DNA from: Echinarachnius parma
Lineage: Eukaryota; Echinodermata; Echinoidea; Clypeasteroida; Echinarachniidae
Reading direction: 5' to 3'
Assembly: GCA_037951105.1 (NCBI GenBank)
Contig: JBAMJV010010548.1
Span: forward strand, 42,832-106,831
Length of the DNA stretch: 64,000 nt
The translations under genes and the position numbers were made by a program. The notes under the pieces were generated by a model. It was not told the origin of the DNA and did not search any database. It was given only the letters and a program-made list of their open reading frames with translations. Numbering within the stretch: position 1 is the stretch's first letter; each line of letters opens with the position of its first letter. Shown here in pieces: positions 1 to 64,000 of this stretch.

Positions 1-78
1 TGTGAACTTTCCGCCGGTGGTCGTCATGGGAGCGTGGGAGAATTCCAGCTCGGGGATCTCGAGAAGACACGTGCCAGA
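1..78 (-). CDS. ZPR1: ZPR1 exon 9, partial
   Basis: Acceptor CACAG|TCT. The frame continues as [13 protein letters not shown] then [12 protein letters not shown], the start of the second alpha/beta domain. It runs to the window edge in frame, so the exon may continue or end exactly there. Confidence 0.85.
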
Positions 79-3000
79 CTGTGGGAGAAGGGATAGGAAA
101 GAAAATAGATACTTTGTTGATGAGTGGGCTTCTGAGTTTCATTAAAGGTGCACCTGTAAAGTGTCAGATATTGCCCAAAATGACATTTGAGACTTCAATC
201 ATATACCACAATCATTGTAAGATATGTCGGAATGATGTGTGAAAGTTTCATTGAAAAAGAACACTGCCTCTCCTGGTTAAAAAAGAGAAAATTAGCGTCA
301 GCTTTTACACCTAATTACAGTATGACGCTTATGTCGCTTATGTCGCTTATGACCGACTGTCTGTAGACGCTCTTGAGCTGAATGATTATCATGATAGATA
401 TTGTCATATTACAGGGGCATTTGAAAAACGATTTTTTATTCTTCTCTAAACAACACGGTAGAAGAGAAATGTGGAAGCTCAAAGTCATTTTTGTGGAGTT
501 AGACACTTTACAGGTGCACCTTTAATATAATAATAATTCAAGTTCAATTTATTTAACATGATTTGATATCACTTTATAGTACATTCAACAAAGGAACAAG
601 ACATACTTTCACATAGTCCAGGACATGACACTTAAACTGTCAATGCATGGTATAATCATGATACAATATAATACATTACTTTATAAAAAATACAACAAGT
701 TGACAAGATATGAAAAATAAAATAAGAACAAGGCATAAAAGTCCAAGATACAGTGTAAACAAATTACGGACAAAATTTATTAAGTGTGAGGAGTCAGTAG
801 AAAGTGTGACGGCTACCCATAGCCGATTTGTGTTATTAAGCGTGCCATAGGCACGAGACGGGAATTATTAACATGGTTCCTTTTCAAGTCACATCTCGGC
901 AGTTTTGTGTGTTCATTTCGTCTATTCTTTACTTCTTTTGAGAACTCTGGAGTGTGCTAAAGGTGGCAGACTATCAGTCCGTAACAATTGGGGGCTTGTC
1001 GACGGGAGGCTGTAGGTGCCTTATGTGAATCTGACTCTAGTAGTACAGTGTATTGTATCATATTAGGTGCTATATAAATCGCAAACATTATTATTATTAT
1101 TATTATTGTACATAATTAAATAAATATATATAAAGGTTAGTTATATAGTGCTATTCACCCAGAGTATCATAGCACTTTACATTATTATTATTACCCCGGT
1201 CAACGGATACACACTGTAATCATTCCGCACACAAAGTGCACATTTTTCACTCCCTAGGGAGTATTCCAGCCAGCTGCCTGGTAGGCGCACACAGTGATAA
1301 AGAAACCACGTTCCTACACTTTGTGTGGCAGGAATGATTGCAGTGTGGATCCGATGACTGGGGGAGTAATACTAATGTAAAGTGCTATGATACTGAAGTG
1401 AATAGCGCTTTATTCAATAACTTATTATTAAAGAGGACCACCAGGTAAATAACAACACACAATTATATGTTCTGGTAGTGTTTTGTAATATCAAATAGGT
1501 ACCCAACATTCTGCAAAGGGTTGTGTAATTCATAAACAATGCAATTAATTTCCACCACTTACGGAACAATTATTATTTCATGGTTCTGTACACGCCAAAC
1601 ATTTGCGAGTGCGCCAATTCTATTCACGCGTACGTTTGGAGACAATAGAATCCCGGACGATTCGTTCGCCCTGGACAAAGGTAGTCTTCGTATATGCAGA
1701 CCCATGAATGCATGCTTTAGAATGGTGACGCGTTTTCTAATTAAATACATTTTTCTGGAAACATATTTTCTGACCTTGTTGGTGGAATGGACTAATAAAG
1801 ATGTTACCTTTCATATATTTGTTGTGGATGGTGGTACCCTTCAACTGTTTAACAGGGAATAACAGGTCATGGGTTTTTATGGACATGTGGTGTTGGACTG
1901 TACTGTATACCCTTTTCTGTTTGAAACTTGAACTTTGGTAGCCTTACCCTAAGAACATCACGATTGAGGTCACTGATATCCGTCATCTTGAGTTTTATCC
2001 TGCGCCCTTTGTCTTCGATTCCCCCGCCGGATTTGATCTCGTTGGATTTCATTCCGCATCCGTCGCACGCAGTCGCCATAATGATCACCTCCTTGAAGAA
2101 AGGAATATCTGCAGAGAGAGACATATAATAATAATAATAATATCCTTAATACGTGTGGTTTGCGGTTGCACCATGTGAGAGGGGAGGATTGGTGAGTCCT
2201 GAAAAGGACTGTGGTAGTCCTAGAAAGGATAGTCCTGACGACAGATAGTCAACCTATTCGAAACGTCGAGCCCCTCCTACCATCCACCCTCTCCTCGCAA
2301 TACCAACAGTCCTTTCCAGGACTATCCCAACAGTCCTTTCTAGGACTACCAACAGTCCTTTCTAGGACTACCAACAGTCCTTTTTTAGGACTCTCCTAGA
2401 AAGAATACCAACAGTCCTTTTCAGGACTACACCAACAGTCCTTTCTAGGACTACCAACATTCCTTTCTAGGACTACCACAGTCCTTTTCAGGACTCACCA
2501 ATCCTCCCCTCTCACATGGTGCAACCGCAAACCACACGTATGGAAACCGATACTTACAAGCAACATTTAATAATATCCTTGATTTATACAGCGCCTATCA
2601 TGATCGATAATCATCTCTAAGCGCTTTACAATTATATTATTACCCCAGTCATCGGATACATTCTGCAATCAATCCAGCAACCAAAGTGCACGTTTTCCAC
2701 TCTCTGGGGAGCATTCCAGCCACGGGCAACCTTGTGGGCGCACACAATGCCAAGGAACTACTATATATATGAATACATCTGTAATTCACCATGACATATT
2801 ATTGTGCATAATAATAGTGTCATTAAAGAGATCTAGTAACATTGTCCAAATCCACAAAACTTACTTAGAACTCTAGTGGTTCTCTCATACCTTGTTGTAT
2901 TCATATTACCAATAGTAGCTTGGAACAGGCTTGGTTTCCCCCCCCCCCCCCCCCCCCTTTCGTTATAGAGATATTTATGATTGAAGTGTTCAGATTTTTA

Positions 3001-6000
3001 ATTATTCATTCAGAAAGTTATAACTGTATACAAAGTCAGTGCAATGAGTTGGCGAAAATCACTTTGCATTTTGTGCTCATTGCTCAGCCATATAACATCC
3101 ATTTCATGTGAAATTTTCACACATTACTTAGTGGATATATCTGATCACAAAAATGCATTTTTTATTAACCATTTATCACATTCTGCACATGTCAACCAAG
3201 TTACTAGATCCCTTTAAAGGTGGTTCGGATTCGTAAATCAGATGTAACGAGTCCTGTGACCTTGACCATGTGACCCCAAACTTTGATGGCTACATTGGCT
3301 CCCTAAGATACATTCAAGTACCAAGTTTGATTGAAATCTGACATTCAGTTCTTTCAATTTTGCCATTACGAGCCATTTTTGTATATATATATTGAGTCCT
3401 GTGACCTTGACCTTTGACCTTTGACCCCCAAATCTAATCCGATCATTGCCACCCCGATGTGTACACTCAACCAAGTTCGAAATTGATCCATCAACCGGTT
3501 CTTGAGATATTGCGAGAACGAGGCATTTTTGCACATATATTGATTCCTGTGATCTTGACCTTTGACCTCATTCACCCCAAAATCTAATCAGATCATTGTC
3601 ACCCCCATATGTACACTCATACCAAGTTTGAAATTGATCCGTCAACCGGTTCTTGAGATATCGCGAGAACGAGGCATTTTTGCACATATATTGAGTCCTG
3701 TGACCTTGACCTTTGACCTCATGACCCCTAAAATCTAATCAGATCATTGTCACCCCCATATGTACACTCATACCAAGTTTGAAATTGATCCGTCAACCGG
3801 TTTTTGAGATATCGCGAGAACGAAAACGGGACGTACGGACCAAGGGGGGGTAACTCTCCATAGAGTACGTGTTAAAAAAGTGTCAAATTTGAAGCGATTT
3901 ATCTAGGTCTTGAATATTCATGAGCTGTTCGCTTGCCCTCCCTCATATCTCTTAACTGTTAATCCAACATTTTTTGAAGGGAAAGCGAAAGTTCATCGCA
4001 CATGCGCAGAAGAATACATTTTGATGAATATTCATGAGGAATTTCGTCATAACTTTTACCTTATTTAGTAATGGATATGCCTTATTAGTCAAGTTTGCCC
4101 ATGCATAATGTCTATGAAATTATCAGTAAGGAATAATTAAGTATCGATAATATCGCGAAGTATCGCTAATCAGCTGATTTATTGCGGTCAAATTGTCCAC
4201 ACGTATTTAGTGCGACAGTACATGCTTTCTCAACCCATCATCGGAATTGGAAATCATTTTGTGACGCAAAGAGGCATTTTGAATGCCTATTTTTATGAGC
4301 ATCGGGTCCAGAATATTGAGTGGAATGGAACGCAGTATTTGAACCATCAAGAGTTTACAGCAATATGGGTAAGTGTGCCTAAAATCCTCATAAGGTTTTA
4401 CGCTTTAGTCAGTTAACCCTTCCACTGTGCGTAGGTCGTTATCTACGGTAGATAGCGATATTTAGTGTTTTGATGGGCCACCAGCCGCGGGGACAAATTG
4501 TATGTAGGACCGTACCTAGATTCCTAGTACCGTCTTGCTGCTGCAGTTGCATTCAGGCAACTTAATAATAAGCGAAAGTTTGATTTTGTAGACACAAAAA
4601 CGAATGGTCAGGCCATTAAATGTTGGTTTCGAGAGTCTAAATAAAGATCAGTATCATCGTGTCAAGTCTCAATATCAATTTAATTGAGTAATTAGTCAGA
4701 AATTATTGAAGAAACAAGTTTAAATATTACTGGTTTTCAAATCTAACTAAAATTGAATGAAGTTTGATGCGAGTCTGTGACTTTCAACTTGTACTGGCCA
4801 GCTACCAAAGCCTAAGGCTAAGGCAGCCTTGGCTTTTAAAAGGCAAAGATGGTCTAGCCTCTAGGAATTAGGGTAGGACTAGGCCGGTCCTCAGTCCTCG
4901 GGCTCATGCTCTCATTCTAATAACTGGAAACACTGGAACACAGACTGATTTTGGTAACTGAAATTATTAAAACTTTTTAAAAAGAAATCCAAATCACACT
5001 AGATTCTAGACAGTCAGTAGACAATGGGAACCAGTGCCAGCGGTCGTGGCCCAATAATTAACTTGGTTACTTGGTCTTGGCCTTGCCCTTGGCCTTGGGT
5101 GGTTCATTACGGTCATTCATAAACCAATTGTGTACATGTTACGTACGTGTACGTACTACGTAAGGCCTAATTAGATTAGGGCCATAATAAGATAGTGGCT
5201 GGACCTGGTCTAGTCAGAAATAACCAACTCTTTGTGTGGTTTATTATGTGTGGTTGTTTTTTTAAAATAAAAACTTATACTGTACTACCCCTAAATGGAG
5301 CGGTCAGTGGAGTAACTGTCGGAATATATAGAGACTGTTTTTCAGGTCTAGAGACAATGAATAGAGTAGTAAAATTTCTGCTTGTGCAGGGTCCAGAAAC
5401 TGCTGAGCTAGATGATAGTTGATGATAGATGATTTTTAAAATGATTGATAATTTTGCATGAATCTATGTTTATTGTGGTAGTAGACTACTACTAGTACTA
5501 TAGGATTCTATGTGAAATTATGAATGTAGACTATATAGTATTTTAGACTCGTCTCAAAGCAAATTACTGATTAATATCTATGTTCCTCTTTTTTTATTTG
5601 GTGAACTGGCACTGAAAATGGTTCGAAAATCCAACGATGGACACTGTCTAAGCGCTCTTGAATTGAGTATTTACTGTGATATAAACAAATTCATAATCGG
5701 ATTTATGTTTGTTTATTATTAATGTAGATATTTTGTTAATTTCTTCCGTTTACAGTGCAGTCTGATTCTGGTGCTTCATTTGTTGGAGATTCCTTCGGCT
5801 AAGGTGTGCTTCCTTTTCACCCATTGGCAATGCATGACGTGGATCATCACACCCAACAGGTAATCAACTTTTTTTTACTGATTACATTTCTGTCAATTTG
5901 TATAACAAATAGTGATATTAGATGTGTGTACTATTCTAACACTTATTCGTAAATATTAATATCATAATTACTGCATTTGGTGAAAAGATTTGATATATAT

Positions 6001-8760
6001 CTCAACTGAAATTATGGCATACAAAATACAACTCCCTGCTATATTTATAACAAGGTTATTTTTTAATGATTGTATTTGTTTACATTATATCTAAGATAAA
6101 ATTAAATGTCTTGCAAATTTTAAGAAGCAATATTCTAGGTAACAATAATTACCTCATGGAATTAAATTTTAGAAACAAACAAAATAGACACCCACAGAGC
6201 TAGAGTGGTAGAAAGTACACACACCTTTCAAAATTAAACCAATACTTCTAGTTTCTATAGTAACGTATGTTTTGCTTTGTGTATTTTTTCTTGATTCAAC
6301 AGATCAAGTTTTACCAGTATCAAGGTGAACAGACTGCATGGACAGCAAGCCAGAGGACACGAGCAATGATTTAAGGGAGCCCATGGAAGATCGGCCATGT
6401 CTACAAATATGGTGCTGAATAGGCACACACATCAGGACAATTATAAAAACAGAAAATGATATTGACCATGTGGTCGAGTGGGTCATTTGTTATACACAGT
6501 AAAAACCTGTGTATAGTGGCTATCCATGGAACTAAGAAAATACATAGAATGTAGACAGGTGATCTCTACATAGGTTCTCTATCTTTTCCTCTGCATTAGA
6601 TCACTTTTGTGGCCATTGCAGACAGGATATGTTTGCTATTGACAGGTGATTTGATGATTTCTAAAAGACAGGTTTGACCTCTTTTTGTTTGTAATTACAC
6701 ATGGCAAGACAGCCAACAAAATGTTAAATAAGGCGAGAGGTTTAATTCTGGGACGGTATTTGAATCCATACAAGTAACAAGAGCCCCAGGGGGGCACGAC
6801 GCTCACCTGAGGTCAATCAATTCACATCTGGCGCATGTTCTCTCTGGCACCCTCAGAAGATATGAAATCAGTTGAAATCATGCCAAAATCTATAATGTGA
6901 TGTACTATTTAATCAATAACTTTTGATCCCCTGTACCTAACATTATGATTTACCATAATGTTTGGGTGAATCATAAAAAAAGACAGACACACATATAAGA
7001 CAAAGCTTAACACATTTCACCAGCCACTGACCACTTCAGCATATTAACCCCACTCACATAGGGACCCTATGGGGCCATTCTGCGATATGACAACTTGCAT
7101 TGTCATTTACCGTAAATCTCCGTGTGTACGGCGCACTCGTGTATAAGGCGCACCCCCTACTTTCTAAAAAAAAGAAATTTTGTTTTGGGACACTTACTTA
7201 CAAAGATCTTCAATTATGAGAAAAATTTATAACAAATTGTTAATTATTAGATAATTGCATATATAATGAGTACTGCTGCTCATGAATGTATGAATATTCA
7301 TTAGTAATTTGCTTAATAAACTTGAATTTTTTACCTATTTTTTACCTATCTTATATATTTTTTTTTTTTGCTGTACCTGTGTATAAGCGCACCCCCAACT
7401 TTTTCTATTTGTTTCCGACGGAAAAAAGTGCGCCTTATACACGGAGATTTAGGGTATATAGATACCTACATGTTACAAAATGTCCAGATTGTAATACTTG
7501 TTGATGTGGAGAAGAAAATATTTGAAATTCATTTCACATTTCCTACGAGCCATTCTTGGGTCCCATGCAGCTAGGTAAGAATAAGACTAGTTATGTGAGG
7601 TGTACAGGAAGAAAGAGCATAAATTCCTTTATTTTTAGAGCCCTATTTTGTTACTCTACCTGCTTTAGTTATGTTTTAATGATTTTTATTATTGTGTAAA
7701 TAACTATAATTTAGAAAAAATCCTCAAATTGGCAACACATTGTGATACATGTATTTGTGAAACAGATATATTTGTGTTCAAATTGGCATCTTTGCGGCAA
7801 AGTGACTATAGTTGTCTTAAATGGTTATTACTTAATATTTTCCACCTATTTTTATGCCATTGATCCGTCGATGAAATTTAGGAGTTGCCAATTTGTAGAG
7901 GAAAACAATGATCAATTGTGCCTTAAAATAGCTCTCGTCCTTGATGGGATTACAGCTAGGTTCGGTATGATTTGATCATTTGATCATCTTTTGAAGGAAC
8001 ACCAAAATGCACAAACAACTTTCATTCTTCATCTACCATTTTAGCAACTTTGGATCCCCTCCCTAAAGATAATTAAAGGAGTATATACCTCTGTGCAAAA
8101 TTTAAGCTAGAATTGTTGAATAAGTAGTAAATGCATATAACAGAAAGAAAATAAAACAAAAAGAAAATGTGACCTAGAAAACATCAATGATACAATAGGG
8201 GCATTCACACATGCTAAAAAGTAACAATTGCATGTTGCTTCAAATCATGATTATTTTTTTGCATATTTTATATTCATTTAATTCCAATGGGTTAATTTAA
8301 TAGCATCATTTTATTCTCTGGTCTCTAACAGTCGAAAAAGCACAATGCAACTGAGTGTGCAAATGGAATGCTGTAAGTAAGGTTATTTAATTCATTTAAT
8401 TGTGCTGGGTCATTAAAAAAAGTATGTTTCTTGCATGTTCACACAGGCAAAAAAAACACCTCACAACCTGCTGGATTGTACGATTTTTAAATCAAAATGC
8501 ACATGAGCAACTGGACCAAACTTTGACCTACATGTAACTATTCCGCACCCATCCATTGAAGAGTGCTGAAGATACTGTAAGCATGCATTTTGCATGTTGG
8601 ATATGAAAACTGATACAATTTACACTGTTCACACACACAAACACCACTTGCAAAAAGATACACCAAAAGTGTATTGCACATGATGATTTGAATCATACTT
8701 ATTTTCATAAATAATCCGAACTACTATTTTCACGCACAAAACCGCCCCTCCCCCCCCCCC

Positions 8761-8800
<40 letters not shown>

Positions 8801-11800
8801 TAAATAAAAATAATAACAAAAAAAATAATGAATTGCAACCTAAATAATCATAACTATTTGGGCAGTGTGAATGGTACTAGCAATGAAAGCTGCTAACAAG
8901 GTCAAGCATGAAAACATCAAAACATGAAAACACATGCTATAAATAGAAAGATTTGTGTCAAAACATGGTCCTAGATGTAAACAAGTGTCTGGGTTTCCTA
9001 TTAGCATATTTATTTGCATATTTGGGAGAATGGTGATTGGCTGAGAGCAAGAGAAGGATAACCAGGTGCTTGTTAGTTGGTCTGCAGGCAATGTAATGTA
9101 AAAGTTTAGGTGTTCAAGGGGCAATTTATTCTCATTTGCATAGCTGGGAGAAGATGTTTAAAATTTACATATTGTTTACACTTGGTGCCCTCCTCCAGGG
9201 CCCCCCTGGGGGCCACGCCCACCATTTTAGCAACTTTGGTTCCTCTACCCCTAAAGATGATTCCTGCCATGTTTGGTTGGAATCTAATCATTGATTCTGG
9301 AGAAGAAGATGAAAATGTATATTTCCTATGGTAGGACCCCCCAAAAAACTGTTACGCCCACAGGACCCTTATGGGGCCACCCACAAAAATCTTGTGAACA
9401 ACTTTCATTCTTCATCAATAGAGGCATCTAAATATGAAATATCAGGTCTGTCATACTTCTGGATCTTGAGAAGAAGATATTTAAAATTAACATATTTTTT
9501 ACACTTGGTGCCCTCCCCCAGGGCCCCCCTGAGGGCCACGCCCACCATTTTAGCAACTTCGATTCCTCTACCCCTAAGGATGATTCCTGCCATGTTTGGT
9601 TGGAATCTAATCATTGGTTCTGGAGAAGAAGATGAAAATGTATATTTCCTATGGTAGGGCCCCAAAAAAAACTGTTACGCCCACAGGGCCCTTGTGGGGC
9701 CACCCACAAAAATCTTGTGAACAACTTTCATTCTTCATCAATAGAGGCATCTACATATGAAATATCAGGTCTGTCATACTTCTGGATCTTGAGAAGAAGA
9801 TGTTTAAAATTTACATATTTTTTACACTTGGTGCCCTCCTCCAGGGCCCCCCTGGGGGCCACGCCCACCATTTTAGCAACTTTGGTTCCTCTACCCCTAA
9901 AGATGATTCCTGCCATGTTTGGTTGGAATCTAATCATTGATTCTGGAGAAGAAGATGAAAATGTATATTTCCTATGGTAGGGCCCCCAAAAAAACTGTTA
10001 CGCCCACAGGGCCCTTATGGGACCACCCACAAAAATCTTGTGAACAACTTTCATTCTTCATCAATAGAGGCATCTAAATATGAAATATCAGGTCTGTCAT
10101 ACTTCTGGATCTTGAGAAGAAGATGTTTAAAATTTACATATTTTTTACATTTGGTGCCCTCCCCCAGGGCCCCCCTGGGGGCCACGCCCACCATTTTAGC
10201 AACTTTGGTTCCTCTACCCCTAAATATGATTCCTGCCAAGTTTGGTTGGAATCCGATCATTGGTTCTGGAGAAGAAGATGAAAATGTAAAAAGTTTACGG
10301 ACGACGGACGACGCACGACGCACGACGGACGACGGACGACGGACGACGGACGACGGACGACGGACAAAAAGCGATCACAATAGCTCACTTGAGCCTTTGG
10401 CTCAGGTGAGCTAAAAATGTAGATTACTTGGCCAAAACTGAGCTTTGATTATTTCATCAACTGAAAATGTTGCCCAAATTTTGGTGTCATTATGTCTTCA
10501 AATATTTAATTTAGACTTACTGAAGTAAAATTCTAAAAAAACGATTTTAATACAAGTTGTCAGCCTAGAAAAATGCTAAGTAAATTTGTATGTTAATGTA
10601 TTGAATTGAATACCGACCCTGGTTATTATTATTTTTTTACTGGTGCTAAAGTATTGGTTCATTTTAACAAAGTCTTCATTAGATTAAATATTTAAAAATT
10701 CACATTTTTTCATGTAATAATTAAATCACAAGTTACTGCCGGGAATTATAAAAGTGATAGTTGAGTTCTGGTAGAGAGAGTACAGTTTAAGTCAAACTGA
10801 ATTTTAGTAATCAAAACCTACACCATTACATTACTAACTAATAATTATAACTCCACCATGCTCAAAAGGAATATAAATTTACAAATGACTAAGTAAAAAG
10901 CCTGTTATCATTCAAAAAGAGCTGTTTAAACTGAAGAGGGCGCTTTAAAAAAACTATCCCTTTAAAGATGGTTTTTGTTAAACAATATATTGATGCAATA
11001 TTTATCATATAGTAACAAAGGGGTTAGTAACATTCTCATTTATTTCAGAATACTTTTGCACAGACTTAATACATCAGGATTTATGGTATTAATATTTCAA
11101 ACAGTATAGCTATAATGAATCAATAATTTGATATACTTAATCAACCAAAATAAATTTCTTGCATTGCCCCATCCATCTTGTGTAATCTATATTTTGATTA
11201 TATGAACCCATTTTGGTAAATTCCAATATGACTATAGTTTTGAATTTGTCAATTCTCTCTACCATAACTCATATTATATAATAATTAGTACTTTATTGAT
11301 TTAACATTTATACTTATTTATTGTTAGTGGATGTGCATATATTCTTCTCTTTTTTAAAAGTATAATTATACAGTTTTGATTATTCATGTAACTTATACAA
11401 AAATAATGTTGTTTTTTTTGTTAACCAAATTATTAGTTACAGAATATTTTGTGTGCGTTTTAATCTTATATCAAAGTGTATGTGTATATAGTAGGACCTC
11501 AATTATTTTATTGTATTTTATCATGTTTGGATGCTATTATTTTCAATGCAATGTTTCAATTGCTCTGCATGTATTTTAATGTTAAATTTTGTATATTTTC
11601 CCAATCAGCCTTTACCTGCCAACTCGACGATTAAGCTACTTGCTTCATGCCTCTTTTAGGTGATAGCCGTTACATTTCATGTGTACATTTTGTGTCTGAA
11701 TTCTGTTTAAAAAAAACAACAACACTGAATTGAATTTGAGATTTCAAATAGTGAACTGTATAACTTGCATTAAAAGATCATAATTATAAATGTAAATTGA

Positions 11801-12435
11801 AGAAATATGGGGTCAGTAACATAGTGTGGTCAAATAGATTGGGAAGGCACATAGATTGTTGTGGGGGCAGACTTATATTTGTGTCTTATCTTTCTCCTAT
11901 TTTTTTGTGTCAAATAATTGCATGGGGGCAAGTGGCCCATTTATAATCTTTTTATGGTCTAGATATGACTTTTATTGTTTTTGTAAAATAATTGGAGAGC
12001 GTGCCCCCCCCCCCCCCCCCCCCCCTCTCCCCGGAGTTATACTGGGTTGGTTATATTTTCTTTGGTCTGTTTAATTTATATATGACTGTTGTTGTTTTTA
12101 AATTAAATGTTAATGGAAACCTATAATGAACATTTATCATGTATATTTATGTATGTGTGGTATGAGAAAAAAGTGAATGCTGTTTAGAAGTGTATTCTGA
12201 CAGGCCTACAATTACTTAATACTTAATCTTTATTAGATACAGGCTATGATGACATGCATGTGCAGTAATAATATGACTACGATGGTGATCGAATGACATC
12301 AATTAAGTTGTGATGGTTTATAATCAGTGATAAGTTTGATAGTGATGTTGGTGGTGGCACACATTAGAACCAGAAGTAACCTGTTGGATTAATTTAGGTG
12401 AATTTGTTGCTGTTTGCTGTTGTTTGTTTGTTTGT

Positions 12436-12471
<36 letters not shown>

Positions 12472-15400
12472 TTTTTTTTGGGGGGGGGGGGGGGGGGTCA
12501 ACAACTTAATTGCTGCTCTCTAGTCTTGTTGACAATAAAGACAACAATCTAAACCATTAAATTGCCTAATCCATAAGAACAATTTCCACCAATTATAAAA
12601 CAGTTTAGCATGCCAACTTACACCCCCATACACAATTGGCCCCATAACAGTAGGATTTTTGTCTTTAATATGAAGACTAAATTAGAACTCAAAGCTGTAC
12701 ATGGTATTTAGCAAGGGAAATAGTTAACTGATGAAATTATAAAAAAACATACTTTTTGTTATACCAAATATAATATAATTGGAGAGCATAATCAACATTG
12801 TAGTACATAAACACTACACGTGCTTTTATGAGAGAAAAAACATCTCATGAATAATAATGATATGCTAATGAGAACATTTGTGCGTAAATATGCAAATCAT
12901 ATAAATACAGCGCGCAAGTTGAACTGCGCATGCTCAGTAGAATTTCGCTGCTGTACAGTTTCAAAACACTTCAAATACTTTTACGTGAGAAATAGCATTA
13001 CATGGGATCATCCGGCGCCTCATGAATATTCAAGACCTAGATAAATCGCTTCTAATTTGACAGATTTTTGGGCCGAGTTCACTCTCTAGTCTTTATATAT
13101 AGTTACTCTATGGTACGGACGGACGGACAACCCGAAAACAAAAATATCTGGACAATGAGAAGGAATTGTGAGTGTACATGAGACAAAACCTGCCATGAAA
13201 GCGTCTGTGGGCAATGAAATGTTTAAAATAAATAAGTTGTATAAAACAATGACATGAAATGATATTGACTATTTTGGCAATCAAATGTTGAAAAAAATAT
13301 TTAGTATATAGTACAATACAATTTCTCCACACATTTACGTACAAGCTTTAAATTTCACGAATAGATTTTCATCGAGGATGAATCATTGCATATTAAATAT
13401 AATTATATAACATTAATATTAGCCTTTTAAAAAAAATATACAGTTAAACCTGTGTACCATACAGTGACCACTTAGGAATACAAGATAAGTAGCCACTGTA
13501 GACAGGTGACCTAGTTAGACAGGTTCCATTCCATCGTTCATCTCTGCAGGGGATCATTTATATTGGCCACTACAGGCAGGGAGGCTGCTATAGACAGGTG
13601 GCCACGAAGACAGGTTTGACTGTATAGCGATTAACCATACTTTTCAAAACATAATTATAGGGAATGATTTTATAAACTAGCATAAAAGGGACAATGCATT
13701 GCAATAGTCCAGTCAATCTAGCAAATATTAGGGGGTAACCTCGGCAAAATTGCAACATGGGATTTTTCTTCGAAATTTCATTCAGGAAACTCCCCTGAAC
13801 AACATACAAAAAGTCCTAAGAAATCGAAGCTGCGGAAAGTGGTTTAATTTGCATTATAAAGATAATTAGCAAATTTGCATAATTATGAAATAAGGTCAGG
13901 GGTCATTTTCTATCTACGAATAGTACGCTAGTAATCAAAACAAATATTCTAAGGTATTTAGGGGCAAGGAATCCATTTCCGGTGCTCGTTTGCGAGTGCC
14001 ATATGGAGAAAACCCTGAAATCCAAGATGGCTGCTTCCTAATTTACATATTTATGAATATTATTGGTTTTCATTGGCTACAGCCTCTAATAAGCAATAAT
14101 TATAGGTTTTTTTCTTTAATCGTGTTCTAAATGTATATCAAAGATACTTCAGCTTGGTTGCCGCCTTGGCAACCTCTAGCAATGCATATAATTAGCATAA
14201 TTTTATTATTTACCTAATTTGCATATTCCCCCAAATTGAGTATATTGGGAACCCGGAAAGTAAAAATGACGAGAAATACCACTTTTCCAAGGTTTTTTTG
14301 GGCAGGAAATCCATTTATGATACTTAATTTGACGTATCACCTTGGCAACCCACATAAATCCAAGATGGCCGTCTTTGGTGTTTTAAAGGAGATAATGCTA
14401 TTTGCCACTTTAACGGCATTTTTTTTAGAGCATAATTTGTTTATTGTTAGCAATTGAAATTTAAGTATTCCGATTGCTAATTCAAATAATTGAGAGTCAA
14501 AAAATTATAATATTGTTCTAATATAACCAAAATAATGAAGTTGTGTATCATTACATGTGAAATTTGGGGAGCAGCCATCTTGGATTTAAGAAGATTGCCA
14601 TGGTGCTATATGGAAATAAGTATAAAAAATGGACTTGTTGCCCCCCAAAATCTTGGAAAAGTGGTATAACTTGTCATTTTTACTTTCCGGGTTCCCAATT
14701 TGGGGGAATATGCAAATTAGGTAAATAACCCAATTATGCAAATTATATGCGTTGATAGAGGTTTCCAAGGTGGCAACTAATCTGAAATAGCTTCACTACA
14801 TATTGGAATGATTGCTCATTAGAGGCTGTAACCCCTTAAAACCAATAATATTCATAAATATGCAAATTAGGGGCAGCCATCTTGGCTTTTAGGGCGTTGC
14901 CTATACGACACATGCAAATGAGCACCGTTAATGGATTCTTTGCCCTATATCACCATAGTATAATCGTTTTTATCAATATTGTACTATTCCTAGATAGAAA
15001 ATGACCCCTGACCACATTTCAGATATATATGCAAATTAGCTTATATTTATATTGCAAATTTAAAAAAAATGTTCAGGGGAGTTACCTGAACAGAATTCCG
15101 AAGAAAATTCCCATGTTGCAATTTTGCCGAGGTCATGACCCTATATTGACTGGACTATAGAAGATGTGTTCGTTGAACTTGGTACAAATTGATTACCATT
15201 CTGTAGCCTATAGTTTTCATTCATTTGTAAATGCAAAGTTACATCAAAACTAGAATTATCAGCAACCGTTTCAATAGCTCATTTGCATATTATGCAAAGC
15301 ACTTTAATTACAGGCCTAGTGTTTTGGTAGGATGTCTAACAAAAATACTTGGTACTACTGACCTGAAAAATATAGGTTTTATCGTTTGTATTCACTCAAC

Positions 15401-17758
15401 AAGTCCGTTTTTTGATAAAAATGTGCAATATTTTACCATTTTTGTGTTGAACTGATATACGTGTCACCGTGTGTTATGGTATATTGGCTTTTGATACAAG
15501 ATGTGCACACTCTTCTGGCTATGATAGTGCATCTAGATTTTAAACAACAGAACTTCATATTGATCCAATCAAACTAATAGCTCATTTGCATATTATGCAA
15601 AGTACTTTCATGCTAACGTTTCGATTGCGTGTCACCCTAACCTGTTTCATATCTGACCTTATATACAAAATATAAAGGCTTTATCATTTGCATCCACTCG
15701 ATCAAGTCTTTTTGTTCAACAATATGGAATATTTTATTTCGGGGGGAACCTAATTTGCATATTATGCAAATTATGTAGCCATTACTAGTATGGGTATGCG
15801 TTCATCGTGTACTTTATGATAGTAATATTGGGTTGCCATACTTTTCTGCCGTCAATAAAGTATATAAATATTTTTAAACAATTAATTTAATATTTTTACA
15901 TTCAAACAATACCTAATTTGCATATTATGCAAATTAAACCACTTTCTGCAACTTCGATTTCTTAGGACTTTTTTGGGGTTGTTAAGGGGAGTTTCCTGAA
16001 CAGAATTCCGAAAAAAAATCCAGTGTTGCAATTTTGCCGAGGTCAAGACCATATATTGACTGGACTACAACCGTTGTTACTGGATCACAATTTAACCTTC
16101 TCCAAGCCCATAATTATGTTGAAATAGAGGTGATTTTGCTTCATTTTCCTTGGATATTGTGGATACCAAAGGTATGAAAATACATGACTTGTATGCCAAA
16201 CTATGGACTGTATTTTAACCTGAGTTTGAGTTTGAGTTTGAGTTTGATGTTTTATTATCCAAACTAGATGGATCTTCGATTGCGCGCAATCGAAAATTAT
16301 GCCTCCGCTATCACGCGATTTTAATATCAAGCCCAAATTAACATGCACTGATTTAATTTTTTTTTATATTTTTCATATATTTTGAGTCCTGTGACCTTGA
16401 CCATATGACCCCAATCTTTGATGGCTCCATAAAAAACATTCAGGTACCAAGTTTGATTGAAATCTGACATTTAGTTCTTGAGATTTTGGCATTACAAGCT
16501 TTTTTGCATGTATAATGAGTCCCGTGACCTTGACCTCAACCTCATGACCCCAACATTTTGTGGCTACGTTGACTCTTTATAATACATTCAAGTACCGAGT
16601 TTGATTGAAATCTGCCAGTCAGTTCTTGAAATGTTGCCATTACAAGCCATTTTCGCATACATATTGAGTCCTGTGACCTTGACCTTTGACCTCATGACCC
16701 CCCAAATCTAATCAGATCAGTGGCACCCCGATATGTACACTCGTACCAAGTTTTAAATTGATCCGTCAACCGGTTCTTGAGATATCGCAAGAACGAGGCA
16801 TTTTTGCACATACATTGAGTCCTGTGACCTTGACCTTTGACCTCATGAACCCCAAAATCTACTCAGATCATTGCCACCCCAATATCTACACTAATACCAA
16901 GTTTGAATTTGATCCGTCAAACAGTTCTTGAGATATCGCGAGAACGAGGCATTTTTGTATATATATTGAGTCCTGTGACCTTGACCTTTGACCTCATGAC
17001 CCCTAAAATCTAATCAGATCATTGTCACCCCAATATGTACACTCATACCAAGTTTGAAATTGATCCGTCAACTGGTTCTTGAGATATCGCGAGAACGAAA
17101 ACGGGACGGACGGACGTACGTACGGACGGACGGACGGACGGACAACCCGAAAACATAATGCCTCCGGCCACTTCGTTGGCGGAGGCATTATAAAAAGTAC
17201 ATCAATATAACAATAAAATGCGAATGTGTAACATAGATATTAAAAGGATAAATGGGACCAGAAAATAGCATTAAATGCTAATCGTGTCTGAAGAAGAAGA
17301 AGAAGAAGAAGAAGACAAATGAATTAAGATATGAAGGGGATGGTTCCCTACCGATGGGTTTCATTCTGCACTTGCCGGGCGCCTGACAGTTGGAACAGTT
17401 AATCGCAAACTCAAAGACCTCGTCTGGAGGCGGCGGGTCACCATCATCATCATCGTTGCCTTGGTTACCAGATGCTGCCGACTCTGCATCACCCGCTGCC
17501 TCTGTTGTGTTCTCTTCCTCTTCAGCCTAGATGAGTAAGAATATTTTATGAATTATCCTCTTCTTGTAATGCTAAAATAACTTCATCATTAAATTCATAA
17601 TCAAGATCATCATCAGCAGCAGCAGCAGCAGCAGTATCGCCATCATCTTCATCGTCATCATTGTGATCATCACTATCATCTTCATCATATGCAGCAGCAG
17701 CATCATTATAACCATCATCTCCTTTTATGTAATGATGGATCATCATCATCTTATCTTT

Positions 17759-17792
<34 letters not shown>

Positions 17793-20700
17793 CCATCATC
17801 ATCACCATCACCATCACCATCACCATCTTCATCAACATAACCACCATCTCCTTTTTCAAATGCTGGAGAACCCATTAAAATCTTCATCATATCAAGATCA
17901 TCGTCATTATCATCATAATCATACTCACATCATCATAATTATTGCATTAGCATCATCACCCCAGAGTCTCTATAATCATCTTCATTCACATTCTCCAAAT
18001 AATCATCAGCATCAATAATTCTGCTATTGCTACTACAATTATAATGAAAAAAAATTTAACAAAAGATTAATTTACCATGAATCCGAGTTGCTGCTGTTGT
18101 TCCTTTGTGCGATCATAGTGAGTCACCTTGAGGCAGGGGTCATGTTTGGGGGCCTGGAGGTTCTCAATGAAGCTATTCCCTGCTGGGTCATTCAGTATCT
18201 GTAAAATGGAGATACATTTTTGTATAGCGATCTTCATATACAGTGTACCCAAGAATTATTTGGACACCTTGAAAAAATCACTTTAATTTAAATGATGCTA
18301 GAACAAATTTTGAAGAAAATGTTTGGTAAAAAGCTGCCTAAAATTCATTGTATGTGTTTATTAGATGCTGCTTTGTTGAAATCAAGATAAAATATAAGAC
18401 CATTTTTGAAAAATTATCAAAATAGTTAGTTTCCTATTTTTCAGGGTGTCTGATTTGCTCATTCAGGGGCATTTTCTGACTTGCGTTTTAATCGCAACTT
18501 TGCGATCAATCGCAACTCTTTATGCGAAACATGTGAAACACCCCCCGGGACTGATAACTTACAATGTGGAATGGTCTTGGGATGTCTTTTAACTTCTCGA
18601 TGAAGGCGTCAATCTGTGCAGCGACTTCAGGCTGTTGTGCCTACAGGGCAAAAAGAGGGTTAAACATTTCAATGTATAGATTTTACATGTACAGTACAAG
18701 TCAAAATAAACTAACCACCCTAACGCTTGCCTGCAGTAATCCCTATTCAATTTGAAAGATTAAACGAGAACTTGTTTGAGATTTAATCTCAATTATATAA
18801 GTAATAATAATGAGGGTTTACGTTCATATGAGACCCCGTCAGTGCGCATGCGCTAATCCGCAATATTCGTAGATAGCCGAGGATGTGCCTGCTGAACCAA
18901 GGCAGAAAGATAACGAGAACTGTGATTAGTAATAAGACCCAACATTAGGGAGGGTAAGGGAGGGAACGTAAACCCTCATTATTATTACTTATATAATTGA
19001 GATTAAATCTCAAACAAGTTCTCGTTTAATCTTTCAATTATACTACGTAATACCATTTCGGGATTACGTTCATATGAGATTTTGAAGCTCAGCAGGTACA
19101 TCCGATCCTGACAACAATATAATGTACAAATACATTTATTGAATGTAGGTATGGCCAGCAGACAACAAGACCGTTTTACTGACAAAACCTTTTAGCCCAA
19201 CTGACATTAGAGGTGTCTTGAAATCACTCCTGGCCATGTCCATTTGTGTCCATGAAGGACTTATGAGTGCACCTGTACATTCTATGCTCCTGTGTGTGCA
19301 CCTGTGAAGTAAATGTTCCTGTTCTTCACTGATTTCATGTATATTAAGCGTAGGAATACTTTCCGTAGACCAGCCTGCCCATTGGACCAGAACTCAATAG
19401 GAACAATATAAATATAAAATAATATATTTTCTACAAATCTATTCCAGCTTTTTAGCCAAGTTAACATGTGCATGAGGTACTAGTACTGTCCGTTACCCCC
19501 ATTGTCTTTGTTCTGCGTAAGAGATATCGCAGGTAACTAAATTACATGAGCCTCCTATTCAGTGGGTGTGCCTTCATTGGATAGTGGAAGTTCCACATAT
19601 ACCCCGGATCCTTTTCGGTAGGAGGTCCACTGCATTCGTCCAAAATACAAACAATTCAGTGACTAGACCCCCTGGGTCGATATAGAAAGGTGTGCAAAGT
19701 ATCATAGCCTAAGTCAAGCGTGAGGCGAAGAACCATGATAACCCCCTAAACCTCCTTTAACCTCAGGAGAGCGTAATTAAAGACAACCTCGTACGCCATA
19801 AGAGGGTGTTTATTTACTGGGCCTAATACCAGATATGCGATAATGTGCTGCATGCCAGCAATCAATGACTCCGAGTTCAAGCTTTCGTTTTCCGAAAGTC
19901 TGCCTGCAACCCAACAATGTGTATACATCCTCCTCTATAGATAGTCTAGCTAGGCCTCGTGGCTCATATTCAATTGATTGAGCAAGTAAGTCTAGTCGCA
20001 TGAGTTATTGGGTTAAAACCAATATCCAGGGGAGGGCACCTCAGTTGATTAAGCCTGATAGAACTATGAGCAGACCAGCTGCATCTCATCATACAGATTG
20101 TCCCAAAATGTTAAGGATAACAAAGGATGGGAAACTCAAATCAACAGTGAATGCCCCAATTAGGTAATAATTCATTTTACATATCACCCAAATAAGGCTA
20201 GTTCTGGGGACCAATTTCACTGAATGAATATATGTATTCAGCACCTTAAAGTGCCTGTACATTCGGTCTGCCTCCGAGTTATTTTCCCATCAAACGGGCA
20301 ACTAACATATCTTTGAATATTATGTTTACTCGTGCATAATTCGCAATGAATGCTGTATGCTGCCTCGTCGCTATATATGACGGCTTACATCAATCATATC
20401 AATACGGGGTAGTACATGTACATTGTCCACATTAATAACAAAGGATAGAATGTCACATTACCCAGCAGCTACCGTTCGTTAAAGGTAGTTTATGCCGTAA
20501 AATGTAGTTATGATATAGGCCATTCTATTTCTAATTCTATCAGCAACCTGTGCATAATTAGACTGAGCTTGATAATATAGCACCCAGCCATTCCCACTAG
20601 CATGGACGCAACTCGAGCTCCGATTTCGGTCTTCTCATGGGGGCGAGTAAAGATATCACATGGTGGGAACAACCAACCAATGAAGTTCCCCTCGAGACAT

Positions 20701-23700
20701 AATCATTATTTTACAAATAATGACTTACATTGAATGTCGCTTTACTGGGAGAAATGTATTCTCTCTCTCTAAATAGATGACAATCGACGAGAGGTCCACA
20801 CATTCCCCTCCTGGAGAATCGAAAAGATCTTCCAGATAACCTTGGCACCATGCCTTATCGAGCGATCCAAAATGATAATGCATATTTTCAAAGGCATTCT
20901 ATTTAGAGCGCTTTGCATTATAAAGGTCTAAATATCATAGTTCTATATTCAAAATGAAGTCAATGAATATAATTTCTTTAGTGGGATGGGTGCTGATTTC
21001 CCAGGGTGAATAAAACCCAAGATGCACAAAAATGTCAGAAGTAGCTTTATAGCTCCCTTGAGTTGTTTTAATCCACTCCAATAATCAGGATTGTATCATC
21101 CAGATATCCTGACCCGACTTAATTTAGTATAGTGCATAGACCTGGTGATGTACCAGGGCCATAGAGTAGGGCTAGAATTGTCAGCATAAATCATAGTAAT
21201 TCAATCCGAGGTATAAATTATCCTCATGGGTAGTTCGACAATATACAATATACGTCACGGAGATTGCTAGACAATTTTCAGGGAATACACAGTCCAGCAC
21301 CATGTGCATGCATGTAGCCCGTATGGAATATGCATGTCAATGACATGAAAATAGTCAACTCAGAAAGAGTCCTTGAGAATTAAGGCGTACCCCATTCTTT
21401 ATTGGTCTAATAGTAATACAAATATTAGATATGAATTCGCCCACTTATATCTTGGCAGGGCTCAATACCATTCAATTATTTATAGACTAGAGGCTACTAA
21501 TAAACTCGTGTGTGCATTCAGCATCACATGTGACGCCTTCTATATTGCGCGTTCATGTAGGGATTGAATTATTTCCACGCCGGAAACTCATAGCATCCCA
21601 TGACAGGCCTAATAACATTAAGGTCCGTAATTCTAGCCAGTTTTCTGACAACCTCAATCGACCCAAAAACTTGGGATTATTACAAATATTAAATATTAGC
21701 ATTATAGGCAAAACGAGTTCATTCAAAGTAATCCACTTGCCTTGTCTGAATTTGGAGTTCTATTTACTCCTCTGCATGTTGGCCTACGGGCTCACTCTTG
21801 GCACCAGGCACTAGCATTTGAGACTGGCTTAAATTTAGCCTGTCACGATTGAGCGTGTGGAGGTATAGTCAGTCCCTCCTTTCTGAGTGTACCCTAACAC
21901 AGGGGCTATTCTGCGATCACTACACTCCTGACATAGGCCTGGACTACACGGCCGGCAGTGGGCTGGGCTCTACGAGCCCAAGCGAATATTCCGATCGCAT
22001 AAATAGTGGGTTATAGTCATGTACGTCCCCGGTGGGGATGGCGAGGCGGTATTTAAATTACCTCTCATGCTCATATAGCAGAAAATGTACGTTGCAAAGT
22101 ACGTAAACCTTGCATTCAAGTCAGGGTGCATTATTTCTTATTGCAGATATTCGAGTTATAAGTATAAATTGCCATTGGCTTAGCAATTCAATGCCTATAA
22201 TATAGGGCCATCTAATCGATGTGTATCAGTACACCGCCCATATAAATGGAGCGTCTCACTCAAGTCATATAGTCATAGGCAGCCTTTGGCTCCAAGATTG
22301 AAGCCGAAGGGAAACATAGATAATTCCCATTTTGTTTAAGAAAGGAGTCAACTTCGCTGAAAGGGATTTATAAGTAAGCATTGGCGCCCATTGTCGCCGT
22401 ATAGTATAGATACATATTAGTATTCTATAAATTCGAGTCACGACATTCGTGGCTTTATATCTGTATATTAATGACTCTTATAATCAGACTGACAATATCA
22501 AGTTCAGTTGTATTCTCTATGCACTTGCTTGTATCTGGATAATTAGCGGAGAATCTTCAAGAAACAGTGTCACTGTCACCTCTAATATTAGGTGCGACAT
22601 AAAGTAAGAGTAGACAAGCTACTTCTTATTCAATAAAATACAATAGATTCTCAAATATATCCAATGCGAATTGCCATTGCAAATTTTGCGGCGATAGAGA
22701 GAATGACAAATTGATCAGGTTTGCCTGAAATGTACCAACTTAAAAGCCCGGTGGGCGGTATGTCATTCATAATAGCTCGAAATAGATATTTATCTTTGAC
22801 GCGCGCTAACCCCCGTGGGGCAGCGGACGGGTGTGAGCAGCCGTAGCATCGGCAGCGGCCAATTAGGTCTGCATAATTCACGCTTACAATAAGTACTAAG
22901 TACTAGTTTATAGCGCTTCCATATCCAGTCTAGTATTACTGAACGGAGATAAGGAATCACAGATTACGGCTTTAAAATAGAGCCAGTCTATTTCCCTGTC
23001 TCGCTCATAGTTACTCATAGCCTTTGGCTTCGAGTTTGAATACGATCTACTTTCCTAAACCCACTCTTGGCGACTGTGTCACCAGCGGCCGTGCCGCAAG
23101 AGTAGGATAATCTCGACCCCCGTCAGAGCCCGTGGCTCCTGCGCTAGGCTGTGCCTAGCATGCAGACGGGGGACGGACTCGCTCGATCATTGCCTTTGGC
23201 ATCGAGTCTGAATTTGATAACTTTCCCCGCCCACTCTTGCCAACTGTGTCGGCAGCAGCTTTGCCGCTAGAGTGGGGAACTCTCCCCCCGTATGAGCCCG
23301 TGGCTCCGGCGCTAGGCTGAGCCTAATACGCATGGGGAATATGCAGCCGAGCTGCAATCCATTCTACGAGACGATCAAATCCGGCCTAAAATAACACTTG
23401 GAAAACAAGATTTGATATAAATAAACGTCTCAAAAGTACTAGAGAATATCAAATATAATCTAGAAACGATTTGTTACCTTCAAAAAGCGGGGATTGCGCG
23501 GATAAAATTGCATATATTCTAGAGATCGAAATGTGTCCTTTCGCTCAGAATGCACGCGTAACCAACGAATTTGTGGATTAGCGCATGCGCACTGACGGGG
23601 TCTCATATGAACGTAATCCCGAAATGGTATTACGTAGTATAATTGAACACATCAATAGGGATTACTGCAGTTTACTGCAGTAATGTGGTTAGTTTATTTT

Positions 23701-26501
23701 GACTTATACTCATTATATATGTATAAGGCCATTGCTTTTTTCCTGTAAAAGGTGTTAACATCCAATCTGTTACCATTTTGATTAGTTGTGGACTCAATTA
23801 TTTACAGATCCAAAAGATTTTTCTCCACACAAGTCATCTAGTTAGTACCTACCTTGGGTAGCATAGTCACCCTTAAGTAGAAGTTTCTGCTTTAGATTTT
23901 AACATGCACATATAGTATCATGTATGTACCATAACTGTCACGTTATGACATGTACAAATTTTGAAATTTTGACCCTTGGGAGGCACATGTTACACCCTTT
24001 ACCAACATGATCAATACCATATGCTGTTCCTAGGAGTAGGGATAGTACAGTTTTTTTCTTTCAAATTTGACACTCAGTTTGTCATTATCTCACAAAAAAA
24101 TATTTTGTGTAGCGCCCTTTATACCAAAACTCCACTATCCCTTTAAGCTTGGTTTACTACACAGGGCTCGACACTAGCACTTGCCCTATTGCCCGGGGCA
24201 AGTAAAAATTGATGTCGGGCAAGTAAAATTTCACAAATGGGCTAATAGTCAAATGGTCAAATTGTTTGGTTGCCCGATGGGGCAACTCAATTATTGGTGA
24301 ACTACAAGAGGAAAATGTAATTCCATACATCTATATCTCATCAAGAAAATGGGCAAGTCAATTATCTGTTTGGGCAAGTAAATTTTTAAAAAGTATGATT
24401 TTACTTGCCCGAATGGAGGCTTGACTACGTACCTTTCTGACTGGCTGATCCTGTTCTAACCCCTCTCTAGCTCTCTGGATCAACCCCTCGACTGTTGTTA
24501 GTGCTGTCATGAAAGCAGAACGAGAATACAACAAACTTTCATACTAACATATAAAATCAAGCTTAAAGGGAACCAACACCCTACTAACAAAGAGTTGAGC
24601 TTCAATCAATCTTATTTCTGTTCTGTTAGTGTTGTGATGAAAGCAGAATAAAATGCAATACACTTTCATCGGTCCTGGTTATCATACTAGCATAAAATTA
24701 AAGGTGCACCTGTAAATTGTCAAATATTGCCCAAAATTACATTTGAGACTTCAATCCTGTACCAAAATCATTGTAAGATATGTCCGAATGATGTGTGAAA
24801 GTTTCATTGAAACAGAACACTGTTTTCCTAGTTAAAAAAGTGAAAATATGCGTCAGCTTTTACAACGGACGTTTATGAGGTTTATGACCATTCATTAACG
24901 CTTTTGAGCTGAATGATAGATATCGTCATACTAAAGGGGCATTTGAAAAAATCTAAAAACCCTATATTTTATTCTTCTCTTACCAAAAGCTAAACAACAC
25001 GGTAGAAGAGAAACGAGGAAGCTCCAAGTAATTTTCGTGGAGTTAGACACTGTACAGGCATCCCTTCAATCAACCTTATTTCTGTTATTAGTGCTGTGAT
25101 AAAAGTAGGAAATTTTTTTTACAAAAAACTTACGCTGGTTAGGGTATTCATACTACTAACATAAAATTAAGCTCCAACAGAACTTTTGTTTTACTGCCAA
25201 GCTTTTGTCCACTCCTGTGGACTTTAAAAAAGAAAAAACATTATTGAGGCATCTATAGCCAGAAATATGGCAAACTTGTCACATTTGAAAATCAAACAAA
25301 TTGGGTTTCCCTAACAGACACATTTTTGGGAGTTTGTTCTTCTGTTTACACTTTTTGTACTTTTTTTCAAAATTAATTTTTGTATGCCAATTTGTACTTG
25401 TTTTTGTGTTAAAAGGGGGTTTAATTTGCTGAACATGTACATGTTCTTGAAACGCCCCCAATAGGGGGTCATATTTCACTGCGAATGATCTTTGAATATG
25501 AAGTGACAGGGCCACAGAACGAGTGAGTACAGTGAATCATAATACAGTGAAACCTGTCTATAAAGACCACCCAAGGGACTCTGAAAAAGTGGTCTTTATC
25601 AGCAGGTGGTCTTTATCAGACAGGTTCATTTACATGAAGACTGCATTCAAGTAAGGCCGAGTCGGTTCGGTTGGTCACACCAGGACCCTGTTGCATAAAA
25701 CTTACCATTAATGGTTACTTTGCTTTCAATGTTAACTACCATGCCATCAAGACACCATAACCAATCAGCATCAAGGATTCTATGGAAGTTACCATTAAAA
25801 TCCAACTTACCATTAATGGTAAGTTTTATGCAACGGGGCCCAGGTTCCGACCGTCACCATCGGGTCCCGGTTTTGTTTTTTCGGAACCGGGGCCCTACAC
25901 TACAGGGTGTTTTTTTTTAATTTAAACATAAAAAATATTTTTAAAATGTTTAAATTATTTTGTTTTCTCTTTTTTTTTCTTCGGGGCACCGGGTGTCATA
26001 ATGTAAATAGGCTACACCCCCCCCCCCCCTTTCCACTATGTTACTATTGATTTGCATATAGTCTGTATTTTAACCCATCTAGCCGGTAATGCTACATAGT
26101 ACCAGGAGTTGATGGTAAGGAAAAGTGTTACCAGCATAGGCGCCGGAAGTGGGGGGGCAGGGGGGGCGGCCGCCCCCCCAATCCAAAAAGTGGGGGGGCA
26201 AAACGCGTTTTTGCCCCCCCAAAAAGCCCCCCCCCCCCTCAAAAAAAAAAAGAAAAGAAAGAAAGAAAGAAAAGGGAAAAGACCAGAACGTCAATGACGT
26301 AGCGCTCATCCGGCATCTCGCAACATCAAATATCGCAAATTTCATGTGGTACACTTTTCAACTGGTCAAAAAATAATAATGTGATGCCCTGGAAGGGACA
26401 TAAAAATTAATAAAAAAAAAAATAGAGTGAATAAAAATATAAATTTGACGCCCCAGAAGGGACATGGGAAAAAAAAAAAAAAAAATTTAATTTAAAAAAA
26501 A

Positions 26502-26533
<32 letters not shown>

Positions 26534-26579
26534 AAATAAAAAAAAAAATAAATAAAAAAAAAATTTATTAAATAAATAA

Positions 26580-26610
<31 letters not shown>

Positions 26611-29600
26611 AAATACAAAATTACCATAATTAATTAATGGAGAAAAATTTCAAAATTCTGTGTAGAAGTTTAGTGTACCAAAGTTAGCTCTACCAGATAA
26701 AGCAAACCAAATCAAAATCGGTCGAGAAATGAAGGAGAAGAAGCATTTTTTGTGATTTTTGGAATAAATTTGCATAAATTACCATAATTAATTAATGGAG
26801 AAAAATTTCAAAATTCTGTGTAGAAGTTTAGTGTACCAAAGTTAGCTCTACCAGATAAAGCAAACCAAATCAAAATCGGTCAAGAAATGAAGGAGAAGAA
26901 GCATTTTTTGTGATTTCGAATAAATTTGCATAAATTAGCATATATAATGAATTTCACGATTCTGTGTAGAAGTTTTAAATCCCCCTCCTAGCCCTATCTT
27001 ATGAAACAATCAGAATCAAAATCGGTTGAAAAATAACGAAGAAGAAGCATTTTGAAAACTGTGGACGGACGGACGGACGGAAGGACGGACGGAAGGACGG
27101 ACGGACGGAAGGACGGACGGACGACGGACGCCACGGCATGGCATAAGCTCATCGGGCCCTTCGGGCCGGATGAGCTAAAAAAAATGATATGTATCAGCCA
27201 ATACTTGTGAATTCCAACGTTTAAAAACTTAGTTATACATTCTATTTAAAATTTTCGCGGCGCGCTTCGCGCGCAAACAAATAATCTCAGTGTTGGTGTT
27301 GTGTAAATTGCATATGTCTGGGGTGGGGTTTTCTGTACCGGTCCACGTAGTTCCTGTGTAGGCTGTTATTAATTGCTATGGCTGTTTGTGTGACGTGCAC
27401 CAAATTGCACTAAATGGGAGGGGATACCCCAGGCCTCCCAAACCCTCCCCATCTGGCTCTGCCCAGCCCTCGGTCGCTTCGCTCCCTCGGGACTCCGATT
27501 TTGGGCTGTAGGATAAGCTATACAGGGTGTCTCAGAAAGAATGCAACACCTACGATCGTTAATTTCATCAACACCATCGACCAAATGTCATTGTTTTTTG
27601 TTTGATAGGGTAGAACATTCTTTTCCCAACAAAATGATACCATAAGCATTTATTTTGGGTAAGGCGTTTGGATCCTAGGGCCATTTTTCTGAGGCAATGT
27701 CGTTTCCTAAATTTGCTTCTTTTTTGTCTCCAGCTTTCCTCTGAACACTGAGACATTCTCGCCCCACGGCCTGTATTGTTGGATTATATCTAATGTGCAT
27801 ATGGTTTATGTTTTTATGCACCAGATCGCACCATTTCAAGTATATAAATGCAAAATATTTCCCGTGGGAGGGGGAAACCCCCTCCCAAACCCTCCCCCTC
27901 TGGCTCTGCCCGGCCCCAGCCCTCGGTCGCTTCGCTCCCTCGGGACTCCGATTTTGGGCTGTAATGCACGGCGCAGACAGAGCCGACTCGACTGGTTGTC
28001 ATTCCGATCGCTCAGTTTTTAGTGCCTCGCGACACTAATTTTGCCAGTCGAGAGACAGTCGGATGCCAGTTGGGGCCGATTCAACACGATAAATCTGCTC
28101 CGACCGACCGGGCCCAACTCTAGCCTGATTAAAACCAGTCGGATCGGGTCGAGTCGGCTCTGTCTGTGCCGGGCTTAAGGCCCGGCGCAGACAGAGCCGA
28201 CTCGACCGATCCGACTGGTTTTCAGCCTGATTAACTCAGTATCAGCGCTGCCTCAGGACTCCGGTTTTGCCAGTCAAGTGCCAGTCGGAGGTTATTCGAA
28301 GCCGATTCAACACGTTGGTTCAGCTCCGACTTCAGCGAAACTGACTCTAGCCTGACTGAAAACCAGTCGGATCGGGTCGAGTCGGCTCTGTCTGCGCCGG
28401 GCTTAAGCTATATTGTTGGATTATACATAATGTGCATGTGTTGTTATGCACGAGATCGTACCATTTCAAGTATATAAATGCAAAATCTTTCCGTGGAAGG
28501 GGGATACCCCCCCCCCCCCCCCCCCCTGGCTCTGCCCCAGCCCTCGGTCGCTTCGCTCCATCGGGATACCGATTTTGGGCTGTAAGCGATGTTGTTGGAT
28601 TATATCTAATGTGCATATGGTTTATGTTTTTATGCACCAGATCGCACCATTTCAAGTATATAAATGCAAAATATTTCCCGTGGGAGGGGGAAACCCCCTC
28701 CCAAACCCTCCCCCTCTGGCTCTGCCCGGCCCCAGCCCTCGGTCGCTTCGCTCCCTCGGGACTCCGATTTTGGGCTGTAATGCACGGCGCAGACAGAGCC
28801 GACTCGACTGGTTGTCATTCCGATCGCTCAGTTTTTAGTGCCTCGCGACACTAATTTTGCCAGTCGAGAGACAGTCGGATGCCAGTTGGGGCCGATTCAA
28901 CACGATAAATCTGCTCCGACCGACCGGGCCCAACTCTAGCCTGATTAAAACCAGTCGGATCGGGTCGAGTCGGCTCTGTCTGTGCCGGGCTTAAGGCCCG
29001 GCGCAGACAGAGCCGACTCGACCCGATCCGACTGGTTTTCAGCCTGATTAACTCAGTATCAGCGCTGCCTCAGGACTCCGGTTTTGCCAGTCAAGTGCCA
29101 GTCGGAGGTTATTCGAAGCCGATTCAACACGTTGGTTCAGCTCCGACTTCAGCGAAACTGACTCTAGCCTGACTGAAAACCAGTCGGATCGGGTCGAGTC
29201 GGCTCTGTCTGCGCCGGGCTTAAGCTATATTGTTGGATTATACATAATGTGCATGTGTTGTTATGCACGAGATCGTACCATTTCAAGTATATAAATGCAA
29301 AATCTTTCCCGTGGAAGGGGGATACCCCCCCCCCCCCCCCCCCCCTGGCTCTGCCCCAGCCCTCGGTCGCTTCGCTCCATCGGGATACCGATTTTGGGCT
29401 GTAAGCGATGTTGTTGGATTATACATAATGTGCATATGGTTCATGTTTTTATGCACCAGATCCCACCATTTCAAGTATATAAATGCAAAATCTTTCCCGT
29501 GGAAGGGATATCCCTTCCCAAACCCTCCCTCTCTGGCCTTGCCCCATCCCTCGGTCGCTTCGCTCCCGTCGGGACTCATTTTGGGCTGTAAGCTATGATG

Positions 29601-32600
29601 TTGGATCATACAAATGTGGCATATGGTTTATGTTTTTATGCACCAGATTGCACCATTTCAAGTATATATATGCAAAATCTTCCCCGTGGGAGGGGGATAC
29701 CCCCTCCCAAACCCTCCCCCTCTGGCTCTGCCTCAGCCCTCGGACTTTTCGCTCCCTCGGGACTCATTTTTGGCTGTACGCTATGTTGTTGGATCATGTT
29801 TTTATTCACCAGATTGCACAATTTCAAGTCCCAAAATGCAATAGCTCCCCCCGGGAAGCTCCCTACCGTGGGAGGGGGACTCTCCTCAGTCACTTCGCTC
29901 CCTCAGGCTTAAAGTCGCTATATATCCTAGCAATGTTTCACTCTCACCTTTGGGTCAAAGTTGGCAACCCTGTGAGTGCGGTTGGGCATGAGCCCCTAAA
30001 CACATAAATCGCGAGCCCCCTTAGGGTTTTGCCCCCCCAATCCAAAACTGCTTCCGGCGCGCCTGGTTACCAGTCTAACTAGTTGGGGGTAATTAAGGGA
30101 GTGGTGGATGTTTTGAATGCTTAGTGCAGATTGGATCTTTTGTGTGTGAGAAGGGATCTTTTGTGTTTGTGCAGAAGGGTGAGCAAGAGTGGTACAGTAA
30201 ATGAGGGAGACATGTTAGTTCTGGGTGGTATAGTCAGTTGATACTATGCTTTCCTAGGAGCAGGTTGTGCACTAGGTGTGATGTTGTGGTGAAATTGGAG
30301 GCACCAAGGATGAGGCACACGCTTTATGTATGTTATGCAGCGCAGGCATGACAGCTTTGGCAGCCATTTTCCAGTGGCAACTTCAGGCAGCACAGGCCAG
30401 GAGAAGCCTCCATTTCCCCTCAACTTCTGTCATCTCAGCATTTACTGGACGAGCTGGGCCAGAACCCCGTACCCAGAACCCCGTACTTCGTAGCACGTAC
30501 TTCGTAGCCATACCCAGTACTCCGTACTTCGTATTCGTCATCGACCTGCACTTCGTACTCCTCGGCTACTTCGTGTACCTCGTACTCATCGTGGACTCGT
30601 ACTTCACACGATCCTCGTGAGCGTTAGTCGTACCATGTCGTCGTACTTCAACGTACTCTTCGTAGCACTCATCGGCACTTGGTCATCGACCTTCACGAAC
30701 TCGTGCTCGACGCCGTCGTCGACGATGATCGTCAGTGTCGCGCATGAACTGCAAACCACTACCGAACTCACACTAGACTGAAGGACTCTCGGCATAGCAA
30801 CCGCCCCATTTTAAGGTGCTATTCAACCATTTGGCCAGTATAGTTAATATTTGATTCATGGATTAAGGCCATGTTTCTGCCACACTATCTGATTAAATAT
30901 TCAGATCAAGATAACTGATTATATGGATATGTCTACTGTGTTTAGCAAAGCCATTTTGTGACCCATATGATCCAACAGATCCTGATATGGTGTAGTTTGA
31001 TAGTATTTCGCAACATTGTGCAAGAAACTTTCTTGTATGTTATGACGTGAATTGTTGTATACTTATGCTACCATTCAATTTCATTTATGAGATGTAAACT
31101 TGCATAAAGTGATTCAGGTGATTTATTTTAAGAGCTGGAACCATTGGCTCTTATTAAAAGTTTGTTTAAACTTTATATTCTTGTGTGGTGCGCCTTATTT
31201 GAGTATTGCATACATTTCATGATAACGGAACCAAATCTATCGTTAACCAGGGTAAATACAGTACCTAGAGTTGACACCGGGTTCCGACCGTTGCAAGTCG
31301 ATCGGAACCCGGTTTATAAAATATCTGTGATGACTCAGGCCTACATTCAAGGGAGTCAAGATTGGTGGCCTCTATAGACAGACCTTGGTCTTGGTGGTCG
31401 CTAGAGCAGGCTTGACTGTAATAACATCATTAGCTTCAATCATTACGCCATAACTTTGGAGAATTACTGCCTGCTAGAGTTCGGTACTTACTTCCTTTCT
31501 GGGTGAAGCCAGGAATCTCAAAGTCGAGTTCAGGAATCCTGACGGAGGCTGAATTCGTCTTCACGACTTGTCTATCAAGGTCCTATGAAACAAAGCAAGA
31601 AATTAATAGGTAAGAATAATGACAATGTTTTTGATTCATGAATATAAAGCCTGATATATGATTGATAATCCTGCAGATTATTATTCGAACTATTTATGAA
31701 AAGAATGTGGGAGATGAACTGAGAAAATAATGGGCTGCAAATTATCATTCATCTGAACAGTCAAAGTAGAAAAGTGATGTTTATGCATCAATAAACGGGA
31801 AAAAGTTACTTGTGAAGGTTTGACAGCTTCATCTGGCAAACCTCCATGGGGAATGGTTGGTTGGTTACTTGTTTTTACAGACGCGTTCAACTAATCATGA
31901 TCATTTCTAGGAACCATCTTTATTGTCGCCATATCAGAGACGAGGCCTGGGTTCGAACCCGGGCCGATTAGTGCAAAGAGCGGAGTTCCGACGTGGTCAC
32001 TAGACCAGAACACCTCTACCCCTAGAATTAGTGGGAGCATGGGCGTAGATCTAGCATTGATACCTATTCATCAGGAGGGGATGATCTATTCATTCATCCC
32101 CCCCTGATGAATAGGTATTACGTAAGTATCTACGCCCATGAGTGGGAGAGTGGTCTTTATAAGGCTGGATAGCCATGCACCGATGCACTGGTGATGCATG
32201 ACCACCAGCTTGGAATTTCTCAAATGGCCCAAGAAAACAAATGGTCTAACCCTCTGGAGTGCCAAATTAAATTGCGAGAATCCACTTAATCTGTTTCTCT
32301 TGAGCATGTTACCATAGTTACAATTCAGCTCGAATCCTACCATCGTACATGGCGTCATGAAATTCAAGCCAACTGGCATTGTGTGTTAATATACCTTAGA
32401 ACCGTATTTACTATGCAGGAAAGGATTCACACAAAAAAACATTCCGTCCCTCGGTTAGGACGATAAATGGAGGTCCTGTGTATGAGACAGTCACATCTCA
32501 TTCAGGAAAAAGAACCAAGTCTACTTCTCGAAAAGAGCAGGGTGTCAACCCACTTGACTAGTACATCATATCCTGCACATCATTTAAAGGTGCAACTGTA

Positions 32601-35418
32601 AAGTGTCAGATAGTGCCCAAAATGACATTTGAGACTTCAAAATCATTGTAAGATATGTCCGAATGATGTGTGAAAGTTTCATTGAAAAGGAAAACTGCTT
32701 TCCTGGTTAAAAAAGCGAAAATATGCGTCAGCTTTTACAACGGAGGCTTTTGAGCTGAATGATAGATATCGTCATACTAAAGGAGCATTTGAAAAAATCT
32801 AACCCTATTTTATTCTTCTCTTACCATAAGCTAAACAACACGGTAGAAGAGAAACGAGGAAGCTCCAAGTAATTTTCATGGAGTTAGACACTTTACAGGC
32901 ATCCCTTAAATAACTAAAGTCAAGTGACATAATAATCAGCAAGTTAATTGTGGTTGCTAATGTGCACTTTGTATGCAGGAGAGATTGAAGTGTGCATGTA
33001 TCCGTTGACCGGGGGAACAATAATAGCGCTTAGACTTAGAGGCTCATTGCAATTTGCACTCTATAAGCATCTATGTTACAGGGTGGCCCCAAAAAACGGA
33101 ACGGGGCACTTCCCAAAATATAGTAACAGATGTATTATGTATATCGGATAGCGTTTCTTTTCAAATGAACAACGATACCAAGAACAGTCAATTTGGTTGT
33201 GTAGTTTTTGTTTTAGGGCGCTGTGAGTGACACCATGTCAGGTTCCCTTTTTTATCAATTTTTACCAAGTCAGTGCTTGATAAATCGCACTTACTGCCCG
33301 TCATACCATCGAACAAAGAGCAATACGCGCGCCATTGTTAGTACGCATTCAGCTGTGTGCCGAGAGAATGGGCATGCTATCACGGGCAGGAAGTGTGATT
33401 TATCAGGCAGTGACTTGGTAAAAAATGACAAAAATGGGAACCTGACATGGTCTCACGACGGCCTACAACAAAAACTACTCGTCCAAAATGACTGCTCTTG
33501 GTATCGTTTTTCATGGGAAAGGACACTCTATCCGATGAACATTATAATTATATTAAATAATTTACCTTATCCCAACATAAATAAACACCGAATGTTCAGT
33601 GCGTGTTTGAGCCGCTGTGAAAAAATATCACAGGCGGACTCGGGTAGGAATCGAACCCACAACCTCCTGATTGCTAGACTGGCGTCATACCACTAGACCA
33701 CCGAGATTGCCCCGATGACTATACGGCTGGTTCGATTCACATAATAGCAGTAGGTACTGCGTTAATTTATCAAATAAATGATTCTTAGGTTGGGTGAATT
33801 TGATTATATTAAATAATTTACCTTATCCCAACATAAATAAACACCGAATGTTCAGTGCGTGTTTGAGCCGCTGTGAAAAAATATCACAGGCGGACTCGGG
33901 TAGGAATCGAACCCACAACCTCCTGATTGCTAGACAGGCGTCATACCACTAGACCACCGAGATAACTGCTATTATGTGAATCGAACCAGCCATATAGTCA
34001 TCGGGGCAATCTCGGTGGTCTAGTGGTATGACGCCTGTCTAGCAATCAGGAGGTTGTGGGTTCGATTCCTACCCGAGTCCGCCTGTGATATTTTTTCACA
34101 GCGGCTCAAACACGCACTGAACATTCGGTGTTTATTTATGTTGGGATAAGGTAAATTATTTAATATAATCAAATTCACCCAACCTAAGAATCATTTATTT
34201 GAGAACATTATAATGTTGTTAATATATTTTGGGAAGTGCCCCGTTCCGTTTTTGTTGGGCCACCCTGTATATGGAAGAAGAAGAAGAATCTTGAAACACT
34301 CACCTTTTCTGTCCTGATCTCCACATCAAACTCACAGCCCTGGTCCTGTAGACCGGACGCAGGCTGGATCTCATTGTTGGAGTGGTGGCAGTGCTCGCAG
34401 TCGAACGAGCTGATCACCACCGACTTGAAGAACGGGATCTTGGTCAGGAGGAGACGAGTCTTTCCCTGTATAAAAAGACACAATGAATTGTAAAGAATAA
34501 TAATTTAATTTATTTGGTCTTAATACTGTCCAATACGATGAGATGGTGTCTTAGTGGAAAAAATACATGGGGGCTTGGGGCAAATTCAACCCTGAAATGC
34601 CAAATAGAGCCGCCAAAATTTTGCATAGAGTTCAATACAAATCAAATTTTGGAGTGTTATGCCCGGCGCAGACAGAGCCGACTCGACTGGTTGTCATTCC
34701 CATCGGATCAGTTTTCAGTGCCTCGCGACACACATTTTGCCAGTTGAGAGACAGTCGGATGCCAGTAGGGGCCGATTGAACAAGATAGATCTGCTCCGAC
34801 CGACCGAGCCCAACTTTAGCCTGTTTGAAACCAGTCGGGTCGGGTCGAGTCGGCTCTGTCTGCACCTGGCTTTATTTTCATGCAGGCAAGCTTGAAAAGT
34901 AGCTCCCCAATGGTGTCTACTTGATTTCAAGAAATTACAATTCTGTATAAAAAGATATATATAAAGTTATATAAAATTGTGTGACTTGGAGCCATTTAGC
35001 CCCCAAATGCCTACAGTTCCCAGGACGTCCCAGCTAATTATCATGTATAGAGTTCAATGCAAAAAATCTTTCAAGAGTAATTATTTAATGCTACATTTAC
35101 AAAACGCAGCCCACACAAATACCATTTCATTCTTTTGCTCCCTAAGATGCTGTACAATACCACATTAGCATTCATGTAAATGGTCATACTAGGGTATAAA
35201 CAATGCATGTTGAATTTGAATTGATCATTTATTTCAAATCTCATAAAAACAATAACATTAACAAATCACATCAAAATTTACAAAATATAACAACAGATAA
35301 ATACAATTATGAGAATGAGGAGACAGCTAGAAAGAGCAAAATAGCCTTATTAATGCTGCCACCGAATATATAAAATTGAATTAAAACCTACCTACATAAC
35401 ATAGACATATACAACATG

Positions 35419-35449
<31 letters not shown>

Positions 35450-37847
35450 ATACACATATACAATTTTAAAAGGCCTGACCTAAAAAAAAAAAAAAATTAT
35501 AAACATTTACTGTAACAAGATTAATCTATATCTCCGTTTAAAAGCTGATAGAGTGGGGCTTAGTTTTACATGTATCGGTAATTTATTCCAAATTTTTGGT
35601 CCTTTAAAACAGATTGAGTTCATGGCTACATTATTATGTACACGCGGTAAACTATAAGTTAATTGATTTCGCATATTGTATGTATACTTATCGGAATTAA
35701 GATGAAACAAATTTGCAAGACTACATGGAATCAAATCTTTAAAACATAAAAACATAAATATAGCAATGTTAAAATTATTAAGATCAAATACATTCAATAA
35801 TTTTAAATCACAAAATATTGGTTTGGTATGGGCAAGGTAGTGGGCATGATATACAAGTCTTACGGATTTCTTCTGTAAACGAAACAATCTCATCATTGAA
35901 TAATTACAATTGTTAGCCCAAGTAGTATTACAATAATGGAGGTATGGAGAAATAATTGCATTATAAATCATTAATAAAATATTTCGTGGAAAAAATTTCA
36001 ATCGATTTAAAATACCAATACATTTAGAAAGTTTATTGCAGACAGTATCGATGTGGTCATGCCAAACAAGCTTACTATCGATCAAGACACCCAAAAACTT
36101 AAATGAATCAGCACGTTGAATAATCTCATCATTCATACAAATGACAACATTATCATAATCAATTTTCTTGTGAGTAAAAAACATGTAACGAGTTTTATTT
36201 ACATTAAGAACCAATTTATTTAATATTAACCAGTGATTAATTTTAAACAATTCAAAATTAAAATTCAAAATTAAAGTATCAATATCGTCACCTGACACAA
36301 ACACACTGGTATCGTCTGCAAACAAAATAAATTGCAACTTATTTGAGACATTACATATATCGTTCATATAAACAAGAAATAAAAGTGGGCCAAGAATTGA
36401 GCCTTGGGGCACTCCACATTCAATTGCACTCATATCAGATTTATGATTATTAATGACAACATATTGTTTACGATTTGACAAGTAACTTTGAAATAATTTT
36501 AAAAGGACACCACGAATACCGTAATTATGTAACTTATATAACAAAATGGAGTGATCTAAAGTATCGAAAGCCTTACTCAAATCAAGAAACAAACCAAGTA
36601 ATATATTTTTAGAATTAAAGGCTGAAGAAACTTTAGCAACTAAATCAATTATAGCAGAGGATGTGGAGTGCCCTGCTCTGAAACCATACTGTGTGTTAGA
36701 TAAAATATCACACTTTTCCAAGAAGTTTAAAAGCCGATTATATATACATTTTTCTAAAATCTTTGAAAAAACAGGTAACACTGAAATAGGTCTATAATTG
36801 TTAAGGCTTGAACTCAGACCACTCTTATAAACCGGCGTTACTTTTGCCACCTTTAATTTATCCGGAAATATACCAGTGTTCAAAGAAGAATTAAATATAT
36901 TGCACAATGGAAAACAAATTATGTGAATAACCTTTTTAATAATCGATATATTAATATCGTCACAACCCGCACTTGATCGATTCTGAAAATTACAAATTAT
37001 AGTTACAATCTCTCCAGGAGTGATCGGTTTAAAAAATGCTGTCTGAGGATTTTCTTCCAAGTATTGCACAAAATCATTCTCATTAATATTATCACTTTGA
37101 AGGTGATTAGAAAGAGATATACCTATATTTACAAAATATTCATTAAACGATTGTGCTATATCATATTCGTCTGTAATTTTCTGATCGTTAACTTCAATGC
37201 AATCGATCATACTTGATTTTGAAGTTTTTCCTAATGCTTTATTAATTACATCCCATGTTTTTTTCATATTATATTTAACATCAGAAAACAATTTTTTTAA
37301 ATAGGCATTTTTTGTACGCTTAATTTCATTATTCACCTTGTTTCGAAATTCTTTATAAATACGTTCTCTATAAGCAGTTGGATTCTTAATAAATTTTTTA
37401 TATAAATCATACCTCTTTTTACACAATTTACGCAGCTCTTCATTAAACCAAGGCTTGTCTTTACGCAATTTAACAATCTTATTTTTTAGAGGAAAACATT
37501 CATCATATATTTCCATAAATTGATGTAAAAAATTGTCATACTTAACATTTGGGTCATTATTATTAATACGCCATGGTACTTTTTTCAATTTTTCAATAAA
37601 AATATTTATATTTCTATCACATAAATCACGTTTCTTTGTTATTCTACTTGTATCATTAACAAAATCATTATGAATACAATATATGTGTTGGCAAGTCTTT
37701 GATACCTGCCAGCCATGCATTGTCCATGTACAGCCTGTTATATGTTACCTGTTCATGGCAGTTCATACACAGACTCTCCATCTCCATCGTCTCCAGTTCA
37801 TCCAGATTCTCTGCCGAGAGATCCTTGAACAGAGGCTGGTCGGCCAT
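1..37847 (-). CDS. ZPR1: ZPR1 zinc finger protein, nine exons visible, 3' end outside window
   Basis: ZPR1 proteins bind newly made eEF1A and help it fold, and shuttle between cytosol and nucleus. The gene was rebuilt from GT-AG exons at 37749-37847, 34304-34465, 31492-31582, 24433-24503, 18563-18640, 18076-18198, 17352-17526, 1948-2108 and 1-78; all join in frame. The product shows the family's duplicated plan. First half: a C4 zinc finger (CMNC in exon 1, CEHC in exon 2), then an alpha/beta domain with [19 protein letters not shown] and NDPAGNSF. Second half: another finger (CSNC in exon 7, CDGC in exon 8), then LEIPELEF and GGKFT. About 346 codons are present; the human protein as I recall it is about 459, so the C-terminal quarter lies to the left. 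Exon 7 carries an acidic linker between halves. Introns range from 0.36 to 15 kb, inflated by repeats. Recognition rests on remembered family sequence; no search was run. Confidence 0.93.
146..521. mobile_element. TTAA-flanked MITE, copy 1 (piggyBac-like)
   Basis: A 376-bp non-coding element with terminal inverted repeats AGGTGCACCTGTAAAGTGTC and its complement. It is bounded on both sides by TTAA (142-145, 522-525), the target duplication used by piggyBac transposons. Sister copies lie at 24702-25065 and 32588-32905. Confidence 0.8.
526..1130. other. AT-rich ZPR1 intron 8 sequence, no gene seen
   Basis: The first 250 bases (TTCAAGTTCAATTTATTT onward) resemble the 3' untranslated end of a CR1-type LINE in reverse orientation, but no coding part is attached. 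A short (ATT)n tract lies near 1088-1108. Nothing else is recognised. Confidence 0.3.
1139..1425. repeat. Foldback repeat
   Basis: Two arms of about 95-100 bases (from 1142 and up to about 1420) are inverted copies, for example TATCATAGCACTTTACATTA on the left and its diverged complement on the right. Half-copies of the same family lie at 2575-2790 and about 32955-33065. Confidence 0.65.
1948..2108 (-). CDS. ZPR1: ZPR1 exon 8, zinc finger 2
   Basis: One hundred sixty-one bases, acceptor GCAG|AT, donor AGG|GTAAGG. With the base carried over from exon 7 it reads [19 protein letters not shown], followed by [10 protein letters not shown], and ends in [17 protein letters not shown] completes zinc finger 2. 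Confidence 0.93.
2149..2541. mobile_element. Foldback element with palindromic AGTCC satellite core
   Basis: Near-perfect inverted arms of about 80 bases (ATACGTGTGGTTTGCGGTTG at each end) enclose about eight copies of a ~22-bp unit, each centred on the palindrome AGTCCTTTCTAGGACT. It lies just outside ZPR1 exon 8. Confidence 0.8.
2575..2790. repeat. Interspersed repeat fragment
   Basis: This shares the segment around TTACCCCAGTCATCGGATAC, AAAGTGCACGTTTTCCACTC and GGGGAGCATTCCAGCC with the foldback at 1139-1425, so it is one arm of that family. Confidence 0.55.
2938..2958. repeat. Poly(C) tract
   Basis: An uninterrupted run of C, one of about fifteen C or G homopolymers in the window. Confidence 0.9.
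3238..4010. mobile_element. Tandem-core repeat element (about 165-bp units)
   Basis: Four imperfect copies of a unit holding GAGTCCTGTGACCTTGACCT, AATTGATCCGTCAACCGG and TTGAGATATCGCGAGAACGA run to about 3830. They are followed by ACGGGACGTACGGACC and a tail that matches 13020-13110 in inverse. The core is the same family as 16380-17100. Confidence 0.7.
4011..6779. other. ZPR1 intron 7 sequence without a recognised gene
   Basis: Mostly unique AT-rich sequence. Short open frames at 4210-4416 and 5195-5422 show no family likeness. Three segments (ending 4370, 5757-5858, from 6302) have splice-like borders on the plus strand and are discussed as a candidate transcript. A repeat related to the CAGTTAAACCTGTGTA family spans about 6500-6690. 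Confidence 0.4.
7110..7454. mobile_element. TA-flanked MITE
   Basis: Terminal inverted repeats CCGTAAATCTCCGTGT and ACACGGAGATTTAGGG are bounded by TA on both sides. The GTGTATAAGGCGCACCCC motif occurs near both ends. No coding capacity. Confidence 0.7.
8749..8791. repeat. Long poly(C) tract
   Basis: About 40 bases of almost pure C, the longest such tract in the window. The glycine-rich open frame on the other strand is a by-product. Confidence 0.9.
9130..10290 (+). repeat. Tandem array of ~322-bp units
   Basis: ACAACTTTCATTCTTCATCA recurs at about 9400, 9721 and 10043, with a partial first unit. Each unit holds the palindromic AGGGCCCCCCTGGGGGCC segment. It forms the core of the element at 6780-10412. 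Confidence 0.85.
10413..12819. other. AT-rich intron sequence with microsatellites
   Basis: No gene recognised. It contains a poly(C) tract at about 12005-12027 and a compound tract of (TGTT)n, (TTG)n, T and G runs at 12415-12497. The short open frames here are low-complexity. Confidence 0.5.
12820..13140 (+). mobile_element. End fragment of a tandem-core element
   Basis: CATGAATATTCAAGACCTAG and ATAAATCGCTTCTAATTTGA match 3880-3940 in inverse. It ends in a (GGAC)n tract followed by AACCCGAAAACA, as does the element ending at 17197. Confidence 0.5.
13441..13622. mobile_element. TA-flanked MITE (CAGTTAAACCTGT family)
   Basis: Ends CAGTTAAACCTGTGTA and GACAGGTTTGACTG are bounded by TA at 13439-13440 and 13623-13624. 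Related fragments are at about 6500-6690, 25543-25632 and 31365-31420. Confidence 0.65.
13705..15157. mobile_element. Large foldback element, ~600-700 bp arms
   Basis: Begins TAGTCCAGTCAA and ends TTGACTGGACTA. The arms (13705-14440 and 14560-15157) are inverted copies: both hold the CCTCGGCAAAATTGCAACATG segment, CAAGATGGC and TTTGCATAATTATG-type blocks in mirror order. No protein is encoded. Confidence 0.7.
15158..16067. repeat. Extension of the foldback with palindromic octamer repeats
   Basis: The terminal block of the foldback recurs at 15985-16067, ending TTGACTGGACTA again. Between lie four copies of a TTTGCATATTATGCAAA palindrome near 15282, 15581, 15757 and 15914. Confidence 0.6.
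16262..17197 (+). mobile_element. Tandem-core element with GCCTCCGC ends
   Basis: Left end ATTATGCCTCCGC and right end GCGGAGGCATTAT enclose about five ~165-bp units (GAGTCCTGTGACCTTGACC...) and a (GGAC)n tract at 17104-17145. The core is shared with 3238-3830. A (GTTTGA)n tract precedes it at 16219-16246. Confidence 0.7.
17352..17526 (-). CDS. ZPR1: ZPR1 exon 7, acidic linker and start of zinc finger 2
   Basis: One hundred seventy-five bases, acceptor CTAG|GCT, donor ATCG|GTAGGG, ending in phase 1. It opens with an acidic, low-complexity linker (EEEE, DDDD, PPPP runs) and then gives [20 protein letters not shown], the first cysteine pair of zinc finger 2. Confidence 0.9.
17575..18010. repeat. 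(ATC)n-rich low-complexity stretch in ZPR1 intron 6
   Basis: Dense CAT/ATC triplets plus a (GCA)n patch at about 17617-17634 and 17691-17702. The Asp-, His- and Ile-rich open frames here are artefacts of the triplet repeat. A (GAA)n tract lies just outside exon 7 at 17289-17315. Confidence 0.85.
18076..18198 (-). CDS. ZPR1: ZPR1 exon 6
   Basis: Forty-one codons, acceptor ACAG|ATA, donor ATG|GTAAAT, phase 0. It encodes [20 protein letters not shown] and the segment [15 protein letters not shown] that closes the first ZPR1 half; the DPAGNSF motif is a family signature. Confidence 0.93.
18563..18640 (-). CDS. ZPR1: ZPR1 exon 5
   Basis: Twenty-six codons, acceptor GTAG|GCA, donor CATT|GTAAGT, phase 0. 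It encodes [20 protein letters not shown] followed by PRPFHI, the helix before the NDPAGNSF motif. Confidence 0.9.
18697..23707. mobile_element. 5-kb inverted-repeat element with hairpin-rich interior, unclassified
   Basis: Outer ends carry inverted copies of GTCAAAATAAACTAACCAC and CTGCAGTAATCCCTATT. Inside these sit inverted copies of TTACGTTCATATGAGACCCC and GTCAGTGCGCATGCGCTAAT (18813-18868 and 23578-23630). A third partial copy is at 19037-19079. A smaller perfect foldback (18756-18835 against 18960-19038) occupies the left end. The interior (19081-23570) has no long open frame on either strand and no recognisable transposase. It is studded with short GC-rich hairpins having 3-nt loops. 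It lies in ZPR1 intron 4. The superfamily is not recognised; no clean target duplication was found. Confidence 0.7.
22998..23350 (+). repeat. Two tandem ~175-bp units with conserved multi-hairpin folding
   Basis: Both units run in the same order: AGCC-TTT-GGCT type hairpin, an ACTCTT/AGAGT outer stem enclosing a second hairpin, then a GAGCC-CGT-GGCTC hairpin and a TAGGC/GCCTA hairpin inside a CCCC...GGGG stem. In unit 1 the outer stem is CCCCCGTC (23117-23124) with GACGGGGG (23165-23172). Confidence 0.7.
24153..24425. repeat. Interspersed repeat rich in GGGCAAGTAA
   Basis: It contains GGGCTCGACACTAGCACTTG followed by repeated TGCCC and GGGCAAGTAAA motifs in both orientations. It ends beside ZPR1 exon 4. 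It looks like a MITE, but its termini are not certain. Confidence 0.45.
24433..24503 (-). CDS. ZPR1: ZPR1 exon 4
   Basis: Seventy-one bases, acceptor ACAG|CA, donor AAAG|GTACGT. With the base carried over from exon 3 it reads [20 protein letters not shown] then PVRK, the central helix of the first alpha/beta domain. Confidence 0.9.
24702..25065. mobile_element. TTAA-flanked MITE, copy 2
   Basis: Same family as 146-521. The left flank is TTAA (24698-24701); the right flank has decayed to TCAA (25066-25069). Confidence 0.75.
25543..25632. repeat. Fragment of CAGTGAAACCTGTCTA repeat
   Basis: Starts TACAGTGAAACCTGTCTATA and ends ATCAGACAGGTTCA, with GGTCTTTAT repeated inside. It belongs with 13441-13622. 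Confidence 0.5.
25689..25834. mobile_element. Short MITE, GTTGCATAAAACTTACC ends
   Basis: The arm TGCATAAAACTTACCATTAA recurs in inverse at the right end, ending GCAACGGGGCCC. It is immediately followed by a second palindromic block, GGTTCCGACC...GGAACC, to about 25895. Confidence 0.65.
26301..27176 (+). mobile_element. Tandem-core element nested in the hAT-like element
   Basis: Left end AGCGCTCATCCGGC. About 2.5 copies of a ~135-bp unit (AAATTTCAAAATTCTGTGTA, AAATCAAAATCGGT) are followed by a (GGAC)n tract at 27063-27125 and a terminal hairpin GGGCCCTTCGGGCC before GGATGAGCT. The left half is a poly(A)/(TAAA)n block. Confidence 0.6.
27966..28403. mobile_element. Tandem pair of GGCGCAGACAGAG inverted-repeat elements
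   Basis: Two adjacent ~210-225-bp elements (27966-28175, 28180-28403) each begin GGCGCAGACAGAGCCGACTC and end in its complement. The pair is duplicated at 28784-29221, and a solo copy lies at 34661-34871. Confidence 0.75.
28784..29221. mobile_element. Second copy of the GGCGCAGACAGAG tandem pair
   Basis: Nearly identical to 27966-28403, about 816 bases further on, and therefore part of the higher-order duplication. Confidence 0.75.
30074..31491. other. ZPR1 intron 3 sequence, no gene seen
   Basis: 30430-30640 is a degenerate array of CGTACTTCGTA-like motifs. 31265-31315 holds a GGGTTCCGACC/GGAACCC palindrome related to 25835-25895. The rest is unique AT-rich sequence. Confidence 0.45.
31492..31582 (-). 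CDS. ZPR1: ZPR1 exon 3
   Basis: Ninety-one bases, acceptor ATAG|GAC, donor GGAA|GTAAGT, ending in phase 1. It encodes the start of the first alpha/beta domain ([20 protein letters not shown], then [10 protein letters not shown]). Confidence 0.9.
31941..32022 (-). repeat. tRNA-derived SINE fragment
   Basis: On the minus strand TGGTCTAGTGACC (A-box-like) is followed by GGGTTCGAACCC (B-box). The rest does not fold as a full tRNA, so this is read as a SINE head, not a tRNA gene. Confidence 0.5.
32038..32139. repeat. Short foldback
   Basis: CATGGGCGTAGAT and ATACCTATTCATCAGG on the left pair with CCTGATGAATAGGTAT and ATCTACGCCCATG on the right. Confidence 0.7.
32588..32905. mobile_element. TTAA-flanked MITE, copy 3
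   Basis: Same family as 146-521, with TTAA on both sides (32584-32587, 32906-32909) and a short internal deletion. Confidence 0.8.
33549..34202. mobile_element. tRNA-derived SINE copies in inverted array, nested insertion
   Basis: Flanked by an exact 12-bp duplication GAACATTATAAT (33537-33548, 34203-34214). Inside are two copies on the minus strand (33549-33785 and 33795-33963) and one on the plus strand (33990-34200). The last two form a palindrome with ~190-base arms. Each carries a tRNA-like head with TGGTCTAGTGG and GGTTCGATTCC. Confidence 0.75.
34010..34078 (+). repeat. tRNA-like head of the SINE (anticodon AGC)
   Basis: A 69-nt segment from TCTCGGT to CCCGAGT. A-box TGGTCTAGTGG, anticodon stem CCTG/CAGG around loop CTAGCAA, and B-box GGTTCGATTCC are present. 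The acceptor stem has only about five pairs and three copies exist in one insertion, so it is SINE-derived, not a tRNA gene. Confidence 0.55.
34304..34465 (-). CDS. ZPR1: ZPR1 exon 2
   Basis: Fifty-four codons, acceptor TACAG|GG, donor AAG|GTGAGT, phase 0 on both sides. It encodes [20 protein letters not shown] and the second cysteine pair of zinc finger 1 (CEHC), followed by the NNEIQPASG turn typical of the family. Confidence 0.92.
34661..34871. mobile_element. Solo GGCGCAGACAGAG inverted-repeat element
   Basis: Begins GCCCGGCGCAGACAGAG and ends CTCTGTCTGCACCTGGC. Flanks are TTAT on both sides, which suggests a short TTA-type duplication. It confirms that the elements in 27966-29221 are mobile units. 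Confidence 0.7.
35219..37680 (-). mobile_element. CR1/L2-like non-LTR retrotransposon (LINE), 5'-truncated
   Basis: It sits in ZPR1 intron 1 in the same orientation as the gene. The reverse transcriptase frame is intact, but the upstream endonuclease domain is missing, the usual result of incomplete target-primed reverse transcription. The 3' untranslated part (about 35219-35506) includes T-rich runs on the coding strand (A-rich at 35419-35449 and 35482-35494 on the plus strand). The 5' junction lies about 60-70 bases from the exon 1 donor. Target duplication not resolved. Confidence 0.8.
35507..37720 (-). CDS. LINE reverse transcriptase (partial ORF2)
   Basis: This frame encodes the reverse transcriptase of a CR1/L2-type LINE, which copies element RNA at a nicked chromosomal target. 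In 737 residues: a connector rich in Lys/Asn (1-200); fingers with [16 protein letters not shown] (about 309-324) and [14 protein letters not shown] (about 344-357); palm with [10 protein letters not shown] (Asp about 380), [13 protein letters not shown] (436-448) and the FADD active site (467-470); then the thumb and a C-terminal [18 protein letters not shown] motif. No stop or frameshift interrupts it, so the copy is young. The apurinic endonuclease domain that should precede it is absent, so it cannot act as a full element. The first ~12 residues probably come from host intron sequence read in frame. Confidence 0.85.
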   Translation of the reverse strand: MHGWQVSKTCQHIYCIHNDFVNDTSRITKKRDLCDRNINIFIEKLKKVPWRINNNDPNVKYDNFLHQFMEIYDECFPLKNKIVKLRKDKPWFNEELRKLCKKRYDLYKKFIKNPTAYRERIYKEFRNKVNNEIKRTKNAYLKKLFSDVKYNMKKTWDVINKALGKTSKSSMIDCIEVNDQKITDEYDIAQSFNEYFVNIGISLSNHLQSDNINENDFVQYLEENPQTAFFKPITPGEIVTIICNFQNRSSAGCDDINISIIKKVIHIICFPLCNIFNSSLNTGIFPDKLKVAKVTPVYKSGLSSSLNNYRPISVLPVFSKILEKCIYNRLLNFLEKCDILSNTQYGFRAGHSTSSAIIDLVAKVSSAFNSKNILLGLFLDLSKAFDTLDHSILLYKLHNYGIRGVLLKLFQSYLSNRKQYVVINNHKSDMSAIECGVPQGSILGPLLFLVYMNDICNVSNKLQFILFADDTSVFVSGDDIDTLILNFNFELFKINHWLILNKLVLNVNKTRYMFFTHKKIDYDNVVICMNDEIIQRADSFKFLGVLIDSKLVWHDHIDTVCNKLSKCIGILNRLKFFPRNILLMIYNAIISPYLHYCNTTWANNCNYSMMRLFRLQKKSVRLVYHAHYLAHTKPIFCDLKLLNVFDLNNFNIAIFMFLCFKDLIPCSLANLFHLNSDKYTYNMRNQLTYSLPRVHNNVAMNSICFKGPKIWNKLPIHVKLSPTLSAFKRRYRLILLQ
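37749..37847 (-). CDS. ZPR1: ZPR1 exon 1 (start codon)
   Basis: Thirty-three codons beginning [19 protein letters not shown] and ending with the first cysteine pair (CMNC) of zinc finger 1. The donor reads CAG|GTAACA and the phase is 0. The upstream region contains three decayed copies of this exon, so this is the only one with an open frame, a start codon and a usable donor. Confidence 0.9.
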
Positions 37848-37859
37848 TTTGGAAGCAGT

Positions 37860-38770
37860 TTTCTAAATTCTGATTGAAGGCTAAACTACTGTAGCTTATA
37901 GTCAACTGGTGATTGATATTCTGGGGGGAAAAAACATAAGAGAGAAAGGCATAAGAAAGAGGCACATGTGACTAAAGATTCAGGGACTTGCGTATCAATA
38001 ATTGAATGATCATGCATGCTGAGAAGTTCCATTTCCATCGTCTCCAGAGTATCAAGATTCTTAGCTCTGCCGAGAGATCTTTGAACAGAGGTTGGTCGAC
38101 CATTTTGGAGGGCTTCCAAATTCTGCTTGACAAAACCAGAGGGCTAAATTAGCTTATTGTCAACTGGAAATGGATATATTCTGAAAAGGAGCATATTGAG
38201 AAGAAAAGGGTGCATGTAACTCAAGATTCAAAAAAATTGCATCATGCCGAGATGTTTCTGAAATTTCTTTGTTTCCTACATATTCTCCACAGAGACTGGT
38301 CAGTGGTCAGGTATTTTAAAAGCAGTTTCTGAATTCTGCCAGACAGCTAACCTGGTTTACAATACTTATAAATCCTTTGGGACATTCCAAGCCGCTTGTA
38401 AACACGCACCAACGCACCAGTGCGTGATTGACGTTCCTACACAGCTATATAAAGACCACCCTCCACTTTGGCGGGTTGCCAGAAGAAGCCGATAGACATA
38501 GGCGAAACGTCGCACTTACACAAGTAAGTTAAGTCCAGAATTTGATTCATAAATTTTGACAGCTAACCTAACTCATTGTCAACTGGTTTACAATACTTAT
38601 TCTATTTCTAGACAAAATAATAGCGTGTTTAGAAGAACAAATTTATGTAATTGAAGATTCAAGAACTTTCATTTAATTCAATGATTCTGCAAAGATGTCC
38701 CATTTTCTTTTTCTTCCAGATCATCCAAACTTGTTTTCCACTGACAAATCCTTAAATGATTAATCGCAAC
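37860..38770 (-). pseudogene. Decayed tandem copies of ZPR1 exon 1
   Basis: At 37985-38110 the minus strand repeats the exon 1 start ([12 protein letters not shown]) and ETMEME, but with a 4-base insertion that shifts the frame. Two fainter copies follow near 38240-38345 and 38640-38760, each with the shared flank GGCTAA...TTGTCAACTGG. They are non-coding relics of tandem duplication around the ZPR1 promoter. Confidence 0.65.
38366..38560 (+). mobile_element. Penelope-like element remnant
   Basis: It interrupts a decayed ZPR1 exon 1 repeat; GACAGCTAACCT occurs on both sides. It holds TATATAAAGACC and GAAGAAGCC...GGCGAAACGTCG. The GAAACGTCG signature is typical of terminal repeats of Penelope-like elements. 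No coding part is present. Confidence 0.4.
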
Positions 38771-38786
38771 TCTGCAACACCCCCAT

Positions 38787-39429
38787 GGGCCCCGTTGCAG
38801 AAAGAGATACAATCGATTGTAAGTTACAATTGATCAGATTGTAAGTCAGATCATGTGTTTTAAATGCGCAAATCTGATTGGTTGAAATGCTCACATTTTC
38901 TGACATACAATTAATTGTAATGGAGTTGAAATTGAATCTAAGCAACTGGACTTACTATTTGTGGAGTAGAACAGTTTCGCAACCTATCTAGGTTGCTTCT
39001 TCAGCTAAACTGGCTTGAGTAGAGAAGATTACTGGTGAAAAGCTGGAAAATTCACTGAGCTGAGTAATCCTCTATTGTTCAAGATTGTTCAAGATTATCA
39101 AGATGTCGAGGAAGCTGGCGGATTATCGGGTTGTATACCAAAGACAAATTGTGGCGAAGTCCCCCTCCCCTGTTTAGTGAGGGGTTTTCTGCTGCTACGT
39201 GAATGGCTTCTCGAACCCCCCTCTCGAACCACCTGGGTTCCTTGTCAAGCCAGTTTAGCTGAAGAAGCAACCTAGATAGGTTGCAAAACTGTTCTACTCC
39301 ACAAATAGTAAGTCCAGTTGCTTAGATTCAATTTCAACTCCATGAACATTTACCTGGATGAATAATAATCTTCACTATCGAATTAATTGTAACTTACAAT
39401 CGATTGTATATCTTTCTGCAACGGGGCCC
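38787..39429. mobile_element. MITE with GGGCCCCGTTGCAGAAAGA ends
   Basis: The left end GGGCCCCGTTGCAGAAAGA and right end TCTTTCTGCAACGGGGCCC are complementary, followed inward by ATACAATCGATTGTAAGTTA in both orientations. A second inverted-repeat element is nested inside. Confidence 0.75.
38920..39343. mobile_element. Nested inverted-repeat element with hammerhead-like arms
   Basis: Arms of about 90 bases (38920-39014 and 39249-39343) are near-perfect complements and contain CTGAAGAAGCAACC...GGTTGC. It may be two head-to-head Penelope-type termini. The centre encodes nothing recognisable. Confidence 0.65.
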
Positions 39430-40092
39430 TGGTCAGCTACCCATATAGGCAGATGACCTAGCTTATCTCTTTTTGAGAATATATTCGAATATATATGGAG
39501 CGAAAAGGAATCCAAAGGACAGTTCAAACAGCATATTTGGTAAGCATAGTAGTGTAACTTTATTAATGTTTTAAAAAACATACATTAAAGGGAGTATTAA
39601 CCACATACTCCCCCACAAAAAGTTTCAGTCGGGCTTCAACATGTCGTCAATACTAGATTATAGATACACTATACGGTATGCTAATGGACCTATGTGTGAT
39701 ACTATGGGCGATGTGACAGATTAAAAGAACTTTATTTAGCATGCTTTACGGGAATATTGTGTCAAAAGACAGCAAAGTGCTTTTAAGAGTGAGGCAGAGG
39801 AGCAAATAATGACAAATATTCTCCTTAAAAAGGCACTATAAAAGGTGTTCGTTATCTATCGGACATCGTCTGCTAATGATAACTCGCACACTACATGACG
39901 TCACAGTATTTCAGCTGGTTTCGGTGGGAGTTTTTATTCTATAATGGGCTTACGAATTACCACTATTTCATTGATAACTCCTTAAATAAAAATGTTTTGA
40001 ATCACTTGTAATATTCGTGTTATGGATTATGTAGGAATATATATGGAAATATGAGCTGAATCTAAATTCAAAATCAATGAAATTATACTTAA

Positions 40093-40319
40093 TAGCCCGG
40101 TCACATATCAACGGATTGCGCAAACGGATGTCAAACGTAGAGCTAAATTTTCCATCCGTTCTATACGTTTCTTGTCCGTTCCTCGTCCGGTGATGTACGT
40201 TGTTCTATGTTTTGTACATGAAGCAATGGAGACGACTTTCATCACCGGATAATTTAATTTCGCAAATTGTCTATTCGTTGGGCATTCGTTTCCGCTATCC
40301 ATTGATATCTGACCGGCCA
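40093..40319. mobile_element. TTAA-flanked MITE, second family
   Basis: Ends TAGCCCGGTCACATATCAAC and TTGATATCTGACCGGCCA, with TTAA at 40089-40092 and 40320-40323. It lies in the ZPR1/HSP70-A intergenic region. Confidence 0.7.
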
Positions 40320-40916
40320 TTAATCATAGTTAATGACTGTCTTAAAATGATTACGTAAATAAACAAAACCAAGTTGTATCACTTTGTTTTATCCACCCCT
40401 ACTGCTACTGTCTGTCTAGTAAGAGTTTAATGAAAGAAAGAAACTGACATGACTGACAACAACAGCTGCCAGTGTCGCATTCCACGGGGGGACGTGCACA
40501 ACGGTTACTGAAAGATACCTGCGCCGAAACTCCGGGTAGGGAACTGAGAGTTAGTGCTAGTGCTGGTCGAGTTGTGACTACCGTATATATTTGCGAATAA
40601 ACTTCGCAGGCAAACTGCCGAATTCCAGCATAAGCATAATGCATTGGCGATAAATTTATTGTGTATTATTATATATAGACATGGCAGATATTGGTGCGCA
40701 TGCATTATATTTACAACATAGAGCAAACTTACGTCAATTCAACGGAGAACTGGAGTATTTTCTAGACGATTCGCCGGCCGCATGTATACGATGTCAGCAT
40801 CCGAGACTGGAATCAATTTTTGGATTATGAGAGTTGCTTGCCGCATAAACATTATGGGAAAAGTGCCACGCACCTTATCATGAGAAATGACTACAGTCTC
40901 TCCATGATGTCATCAC

Positions 40917-41086
40917 GCTCTAGAACTTTCCGGGATTTTCCCTTGTTCACGTCACGTGTGTTTATTATTTTCTAGTAAATAGTAGAGCTCTACTGATTAA
41001 TGTAAACAATGGGGCAATCGATTGTACCTAAAACATGAAGCAAGTTCTAGAAGATGGTTTGATGTATGCGGCGCAAGCTTATAAAA
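40917..41086 (+). promoter_or_regulatory. HSP70-A promoter: heat-shock elements and TATA box
   Basis: A distal heat-shock element, GAACTTTCCGGGATTTTC (40923-40940), shows four alternating NGAAN-type pentamers. A proximal one is TTCTAGAA (41045-41052). TATAAAA lies at 41080-41086, placing transcription start near 41110. An E-box CACGTG lies between. HSF1 control is inferred from these motifs. Confidence 0.8.
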
Positions 41087-41375
41087 GCTGAGCATCGCTG
41101 CGCAGACTTTATATCACAAGTTGACAGACCTCAGTTCACCTACCTGGAAGGGAAATAGCTCCAAAAAGGATATTTCAGTGATTTGTTCTATACTCTATAT
41201 TTACTCTAGAGTCTAATTTCGTCTTGCTGCTTGAAAACTCTTTGATTTCCGCCGCGAAAAGTTATCTGAATCAACTCGATTGTATTTGCATTATCTCTGT
41301 TGAGTATATTGTCAATCACATTTGCTGATTCCAGTTTTAGAAGAGGATAGTGATTGGCATTTTTAAAAAACAAAA

Positions 41376-44300
41376 ATGGCACCGGGAAAATCGCCAGCGA
41401 TCGGGATCGACCTGGGCACGACGTACTCGTGCGTCGGGGTTTACCAGAACGGCAAAGTGGAGATCATCGCCAATGACCAGGGGAACAGGACGACGCCGAG
41501 CTACGTCGCATTCACCGACACCGAGAGATTAATCGGAGATGCCGCCAAGAACCAGGTCGCCATGTAAGTAGAAGAAATATTATATCCTTTCTAATAATAC
41601 TTGATTTTCCGTCTGGTATATTTACTCTTCATTGTTCGCCACGGCTTGGCTTTTAATCAAGATTTGTTTTCACTTGTTATATAAATGTCCTGTGCTTTTT
41701 TGTTTTGAGACTGAGAGGGGTTCAGAGGGATGCCCCCCCCCCCCCCCCCGGACGATGATTCGACAATATACACTACTCACAAAAAGTAAGTCCCCCTAGC
41801 TTTTTTTCATTATCTCAAAAAGTATTTTACCGATTTTGATCTCGCAAACGGTAATGGATGCGCAATTTTCTTACGCACAGTGTGAATGGTAAATGGTTGC
41901 CATAAGATTACGTTTTCATCATCAGTAATAACTAATAAGCATCTTCATTGAAGATGACCCGACACACAAATCTGTTATGCCGTAATTCAGTACTATTGCT
42001 GCATTAGTGGAACCATTTTTCAAAAGCATGCATTTTTTCTTAAACAAATAAACTGGGCCTTTCAATATGAAATTGTTGGGGATTAGAGTGGCTGAAAGTT
42101 CAGAAACATGCGTGATTATCTTGTTATTCGTGTAGAAGCTGACACAAATCACAAAAGTGCAAGATTTTGTTCACACCTTTTGTCATAAAATGCATGATTT
42201 CACACCAACGATGCCATCAATTGGCAGACACATACCATTCATTTTTTGCGTAAGAAAATTCCATATCCATTACCGTTTGAATGATCAAAATTGGTAAAAT
42301 ACGTGTTGAGATATATATGAAAAAATGCTAGGGGGGACTTACTTTTTGTGAGTAGTGTATAACCTCTTAAAATTATATTTAATTAAATTAAATTTATTTT
42401 ATATTTTATAATATATATATGCTCATTATATACAGTTTTAATATAAAAGAGTATTACATTTTTACAAATTCAAATTTAAATGAAAGACTACCAAATTTAA
42501 AATCATGATTGCAAACAGTTTCCATTTTATTTCCAAACAAAATAGTATTTTTGTTACAAGTGGAAAATATAGGTAAATGATCTAGTCACTTTGTTTGCAT
42601 TTGCAAACAATGACGAAGGAACAGTGATACAATCAAAATGTGCATTTCAGTGATCTGATATGTTCACTGGGTGATGTGTGAAAATTACATGGTAAATAAA
42701 TGTCATATAATTGAGTAATGCAGTGAGCGAAACGCAATATGCAGTGATATTTGCAAACTCATTGCACTAACTTTGTACACTTTTGAAAATCTCGCAGGGA
42801 GAGACTTTCAATTCCGAACACTTCAATCATAAATATCTTTATTTGTAATTCGAATACAACGAGGTATGCGAGAACCACTATCTAGAGTCCTCTAAAATAT
42901 GTTTTGTGGATTGTGAATGTTACTAGAACCCTTTAAAAGAATAATGATTTGACAACTTGTGTGTTTTACACAATAATATCGGAATATGTGTTAAAAATGC
43001 AAACTTAAATTTAGAAAATATTATTAATTGGCAAAATTACTTACATATTCCTATCATAACTTTTCTCAGCGCTTAGAAACATTTGTATTAAGCGCTATAT
43101 AATGTTATATTTTTTCTTTTCATCTCCAGGAATCCCAAGAACACCATCTTTGATGCCAAGCGCCTGATTGGACGACGGTTCGATGATGACGTTGTGAAGG
43201 CAGACATGAAGCACTGGCCCTTCATCGTGGTCAACAAGGGAGGGAGACCCATGCTTCAGGCAGAGTTCATGGGGGAGATCAAGACCTTCGCACCGGAAGA
43301 GATCAGCTCCATGGTACTCACCAAGATGAGGGAGACTGCCGAGGCCTACCTGGGTCAAAGGGTCACCGACGCCGTCATCACCGTCCCCGCCTACTTCAAC
43401 GATGCCCAGCGACAGGCCACCAAGGATGCAGGGGTGATCGCTGGCCTCAACGTTCTGAGAATCATCAATGAACCAACAGCAGCAGCGCTCGCGTATGGAC
43501 TCGATAAGAAACTACGGGGAGAACAGCACGTCCTTATCTTTGATCTGGGAGGAGGGACCTTCGATGTCTCCATCCTGGCCATCGATGATGGCATCTTCGA
43601 GGTGAAGTCCACCGCGGGGGACACCCATCTCGGAGGTGAAGACTTTGACAACCGCCTAGTCGGCCACCTCTGCGAGGAGTTCAAGCGCAAACACAAGAAG
43701 GATCTGAAGTCCAATCCCCGGGCGCTCCGCCGTCTCCGCACGGCAGCTGAGCGGGCCAAGAGAACCCTGTCGAGCAGTTCTCAAGCCAACATCGAGGTTG
43801 ATTCCCTCTTCGAAGGCATTGACTACTACACCAATGTCAGCAGGGCTCGCTTCGAGGAGCTGTGTTCGGATCTCTTCAGGAAATGTCTGGATCCAGTAGA
43901 CCGAGCCATCAACGATGCAAAGATTGACAAGAAGACCATCGACACCGTTGTCCTGGTCGGTGGGTCGACAAGAATCCCAAAGATCCAGAAACTCCTGCAA
44001 GATTACCTCAACGGCAAGGAGCTCAACAAATCCATCAACCCCGACGAAGCCGTCGCCTACGGTGCCGCCGTCCAAGCTGCCATCTTGTCTGGCGATCAGA
44101 GCGAAGACATCAAGGACGTTCTCCTGGTTGATGTCACTCCACTCTCCCTGGGCATTGAGACAGCCGGCGGCGTGATGACGAAACTGATTGAGAGGAACTC
44201 CCGCATCCCGACCAAGGCAGCCGAGACATTCACGACATATGCAGACAACCAGCCCGGAGTGAGTATCCAGGTGTTCGAGGGCGAACGAGCGATGACCAAG

Positions 44301-44882
44301 GACAACAACAGGCTGGGCCAGTTTGAGTTGTCTGGCATCCCTCCTGCTCCTAGAGGCGTGCCAAAGATCGAGGTCACCTTCGACATCGATGCCAACGGCA
44401 TCATGAACGTGACGGCCAAGGACCAGAGTACTGGTCGCAGCAACAAGATCACCATCACAAACGACAGCGGCAGGCTGTCAAAGGAGGACATCGATCGCAT
44501 GGTCAACGATGCAGAGCAATACAAAGCTGAAGACGATGCCCAGCGAGAGCGCATCGCCGCCAGGAACCAGCTGGAGAGCTACGCCTTCAACATCAAGTCT
44601 GCCGTCAACGATCCCGCGGTCGAGAGCAAGCTGAGCTCCGGTGACAAGCAGGCCGTGATCAAGGCGGTCGACGATGTCATGTCCTGGCTGGAGAGCAACT
44701 CGCTGGCAGAGAAGGACGAGTACACGTACAAGCTGGAGGAACTGCAGAAGACGTGCTCTCCCGTCATGGCTAAGATGCACGGTGGACAACCAACAGGAGG
44801 ATTCAACCCAGGAGCGCAGGGTCCTACTGGGGGTCAGCATCCGCAGGGCAATGGTGGGCCAACTGTCGAGGAAGTCGACTAA
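41376..44882 (+). CDS. Cytosolic HSP70 chaperone, copy A, two coding exons
   Basis: ATP-driven chaperone of the cytosol and nucleus that binds exposed hydrophobic peptides. Exons are 41376-41563 and 43130-44882; the donor splits a Met codon (AT|GTAAGT) and the acceptor is CTCCAG|GAATCC. The product is 646 aa, normal for the family. Seen: [14 protein letters not shown] at the N-terminus, [31 protein letters not shown], the interdomain [19 protein letters not shown], a substrate-binding domain with [20 protein letters not shown], a Gly/Pro/Gln-rich tail and terminal EEVD, which binds TPR co-chaperones and marks the cytosolic class. The intron falls at the codon-63 position I recall for HSPA8-type genes. 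Heat-shock elements upstream argue for inducibility. This copy looks fully functional. Confidence 0.95.
41733..41749. repeat. Poly(C) tract in HSP70-A intron
   Basis: A run of C followed by GGACGATGATTCGAC. The matching place in HSP70-B (51354-51373) also carries a poly(C) run, so the tract predates the duplication. Confidence 0.9.
41771..42357. mobile_element. TA-flanked MITE in HSP70-A intron
   Basis: Ends CACTACTCACAAAAAGTAAG and its complement are flanked by TA (41769-41770, 42358-42359). The element is absent from HSP70-B, which carries a different element at almost the same place. Confidence 0.85.
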
Positions 44883-45800
44883 ACTTTGTTTCAGCTGAAA
44901 ACACTCTTTAGACTATTTTGGACGCTTTGCTTAGAACACTTGATGTAGGGATAACCTTGAGGGATAACCTTGACCCAGACGATCAGCTGAAATTCATTTC
45001 ATCGTAACCAATTTTTAAAAAAACATGTAACATTTGAGTTACTCTTCGAGAAGTCAAAAGTCTGTTGTTAATTATGGACACGTGACGTTAAGGAAGAAAG
45101 TATCAGCTTGTGGCTTGTTCATATAGATGTGTTCTTGTTTTCTAAGAGTTTTCAATATTTTAATTTCAATATTTTGTAAATTTAGTATCAAATCGCAAAA
45201 CACAAATATTTACTGTTCTTTGCCAACTATACATACAGATGTTATATTTATATTACAAGTGACACAGCACCGAGTTGTAGACTAGACTGTACGTTTACAC
45301 CAACCTGCAAAATGTGTGATTATAGCAGTTTTATGAGATAAGAATTAAGGTTTATATGTATACTGTTGTAACACATTTACACAGTTCTTACGTGTGTTAC
45401 TTTGTAAATCTGTATTGCATCGTGGCTCTTTAAAAGATAAATTATTTATTTCATAAACTTCGAGGCAATTATGTGTAAATAATATAGATTACGTTTAAGC
45501 ATTTATGTACTGAATGTATCACTAACCCTCCAAGTATTCCATCTTTCCATTTTAATGCTCTAAAAAGTATTTCAAGTTCAAGTAACTTGTTGATTGTTGT
45601 TGATTTTGCATGTTACAGTATACTCTATACTTTCGTTGCATTATGTTTATAAATATAATATTTGCCAATGTATTGGGTAGTTCCAACAAAAAAGAACCGC
45701 TGCTTTTCAAAAGTGTAATATATAAAATGTTTTATATGTTATTTGATTCATGCGACAAGATAACATTGTTTAAACAATTAAGTTTCTCTTGATGAAATAT
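44883..45800 (+). other. HSP70-A 3' untranslated region
   Basis: Matches 56336-58420 of the B copy minus one insertion. It is AU-rich with several ATTTA motifs, often linked to fast mRNA turnover. The B copy has AATAAA at 58407-58412; the A copy reads AATTAA at that place, so its cleavage site is uncertain. Confidence 0.55.
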
Positions 45801-45904
45801 TTCATCTGAAAATTAATTATATTCACGCATTTGCTTGTAAAATTTGGCTTGTGGCATTTTATTTGGAGTTTGTTGCTTGTGCTGGAAATGATATATATTT
45901 GATA

Positions 45905-46085
45905 TGATGTTGTGGTGTGGTGGCAGGGGTGATGGTTGTGGTGGTGGAGGTGGTGGTGGTATTGGTAGTGATGGTGATGACAGTTGTGTTTGTGGTGGTG
46001 GTAGCGTTGGCGGTGGTGTTGGTGGTCGATGATCGTGATGATGAGGATTGAGGATGAGGATGATGATGATGATGGTGATGCTCCG
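45905..46085. repeat. (GGT)n/(GAT)n low-complexity tract downstream of HSP70-A
   Basis: Purine/T triplet repeats whose complement reads as a Pro/His-rich frame. The tract has a counterpart at 58500-58755. Confidence 0.85.
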
Positions 46086-46944
46086 CATCGTCATTGGGTC
46101 AACCCTTAGCAAAAAGCTAGATCCGCCCCTGGTTTGTTTGGGTTTCATTGCCCTTTAATTCTATCCGCGATTTACAAATCATCTGAACAGTCTCCAGTAT
46201 AGATGAGGATGAATTTAACACCCATATAACATTTTAGATCGAACATTTAATTGCTGTAATTTGCATTCTACGAACAAAAAAAATATCATAAAAAATGGAA
46301 GACTGCGTGATCTCTTCATGGCCTGATCCGACTGTGCCGTTTCTCCTTCCGTTTCCTATCCGATCAAAATGTGGCGAACCGGTCAATTTCCTTTCACGCG
46401 AAAGCCCCATTAAAGCATCCTACTAGTCCATTCCGAACTTGGTCCGCATCATTTCGTTTCCTGCTAGTATACCATCCGGATGTCAAACGGGTAGGACTGT
46501 CAAAATATTATTCGGTCAAAATCATGTCAGATTTGGGCAAATTCATGCCATGCTCGGGCAAAACCATGTCATATTCGGGCGAAAAAAAAGTCATATTTTG
46601 GCAAACTCATGTTACACATTCTGGGAAATTAGGGCAATAAAATATCATAATTTGGGGTATCTTACAAGCCAGGACCTTTTTTCTTTTTCTTTTTTCCCCT
46701 TCTCGTGAGGTAAAAAGACGCAGAGGATAATTATCGGGAAAATACCTCAGCCCCCTGAAAAAATGTGCCCTACGCCCATGATTATTGAGGTGTTGCTTAT
46801 CTCAAGAAAATGGTTTCGTTCATTCATTTAAACATTTATGTTCGTTTTTGGAACGCATATTTATTTTGAAAATGAAAGATTTTAATAATCAGTCCGATGA
46901 ATATGGCTGAACATAAACATTACGTAAAATATTTTCCCCAAAAA

Positions 46945-47135
46945 ATCTTTGTTACCTCCGCCAACGAAGTTAGAGGAGGTTATGTTTTCGGTCCCGTTTG
47001 TTTGTTTGTTCGTCACCAGTCTCCCGCGCACAATTTCACAGATACCTGTACCAATTTTTCGTAGTTCTAAGCTTCGTGTTCCTCTAGAATAAAACCCAAG
47101 ATTTGGGTGTTGGCGGAGGTATGCACTCTCTGAAT
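46945..47135. mobile_element. Short element with TACCTCCGCCAAC ends
   Basis: TTACCTCCGCCAACGAAGTT on the left and TGGCGGAGGTATGC on the right are partial inverted repeats. It is absent from the matching place in block B (after about 60750). Confidence 0.55.
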
Positions 47136-47214
47136 GCACTACGTCTAGATAGTTTTTGTTATGTTATTTACGCATTTTAGTCGTTATAATTATGTTTACA
47201 TGTCACGCTCCTCT

Positions 47215-47478
47215 GAAATGTGTCTTGGGGGTCAACGGGGTCAACTTGCTAAATTTTCGCCGTGTACCTGTCGTGATCCTGTCGTGGGTTACGATGAGAA
47301 TTTGAGGGATTTTGTAGCTTGTTTTACGATGTTGTACGATAGTCGCACGACAGACGAATATTAAAATTGAGTGTCGTGCGACAAAAATCTGTCGTGGCCT
47401 CGTGGCTTGAAATTCGGACAACCCTATTTTATGCCACGACAGATCCACGACATTTTTGTCGTACACGGTGTCGTGATA
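47215..47478. repeat. TGTCGTG-rich inverted repeat region
   Basis: CTGTCGTGATCCTGTCGTGG and GTCGCACGACA/TGTCGTGCGAC occur in both orientations, with CCGTGTAC and GTACACGG at the ends. Probably a MITE next to the duplication junction. Confidence 0.5.
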
Positions 47479-47525
47479 GGCTTATGCCGAAAGGGTGGGT
47501 AGCGTCGCGTCGCGTCGCGTCGCGT
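47479..47525. mobile_element. Solitary Mutator-like terminal repeat at the duplication junction
   Basis: GGCTTATGCCGAAAGGGTGG followed by (CGTCG)n matches the ends of the element at 48467-50081. It stops within a few bases of where the HSP70-B block begins. Confidence 0.7.
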
Positions 47526-47821
47526 TGAATGTGACTATTTGCGAATAATCTTCGCAGGCAAATTGCCAAATTCCGGCATAAGCATAATGTATTGACAATA
47601 ACGTTCTTGTTTATTATAATCTACAGATACTTTAGATACTGATGCGCATACATTCTGTTTACAGCATAGGGCAAACTTACGTTAATTTAACCGAGAATTC
47701 GATTGTTTTCTAGAAGATTCGACTCCACTTCCTGAAGGTTGCTTGGCGCGTCATTGTTCAAGTGGAAAGTGCCACGCACTTCATCAAAAGAAATGACAGC
47801 AGTCTCTTCATGACGTCATCA

Positions 47822-47975
47822 CGCTCCAGAACTTTCCGGGATTTTCCCTCGCACACGTGTGTTTATTATTATGTTCTTGTCTTGTCTTGTCTTGTCTTGT
47901 CTTGTCTTGTCTTGTCTTGTCTTGTTAATAATCGCCTCTAGAAGTTGATTTGATGTATGCGGCAAGACTATAAAT
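47822..47975 (+). promoter_or_regulatory. HSP70-B promoter with CTTGT repeat insertion
   Basis: The distal heat-shock element GAACTTTCCGGGATTTTC is kept (47828-47845). The proximal site is weakened to CTCTAGAAG (47937-47945). TATAAAT at 47969-47975 replaces TATAAAA. About ten CTTGT units (47873-47925) fill the spacing between the two heat-shock elements. Confidence 0.7.
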
Positions 47976-48261
47976 GCTAGAGCATCGCTGCGCAAGCATT
48001 ATATCACAAGTTGACAGACTTCATTTCACTTACCCGAAAGGAAAATATCTCCAAAAAAGATATTTCAGCGATTTGTTAACTATACACTATTTACTTCAAT
48101 TTTGTCGCGCTAGCTGCTTGAAAACGATTTCCGCCGAGAAAAGTTATCCGAATCAACTCGATTGTATTTGCATTAACTCTGTTGGAGTATATTGTCAATC
48201 AAATTTGCTGATTCCAGTTTTAGAAGAGGATAGTGATTGGATTTTTTTTATTTTTACATAA

Positions 48262-51200
48262 ATGGCATCGGGAAAAGCACCAGCGATCGGGATCGACCTG
48301 GGCACGACATATTCGTGTGTCGGGGTCTACCAGAACGAGAAAGTGGAGATCATCGCCAACGACCAGGGGAACAGGACGACGCCGAGCTACGTCGCCTTCA
48401 CCGACACCGAGAGACTCATCGGGGAGGCCGCCAAGGATCAGGTCTCCATGTAAGTAGAAGAAAATGGGCTTATGCCGAAAGGGTGGGTAGCGTCGCGTCG
48501 CGTCGCGTTGACTGGAACGCGACCATTCGTCCAAAGCCCCCCCCCCCCCCCCCCCCCGCTTTTGCCGAAAGGGTGCGTTGGAAGCACTGATTTCCCACTG
48601 ACAAAAAAAAATCATGCGATTAGGCATATCTCAGCCAATTCTTAACATATTTAATTGATTTTGGGTATTTGGACATTATTTTGTATGCTCTTTCGGTAAA
48701 TGAAGTTCAAATTTGAAAAAAAAAAAAAAAAATTGTATGACGTCATATCTTGTGTACTCAATTTGCTCAAGAGTCACAATCGAAGCCTTGGAATAGTTCA
48801 CCTTCGGATTGAATTAATTTGTGTGTAATCGAAACTTGAAATGACACAAACCTGAATGATGGTGGTCAGACCAGTGGCGTACCCAGGATTTTTTCAGGGT
48901 GGGGGGGGGGGGGGGGAATGTCGTCTGACAAATTTATGTAAGCAGGGAGGGGGGGGGTGGCCGTATACATTTTTTAAGCCGGAGACCAAGTATATTTACA
49001 ATTTTCGAGGGCTTAAATGTGGTCTCGAGACCAGCTACAAATTGTAAAGAAGGGGTTAAAATCCCCTAAACAGTCATTAGTTGGTCAAACAGGGGAGGGG
49101 GGGTGTTGAACCCCTCCCACCAAAAATAAAAATAAATAAATAAATAAATAAAATCCCCTCCCCTGGGTACGCCGATGGATCAGACTCAAATTAATTTACT
49201 CCGAGTCTTAGATGTAGAATCTTTAGTAAATGTGTATTTTGATAAAAATTAGGCCCTTCATCATGTTCATATGTTTTATATACTTTCAGGTACACAATCG
49301 AACACACATGACTCGCAACTGAGCTTCATTATACAACGCAAGGCGGTTGTACAAACCCATTTCCTGGAATGCGCAAAACGCGGTAAACTATATAGAGCGT
49401 GGGAATCGGACATCATAATATTTTACAAACGCAATAATAATGCTTCATAATTATATCGACTACAGTACATCCGAAGCACGCACGCCCGCCTTACGCATCG
49501 GTTCAATCAATCAACCATGCGCTATAAAATCCCATCTTCTGGAAAAGTCGGTCTCTCATAGGATAACGCGTGTTTCGTCGCGGTGGCGAAACGAAAACTC
49601 AGAGATTGAAATGGCGCAATTACGGACGCGTCTTTGATGTACACATCATTGTATGCATACATATACTCTAAACGCGTACATTCGGAATAAGCCCCCCCCC
49701 CCCCCCCCCCCCGTATGTGCTATTTGGTAGCGTTATCTGAGCTGACGCACCTTAAAGCTGCGTTCCCATTAGAGCGAATTTCCGCCGCGAATTTTTTTTT
49801 TCGCAGCGAATTGTTGAAAAAATCGCTCTTAGGAGCGATTTGAAAAATTCGCTTGCGAATATTCGCCATGTAATATGAATAATATATATGAATAATAAAT
49901 GAATAACACTGATTTGGTCCGTGCTAGTGTTCGTGGCGGAAATTCGCGGCGGAAATTCGCTCTAATGGGAACGCAGCTTAACGCTCCCAACACACCCTTT
50001 CGGCAAAACCGGGGGGCTTTGGACGAATGGTCGCGTTCCATTCAACGCGACGCGACGCTACCCACCCTTTCGGCATAAGCCAAGAAAATGTATACATACG
50101 TATTGTAGCGGAACACCCTTTTTCGATTTGTCTCTCTGGTACCGGCCGCAGCCTACCCTCGTTCGAAAAAGGACGGCGGGAAGTCCAACGATCGGTTCCT
50201 CCGGAATTTGTCAGGATGCCGTTGTCGCCGATTTGTTGGACGCGCCACCGGTTCCGGCCAGGATTCTCCGAGCTCGTAGTTCGTGGATTCGTTTGGTCGC
50301 AGTCTACGACCTCTTAGCTCTGTACGGGATGGTGGTTGCTCTGCGATGAAGAATTTCATCTGCACCAGGATGTTCAACAAAATCGAGCCAGGATGACGAC
50401 CTGTTGTGGCTCTCCGCACTGGATGGAGATCTCTCGCTGTTGGGTTTACTCGCTGGTTGTCTAGTCTTGTGATCTTCGCTCCGACTTCTTGTCCCCGCTG
50501 GTATATCTAGTCTTGTGATCTTCACTGGTAGTGCCAACGGTAGTTACTTACTGGTAGTTCCACTGGTAGTTCCACTGGTCGCTACTCACTGGTAGTTCCA
50601 CTGGTTGCTACTCACTGGTTGCTACTCACTCTTGTGATCTTCACTCCGACTTCTTCCCAGGCCCAGTCATTTATCATTACTTAATTAACCTTATACTTAA
50701 TCATCATGCTCTGTCCTAACCATAATAACTATAACCATTTAACTATTCCAAATGTGTAAACTAACACATACCATTACAACGTTCTACAATCGATCACAAT
50801 CTATGATCGTTCGATCTATATCTCATGATCGATCCCTACTTGTCCATTACCGATTCCCCGATCCTAATCACAATTAACCCCTTAACAAATATTATCCATC
50901 CATCATAAATTACCAAACTGTTCTATCTTATACATAATCCTTATCCACAATTATCCCCGGTAACATCCAATCTATAGCCCCTTTACTTCATCCTAATTCA
51001 ACTCCACCATGAATTATCCATAATTCTAACCACTAATTTACTCATAACCGATTCGCTCATATACAAAGCGATCCATAACATCAATTTTTCTTCAATAATC
51101 ATAAATCCATGATTCTACAATCAATCCCCATACTACCTTATGCCAATGATTATTAACCCAACTACAACGAATTATCTAACGAATCTAGCCATTATCTAAG

Positions 51201-54200
51201 GGCTGTTTCGTTACGAGTCCTTCCTAATATTACTTGATTTTCCGTCGGGTAAATTACACTTTATTGTTTGCCACGGCTTTGCTTTACTCAAGATTGTTTT
51301 GTCACTTTCCTGTGCTTTTCTGTTTCGAGACTGAGAGGGATTCAAAGGCCCCTCCCCCCCCCCCCCCCCCCCCGACGATGATTCGACAATATATCATTAT
51401 ATGGGCCATTCTTTGAAAAGTTAAACTTTTTCGGAAAAATTGAAGTTTTATTTTTCTGTAGTTTTGTTCCATTTTTAGAATGATCCATGTGTAAAGTTTC
51501 ATGAAATACATGATTTGAAGTTTAAAATGAAACTTTTTTACTCATTTGCATAAATTTACATATTTCAATATTTTTCTAATAATCATAATTCAGAAAATAA
51601 TCAAGATATCAAAAGGATAATTAGCAAGCTCATTCTTCTCACTTTCCTGTACAGGTTGATACCAACTTTGTAAAAATTCAACCTTTCATTCTTTTCTAAA
51701 CCCGATATTATAAAATTCCCATTTTTCCATTCATATTGTACATGCATGTCACACACGTGACCAACCCAAAATGTCACACACGTGACCAGACGTTGCCACA
51801 TAATTAAGTACTATAAAACACAACGGTTTGATATAATTCTCATTCATTGCTATTGTTGTACTTACAAATGTATAGTACTTCTCTGGTAATAAGATGAACA
51901 TTATAGCTATTCATATTTTAAAGAATTTTCCAAATGAAATTTAGTTATGAAAAAAGCGATCCGTGCGAAGTCACACACGTGACCCATGCCATTTGACCTC
52001 TGACATTGAGTTACGTAATCCTTATAAAATCTTTTGTGTTAAGTTTGAAAGACTACATCATATTCAAGTCACATATGAAGTAAAAAATCATTATAGTCTC
52101 ATACTGAAATATAAGCATCCCATTTCAAAATTTGTCATGTTTTGGGTCACACACGTGACCAAGAATGGCCCATATAACCTCTTAAAAACTATGATAATCG
52201 TATATTTTATATTTTATATATCTTATATGCTCATTATATACATTTTCAATATAAAAAGAGTATTACATTTTTACATTGCAAATTTAAATGAAAGACTAAT
52301 GTAACATTTAAATTCATGATTGCAAAAAGTTTCCATTTTATTTCCAAACAAAAGATTGTTTTTGTTATGGGGAAAATGTAGGTTTAATTAAAGGATCTAG
52401 TCACTTTGTTTGCATTTGCAAAAAATGACGAAGGAATTAACGGTGATAAAATCTGCATTTCAGTGATCTGAAATGTGCACTGGGTGATGTGTGAAAATTA
52501 CATGGTAAATAAATGTCATATAATGGCTTGGTACGAACAGTCACGTCACGTTCACGTTAACGTCACGTGAACGGTTCTGTACCTTTTGTGAAACAGGTCA
52601 CCCAAATCTACGAAGTGTAGGGTAAAGTGACCCAACAATTTGTCGTTTTCCATGCCGGTAAAACTCGAAGTGTCGCGTTAACAAAATCATGACGTGAGCG
52701 TTTAATCAAGATTTTTTAAATTGCAAACGCTTGTTACTAAGACTAGACATACACGCACAAAGAGATTTAAAAATGTCGACGAAAATGCCGATACCCCCTT
52801 ATAGTGGGGGAAATTGGGGATATTTTGGTGCAACTTCTTCTAAAAGCACCAAATTTTGCCCAGAGGTAGTTCATACTATACTATTGCGATTTCTGGTGGA
52901 TGCCAAGAATGGCGGCCCCTGGGACCGCCATAATGGTCAAAATTCAAAATGGCCGCCATCGGAGGTAAGGTCAAATGTAGTTTCAAGCCAAAAGGGGCTA
53001 CAAAACCCAAATTTAGTGTAACTAAGGGGTTTCTATGGTCAGGGAATCTGATCATGATAATGTTTATTCGATTAAACATGAATGTCGCCTCTTTGGACCG
53101 CCATATTGGTCAAAATTCAAAATGGCCGCCATCGAAGATAAGGTCAAATGTAGTTTCAAGCCAAAAGGTGCTACAAAAACAAAAACAAATATGCAATTGA
53201 GGGGTTTCTGGGGTCAGAGAACCCAATGCTGATGGTATTTCTTTGTTTAGACATGAAGGGGCGCCTCTTAAGACCGCCATATTGGTCAAAATTCAAAATG
53301 GCCGCCATCGGAGGTAAGGCAAAATGTATAGTTTTAAGCCAAAAATGGTTACAAAAACAGAAACAAATATGCAATTGAGGGTTTCTGGGGTCAGAGAATC
53401 TGATGCTGATAGTATGTCTACGATTAAACATGAGGGGGCGCCTGCTGAGACCGCCATATTGGTCAACATTCAAAATGGCCGCCATCGAAGGTGAGGTCAA
53501 ACGTAGTTACAAGCCAAAATGGGCTACAAAAATAAAACTAGTTTTAATTAGGTGGTTTCTTGGGTCAGATAATCCGATTCTGAAAATGTTTCTTGGATTA
53601 AACATGAAGGGGCGCCATATGGGACCGCCATATTGGTCAAAATTCAAAATGGCCGCCATCGAAGGTAAGGTCAAATGTAGTTTCAATTTAAAAGGATCCA
53701 CAAAGGGTTTACAGGTTAACAGAATGATGATACCTGATATTCATTTGATTAACCTGAAGGGGTGCCCCTGGGACCGCAATGTATGTACAAAATCAAAATT
53801 GATGCCATTGGAGGTAAGGACACACTTACCCAGCTAGCCACCTGACGTCGGGCCGATGTCGGAAGTTGGTTGGCGGATGTCGGCATATCGCCGTTGGCTC
53901 GAGGTTAAAATGTCCGCCAGCCCAACATCGTCACGACGTCATTTTTGTGATATATTGGCATAACGTCATTTTCCGACAATGGCCCAACATTTGTATTAAG
54001 CGCTATACAGGGTGGCCCAAACAAAACGGAGCGGGGCACTTCCCAAAATAAAGTTACAAAATGAACATGTCCATCGGATAGGGTGTCTTTTCCAATGAAA
54101 AACGATACCAAGAATAGTCATTTTGGTCGTGTAGTTTTTGTTTTAGGGCGCTCTGAGTGACACCGTGTCAGGTTCCCATTTTTGTCAATTTTTACCAAGT

Positions 54201-56235
54201 CATTGCCCGATAATTCGCACTGACTGCCCGTTATAGCATCGGACAACTGTGCCCATTCTTTCGTTTCACAGCTGAATGCACACTAACAATGACGCGCGTA
54301 CTGCTCCGCTATAGCGGGCCGTAAGTGCGAATTATCGGGCACTGACTTGGTAAAAATTGACAAAAATGGGAACCTGACATGGTGTCACTCACAGCGCCCT
54401 AAAACAAAAACTACTCAACCAAAATGACTGTTCTTGGTATCGTTTTTCATTGGAAAAGACATCCTATCCGATGGACATGTTCATTGTGTTACTTTATTTT
54501 GGGAAGTGCCCCGTTCCGTTGTTTTTTTTTGTCCCACCCTGTATAATGTTATTTTTGTTTTCTTTTCATCTTCAGGAATCCCAACAACACCATCTTTGAT
54601 GCCAAGCGTCTGATTGGACGACGGTTCGATGATGACGCCGTGAAGGCAGACATGAAGCACTGGCCCTTCAACGTGGTCGACAAGGGCGGGAGACCCATGC
54701 TTCAGGCAGAGTACATGGGAGAGAACAAGATATTCGCACCGGAAGAGATCAGCTCCATGGTGCTCATCAAAATGAGGGAGACTGCCGAGGCCTACCTGGG
54801 TCAGAGGGTCACCGACGCCGTCATCACCGTCCCTGCTTACTTCAACGATGCCCAGCGACAGGCGACCAAGGACGCCGGGGTGATCGCTGGCCTCAACGTG
54901 CTGAGAATCATCAACGAACCAACAGCAGCAGCGCTCGCGTATGGACTCGATAAGAAACTACGGGGAGATCAGTACGTCCTCATCTTTGATCTGGGAGGAG
55001 GGACCTTTGATGTCTCCATCCTGGCCATCGATGACAGCATCTTCGAGGTGAAGTCCACCGCGGGGGACACCCATCTCGGAGGTGAAGACTTTGACAACCG
55101 ACTAGTCGGCCACCTCTGCGAGGAGTTCAAGCGCAAACACAAGAAGGACCTGAAGTCCAATCCCTGTGCGCTGCGCCGTCTCCGCACGGCAGCTGAGCGA
55201 GCCAAGAGAACCCTGTCGAGTAGTTCTCAAGCCAAAATCGCGGTTGATGCACTCTTCGAAGGCATTGACTACTACACCAACGTCAGCAGGGTTCGCTTTG
55301 AGGAGCTGTGCTCGGATCTCTTCAGGAAATGTCTGGAGCCGGTAGACCGAGCCATCAACGACGCCAAGATTGACAAGAAGACCATCGACACCGTTGTCAT
55401 AGTCGGTGGGTCGACAAGAATCCCCAAGATCCAGAAACTCCTCCAAGATTACCTAAACGGCAAGGAGCTCAACAAATCCATCAACCCCGATGAAGCTGTC
55501 GCCTATGGTGCCGCCGTCCAAGCTGCCATCTTGTCTGGCGATCAGAGCGAAGAGATCAAGGACATTCTCCTCGTTGATGTCACTCCACTCTCCCTGGGCA
55601 TTGAGACAACGGGCGGCGTGATGACGAAACTGATCGAGAGAAACTGCAGCATCCCGACCAAGGCAGCCGATATTTTCACGACGAATGCGGACAACCAGCC
55701 GGTAGTGAGTATCCGGGTGTTCGAGGGCGAACGAGCGATGACGAAGAACAACAACTGGCTCGGCCAGTTTGAGTTGTCTGGCATCCCTCCTGCTCCTAGA
55801 GAAGTGCCAAAGATCGAGGTAACCTTCGACATCGATGCCAACGGCATCATGAACGTGACGGCCAAGGACCAGAGCACTGGTCGCAGCAACAAGATCACCA
55901 TCACCAACGACAGCGGCAGGCTGTCCAAGGAGGACATCGATCGCATGGTCAACGATGCAGAGCAATACAAAGCTAAAGACGATGCCCAGCGAGAGCGCAT
56001 CGCCGCCAGGAACCAGCTGGAGAGCTACGCCTTCAACATCAAGGCTGCCGTCAACGATCCCGCGGCCGAGAGCAAGCTGAGCTCCGGTGACAAGCAGGCC
56101 GTGATCAAGGCGTTCGGCGATGTCATGTCCTGGCTGGAGAGCAACTCGCTGGCAGAGAAGGACGAGTACACGTACAAGCTGGAGGAACTGCAGAAGACGT
56201 GCTCTCCCATCATGGCTAAGATGCACGGTGGATAA
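48262..56235 (+). CDS. HSP70 copy B, truncated at the C-terminus, possible pseudogene
   Basis: Tandem paralogue of the gene at 41376-44882. Exons are 48262-48449 and 54576-56235, using the same split Met codon and intact splice sites across a 6.1-kb intron. The product would be 615 aa. The nucleotide-binding domain keeps [25 protein letters not shown] and [11 protein letters not shown]. After MAKMHGG the copy A codon CAA is TAA here, so the Gly/Gln-rich tail and EEVD are lost. The untranslated remainder continues in frame to 56328 and would end EVVD even on readthrough. Replacements at sites invariant in copy A include PRGVP to PREVP, NQPGV to [12 protein letters not shown] to SRVRFEE and NPRALR to NPCALR. 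No frameshift occurs over 615 codons, so loss is recent or the protein is still used without TPR co-chaperones. Confidence 0.88.
48467..50081. mobile_element. Mutator-like (MULE-type) non-autonomous element in HSP70-B intron
   Basis: Inverted ends of about 100 bases start GGCTTATGCCGAAAGGGTGG and contain (GCGTC)n and a poly(C). They are flanked by a 9-bp duplication AAGAAAATG (48458-48466, 50082-50090). HSP70-A has the unoccupied site TAGAAGAAAT. Nine bases is the size for Mutator-like elements. No transposase is present. A hAT-like MITE is nested inside. Confidence 0.8.
48872..49177. mobile_element. hAT-like MITE nested in the Mutator-like element
   Basis: Ends CAGTGGCGTACCCAGG and CCTGGGTACGCCGATG are flanked by GGTCAGAC and GATCAGAC, an 8-bp duplication with one difference. 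It holds two poly(G) tracts. Confidence 0.75.
50104..51213 (+). mobile_element. Probable solo LTR
   Basis: Starts TGTAGCGGAACACC and ends GGCTGTTTCGTTACG, short inverted termini of the LTR retrotransposon type. It lies wholly inside material absent from HSP70-A. 50540-50640 has repeated ACTGGTAGTTCC units, and 50660-51195 is very poor in G. No clear target duplication, so the call is tentative. Confidence 0.45.
51400..52173. mobile_element. TA-flanked element with repeated CACGTG palindromes
   Basis: Ends TATGGGCCATTCTT and AAGAATGGCCCATA lie between copies of TA. It replaces the site occupied by a different MITE in HSP70-A. Four copies of GTCACACACGTGAC are at 51748, 51773, 51970 and 52146. 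Confidence 0.75.
52527..53986. repeat. Inserted region with ~175-bp tandem array
   Basis: Absent from HSP70-A. Five units share CAAAATTCAAAATGGCCGCC (near 52935, 53113, 53287, 53470, 53641), each with GACCGCCATATTGG and TAAGGTCAAATGTAG. A CACGT-rich block (52535-52585) precedes it. The open frames of 80-144 aa are repeat translations. Confidence 0.75.
54008..54541. mobile_element. TA-flanked Tc1/mariner-type MITE in HSP70-B intron
   Basis: Ends CAGGGTGGCCC and GTCCCACCCTG are flanked by TA (54006-54007, 54542-54543). HSP70-A shows the unoccupied site AAGCGCTATATAATG 52-38 bases before its acceptor, so the insertion and its 2-bp duplication are read directly. Same family as 33079-34267. Confidence 0.9.
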
Positions 56236-56335
56236 CCAACAGGAGGATTCAACCCAGGAGCGCAGGGTCCTACTGGGAGTCAGCATTCGCAGGGCAGTGG
56301 TGGGCCAACTGTCGAGGTAGTCGACTAAGCTTTCA

Positions 56336-56467
56336 CTCAGCTGAAAACTCTCTTTAGACTAGTTTGGACGCTTTGCTTAGAACACTTGATGTAGGGCTAA
56401 CCTTGAGGGGGTGACCCAGACGATCAGCTGAAATTCATTTAATCGTAACCAATTTCAAAAAACATTT
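56336..56467 (+). other. HSP70-B 3' region before insertion
   Basis: Matches 44883-45015 in copy A closely. Confidence 0.6.
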
Positions 56468-57573
56468 AAAGGTTGGCCGACAAGAAAACTACCTAAAAAT
56501 TGTGTTTCACTATATCTAAGGTAGATTTTCATGAAGATTACTAATAAAAACATATTTTCCGCGTCGGAAAACCCAGTAAAATAAAAAATAAATAAAACAC
56601 TTTTAAATTTTTAATCCCCGTAAAAAAAAAATTGAGTCCGGGCGAAGAAAAATGACGTCATCTTTGTGACGTCACATGCAGGCAATCGCAGTATAGCTCG
56701 GTCATAGACGTACACGCTGAGTGCAATACTCACGTTGACGGAGAGATATTATTTCGATTTGTTTCAATATTTGCAAACATTTGTTAAAGTTTATATCATG
56801 GACGATCTACACTCATTTAATTGTAACCAATTTAAAAAAAACATTTAAAGGTTGGCTGACAAGGAAACTACCTAAAAATTGTGTTTCACTATATCTAAGG
56901 TAGATTTTCATGAAGATTACTAATAAAAACATATTTTCCGCGTCGGAAAACCCAGTAAAATAAAAAATAAATAAAACACTTTTAAATTTGTAATCCCCGT
57001 AAAAAAAAATTGAGTCCGGGCGAAGAAAAATGACGTCATCTTTGTGACGTCACATGCAGGCAATCGCAGTATAGCTCGGTCATAGACGTACACGCTGAGT
57101 GCAATACTCACGTTGACGGAGAGATATTATTTCGATTTGTTTCAATATTTGCAAACATTTGTTAAAGTTTATATCATGGACGATCTACACTCAGATGTGT
57201 TGCTGCAAGCTGCTATAATTCATTTCTTAGGAATTTTCAGTTAAGCCTCAATTTACAAGCAAAAACGAGTTTGTTTTACTAGAAAGTCATAGGCTCTGCA
57301 TGTAAACCATGCACGTTCCTCCGTGTTGCGGTCTGCTTGTGATGTCATGATCCGGGTTGCACGTGCGCACATTCCCGCTCCGCTATAAATAACTTTTTTA
57401 GCAGCATGGAACGCCGATGCGAAAGCCGCGAAAACAAGCAAAAAAGTTGCATGAAATTTACCTTTTTTGCCAAACTTAAGGATTTCTTTGAAAAAAAGAG
57501 TGTGGTATATCAATATAGGCACATAATATTTAAAGCTATAAACCTGAATCAAAGCCGGGATTTCACCATACCT
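56468..57573. mobile_element. Insertion with internal 378-bp tandem duplication in HSP70-B 3' UTR
   Basis: Begins AAAGGTTGGCCGAC and ends CCATACCTTTAA. The host context on both sides (AAAAACATTT and AACATTT) matches one uninterrupted site in copy A near 45015-45035. The first 378 bases are repeated at 56846 onward. Confidence 0.7.
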
Positions 57574-58406
57574 TTAACATTTTAGTTACTCTTCGAGAAG
57601 TCAAAAGTCTGTTGTTAATTATGGACACGTGACGCTAATGAAGAAAGTATCCGCTTGTGGCTTGTTCATATAGATGTGTTCTTGTTTTCCAAGAGTTTTC
57701 AATATTTTAATTTCAATATTTTGTAAATTTAGTATCAAATCGCAAAACACAAATATTTACATCTTACTGTTCTTTGCCAACTATACCTATAGATGTTATA
57801 TTTATATTACAAGTGACACAGCACTGAGTTGTAGAGTAGACTTCAAGTACGTTTACAAATAAACATAAGTTGATTCGTTCTAAAATTATATTATGCCAAC
57901 CTTGCAAAATGTGTGTTTATAGCAGTTTTTCATGAGATAAGAATTAAGGTTTATATATGTTATATACTAGCGACTTTACTATTGTTGTAACACATTTATA
58001 CAGTTATTATGTTTGTTACTTTGTAAATCTGTATTGCGCCGTGGCTCTTTAAAAGATAAATTATTTATTTCATAAACTTCGAGAAGCAATTATGTGTAAA
58101 TAATGCAGATTACGTTTAAGCATTTATGTGCTGAAAGTATCACAGACCCTTCAATATATTCCATCTTTCAATGTTAATGCTCTAAATAGTTTTTGGTATG
58201 AAAACGGTATTAAAAACAAGTTCAGATTGTTGTTGATGTTGCATGTTACAGTAATCATGTACTACCTTCATAGCATTATGTTGATATATTTGCCAATATT
58301 GGGTAGTTCCAACAAAAACAAAAACGCTGCTTTTCAAAAGTTTAATATATAAAATGTTATATATGCATGTTATTTGCTTTATACAACAAGAAAACATTGT
58401 TTACAA

Positions 58407-58412
58407 AATAAA
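58407..58412 (+). promoter_or_regulatory. AATAAA polyadenylation signal, HSP70-B
   Basis: The canonical hexamer lies just before the conserved GTTTCTCTTGATGA segment. Copy A has AATTAA at the same place. Confidence 0.5.
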
Positions 58413-58499
58413 GTTTCTCTTGATGACAATTTTCATCTGAAAATTAATTATATTCACGCATTTGCTTGTAAAATTTGACTTGTGGCATTTTATTTGGCG

Positions 58500-58755
58500 T
58501 GTGTTGCTTTTGATGATAATGATGTTGTGGTATGGTGGCAGGGGTGATGGTTGTGGTGGTGGTGGTGGCGGTTGTGTTTGTAGTGTTGGTGGTAGTATAG
58601 TGGTGGCGGTTGTGGCAGTGGTGTAGGTGGTGGTAGCGTTGGTGGTAGTGGTGGATGACGGTGATGATGAGGAGGATTGAAGATGAGGAAGAGGTAGAGG
58701 ATGATGATGAAGATGAAGATGAGGATGAGGATGATGATGATGATGATGATGGTTT
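58500..58755. repeat. (GGT)n/(GAT)n low-complexity tract downstream of HSP70-B
   Basis: Counterpart of 45905-46085 with a different number of units. The Ser- and Thr-rich frame on the other strand is an artefact. Confidence 0.85.
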
Positions 58756-58907
58756 AAAGTCTTGCCCGAAAATTGTTAGTTGAGTACTCTCGAGGAGGCT
58801 GCAGCTCCAGCTACCCATATCACCCGCCCTCCCCCCCCCCCCCCTCCCCTCTGACCTACATGTATATAGTCTTCATCGTTTCCCTTCCACGTATTATACA
58901 GTTTCTA

Positions 58908-59994
58908 CAGAGCGTGTCAACAAAAGGTACTCCAAGTTCAAAGGTCAATTATTTCAAAATAATATATTTTCATGCCATAAAAGTGATATAGATATAAAGA
59001 ATCACTATTCAGTGATACCTTTTCTGAATCAACAGTGCCACGCGTTGCTGAGATCTTTGTTGTTAAAGAGGACAGGTCCCAAACCCACTTTTTGCAAGTT
59101 TTGACCAATGAATACATTCCTGAAATCAATGTTGCATGATTTAAGTCGATGTTTGTTTTGTGTATCCAAAACATCCATCTCGTGTCGAATGTGGCCCACA
59201 CATCATCTAGGTCATGAGGAGGAGATGAAAAAACCTTGTTCGTTAATTGTTCCAACATAAATAAATCACAAGGTGTTAAAACAGGGGACATTGGTGGCCA
59301 TCCCACTCCATAATTAGGCGCAATAATAACCCTTTCCATGCATGTCCCCCAAAGACTTCCCATACCGTAGTCTCTGAGAGCGAAAAGACGATGGACAGAT
59401 GCACTGTCTTGGACCCACCAGATCTGTCTAAATACCCCACGCACCTGTTCCTCAATTTGTTCCTCCAACTGAGGTACTGACCATATTCATGTATCATCTG
59501 AAGGTACATGCTCCCAATTATTATCAAAGAAAAATTGTCCGATCTTTTGACCACTTCCACACATTCCCATCCAACTGTCATTTTTTGACGACCGTTATTA
59601 ACATCAACATTTCATTGTGGTGGATGTCCACCGGCGCAAGTGTTCAATAACAATTAACAATGTACTCAGTCATGCATGATTAGTAAATGTATTCAATTAA
59701 ACGATTAATTTATTCACCAAAACAATAAAACATGTTAAAAGCGATTTATTCACATGGCACCATTAATTTCGAGAAATCGAATGATTAGCCAAAACTTGCA
59801 AAAAGTGGGTTTTGCACCGGTCACCTTCAACAATGAATAACTTAGCAATGCGTGGCACTGCTGATTCAGAAAAGGTATCAAATGAAAGCTAAATAGTTAC
59901 CCTTTACATCTATACCATTTGTGAGGTATGAAAACATATTATCTTGAAATAATTGACCTTTGAACTTCGAGTACCCTTTTTTTTGCACGCTCTG
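58908..59994 (-). mobile_element. Mariner/Tc1-like transposon, decayed
   Basis: Inverted ends of about 65 bases start CAGAGCGTGTCAACAAAAGG and are flanked by TA (58906-58907, 59995-59996). Block A lacks the element at the matching place (about 46140-46165). It carries the broken transposase described separately. Confidence 0.8.
58938..59581 (-). pseudogene. Broken IS630/Tc1/mariner-family transposase
   Basis: The piece at 58938-59468 keeps DDE-domain landmarks: WVQDSASVHR (second catalytic Asp), GWPPMSPVLTPCDLFMLEQL with the PDLTPxD region altered to PVLTPCD, and KVFSSPPHDLDD. A second piece in another frame (59276-59581) holds the upstream part ending SMYLQMIHEY. At least one frameshift separates them, and the N-terminal DNA-binding half is missing, so it cannot make an active enzyme. 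Confidence 0.75.
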
Positions 59995-60830
59995 TATAAA
60001 TTATATCCGCGATTTAGATCGAAAAGCGCTGTAATTTGGATTATACGAATTAAAAAAATGATCATGAAAAACGTTATTTCTTCATGGCCTAGTCCCACTG
60101 TATATTATACCGTTTTTCCTTCCGTCTCTATCCGATCAAACTGTGGCGAACCGGTCAATTTCCTTTCACGCGAAAGCGATCCTGCTATTCCATTCAAAAC
60201 TTGGTCAGCATCATTTCGTTTCTGTACCTTCCGGATGTCAAACGGGTAGGACTGCCATATTCGGCAAATCCTAATCGAAAAATCAGCCAATGTTTCGAGG
60301 ATTCTTTGACGATCTTGTTTTTCTCACCCGTTCTCGGGATGGAGGGGATAATTGTTGCATAATATTAAAGGACCCCCTCCAGAACGAGATGGATGTTTCT
60401 GTCTAGGCAAATCCGTCATGCTCGGGCTAAACCATGTCATATTAGGGCCAACAAAAAGAAAGAAGACATTCTGGAAAGGTATCTCAAATTAAAGCAATAA
60501 CACATATCATTTTGGGCATCTTACAGGCGAGGACTTTTTTCTTTCTTCTTTTTTTCTTGCTAGGTAAGAAGACGGGAAGGATAATTTTCAGGAAAGAATA
60601 CCTCAGCCCCCCTGAACAAAATGTGCCCTACGCCCATGATTATTGCGGTGTTGCTTATCTCAAGATAATTATCATGGTTCCGTTCTTTCATTCAAACATT
60701 TATATTAGTTTTCGGAACGCATAGTTATTTTGAAAATTAAAGATTGTAATAATCAGCCTTGAAATATTTGTTTTCGTTATGTTATTTATAGTACACATTT
60801 TAGTCGTTATAATTCTGTTTACATGTCATA

Positions 60831-61144
60831 TCATTTAATTACATAATGGTACTATGTCATGTAATATTGAATAAAGTTAATTAGTCAAGTGACCAAAATA
60901 GGTAGGTAGAATGTTGGGTAGGCATGAAAGTGATTATGCCTACAAGAACATGTTTTTAAATGTTTTTAATTGTTGAAATCTGACTTATAGTAGGCCTGAA
61001 TTTAAAGTAATTGATTTTCGCATTAAAAAGAGGTGATGTTCTTGTGCTTTATTTTGGCTTGTCGGGTGAAAATTCGAAATTTCGGGCAAAAACCTCACCC
61101 CCCTGAAAAGAACAGGTCCTATGTCGCCCCCAGCCTCCCTGTTC
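60831..61144. other. Unique AT-rich sequence
   Basis: Beyond the end of block B. No gene, tandem repeat or inverted repeat recognised. Confidence 0.4.
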
Positions 61145-61375
61145 CGCAGCCCCTGCGCCAGTGAACATCATAATCATCATCACAACATCATCATCATCAT
61201 CATCATCACCACTGGCGTAAATCTGTTCGGAAAAAGCAATGCATTGGAGGGGCGAGCATTGTTTGTGAACAATTGCTCGCACCCCCCCCCCCCCCCCCCC
61301 CCCAATGCATTGTGCTTTCCGAACAAATTTACGCCCATGATCATCGCCATCAACATCATCAAATTCCATAATCTT
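61145..61375. repeat. Foldback with (ATC)n and poly(C)
   Basis: GGCGTAAATCTGTTCGGAAA (from 61213) and its diverged complement ending near 61335 flank an AATGCATTGG pair and a poly(C). It is preceded by (ATC)n at 61167-61208. Confidence 0.65.
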
Positions 61376-61481
61376 CATCTCAATTGCAATCATCATTCAT
61401 AGATAAATAAATGGTATTTATTGCTTCATGAATGGCAATTTCGCAACTGAATTGCACATGAGTTACACACGTTGATACATT

Positions 61482-61671
61482 CAGTGGCGTAGCGACGGGG
61501 GGGGGGGGGGGGGGCGGGGGGCACGTGCCCCCCCTCCAATAATTTTGAAAAAACAATAAACAACATAAGAGGACATTTTTTTGAAAAAACAAAGAAATAC
61601 ATAAGGTGTGCCCCCCAATAATTTTGCGTGCCCCCCCCCCCCACAATCAGTCCGACCACGCTACGCCACTG
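61482..61671. mobile_element. hAT-like MITE
   Basis: Ends CAGTGGCGTAGCG and CGCTACGCCACTG, with long G/C runs inside. Flanks GATACATT and TATATATT may be a decayed 8-bp duplication. Related to 48872-49177. Confidence 0.65.
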
Positions 61672-62400
61672 TATATATTGTTAAAATCACAGAACATTTA
61701 GCTTGAAATACTAAAATCGTGTCTTGTTACTATTGCATGAAATTAATACCATACACAGTTAAAAACATAATTCTTAAAGAAAATGTATAAGTACAATTAT
61801 ATATATACATCAACATCTTATCATCATCATCATCTTCACGTATCAACATCGTCACCATCATATTCATCATCAGAAAACTAAACTACATGAAGAAACATCA
61901 GAAGTATTTGCCTTTTAATCCAATAACGCCAACATAAATTATTAATATATTTTGTAATATGACATATCGATCAAGTAGGCCTACTGGTTTCAATGAAATT
62001 GATGTATCGAGTGTAAAACGAATAATTTATATAATTTGTTATCCGTTCTATTTTTATATTCCCAGATTCACTGAAAATATTAAAGGTTATACTTGTAGTT
62101 TATAGAAGGGCTTTACTCTGAATTGATGGTATTGATACTTATTGACCTTTATATGTATTGCCTGTATTACAAAAATGAAAGCAATTGATTTATAATCGAC
62201 TTTTAAAACAAATGTTTTTATCTAGTGCAATATATTCTAAAAGGCAGTATGGATTCCGTCCGTCCGGGTTACTTTACATCCTTTGCATTTTATTTTATTT
62301 TGATGCGCACAGGCACAGCTCAGAACGATGGAAGTTATGTAGAGTTTCAGAACTTTAGAGAGCATGAGTAATCTCGATATGCATATTAATCATCATTCGA
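61672..62400. other. AT-rich sequence, no gene seen
   Basis: Only a short (ATC)n patch at 61818-61835 stands out. Confidence 0.4.
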
Positions 62401-62412
62401 AGATCATTTAAT

Positions 62413-62600
62413 GTGAATCAGTCTAAAATCAGATTAATGCAATGACAAATCAAGATCATTTTAACATCGAGATGAATCAGTCTAAAATCAGATTAATGCA
62501 ATGACAAATCAAGATCATTTTAACATCGAGATGAATCAGTCTAAAATCAGATTAATGCAATGACAAGTAAAGATTATTTTAACAAAGAGGAATCAGTTTA
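62413..62600 (+). repeat. 59-bp tandem repeat, about 3.3 copies
   Basis: GAATCAGTCTAAAATCAGAT recurs at 62415, 62474 and 62533, with a diverged fourth start near 62590. Confidence 0.85.
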
Positions 62601-62629
62601 TTTTACTCTATTACTATATTAGCGCCGCT

Positions 62630-62815
62630 AGTATGCGCCGCGGCGTTAGCCGCCCGCGCGTAGTGCATTTGTACGTAAGGGGCGACTTTGTATAGGAGGC
62701 GACTTTGTATAGGAGGCGACTCCGTCCTGACAATTAGGGGGCGACTTTGTAAGGAGGCGACCTTGTATAGGAGGCGAGTATGTAACGGGGGCGACCGGAA
62801 GGGGGGCGAGCCGAC
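62630..62815 (+). repeat. GGAGGCGACTTTGTATA repeat block
   Basis: At least six imperfect units of GGAGGCGACTTTGTATA lie downstream of a GC-rich palindromic start (CGCCGCGGCG). The short frames on both strands are repeat translations. Confidence 0.7.
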
Positions 62816-63200
62816 TAGTCCCCCCCACACCTCATCAACTGTCTTTTGTTCACATGTCTCTTTCCATTTCTTGATTTATTTCTTTGATCCTCCCTACCTC
62901 TATTCTTCTCTAAGCCTTACACTCTCATCACATTTTCTTTGACTGCAGCCACTTAAGGACACTCCCATGCCTGTTTGACCTGATTGGTCATGCAGTCCTG
63001 ACACTCACCCACTCCCAGTTGCTTTCATTGTTTTGTATCTCCGCCTCCTTTCGTCTTCCAGCCCCCCTTCCATACATGTGTTTATGTTGGTATATATTCT
63101 GTAGTAACTGTCATTTGTGCCCTGACGAAGATTCTGCTAGGATCGAAAGCTAGGCTGTATACGACTCTCATTTAATTCGGTAAGTAAGAATAGCTTATTT
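62816..63200 (+). mobile_element. Penelope-like terminal region with hammerhead-like motif
   Basis: A pyrimidine-rich stretch, then TGGTATATATTCTGTAG, then CTGACGA...GAAAG at 63122-63148. The order resembles the promoter and hammerhead region of Penelope-like elements. No GIY-YIG or reverse transcriptase sequence is present here. Confidence 0.45.
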
Positions 63201-63236
63201 GTCATTTTGGATTTTTATTTGTTATCAAAACTCGAT

Positions 63237-63445
63237 GTGTCGCTATTTTATAAAACCAATAGCGCACTTGCCCTAGTTGTTCGGCAATGTAAGTGCAGTG
63301 TACGCTCGGTATCTTTAGATGGTACGCACTGCGCACTCGCCTAGCGGCTCGTGCGCAGAGGCGGCACCAATCTAAAAGAAACCTCGCGTGCACTGCACTT
63401 ACACTATCGAACGCCCGTGCCGTGCGCTATTTGTATAATAGTAGT
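63237..63445. mobile_element. Short MITE
   Basis: The left end ATAAAACCAATAGCGCAC...GTAAGTGCAGTG pairs with the right CACTGCACTTAC...GTGCGCTATTTGTATAAT. Non-coding. Confidence 0.65.
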
Positions 63446-63465
63446 AATGAAAGAAAGCAACCGAC

Positions 63466-63555
63466 AAAGACCCAGGACACTGGGACGAGCTACCTCAGAA
63501 CATCGTCAAACTGCCTTCTTTGGAGCAGTTCAAGGTGGCTCTTGAAACAATTTAG
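63466..63555 (+). pseudogene. 3' tail of a LINE ORF2
   Basis: The plus frame reads WDELPQNIVKLPSLEQFKVA then LETI and a stop. This is the C-terminal W(N/D)xLP...SLxxFK motif of CR1/Jockey-type reverse transcriptase polyproteins (compare [18 protein letters not shown] of the LINE at 35507). A MITE directly precedes it, so only the tail remains. Confidence 0.6.
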
Positions 63556-63627
63556 TTCCCTTTTCAGGAACTGTACCGCATAGTCATAGAGCATAACAGC
63601 TCCGATGCAGTTTACCTAACTGTGATC

Positions 63628-63657
63628 AGCGCCGTACATGTACGAAGTACGGCGCTG
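63628..63657 (+). other. Perfect 11-bp hairpin in LINE 3' UTR
   Basis: CAGCGCCGTAC pairs with GTACGGCGCTG around an 8-nt loop. It lies 73 bases after the LINE stop codon and could be the 3' structure recognised by the reverse transcriptase (inference). Confidence 0.6.
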
Positions 63658-64000
63658 TGACGACGAGACGCTCAAAAAATTGGAGAAATTTTGCGACGAG
63701 TGGTTTTCAACAACTTTACATGTATTATTTTTTTTAATTTTTTTTAGTTCTAGACATGAATTAAACCTTCAACCTACCTTGCATGCTATTTAATTTGTTG
63801 CAAAAATGTACCTCAAATTGATGATTTGTTACGGTAGTCCTTGTTAGAATCCGGCTTTGTCTTTGATCGCTGCAATGATGACGTCACCTCAAAACTCGTC
63901 GGCAATGCATGCTGGGGTAAGGAGGTACTATTTAGTATCTACCACAGTATGTAATGGGTATGATGCAGACAAGTAAAAATAAAAAATTGAATACAAGATA

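Follow-up and report, generated by a model that had tools for sequence, protein, structure and literature searches.

Results

A mobile element of about 4.9 kb splits a host repeat in an intron of ZPR1

The window analysed here, a 64,000-nt stretch of the Echinarachnius parma genome, contains an insertion of about 4.9 kb within an intron of ZPR1, with limits accurate to about 1 nt (Table 1). Its RNA sense is that of the window minus strand, with the 5′ end on the right and the 3′ end on the left. An earlier note placed an unclassified element with nested inverted ends at 18697..23707, and the inverted ends are real: we measured five inverted pairs with 88–100% identity, at 18693-18718/23685-23710 (96%), 18731-18747/23654-23670 (100%), 18798-18863/23571-23636 (88%; the terminal repeats of the element), 19033-19079/23601-23647 (100%), and, on the left side alone, a perfect 74-nt pair at 18752-18825/18964-19037. 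The outer limits proposed in that note fall in host DNA. As judged from copies of the split repeat, the nesting is of two separate things, the outer inverted pair being a MITE-like host repeat that is interrupted by a DIRS1-like insertion. Compared with empty copies of the host repeat elsewhere, the split repeat has no target duplication beyond a shared trinucleotide; nine of the 11 copies fetched retain the centre, and these are other loci, not alleles of the ZPR1-intron site.

Table 1. Coordinates of the element, its parts, and the flanking host repeat within the window
Feature	Position	Strand	Remarks
Host short inverted repeat (MITE-like), left part, outside the element	18693..18749	.	Split-repeat comparison, letters checked
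Non-autonomous DIRS1-like element, whole (very probable identity)	18750..23643	-	Genome copies, junctions, split host repeat, letters checked
3′ terminus: ITR 18798-18863 plus extension down to 18750	18750..18863	-	Pairs with 23571-23636, 88%
Internal complementary region (ICR)	18964..19079	-	18964-19037 is the reverse complement of 18752-18825; 19033-19079 that of 23601-23647
Tyrosine recombinase remnants, two pieces (19297-19350, 19500-19616)	19297..19616	-	tblastn E 0.005-0.46 and about 1e-5
Decayed end-of-gag and RT/RNase H region	20246..22068	-	64.7% identity to L276; 11 stops in RT register
Second structured unit, in tandem with the first	23010..23194	-	Model match 207.6 bits
First structured unit (the one closest to the RNA 5′ end), with two three-way junctions; counterpart of the gag start in autonomous relatives	23195..23362	-	Model match 170 bits
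5′ inverted terminal repeat (ITR), right side of window, ends ..GTATAAT	23571..23643	-	Repeats, junctions, copies
Host short inverted repeat (MITE-like), right part, outside the element	23644..23710	.	Split-repeat comparison, letters checked

A search of the same genome, one of the checks proposed in the earlier note, returned at least seven further near-full-length copies at 95–99% identity, as well as a second subfamily with identity near 78%; the element in the window is a recent copy. Among the 18 readable left junctions, 15 have the sequence AATTGAAAG, and at the right (n = 18) 15 copies end in GTATAAT and three in GTATAAC, such that DIRS1-like termini (NTT ends and an AAT junction) are present at 15/18 left and 15/18 right junctions. 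Helitrons, the ends of which are TC..CTRR without inverted repeats, were considered since the junctions read A-element-T without duplication, and are ruled out by the ATT..AAT ends and the long inverted repeats.

The ends and an internal region have the layout of DIRS1-like retrotransposons

The ICR mirrors both ends of the element, joined via their common ATT/AAT; the last bases of 23601-23647 fall in the flank, where the match to the ICR is one of chance or target choice. The element has inverted terminal repeats and, near its 3′ end, an ICR that is complementary to both termini and overlaps on the predicted circular junction. In all 15 near-full-length copies tested, 73–76 nt of the left terminus match the copy's own ICR with no more than one mismatch, as do 42–46 nt of the right terminus with 0–3 mismatches. 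Between subfamilies the matches fall to 70–72 of 73–74 on the left and to 35–36/38 or 40/45 on the right. Because the ends match their own ICR better than that of the other subfamily, ends and ICR change together.

In a published description, DIRS1-like elements have ITRs, an ICR near the 3′ end overlapping on a 3-bp junction, ATT termini and an AAT junction, and they encode a reverse transcriptase (RT) and a tyrosine recombinase and make no target duplication (PMC3266345). Inverted ends and many copies would also fit a family of cut-and-paste DNA transposons bounded by long inverted repeats and mobilised by an unrelated transposase, but neither the split host repeat nor the copy junctions show a target duplication, such a model has no place for an ICR, and relatives with the same ends encode RT and tyrosine recombinase; we regard this alternative as very improbable.

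The interior is decayed coding sequence, and relatives in the same genome carry genes

The absence of a long open frame, already remarked upon, holds: the longest stop-free stretch is 107 amino acids, and no Pfam model reaches its cut-off in the element in six frames with X at stops. Of 29 element windows, 28 show three-base periodicity no higher than background and one reaches 2.8; the HSP70 gene gives 3.9–12.3. No gag, RT or recombinase frame is open, with stops and frame breaks throughout, and the decayed gag, RT and recombinase pieces are collinear with a DIRS element on the minus strand. Differences by codon position are.089/.049/.144 between the autonomous L275 and L276, and.205/.207/.190 between the non-autonomous L246 and L255. 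By these patterns, the interior is former coding sequence that has decayed and evolves free of codon constraint. Counting against our preferred explanation, only two to three stops in the RT register are common to both subfamilies.

Relatives in the same genome with a nearly identical 3′ end encode RT and tyrosine recombinase, and 16 of their recombinase frames, with 91–100% identity, are stop-free. L275 and L276 have the same ITR/ICR layout as the element, RT matches to RVT_1 (2.7e-19 and 9.3e-25), and recombinase matches to Phage_integrase (9.2e-11 and 1.6e-12); Dam and PCIF1 methyltransferase models score below cut-off in the relatives. L275 and L276 may be incomplete: L276 is the longer by about 1.7 kb, and in L275 the beginning of gag goes out of frame. 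Two further copies, C5145 and C6737, have insertions that carry four listed frames of at least 120 amino acids. Since RT and recombinase are lacking in the element and present in L275 and L276, we file it as a non-autonomous derivative. The proposal of a large non-autonomous mobile element was therefore sound, although not that of an unrecognised inverted-repeat family, as the family is DIRS1-like and has gene-bearing members in this genome. From the sequence comparisons, 18750-23643 is very probably a non-coding, non-autonomous DIRS1-like (tyrosine-recombinase) retrotransposon.

Short-loop hairpins are in excess and centre on a tandem unit

The hairpin-dense interior that had been described is confirmed for stems with three-base loops and not for foldability overall. 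There are 18 triloop stems of at least five pairs, more than in shuffled sequence (5.2 ± 2.3 in 60 dinucleotide shuffles, highest 14) and in the rest of the window (9.9, scaled for length); with at least four G-C pairs there are 10, against a scaled background of 2.6. Loops of 4–8 bases are near background (1, 4, 2, 4 and 2 vs 2.7, 2.6, 2.1, 2.4 and 2.7), and foldability of the whole element is not unusual, with a mean z of -0.92 in 71 windows versus -0.61 in 114 background windows, and z below -2 in 15% and 14%, respectively. The five triloop stems named in the earlier note all exist and are mostly retained across 15 copies, among which we saw no compensatory change in them; subfamily 2 keeps the stem at 21964 only in part.

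Organelle capture, or mobile mitochondrial hairpin elements, had been suggested by GC-rich short-loop stems in AT-rich DNA, but the interior aligns collinearly with a DIRS element, Rfam gives no match to the element with an E of 5 or less, and the closest case among the descriptions consulted, hairpin elements of sponge mitochondria, differs in both stem and loop, having longer stems and loops of 5–7 or none. We found nothing pointing to an organelle and consider such an origin vanishingly unlikely. Across the whole window, Rfam at gathering score gives three tRNA matches only, all outside the element. Phages had no match for the interval 18697-23707 and plasmids none for 21900-23570; as DNA patterns, the end motif had 0 matches in viral contigs, and the hairpin pieces gave 5 matches in viral contigs in one case, at least 120 in each of two others, and one match in a prokaryote contig; we take these matches as chance because the patterns are short.

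The hairpin excess is centred on a tandem unit of about 175 nt near the RNA 5′ end, which folds into two three-way junctions with three-base loops; the two tandem units are 80% identical. Unit 23010-23194 has a fold z of -5.0 as minus-strand RNA and -2.3 on the plus strand, and the sense RNA folds better than the antisense in nine of nine units. Of 14 control coding stretches, two (z -2.17 and -2.14) equal the weakest units in folding. With DNA parameters both strands of one unit fold about equally (z -4.97 and -4.41), so a role of the unit as single-stranded DNA is conceivable. Parvovirus-like elements have terminal hairpins and were considered on account of the T-shaped folds; they are ruled out, as the folds lie within the element, at the counterpart of gag.

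The unit covaries and corresponds to the start of gag

In alignments fitted to the covariance model, 94.1% of cells are paired across all 36 distinct units, compared with 28.6–45.3% in slid controls, and there are 54 double-change cells versus 15.1 ± 3.8 (0/500 shuffles as high). The eight units outside the model-building set have 19 double-change cells versus 6.4 ± 2.0 (0/500 shuffles), with the number of pair types not raised (298/500 shuffles as high). Covariation is strong in the 10 autonomous-type units (24 double-change cells vs 7.3; highest of 300 shuffles 15) and weak in the 26 non-autonomous units alone (8 vs 3.5, the highest of 300 shuffles also being 8; paired cells 95.9% vs 95.0%). 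G-U cells outnumber A-C cells 120 to 16; the non-autonomous units account for most of this excess (98 to 5), and the autonomous-type units show little of it (22 to 11). Unpaired columns differ between the two groups at 32/89 and paired columns at 16/82, five pairs are changed on both sides, and the RT region differs by about 35%. In stretches of four more distant DIRS families of the same genome (48–59% recombinase identity), no convincing instance of the fold came up; the best hit scored 11.6 bits (E 0.0025) and lay elsewhere than at a gag start. At its gag ATG, L300 scores 4.5 bits, and L297 is without a gag-like frame.

The gag ATG marks the exact start of the unit in L275 and L276, and most gene-less elements examined carry it twice. 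The suggestion of captured structured-RNA sequence thus survives in altered form, in that the structured part is the counterpart of the element's own gag start. A functional fold for gag translation (start-site or frameshift control rather than packaging), inherited by the gene-less lineage, would account for the position at the ATG, but sits poorly with the doubling of the unit where no gag is made, and we think it rather unlikely. A second alternative accepts the DIRS1-like identity and takes the unit as functionless, a leftover of GC-rich repetitive gag coding sequence that folds by chance, in gene-less copies too young for its loss. The location of the unit within gag coding sequence in relatives, the weak covariation among non-autonomous units and the other named stems without compensatory change all speak for it; set against these are the strong covariation in autonomous-type units and in units outside the model, and the lesser divergence of paired columns. 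We judge a functionless leftover possible, if on balance doubtful.

Discussion

The explanation that we favor, and hold to be highly likely, is that of a non-coding DIRS1-like element with minus-strand RNA sense; less securely, it would be copied in trans and may carry a fold acting in cis. Its RNA is probably copied by gene-bearing relatives on its behalf: we propose that proteins of the autonomous relatives would package and copy it, that its ends would be rebuilt from the ICR to give a circle with the predicted junction sequence GTATAATTGAAAG, and that the AAT junction of the circle would recombine with a matching host trinucleotide. The tandem fold close to the RNA 5′ end may be a cis signal for packaging, dimerisation or priming; such a role would account for its retention and doubling where coding sense is lost. 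From sequence and predicted folds we only tentatively assign it a packaging role. Somewhat less securely, we speculate that the two-junction unit could be a cis packaging or dimerisation signal at the gag start of this DIRS1-like clade, kept and doubled by a gene-less lineage that competes for its relatives' proteins.

An apparently unclassifiable element can now be classified, and a DIRS1-like lineage has continued to spread after gene loss, as non-autonomous LTR elements do. A gene-less lineage needs only cis-acting parts and is a natural deletion experiment; what this one keeps (the ends, the ICR and the 5′ fold) is a short list of what DIRS replication may need. With autonomous and gene-less relatives in one genome, the candidate packaging signal is directly testable. 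A phrase search of the open-access literature, as far as its texts were accessible, turned up neither a non-autonomous DIRS1-like element nor a packaging signal of DIRS elements.

Packaging signals of retroviruses and LTR retrotransposons lie across the 5′ region and gag start and form branched RNA folds; the unit, with its putative packaging role, resembles them in position and branching, and we claim no sequence relation. TOC1 of Chlamydomonas is a gene-less DIRS-order element of several kilobases with no coding capacity, and differs from the element described here in having split direct rather than inverted repeats. A gene-less form of the related VIPER is already in print: SIRE of Trypanosoma cruzi is a truncated non-autonomous VIPER, a few hundred bases from VIPER's ends (PMC6681497). 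SIRE is likewise a gene-less derivative of a tyrosine-recombinase retrotransposon, whereas the element described here retains its full length, decayed interior included, and has inverted repeats and an ICR. The closest likeness is to DIRS1-like retrotransposons (PMC3266345), in the ITRs, ICR, ATT/AAT termini and junction and lack of target duplication, and, through its relatives, in RT, tyrosine recombinase and, at scores below cut-off, perhaps a methyltransferase domain; the element differs from them in being without open gag, RT and recombinase frames and in carrying the tandem structured gag-start unit.

Structure and copies of the element

A search of the genome (1.2 Gb, 14790 contigs) with the interval of the earlier note, 18697-23707, gave at least 188 matches, and seven besides the window copy are recent, with 95-99% identity from query positions 51-56 to 4947-4949. 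Because these near-full-length copies start and stop inside the interval, the outer ends that had been taken for those of the element are not element sequence. The closest copy, L248, has 99.0% identity (BLAST), and two of the seven (contigs C807 and C2942) have common flanks and may represent a single locus in two versions. In its longest pieces, a second subfamily is ~78% identical. The left junction is AATTGAAAG in 15 of the 18 readable junctions, deviating in the window copy (L246) and at loci L254 and L271, and the right junction ends in GTATAAT in 15 of 18 and in GTATAAC in three. The RNA sense is the minus strand, so that its 5′ end lies on the right. The 3′ kilobase (18850-19950) is 87-97% identical between subfamilies, against 71-90% for most of the middle, which may reflect selection or recent exchange.

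Coordinates of the element, its structured units and the flanking host repeat
Feature	Position	Strand	Remark
Element	about 18750-23643	minus	RNA sense
First unit	23195-23362	minus	model match
Second unit	23010-23194	minus	model match
Halves of host short inverted-repeat (MITE-like) family, ends AGTAYAAGTCAAAATAAAC	18693-18749, 23644-23710		flanks of element

Inverted repeats are indeed present at the interval's ends, and the left side of the element carries a copy of both element ends: 18964-19037 repeats 18752-18825 in inverted orientation, and 19033-19079 likewise repeats 23601-23647. The junction within this copy, CTTTCAATTATACTACG, corresponds in reverse complement to the right and left ends joined via AAT, and the copy is the internal complementary region (ICR) of DIRS1-like retrotransposons. 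Such elements are described as having inverted terminal repeats (ITRs) and, at the 3′ end, a pair of ICRs whose overlap is a 3-bp circular junction; their termini are usually NTT, most often ATT, and they integrate without duplicating the target (PMC3266345). Our element resembles them in its ITRs, ICR, ATT/AAT edges and absence of a target duplication. Among 15 near-full-length copies, the left terminus differs from its own ICR by 0-1 mismatch over 73-76 nt and the right by 0-3 over 42-46 nt, and right-end changes separating the subfamilies occur in terminus and ICR alike, as predicted if ends are rebuilt from the ICR. Both ITRs contain GCGCATGCGC (18844-18853 and 23581-23590), which we take to resemble an NRF-1 binding motif and which could be a promoter element.

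Autonomous relatives and the decayed interior

The earlier note had offered an unrecognised transposon family as one of two readings; instead, the ends and ICR match the DIRS1-like layout, and relatives with a reverse transcriptase (RT) and a tyrosine recombinase are present in the same genome. Using the 337-base left end as query (40 of 246 candidates scored), we found many matches on contigs absent from the whole-interval match list, including loci L275 and L276, each with an RT and a recombinase frame on the strand equivalent to the window minus strand and with ITRs and ICR laid out as in the element; we do not claim that either is complete. DIRS1-like elements have a methyltransferase domain after the RT, and Dam and PCIF1 models match there below cut-off in these relatives. 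A recombinase search listed 125 matches (122 of 217 candidates scored), of which 16, at 91-100% identity, are free of stops and span residues 1-312 of 329 or more. A frame of this kind adjoins a left-end match on nine contigs (C3904, C9335, C6420, C335, C12529, C1411, C3163, C2393 and C13009), within 0.2 kb on eight and at 1.2 kb on the ninth.

The interior lacks a long open frame, as first noted (longest stop-free stretch, 107 aa); its 3-base periodicity equals background in 28 of 29 windows, and no Pfam domain matches at cut-off. It is decayed coding sequence, in which pieces of gag, RT and recombinase can be made out in order, interrupted by many stops. Positions 20246-22068 have 64.7% identity to L276, and conservation to that locus is best at the 3′ end (81%), followed by the first ~480 nt (74%). 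Split by codon position, L275 and L276 differ at.089/.049/.144, whereas L246 and L255, both non-autonomous, differ at.205/.207/.190. Six non-autonomous copies have 10-14 stops each in the RT register, and since only 2-3 are common to both subfamilies, these may have accumulated much of the decay after they separated. The dinucleotide composition of 19080-23570 departs from that of the window elsewhere (TA observed/expected 1.04 versus 0.80; AA 0.95 versus 1.12).

The gene-less L258 looks chimeric by alignment, with RNA positions 150-480 at 97-98% identity to L275 and 60-66% to L255, as expected if RNAs of autonomous and gene-less kinds are copied together. L259 and L254 likewise have an L275-like 5′ end (RNA positions 1-480), and its likely source in all three is a template switch from one kind of RNA to the other.

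A conserved RNA fold at the gag start

The proposal of a hairpin-dense interior stood in part. Stems with loops of three number 18, above the 5.2 ± 2.3 of shuffles and the 9.9 predicted by the remainder of the window, and the GC-rich stem excess is confined to these loops (10 versus 2.6); however, foldability of the entire element is not above its surroundings, and no compensatory change was found in 15 copies for the five stems originally named. The strongest signal comes from two tandem copies, 23015-23157 and 23187-23325, that are 80% identical. On the minus strand, each unit (~175 nt) is predicted to fold into a pair of three-way junctions with two triloop hairpins apiece, plus one more small hairpin, less cleanly in the first unit.

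A structure model built from such units gave 41 matches at 38 loci, 36 of them distinct, mostly including one unit per two-unit copy. Across the 36, 94.1% of cells are paired, versus 28.6-45.3% for control structures slid by 1-3 columns; changes on both sides occur in 14 pairs (versus 7.8), and double-change cells number 54 (versus 15.1 ± 3.8; none of 500 shuffles reached the observed count). The covariation counts here and below come from alignments fitted to the model and are inflated by kinship of the sequences. In eight units outside model building, double-change cells number 19 (versus 6.4 ± 2.0; again unmatched in 500 shuffles), with no raised number of pair types. Covariation is strong in the 10 autonomous-type units (24 versus 7.3; highest shuffle, 15) and weak in the 26 non-autonomous units alone (8 versus 3.5; highest of 300 shuffles, 8). 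Between these groups, 30 of 41 consensus pairs are identical, five changed on both sides, two on one, and four fail in one group. There are 120 G-U cells to 16 A-C cells (98 to 5 in non-autonomous and 22 to 11 in autonomous-type units). As RNA, sense folds better than antisense in nine of nine units; with DNA parameters, both strands of the second unit fold about equally. Fourteen coding control stretches have fold z values between -2.17 and 1.51, and the best of them overlap the weakest units. Stretches from four DIRS families (48-59% recombinase identity) gave no convincing match to the fold. In L291 (C1179:97990-98370), an autonomous-type relative, three matches are adjacent, and the unit has thus multiplied more than once.

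The first unit aligns to the gag start of relatives, and the model match starts at the gag ATG in L275 and L276. That the unit serves gag translation seems unlikely to us, as this role by itself leaves the doubled unit in a gag-less element unexplained; its presence there may also be plain inheritance. We tentatively prefer a packaging signal.

Integration site and other features of the window

The element splits a host repeat, for which 40 matches were scored among 201 candidates. Its centre is present in nine of 11 fetched copies (the window's own not counted), exactly CCCTATTGATTTGTACACATC in three and a variant in the others, such as TTGAACACATG in L284. The window flanks, ending in CCCTATTCA and beginning with TGAACACATC, meet element edges ATT on the left and AAT on the right; judged against host-repeat copies at other loci and allowing a small difference from the centre (CA for G), they join around one trinucleotide without target duplication. 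Minus-strand ZPR1 domain pieces lie on either side (jr-ZPR1; left, 1.1e-11; right, 2e-4, which is below cut-off), so the element is intronic and oriented like the gene.

Elsewhere in the window are two long tandem frames (43092-44882 and 54547-56235), which by eye we take to be HSP70 proteins, and a 745-aa frame (35507-37744), presumably a LINE-type reverse transcriptase, also named by eye. Two of three tRNA matches at 33639-34077, oppositely oriented and of equal score, may be tRNA-derived repeats.

Proposed mechanism and known systems

We propose that the element would be transcribed from the right-hand ITR, its RNA packaged and copied by proteins of autonomous relatives, and a circle formed via the ICR, which would recombine with an AAT-like trinucleotide; packaging through the unit is the least certain step. 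DIRS1-like elements are an already known group, and TOC1 of Chlamydomonas is another gene-less relative. Searching open-access literature by phrase turned up nothing relevant on non-autonomous DIRS elements or on a packaging signal in DIRS. A comparable pair is SIRE and VIPER, SIRE being described as a gene-less VIPER derivative (PMC6681497).
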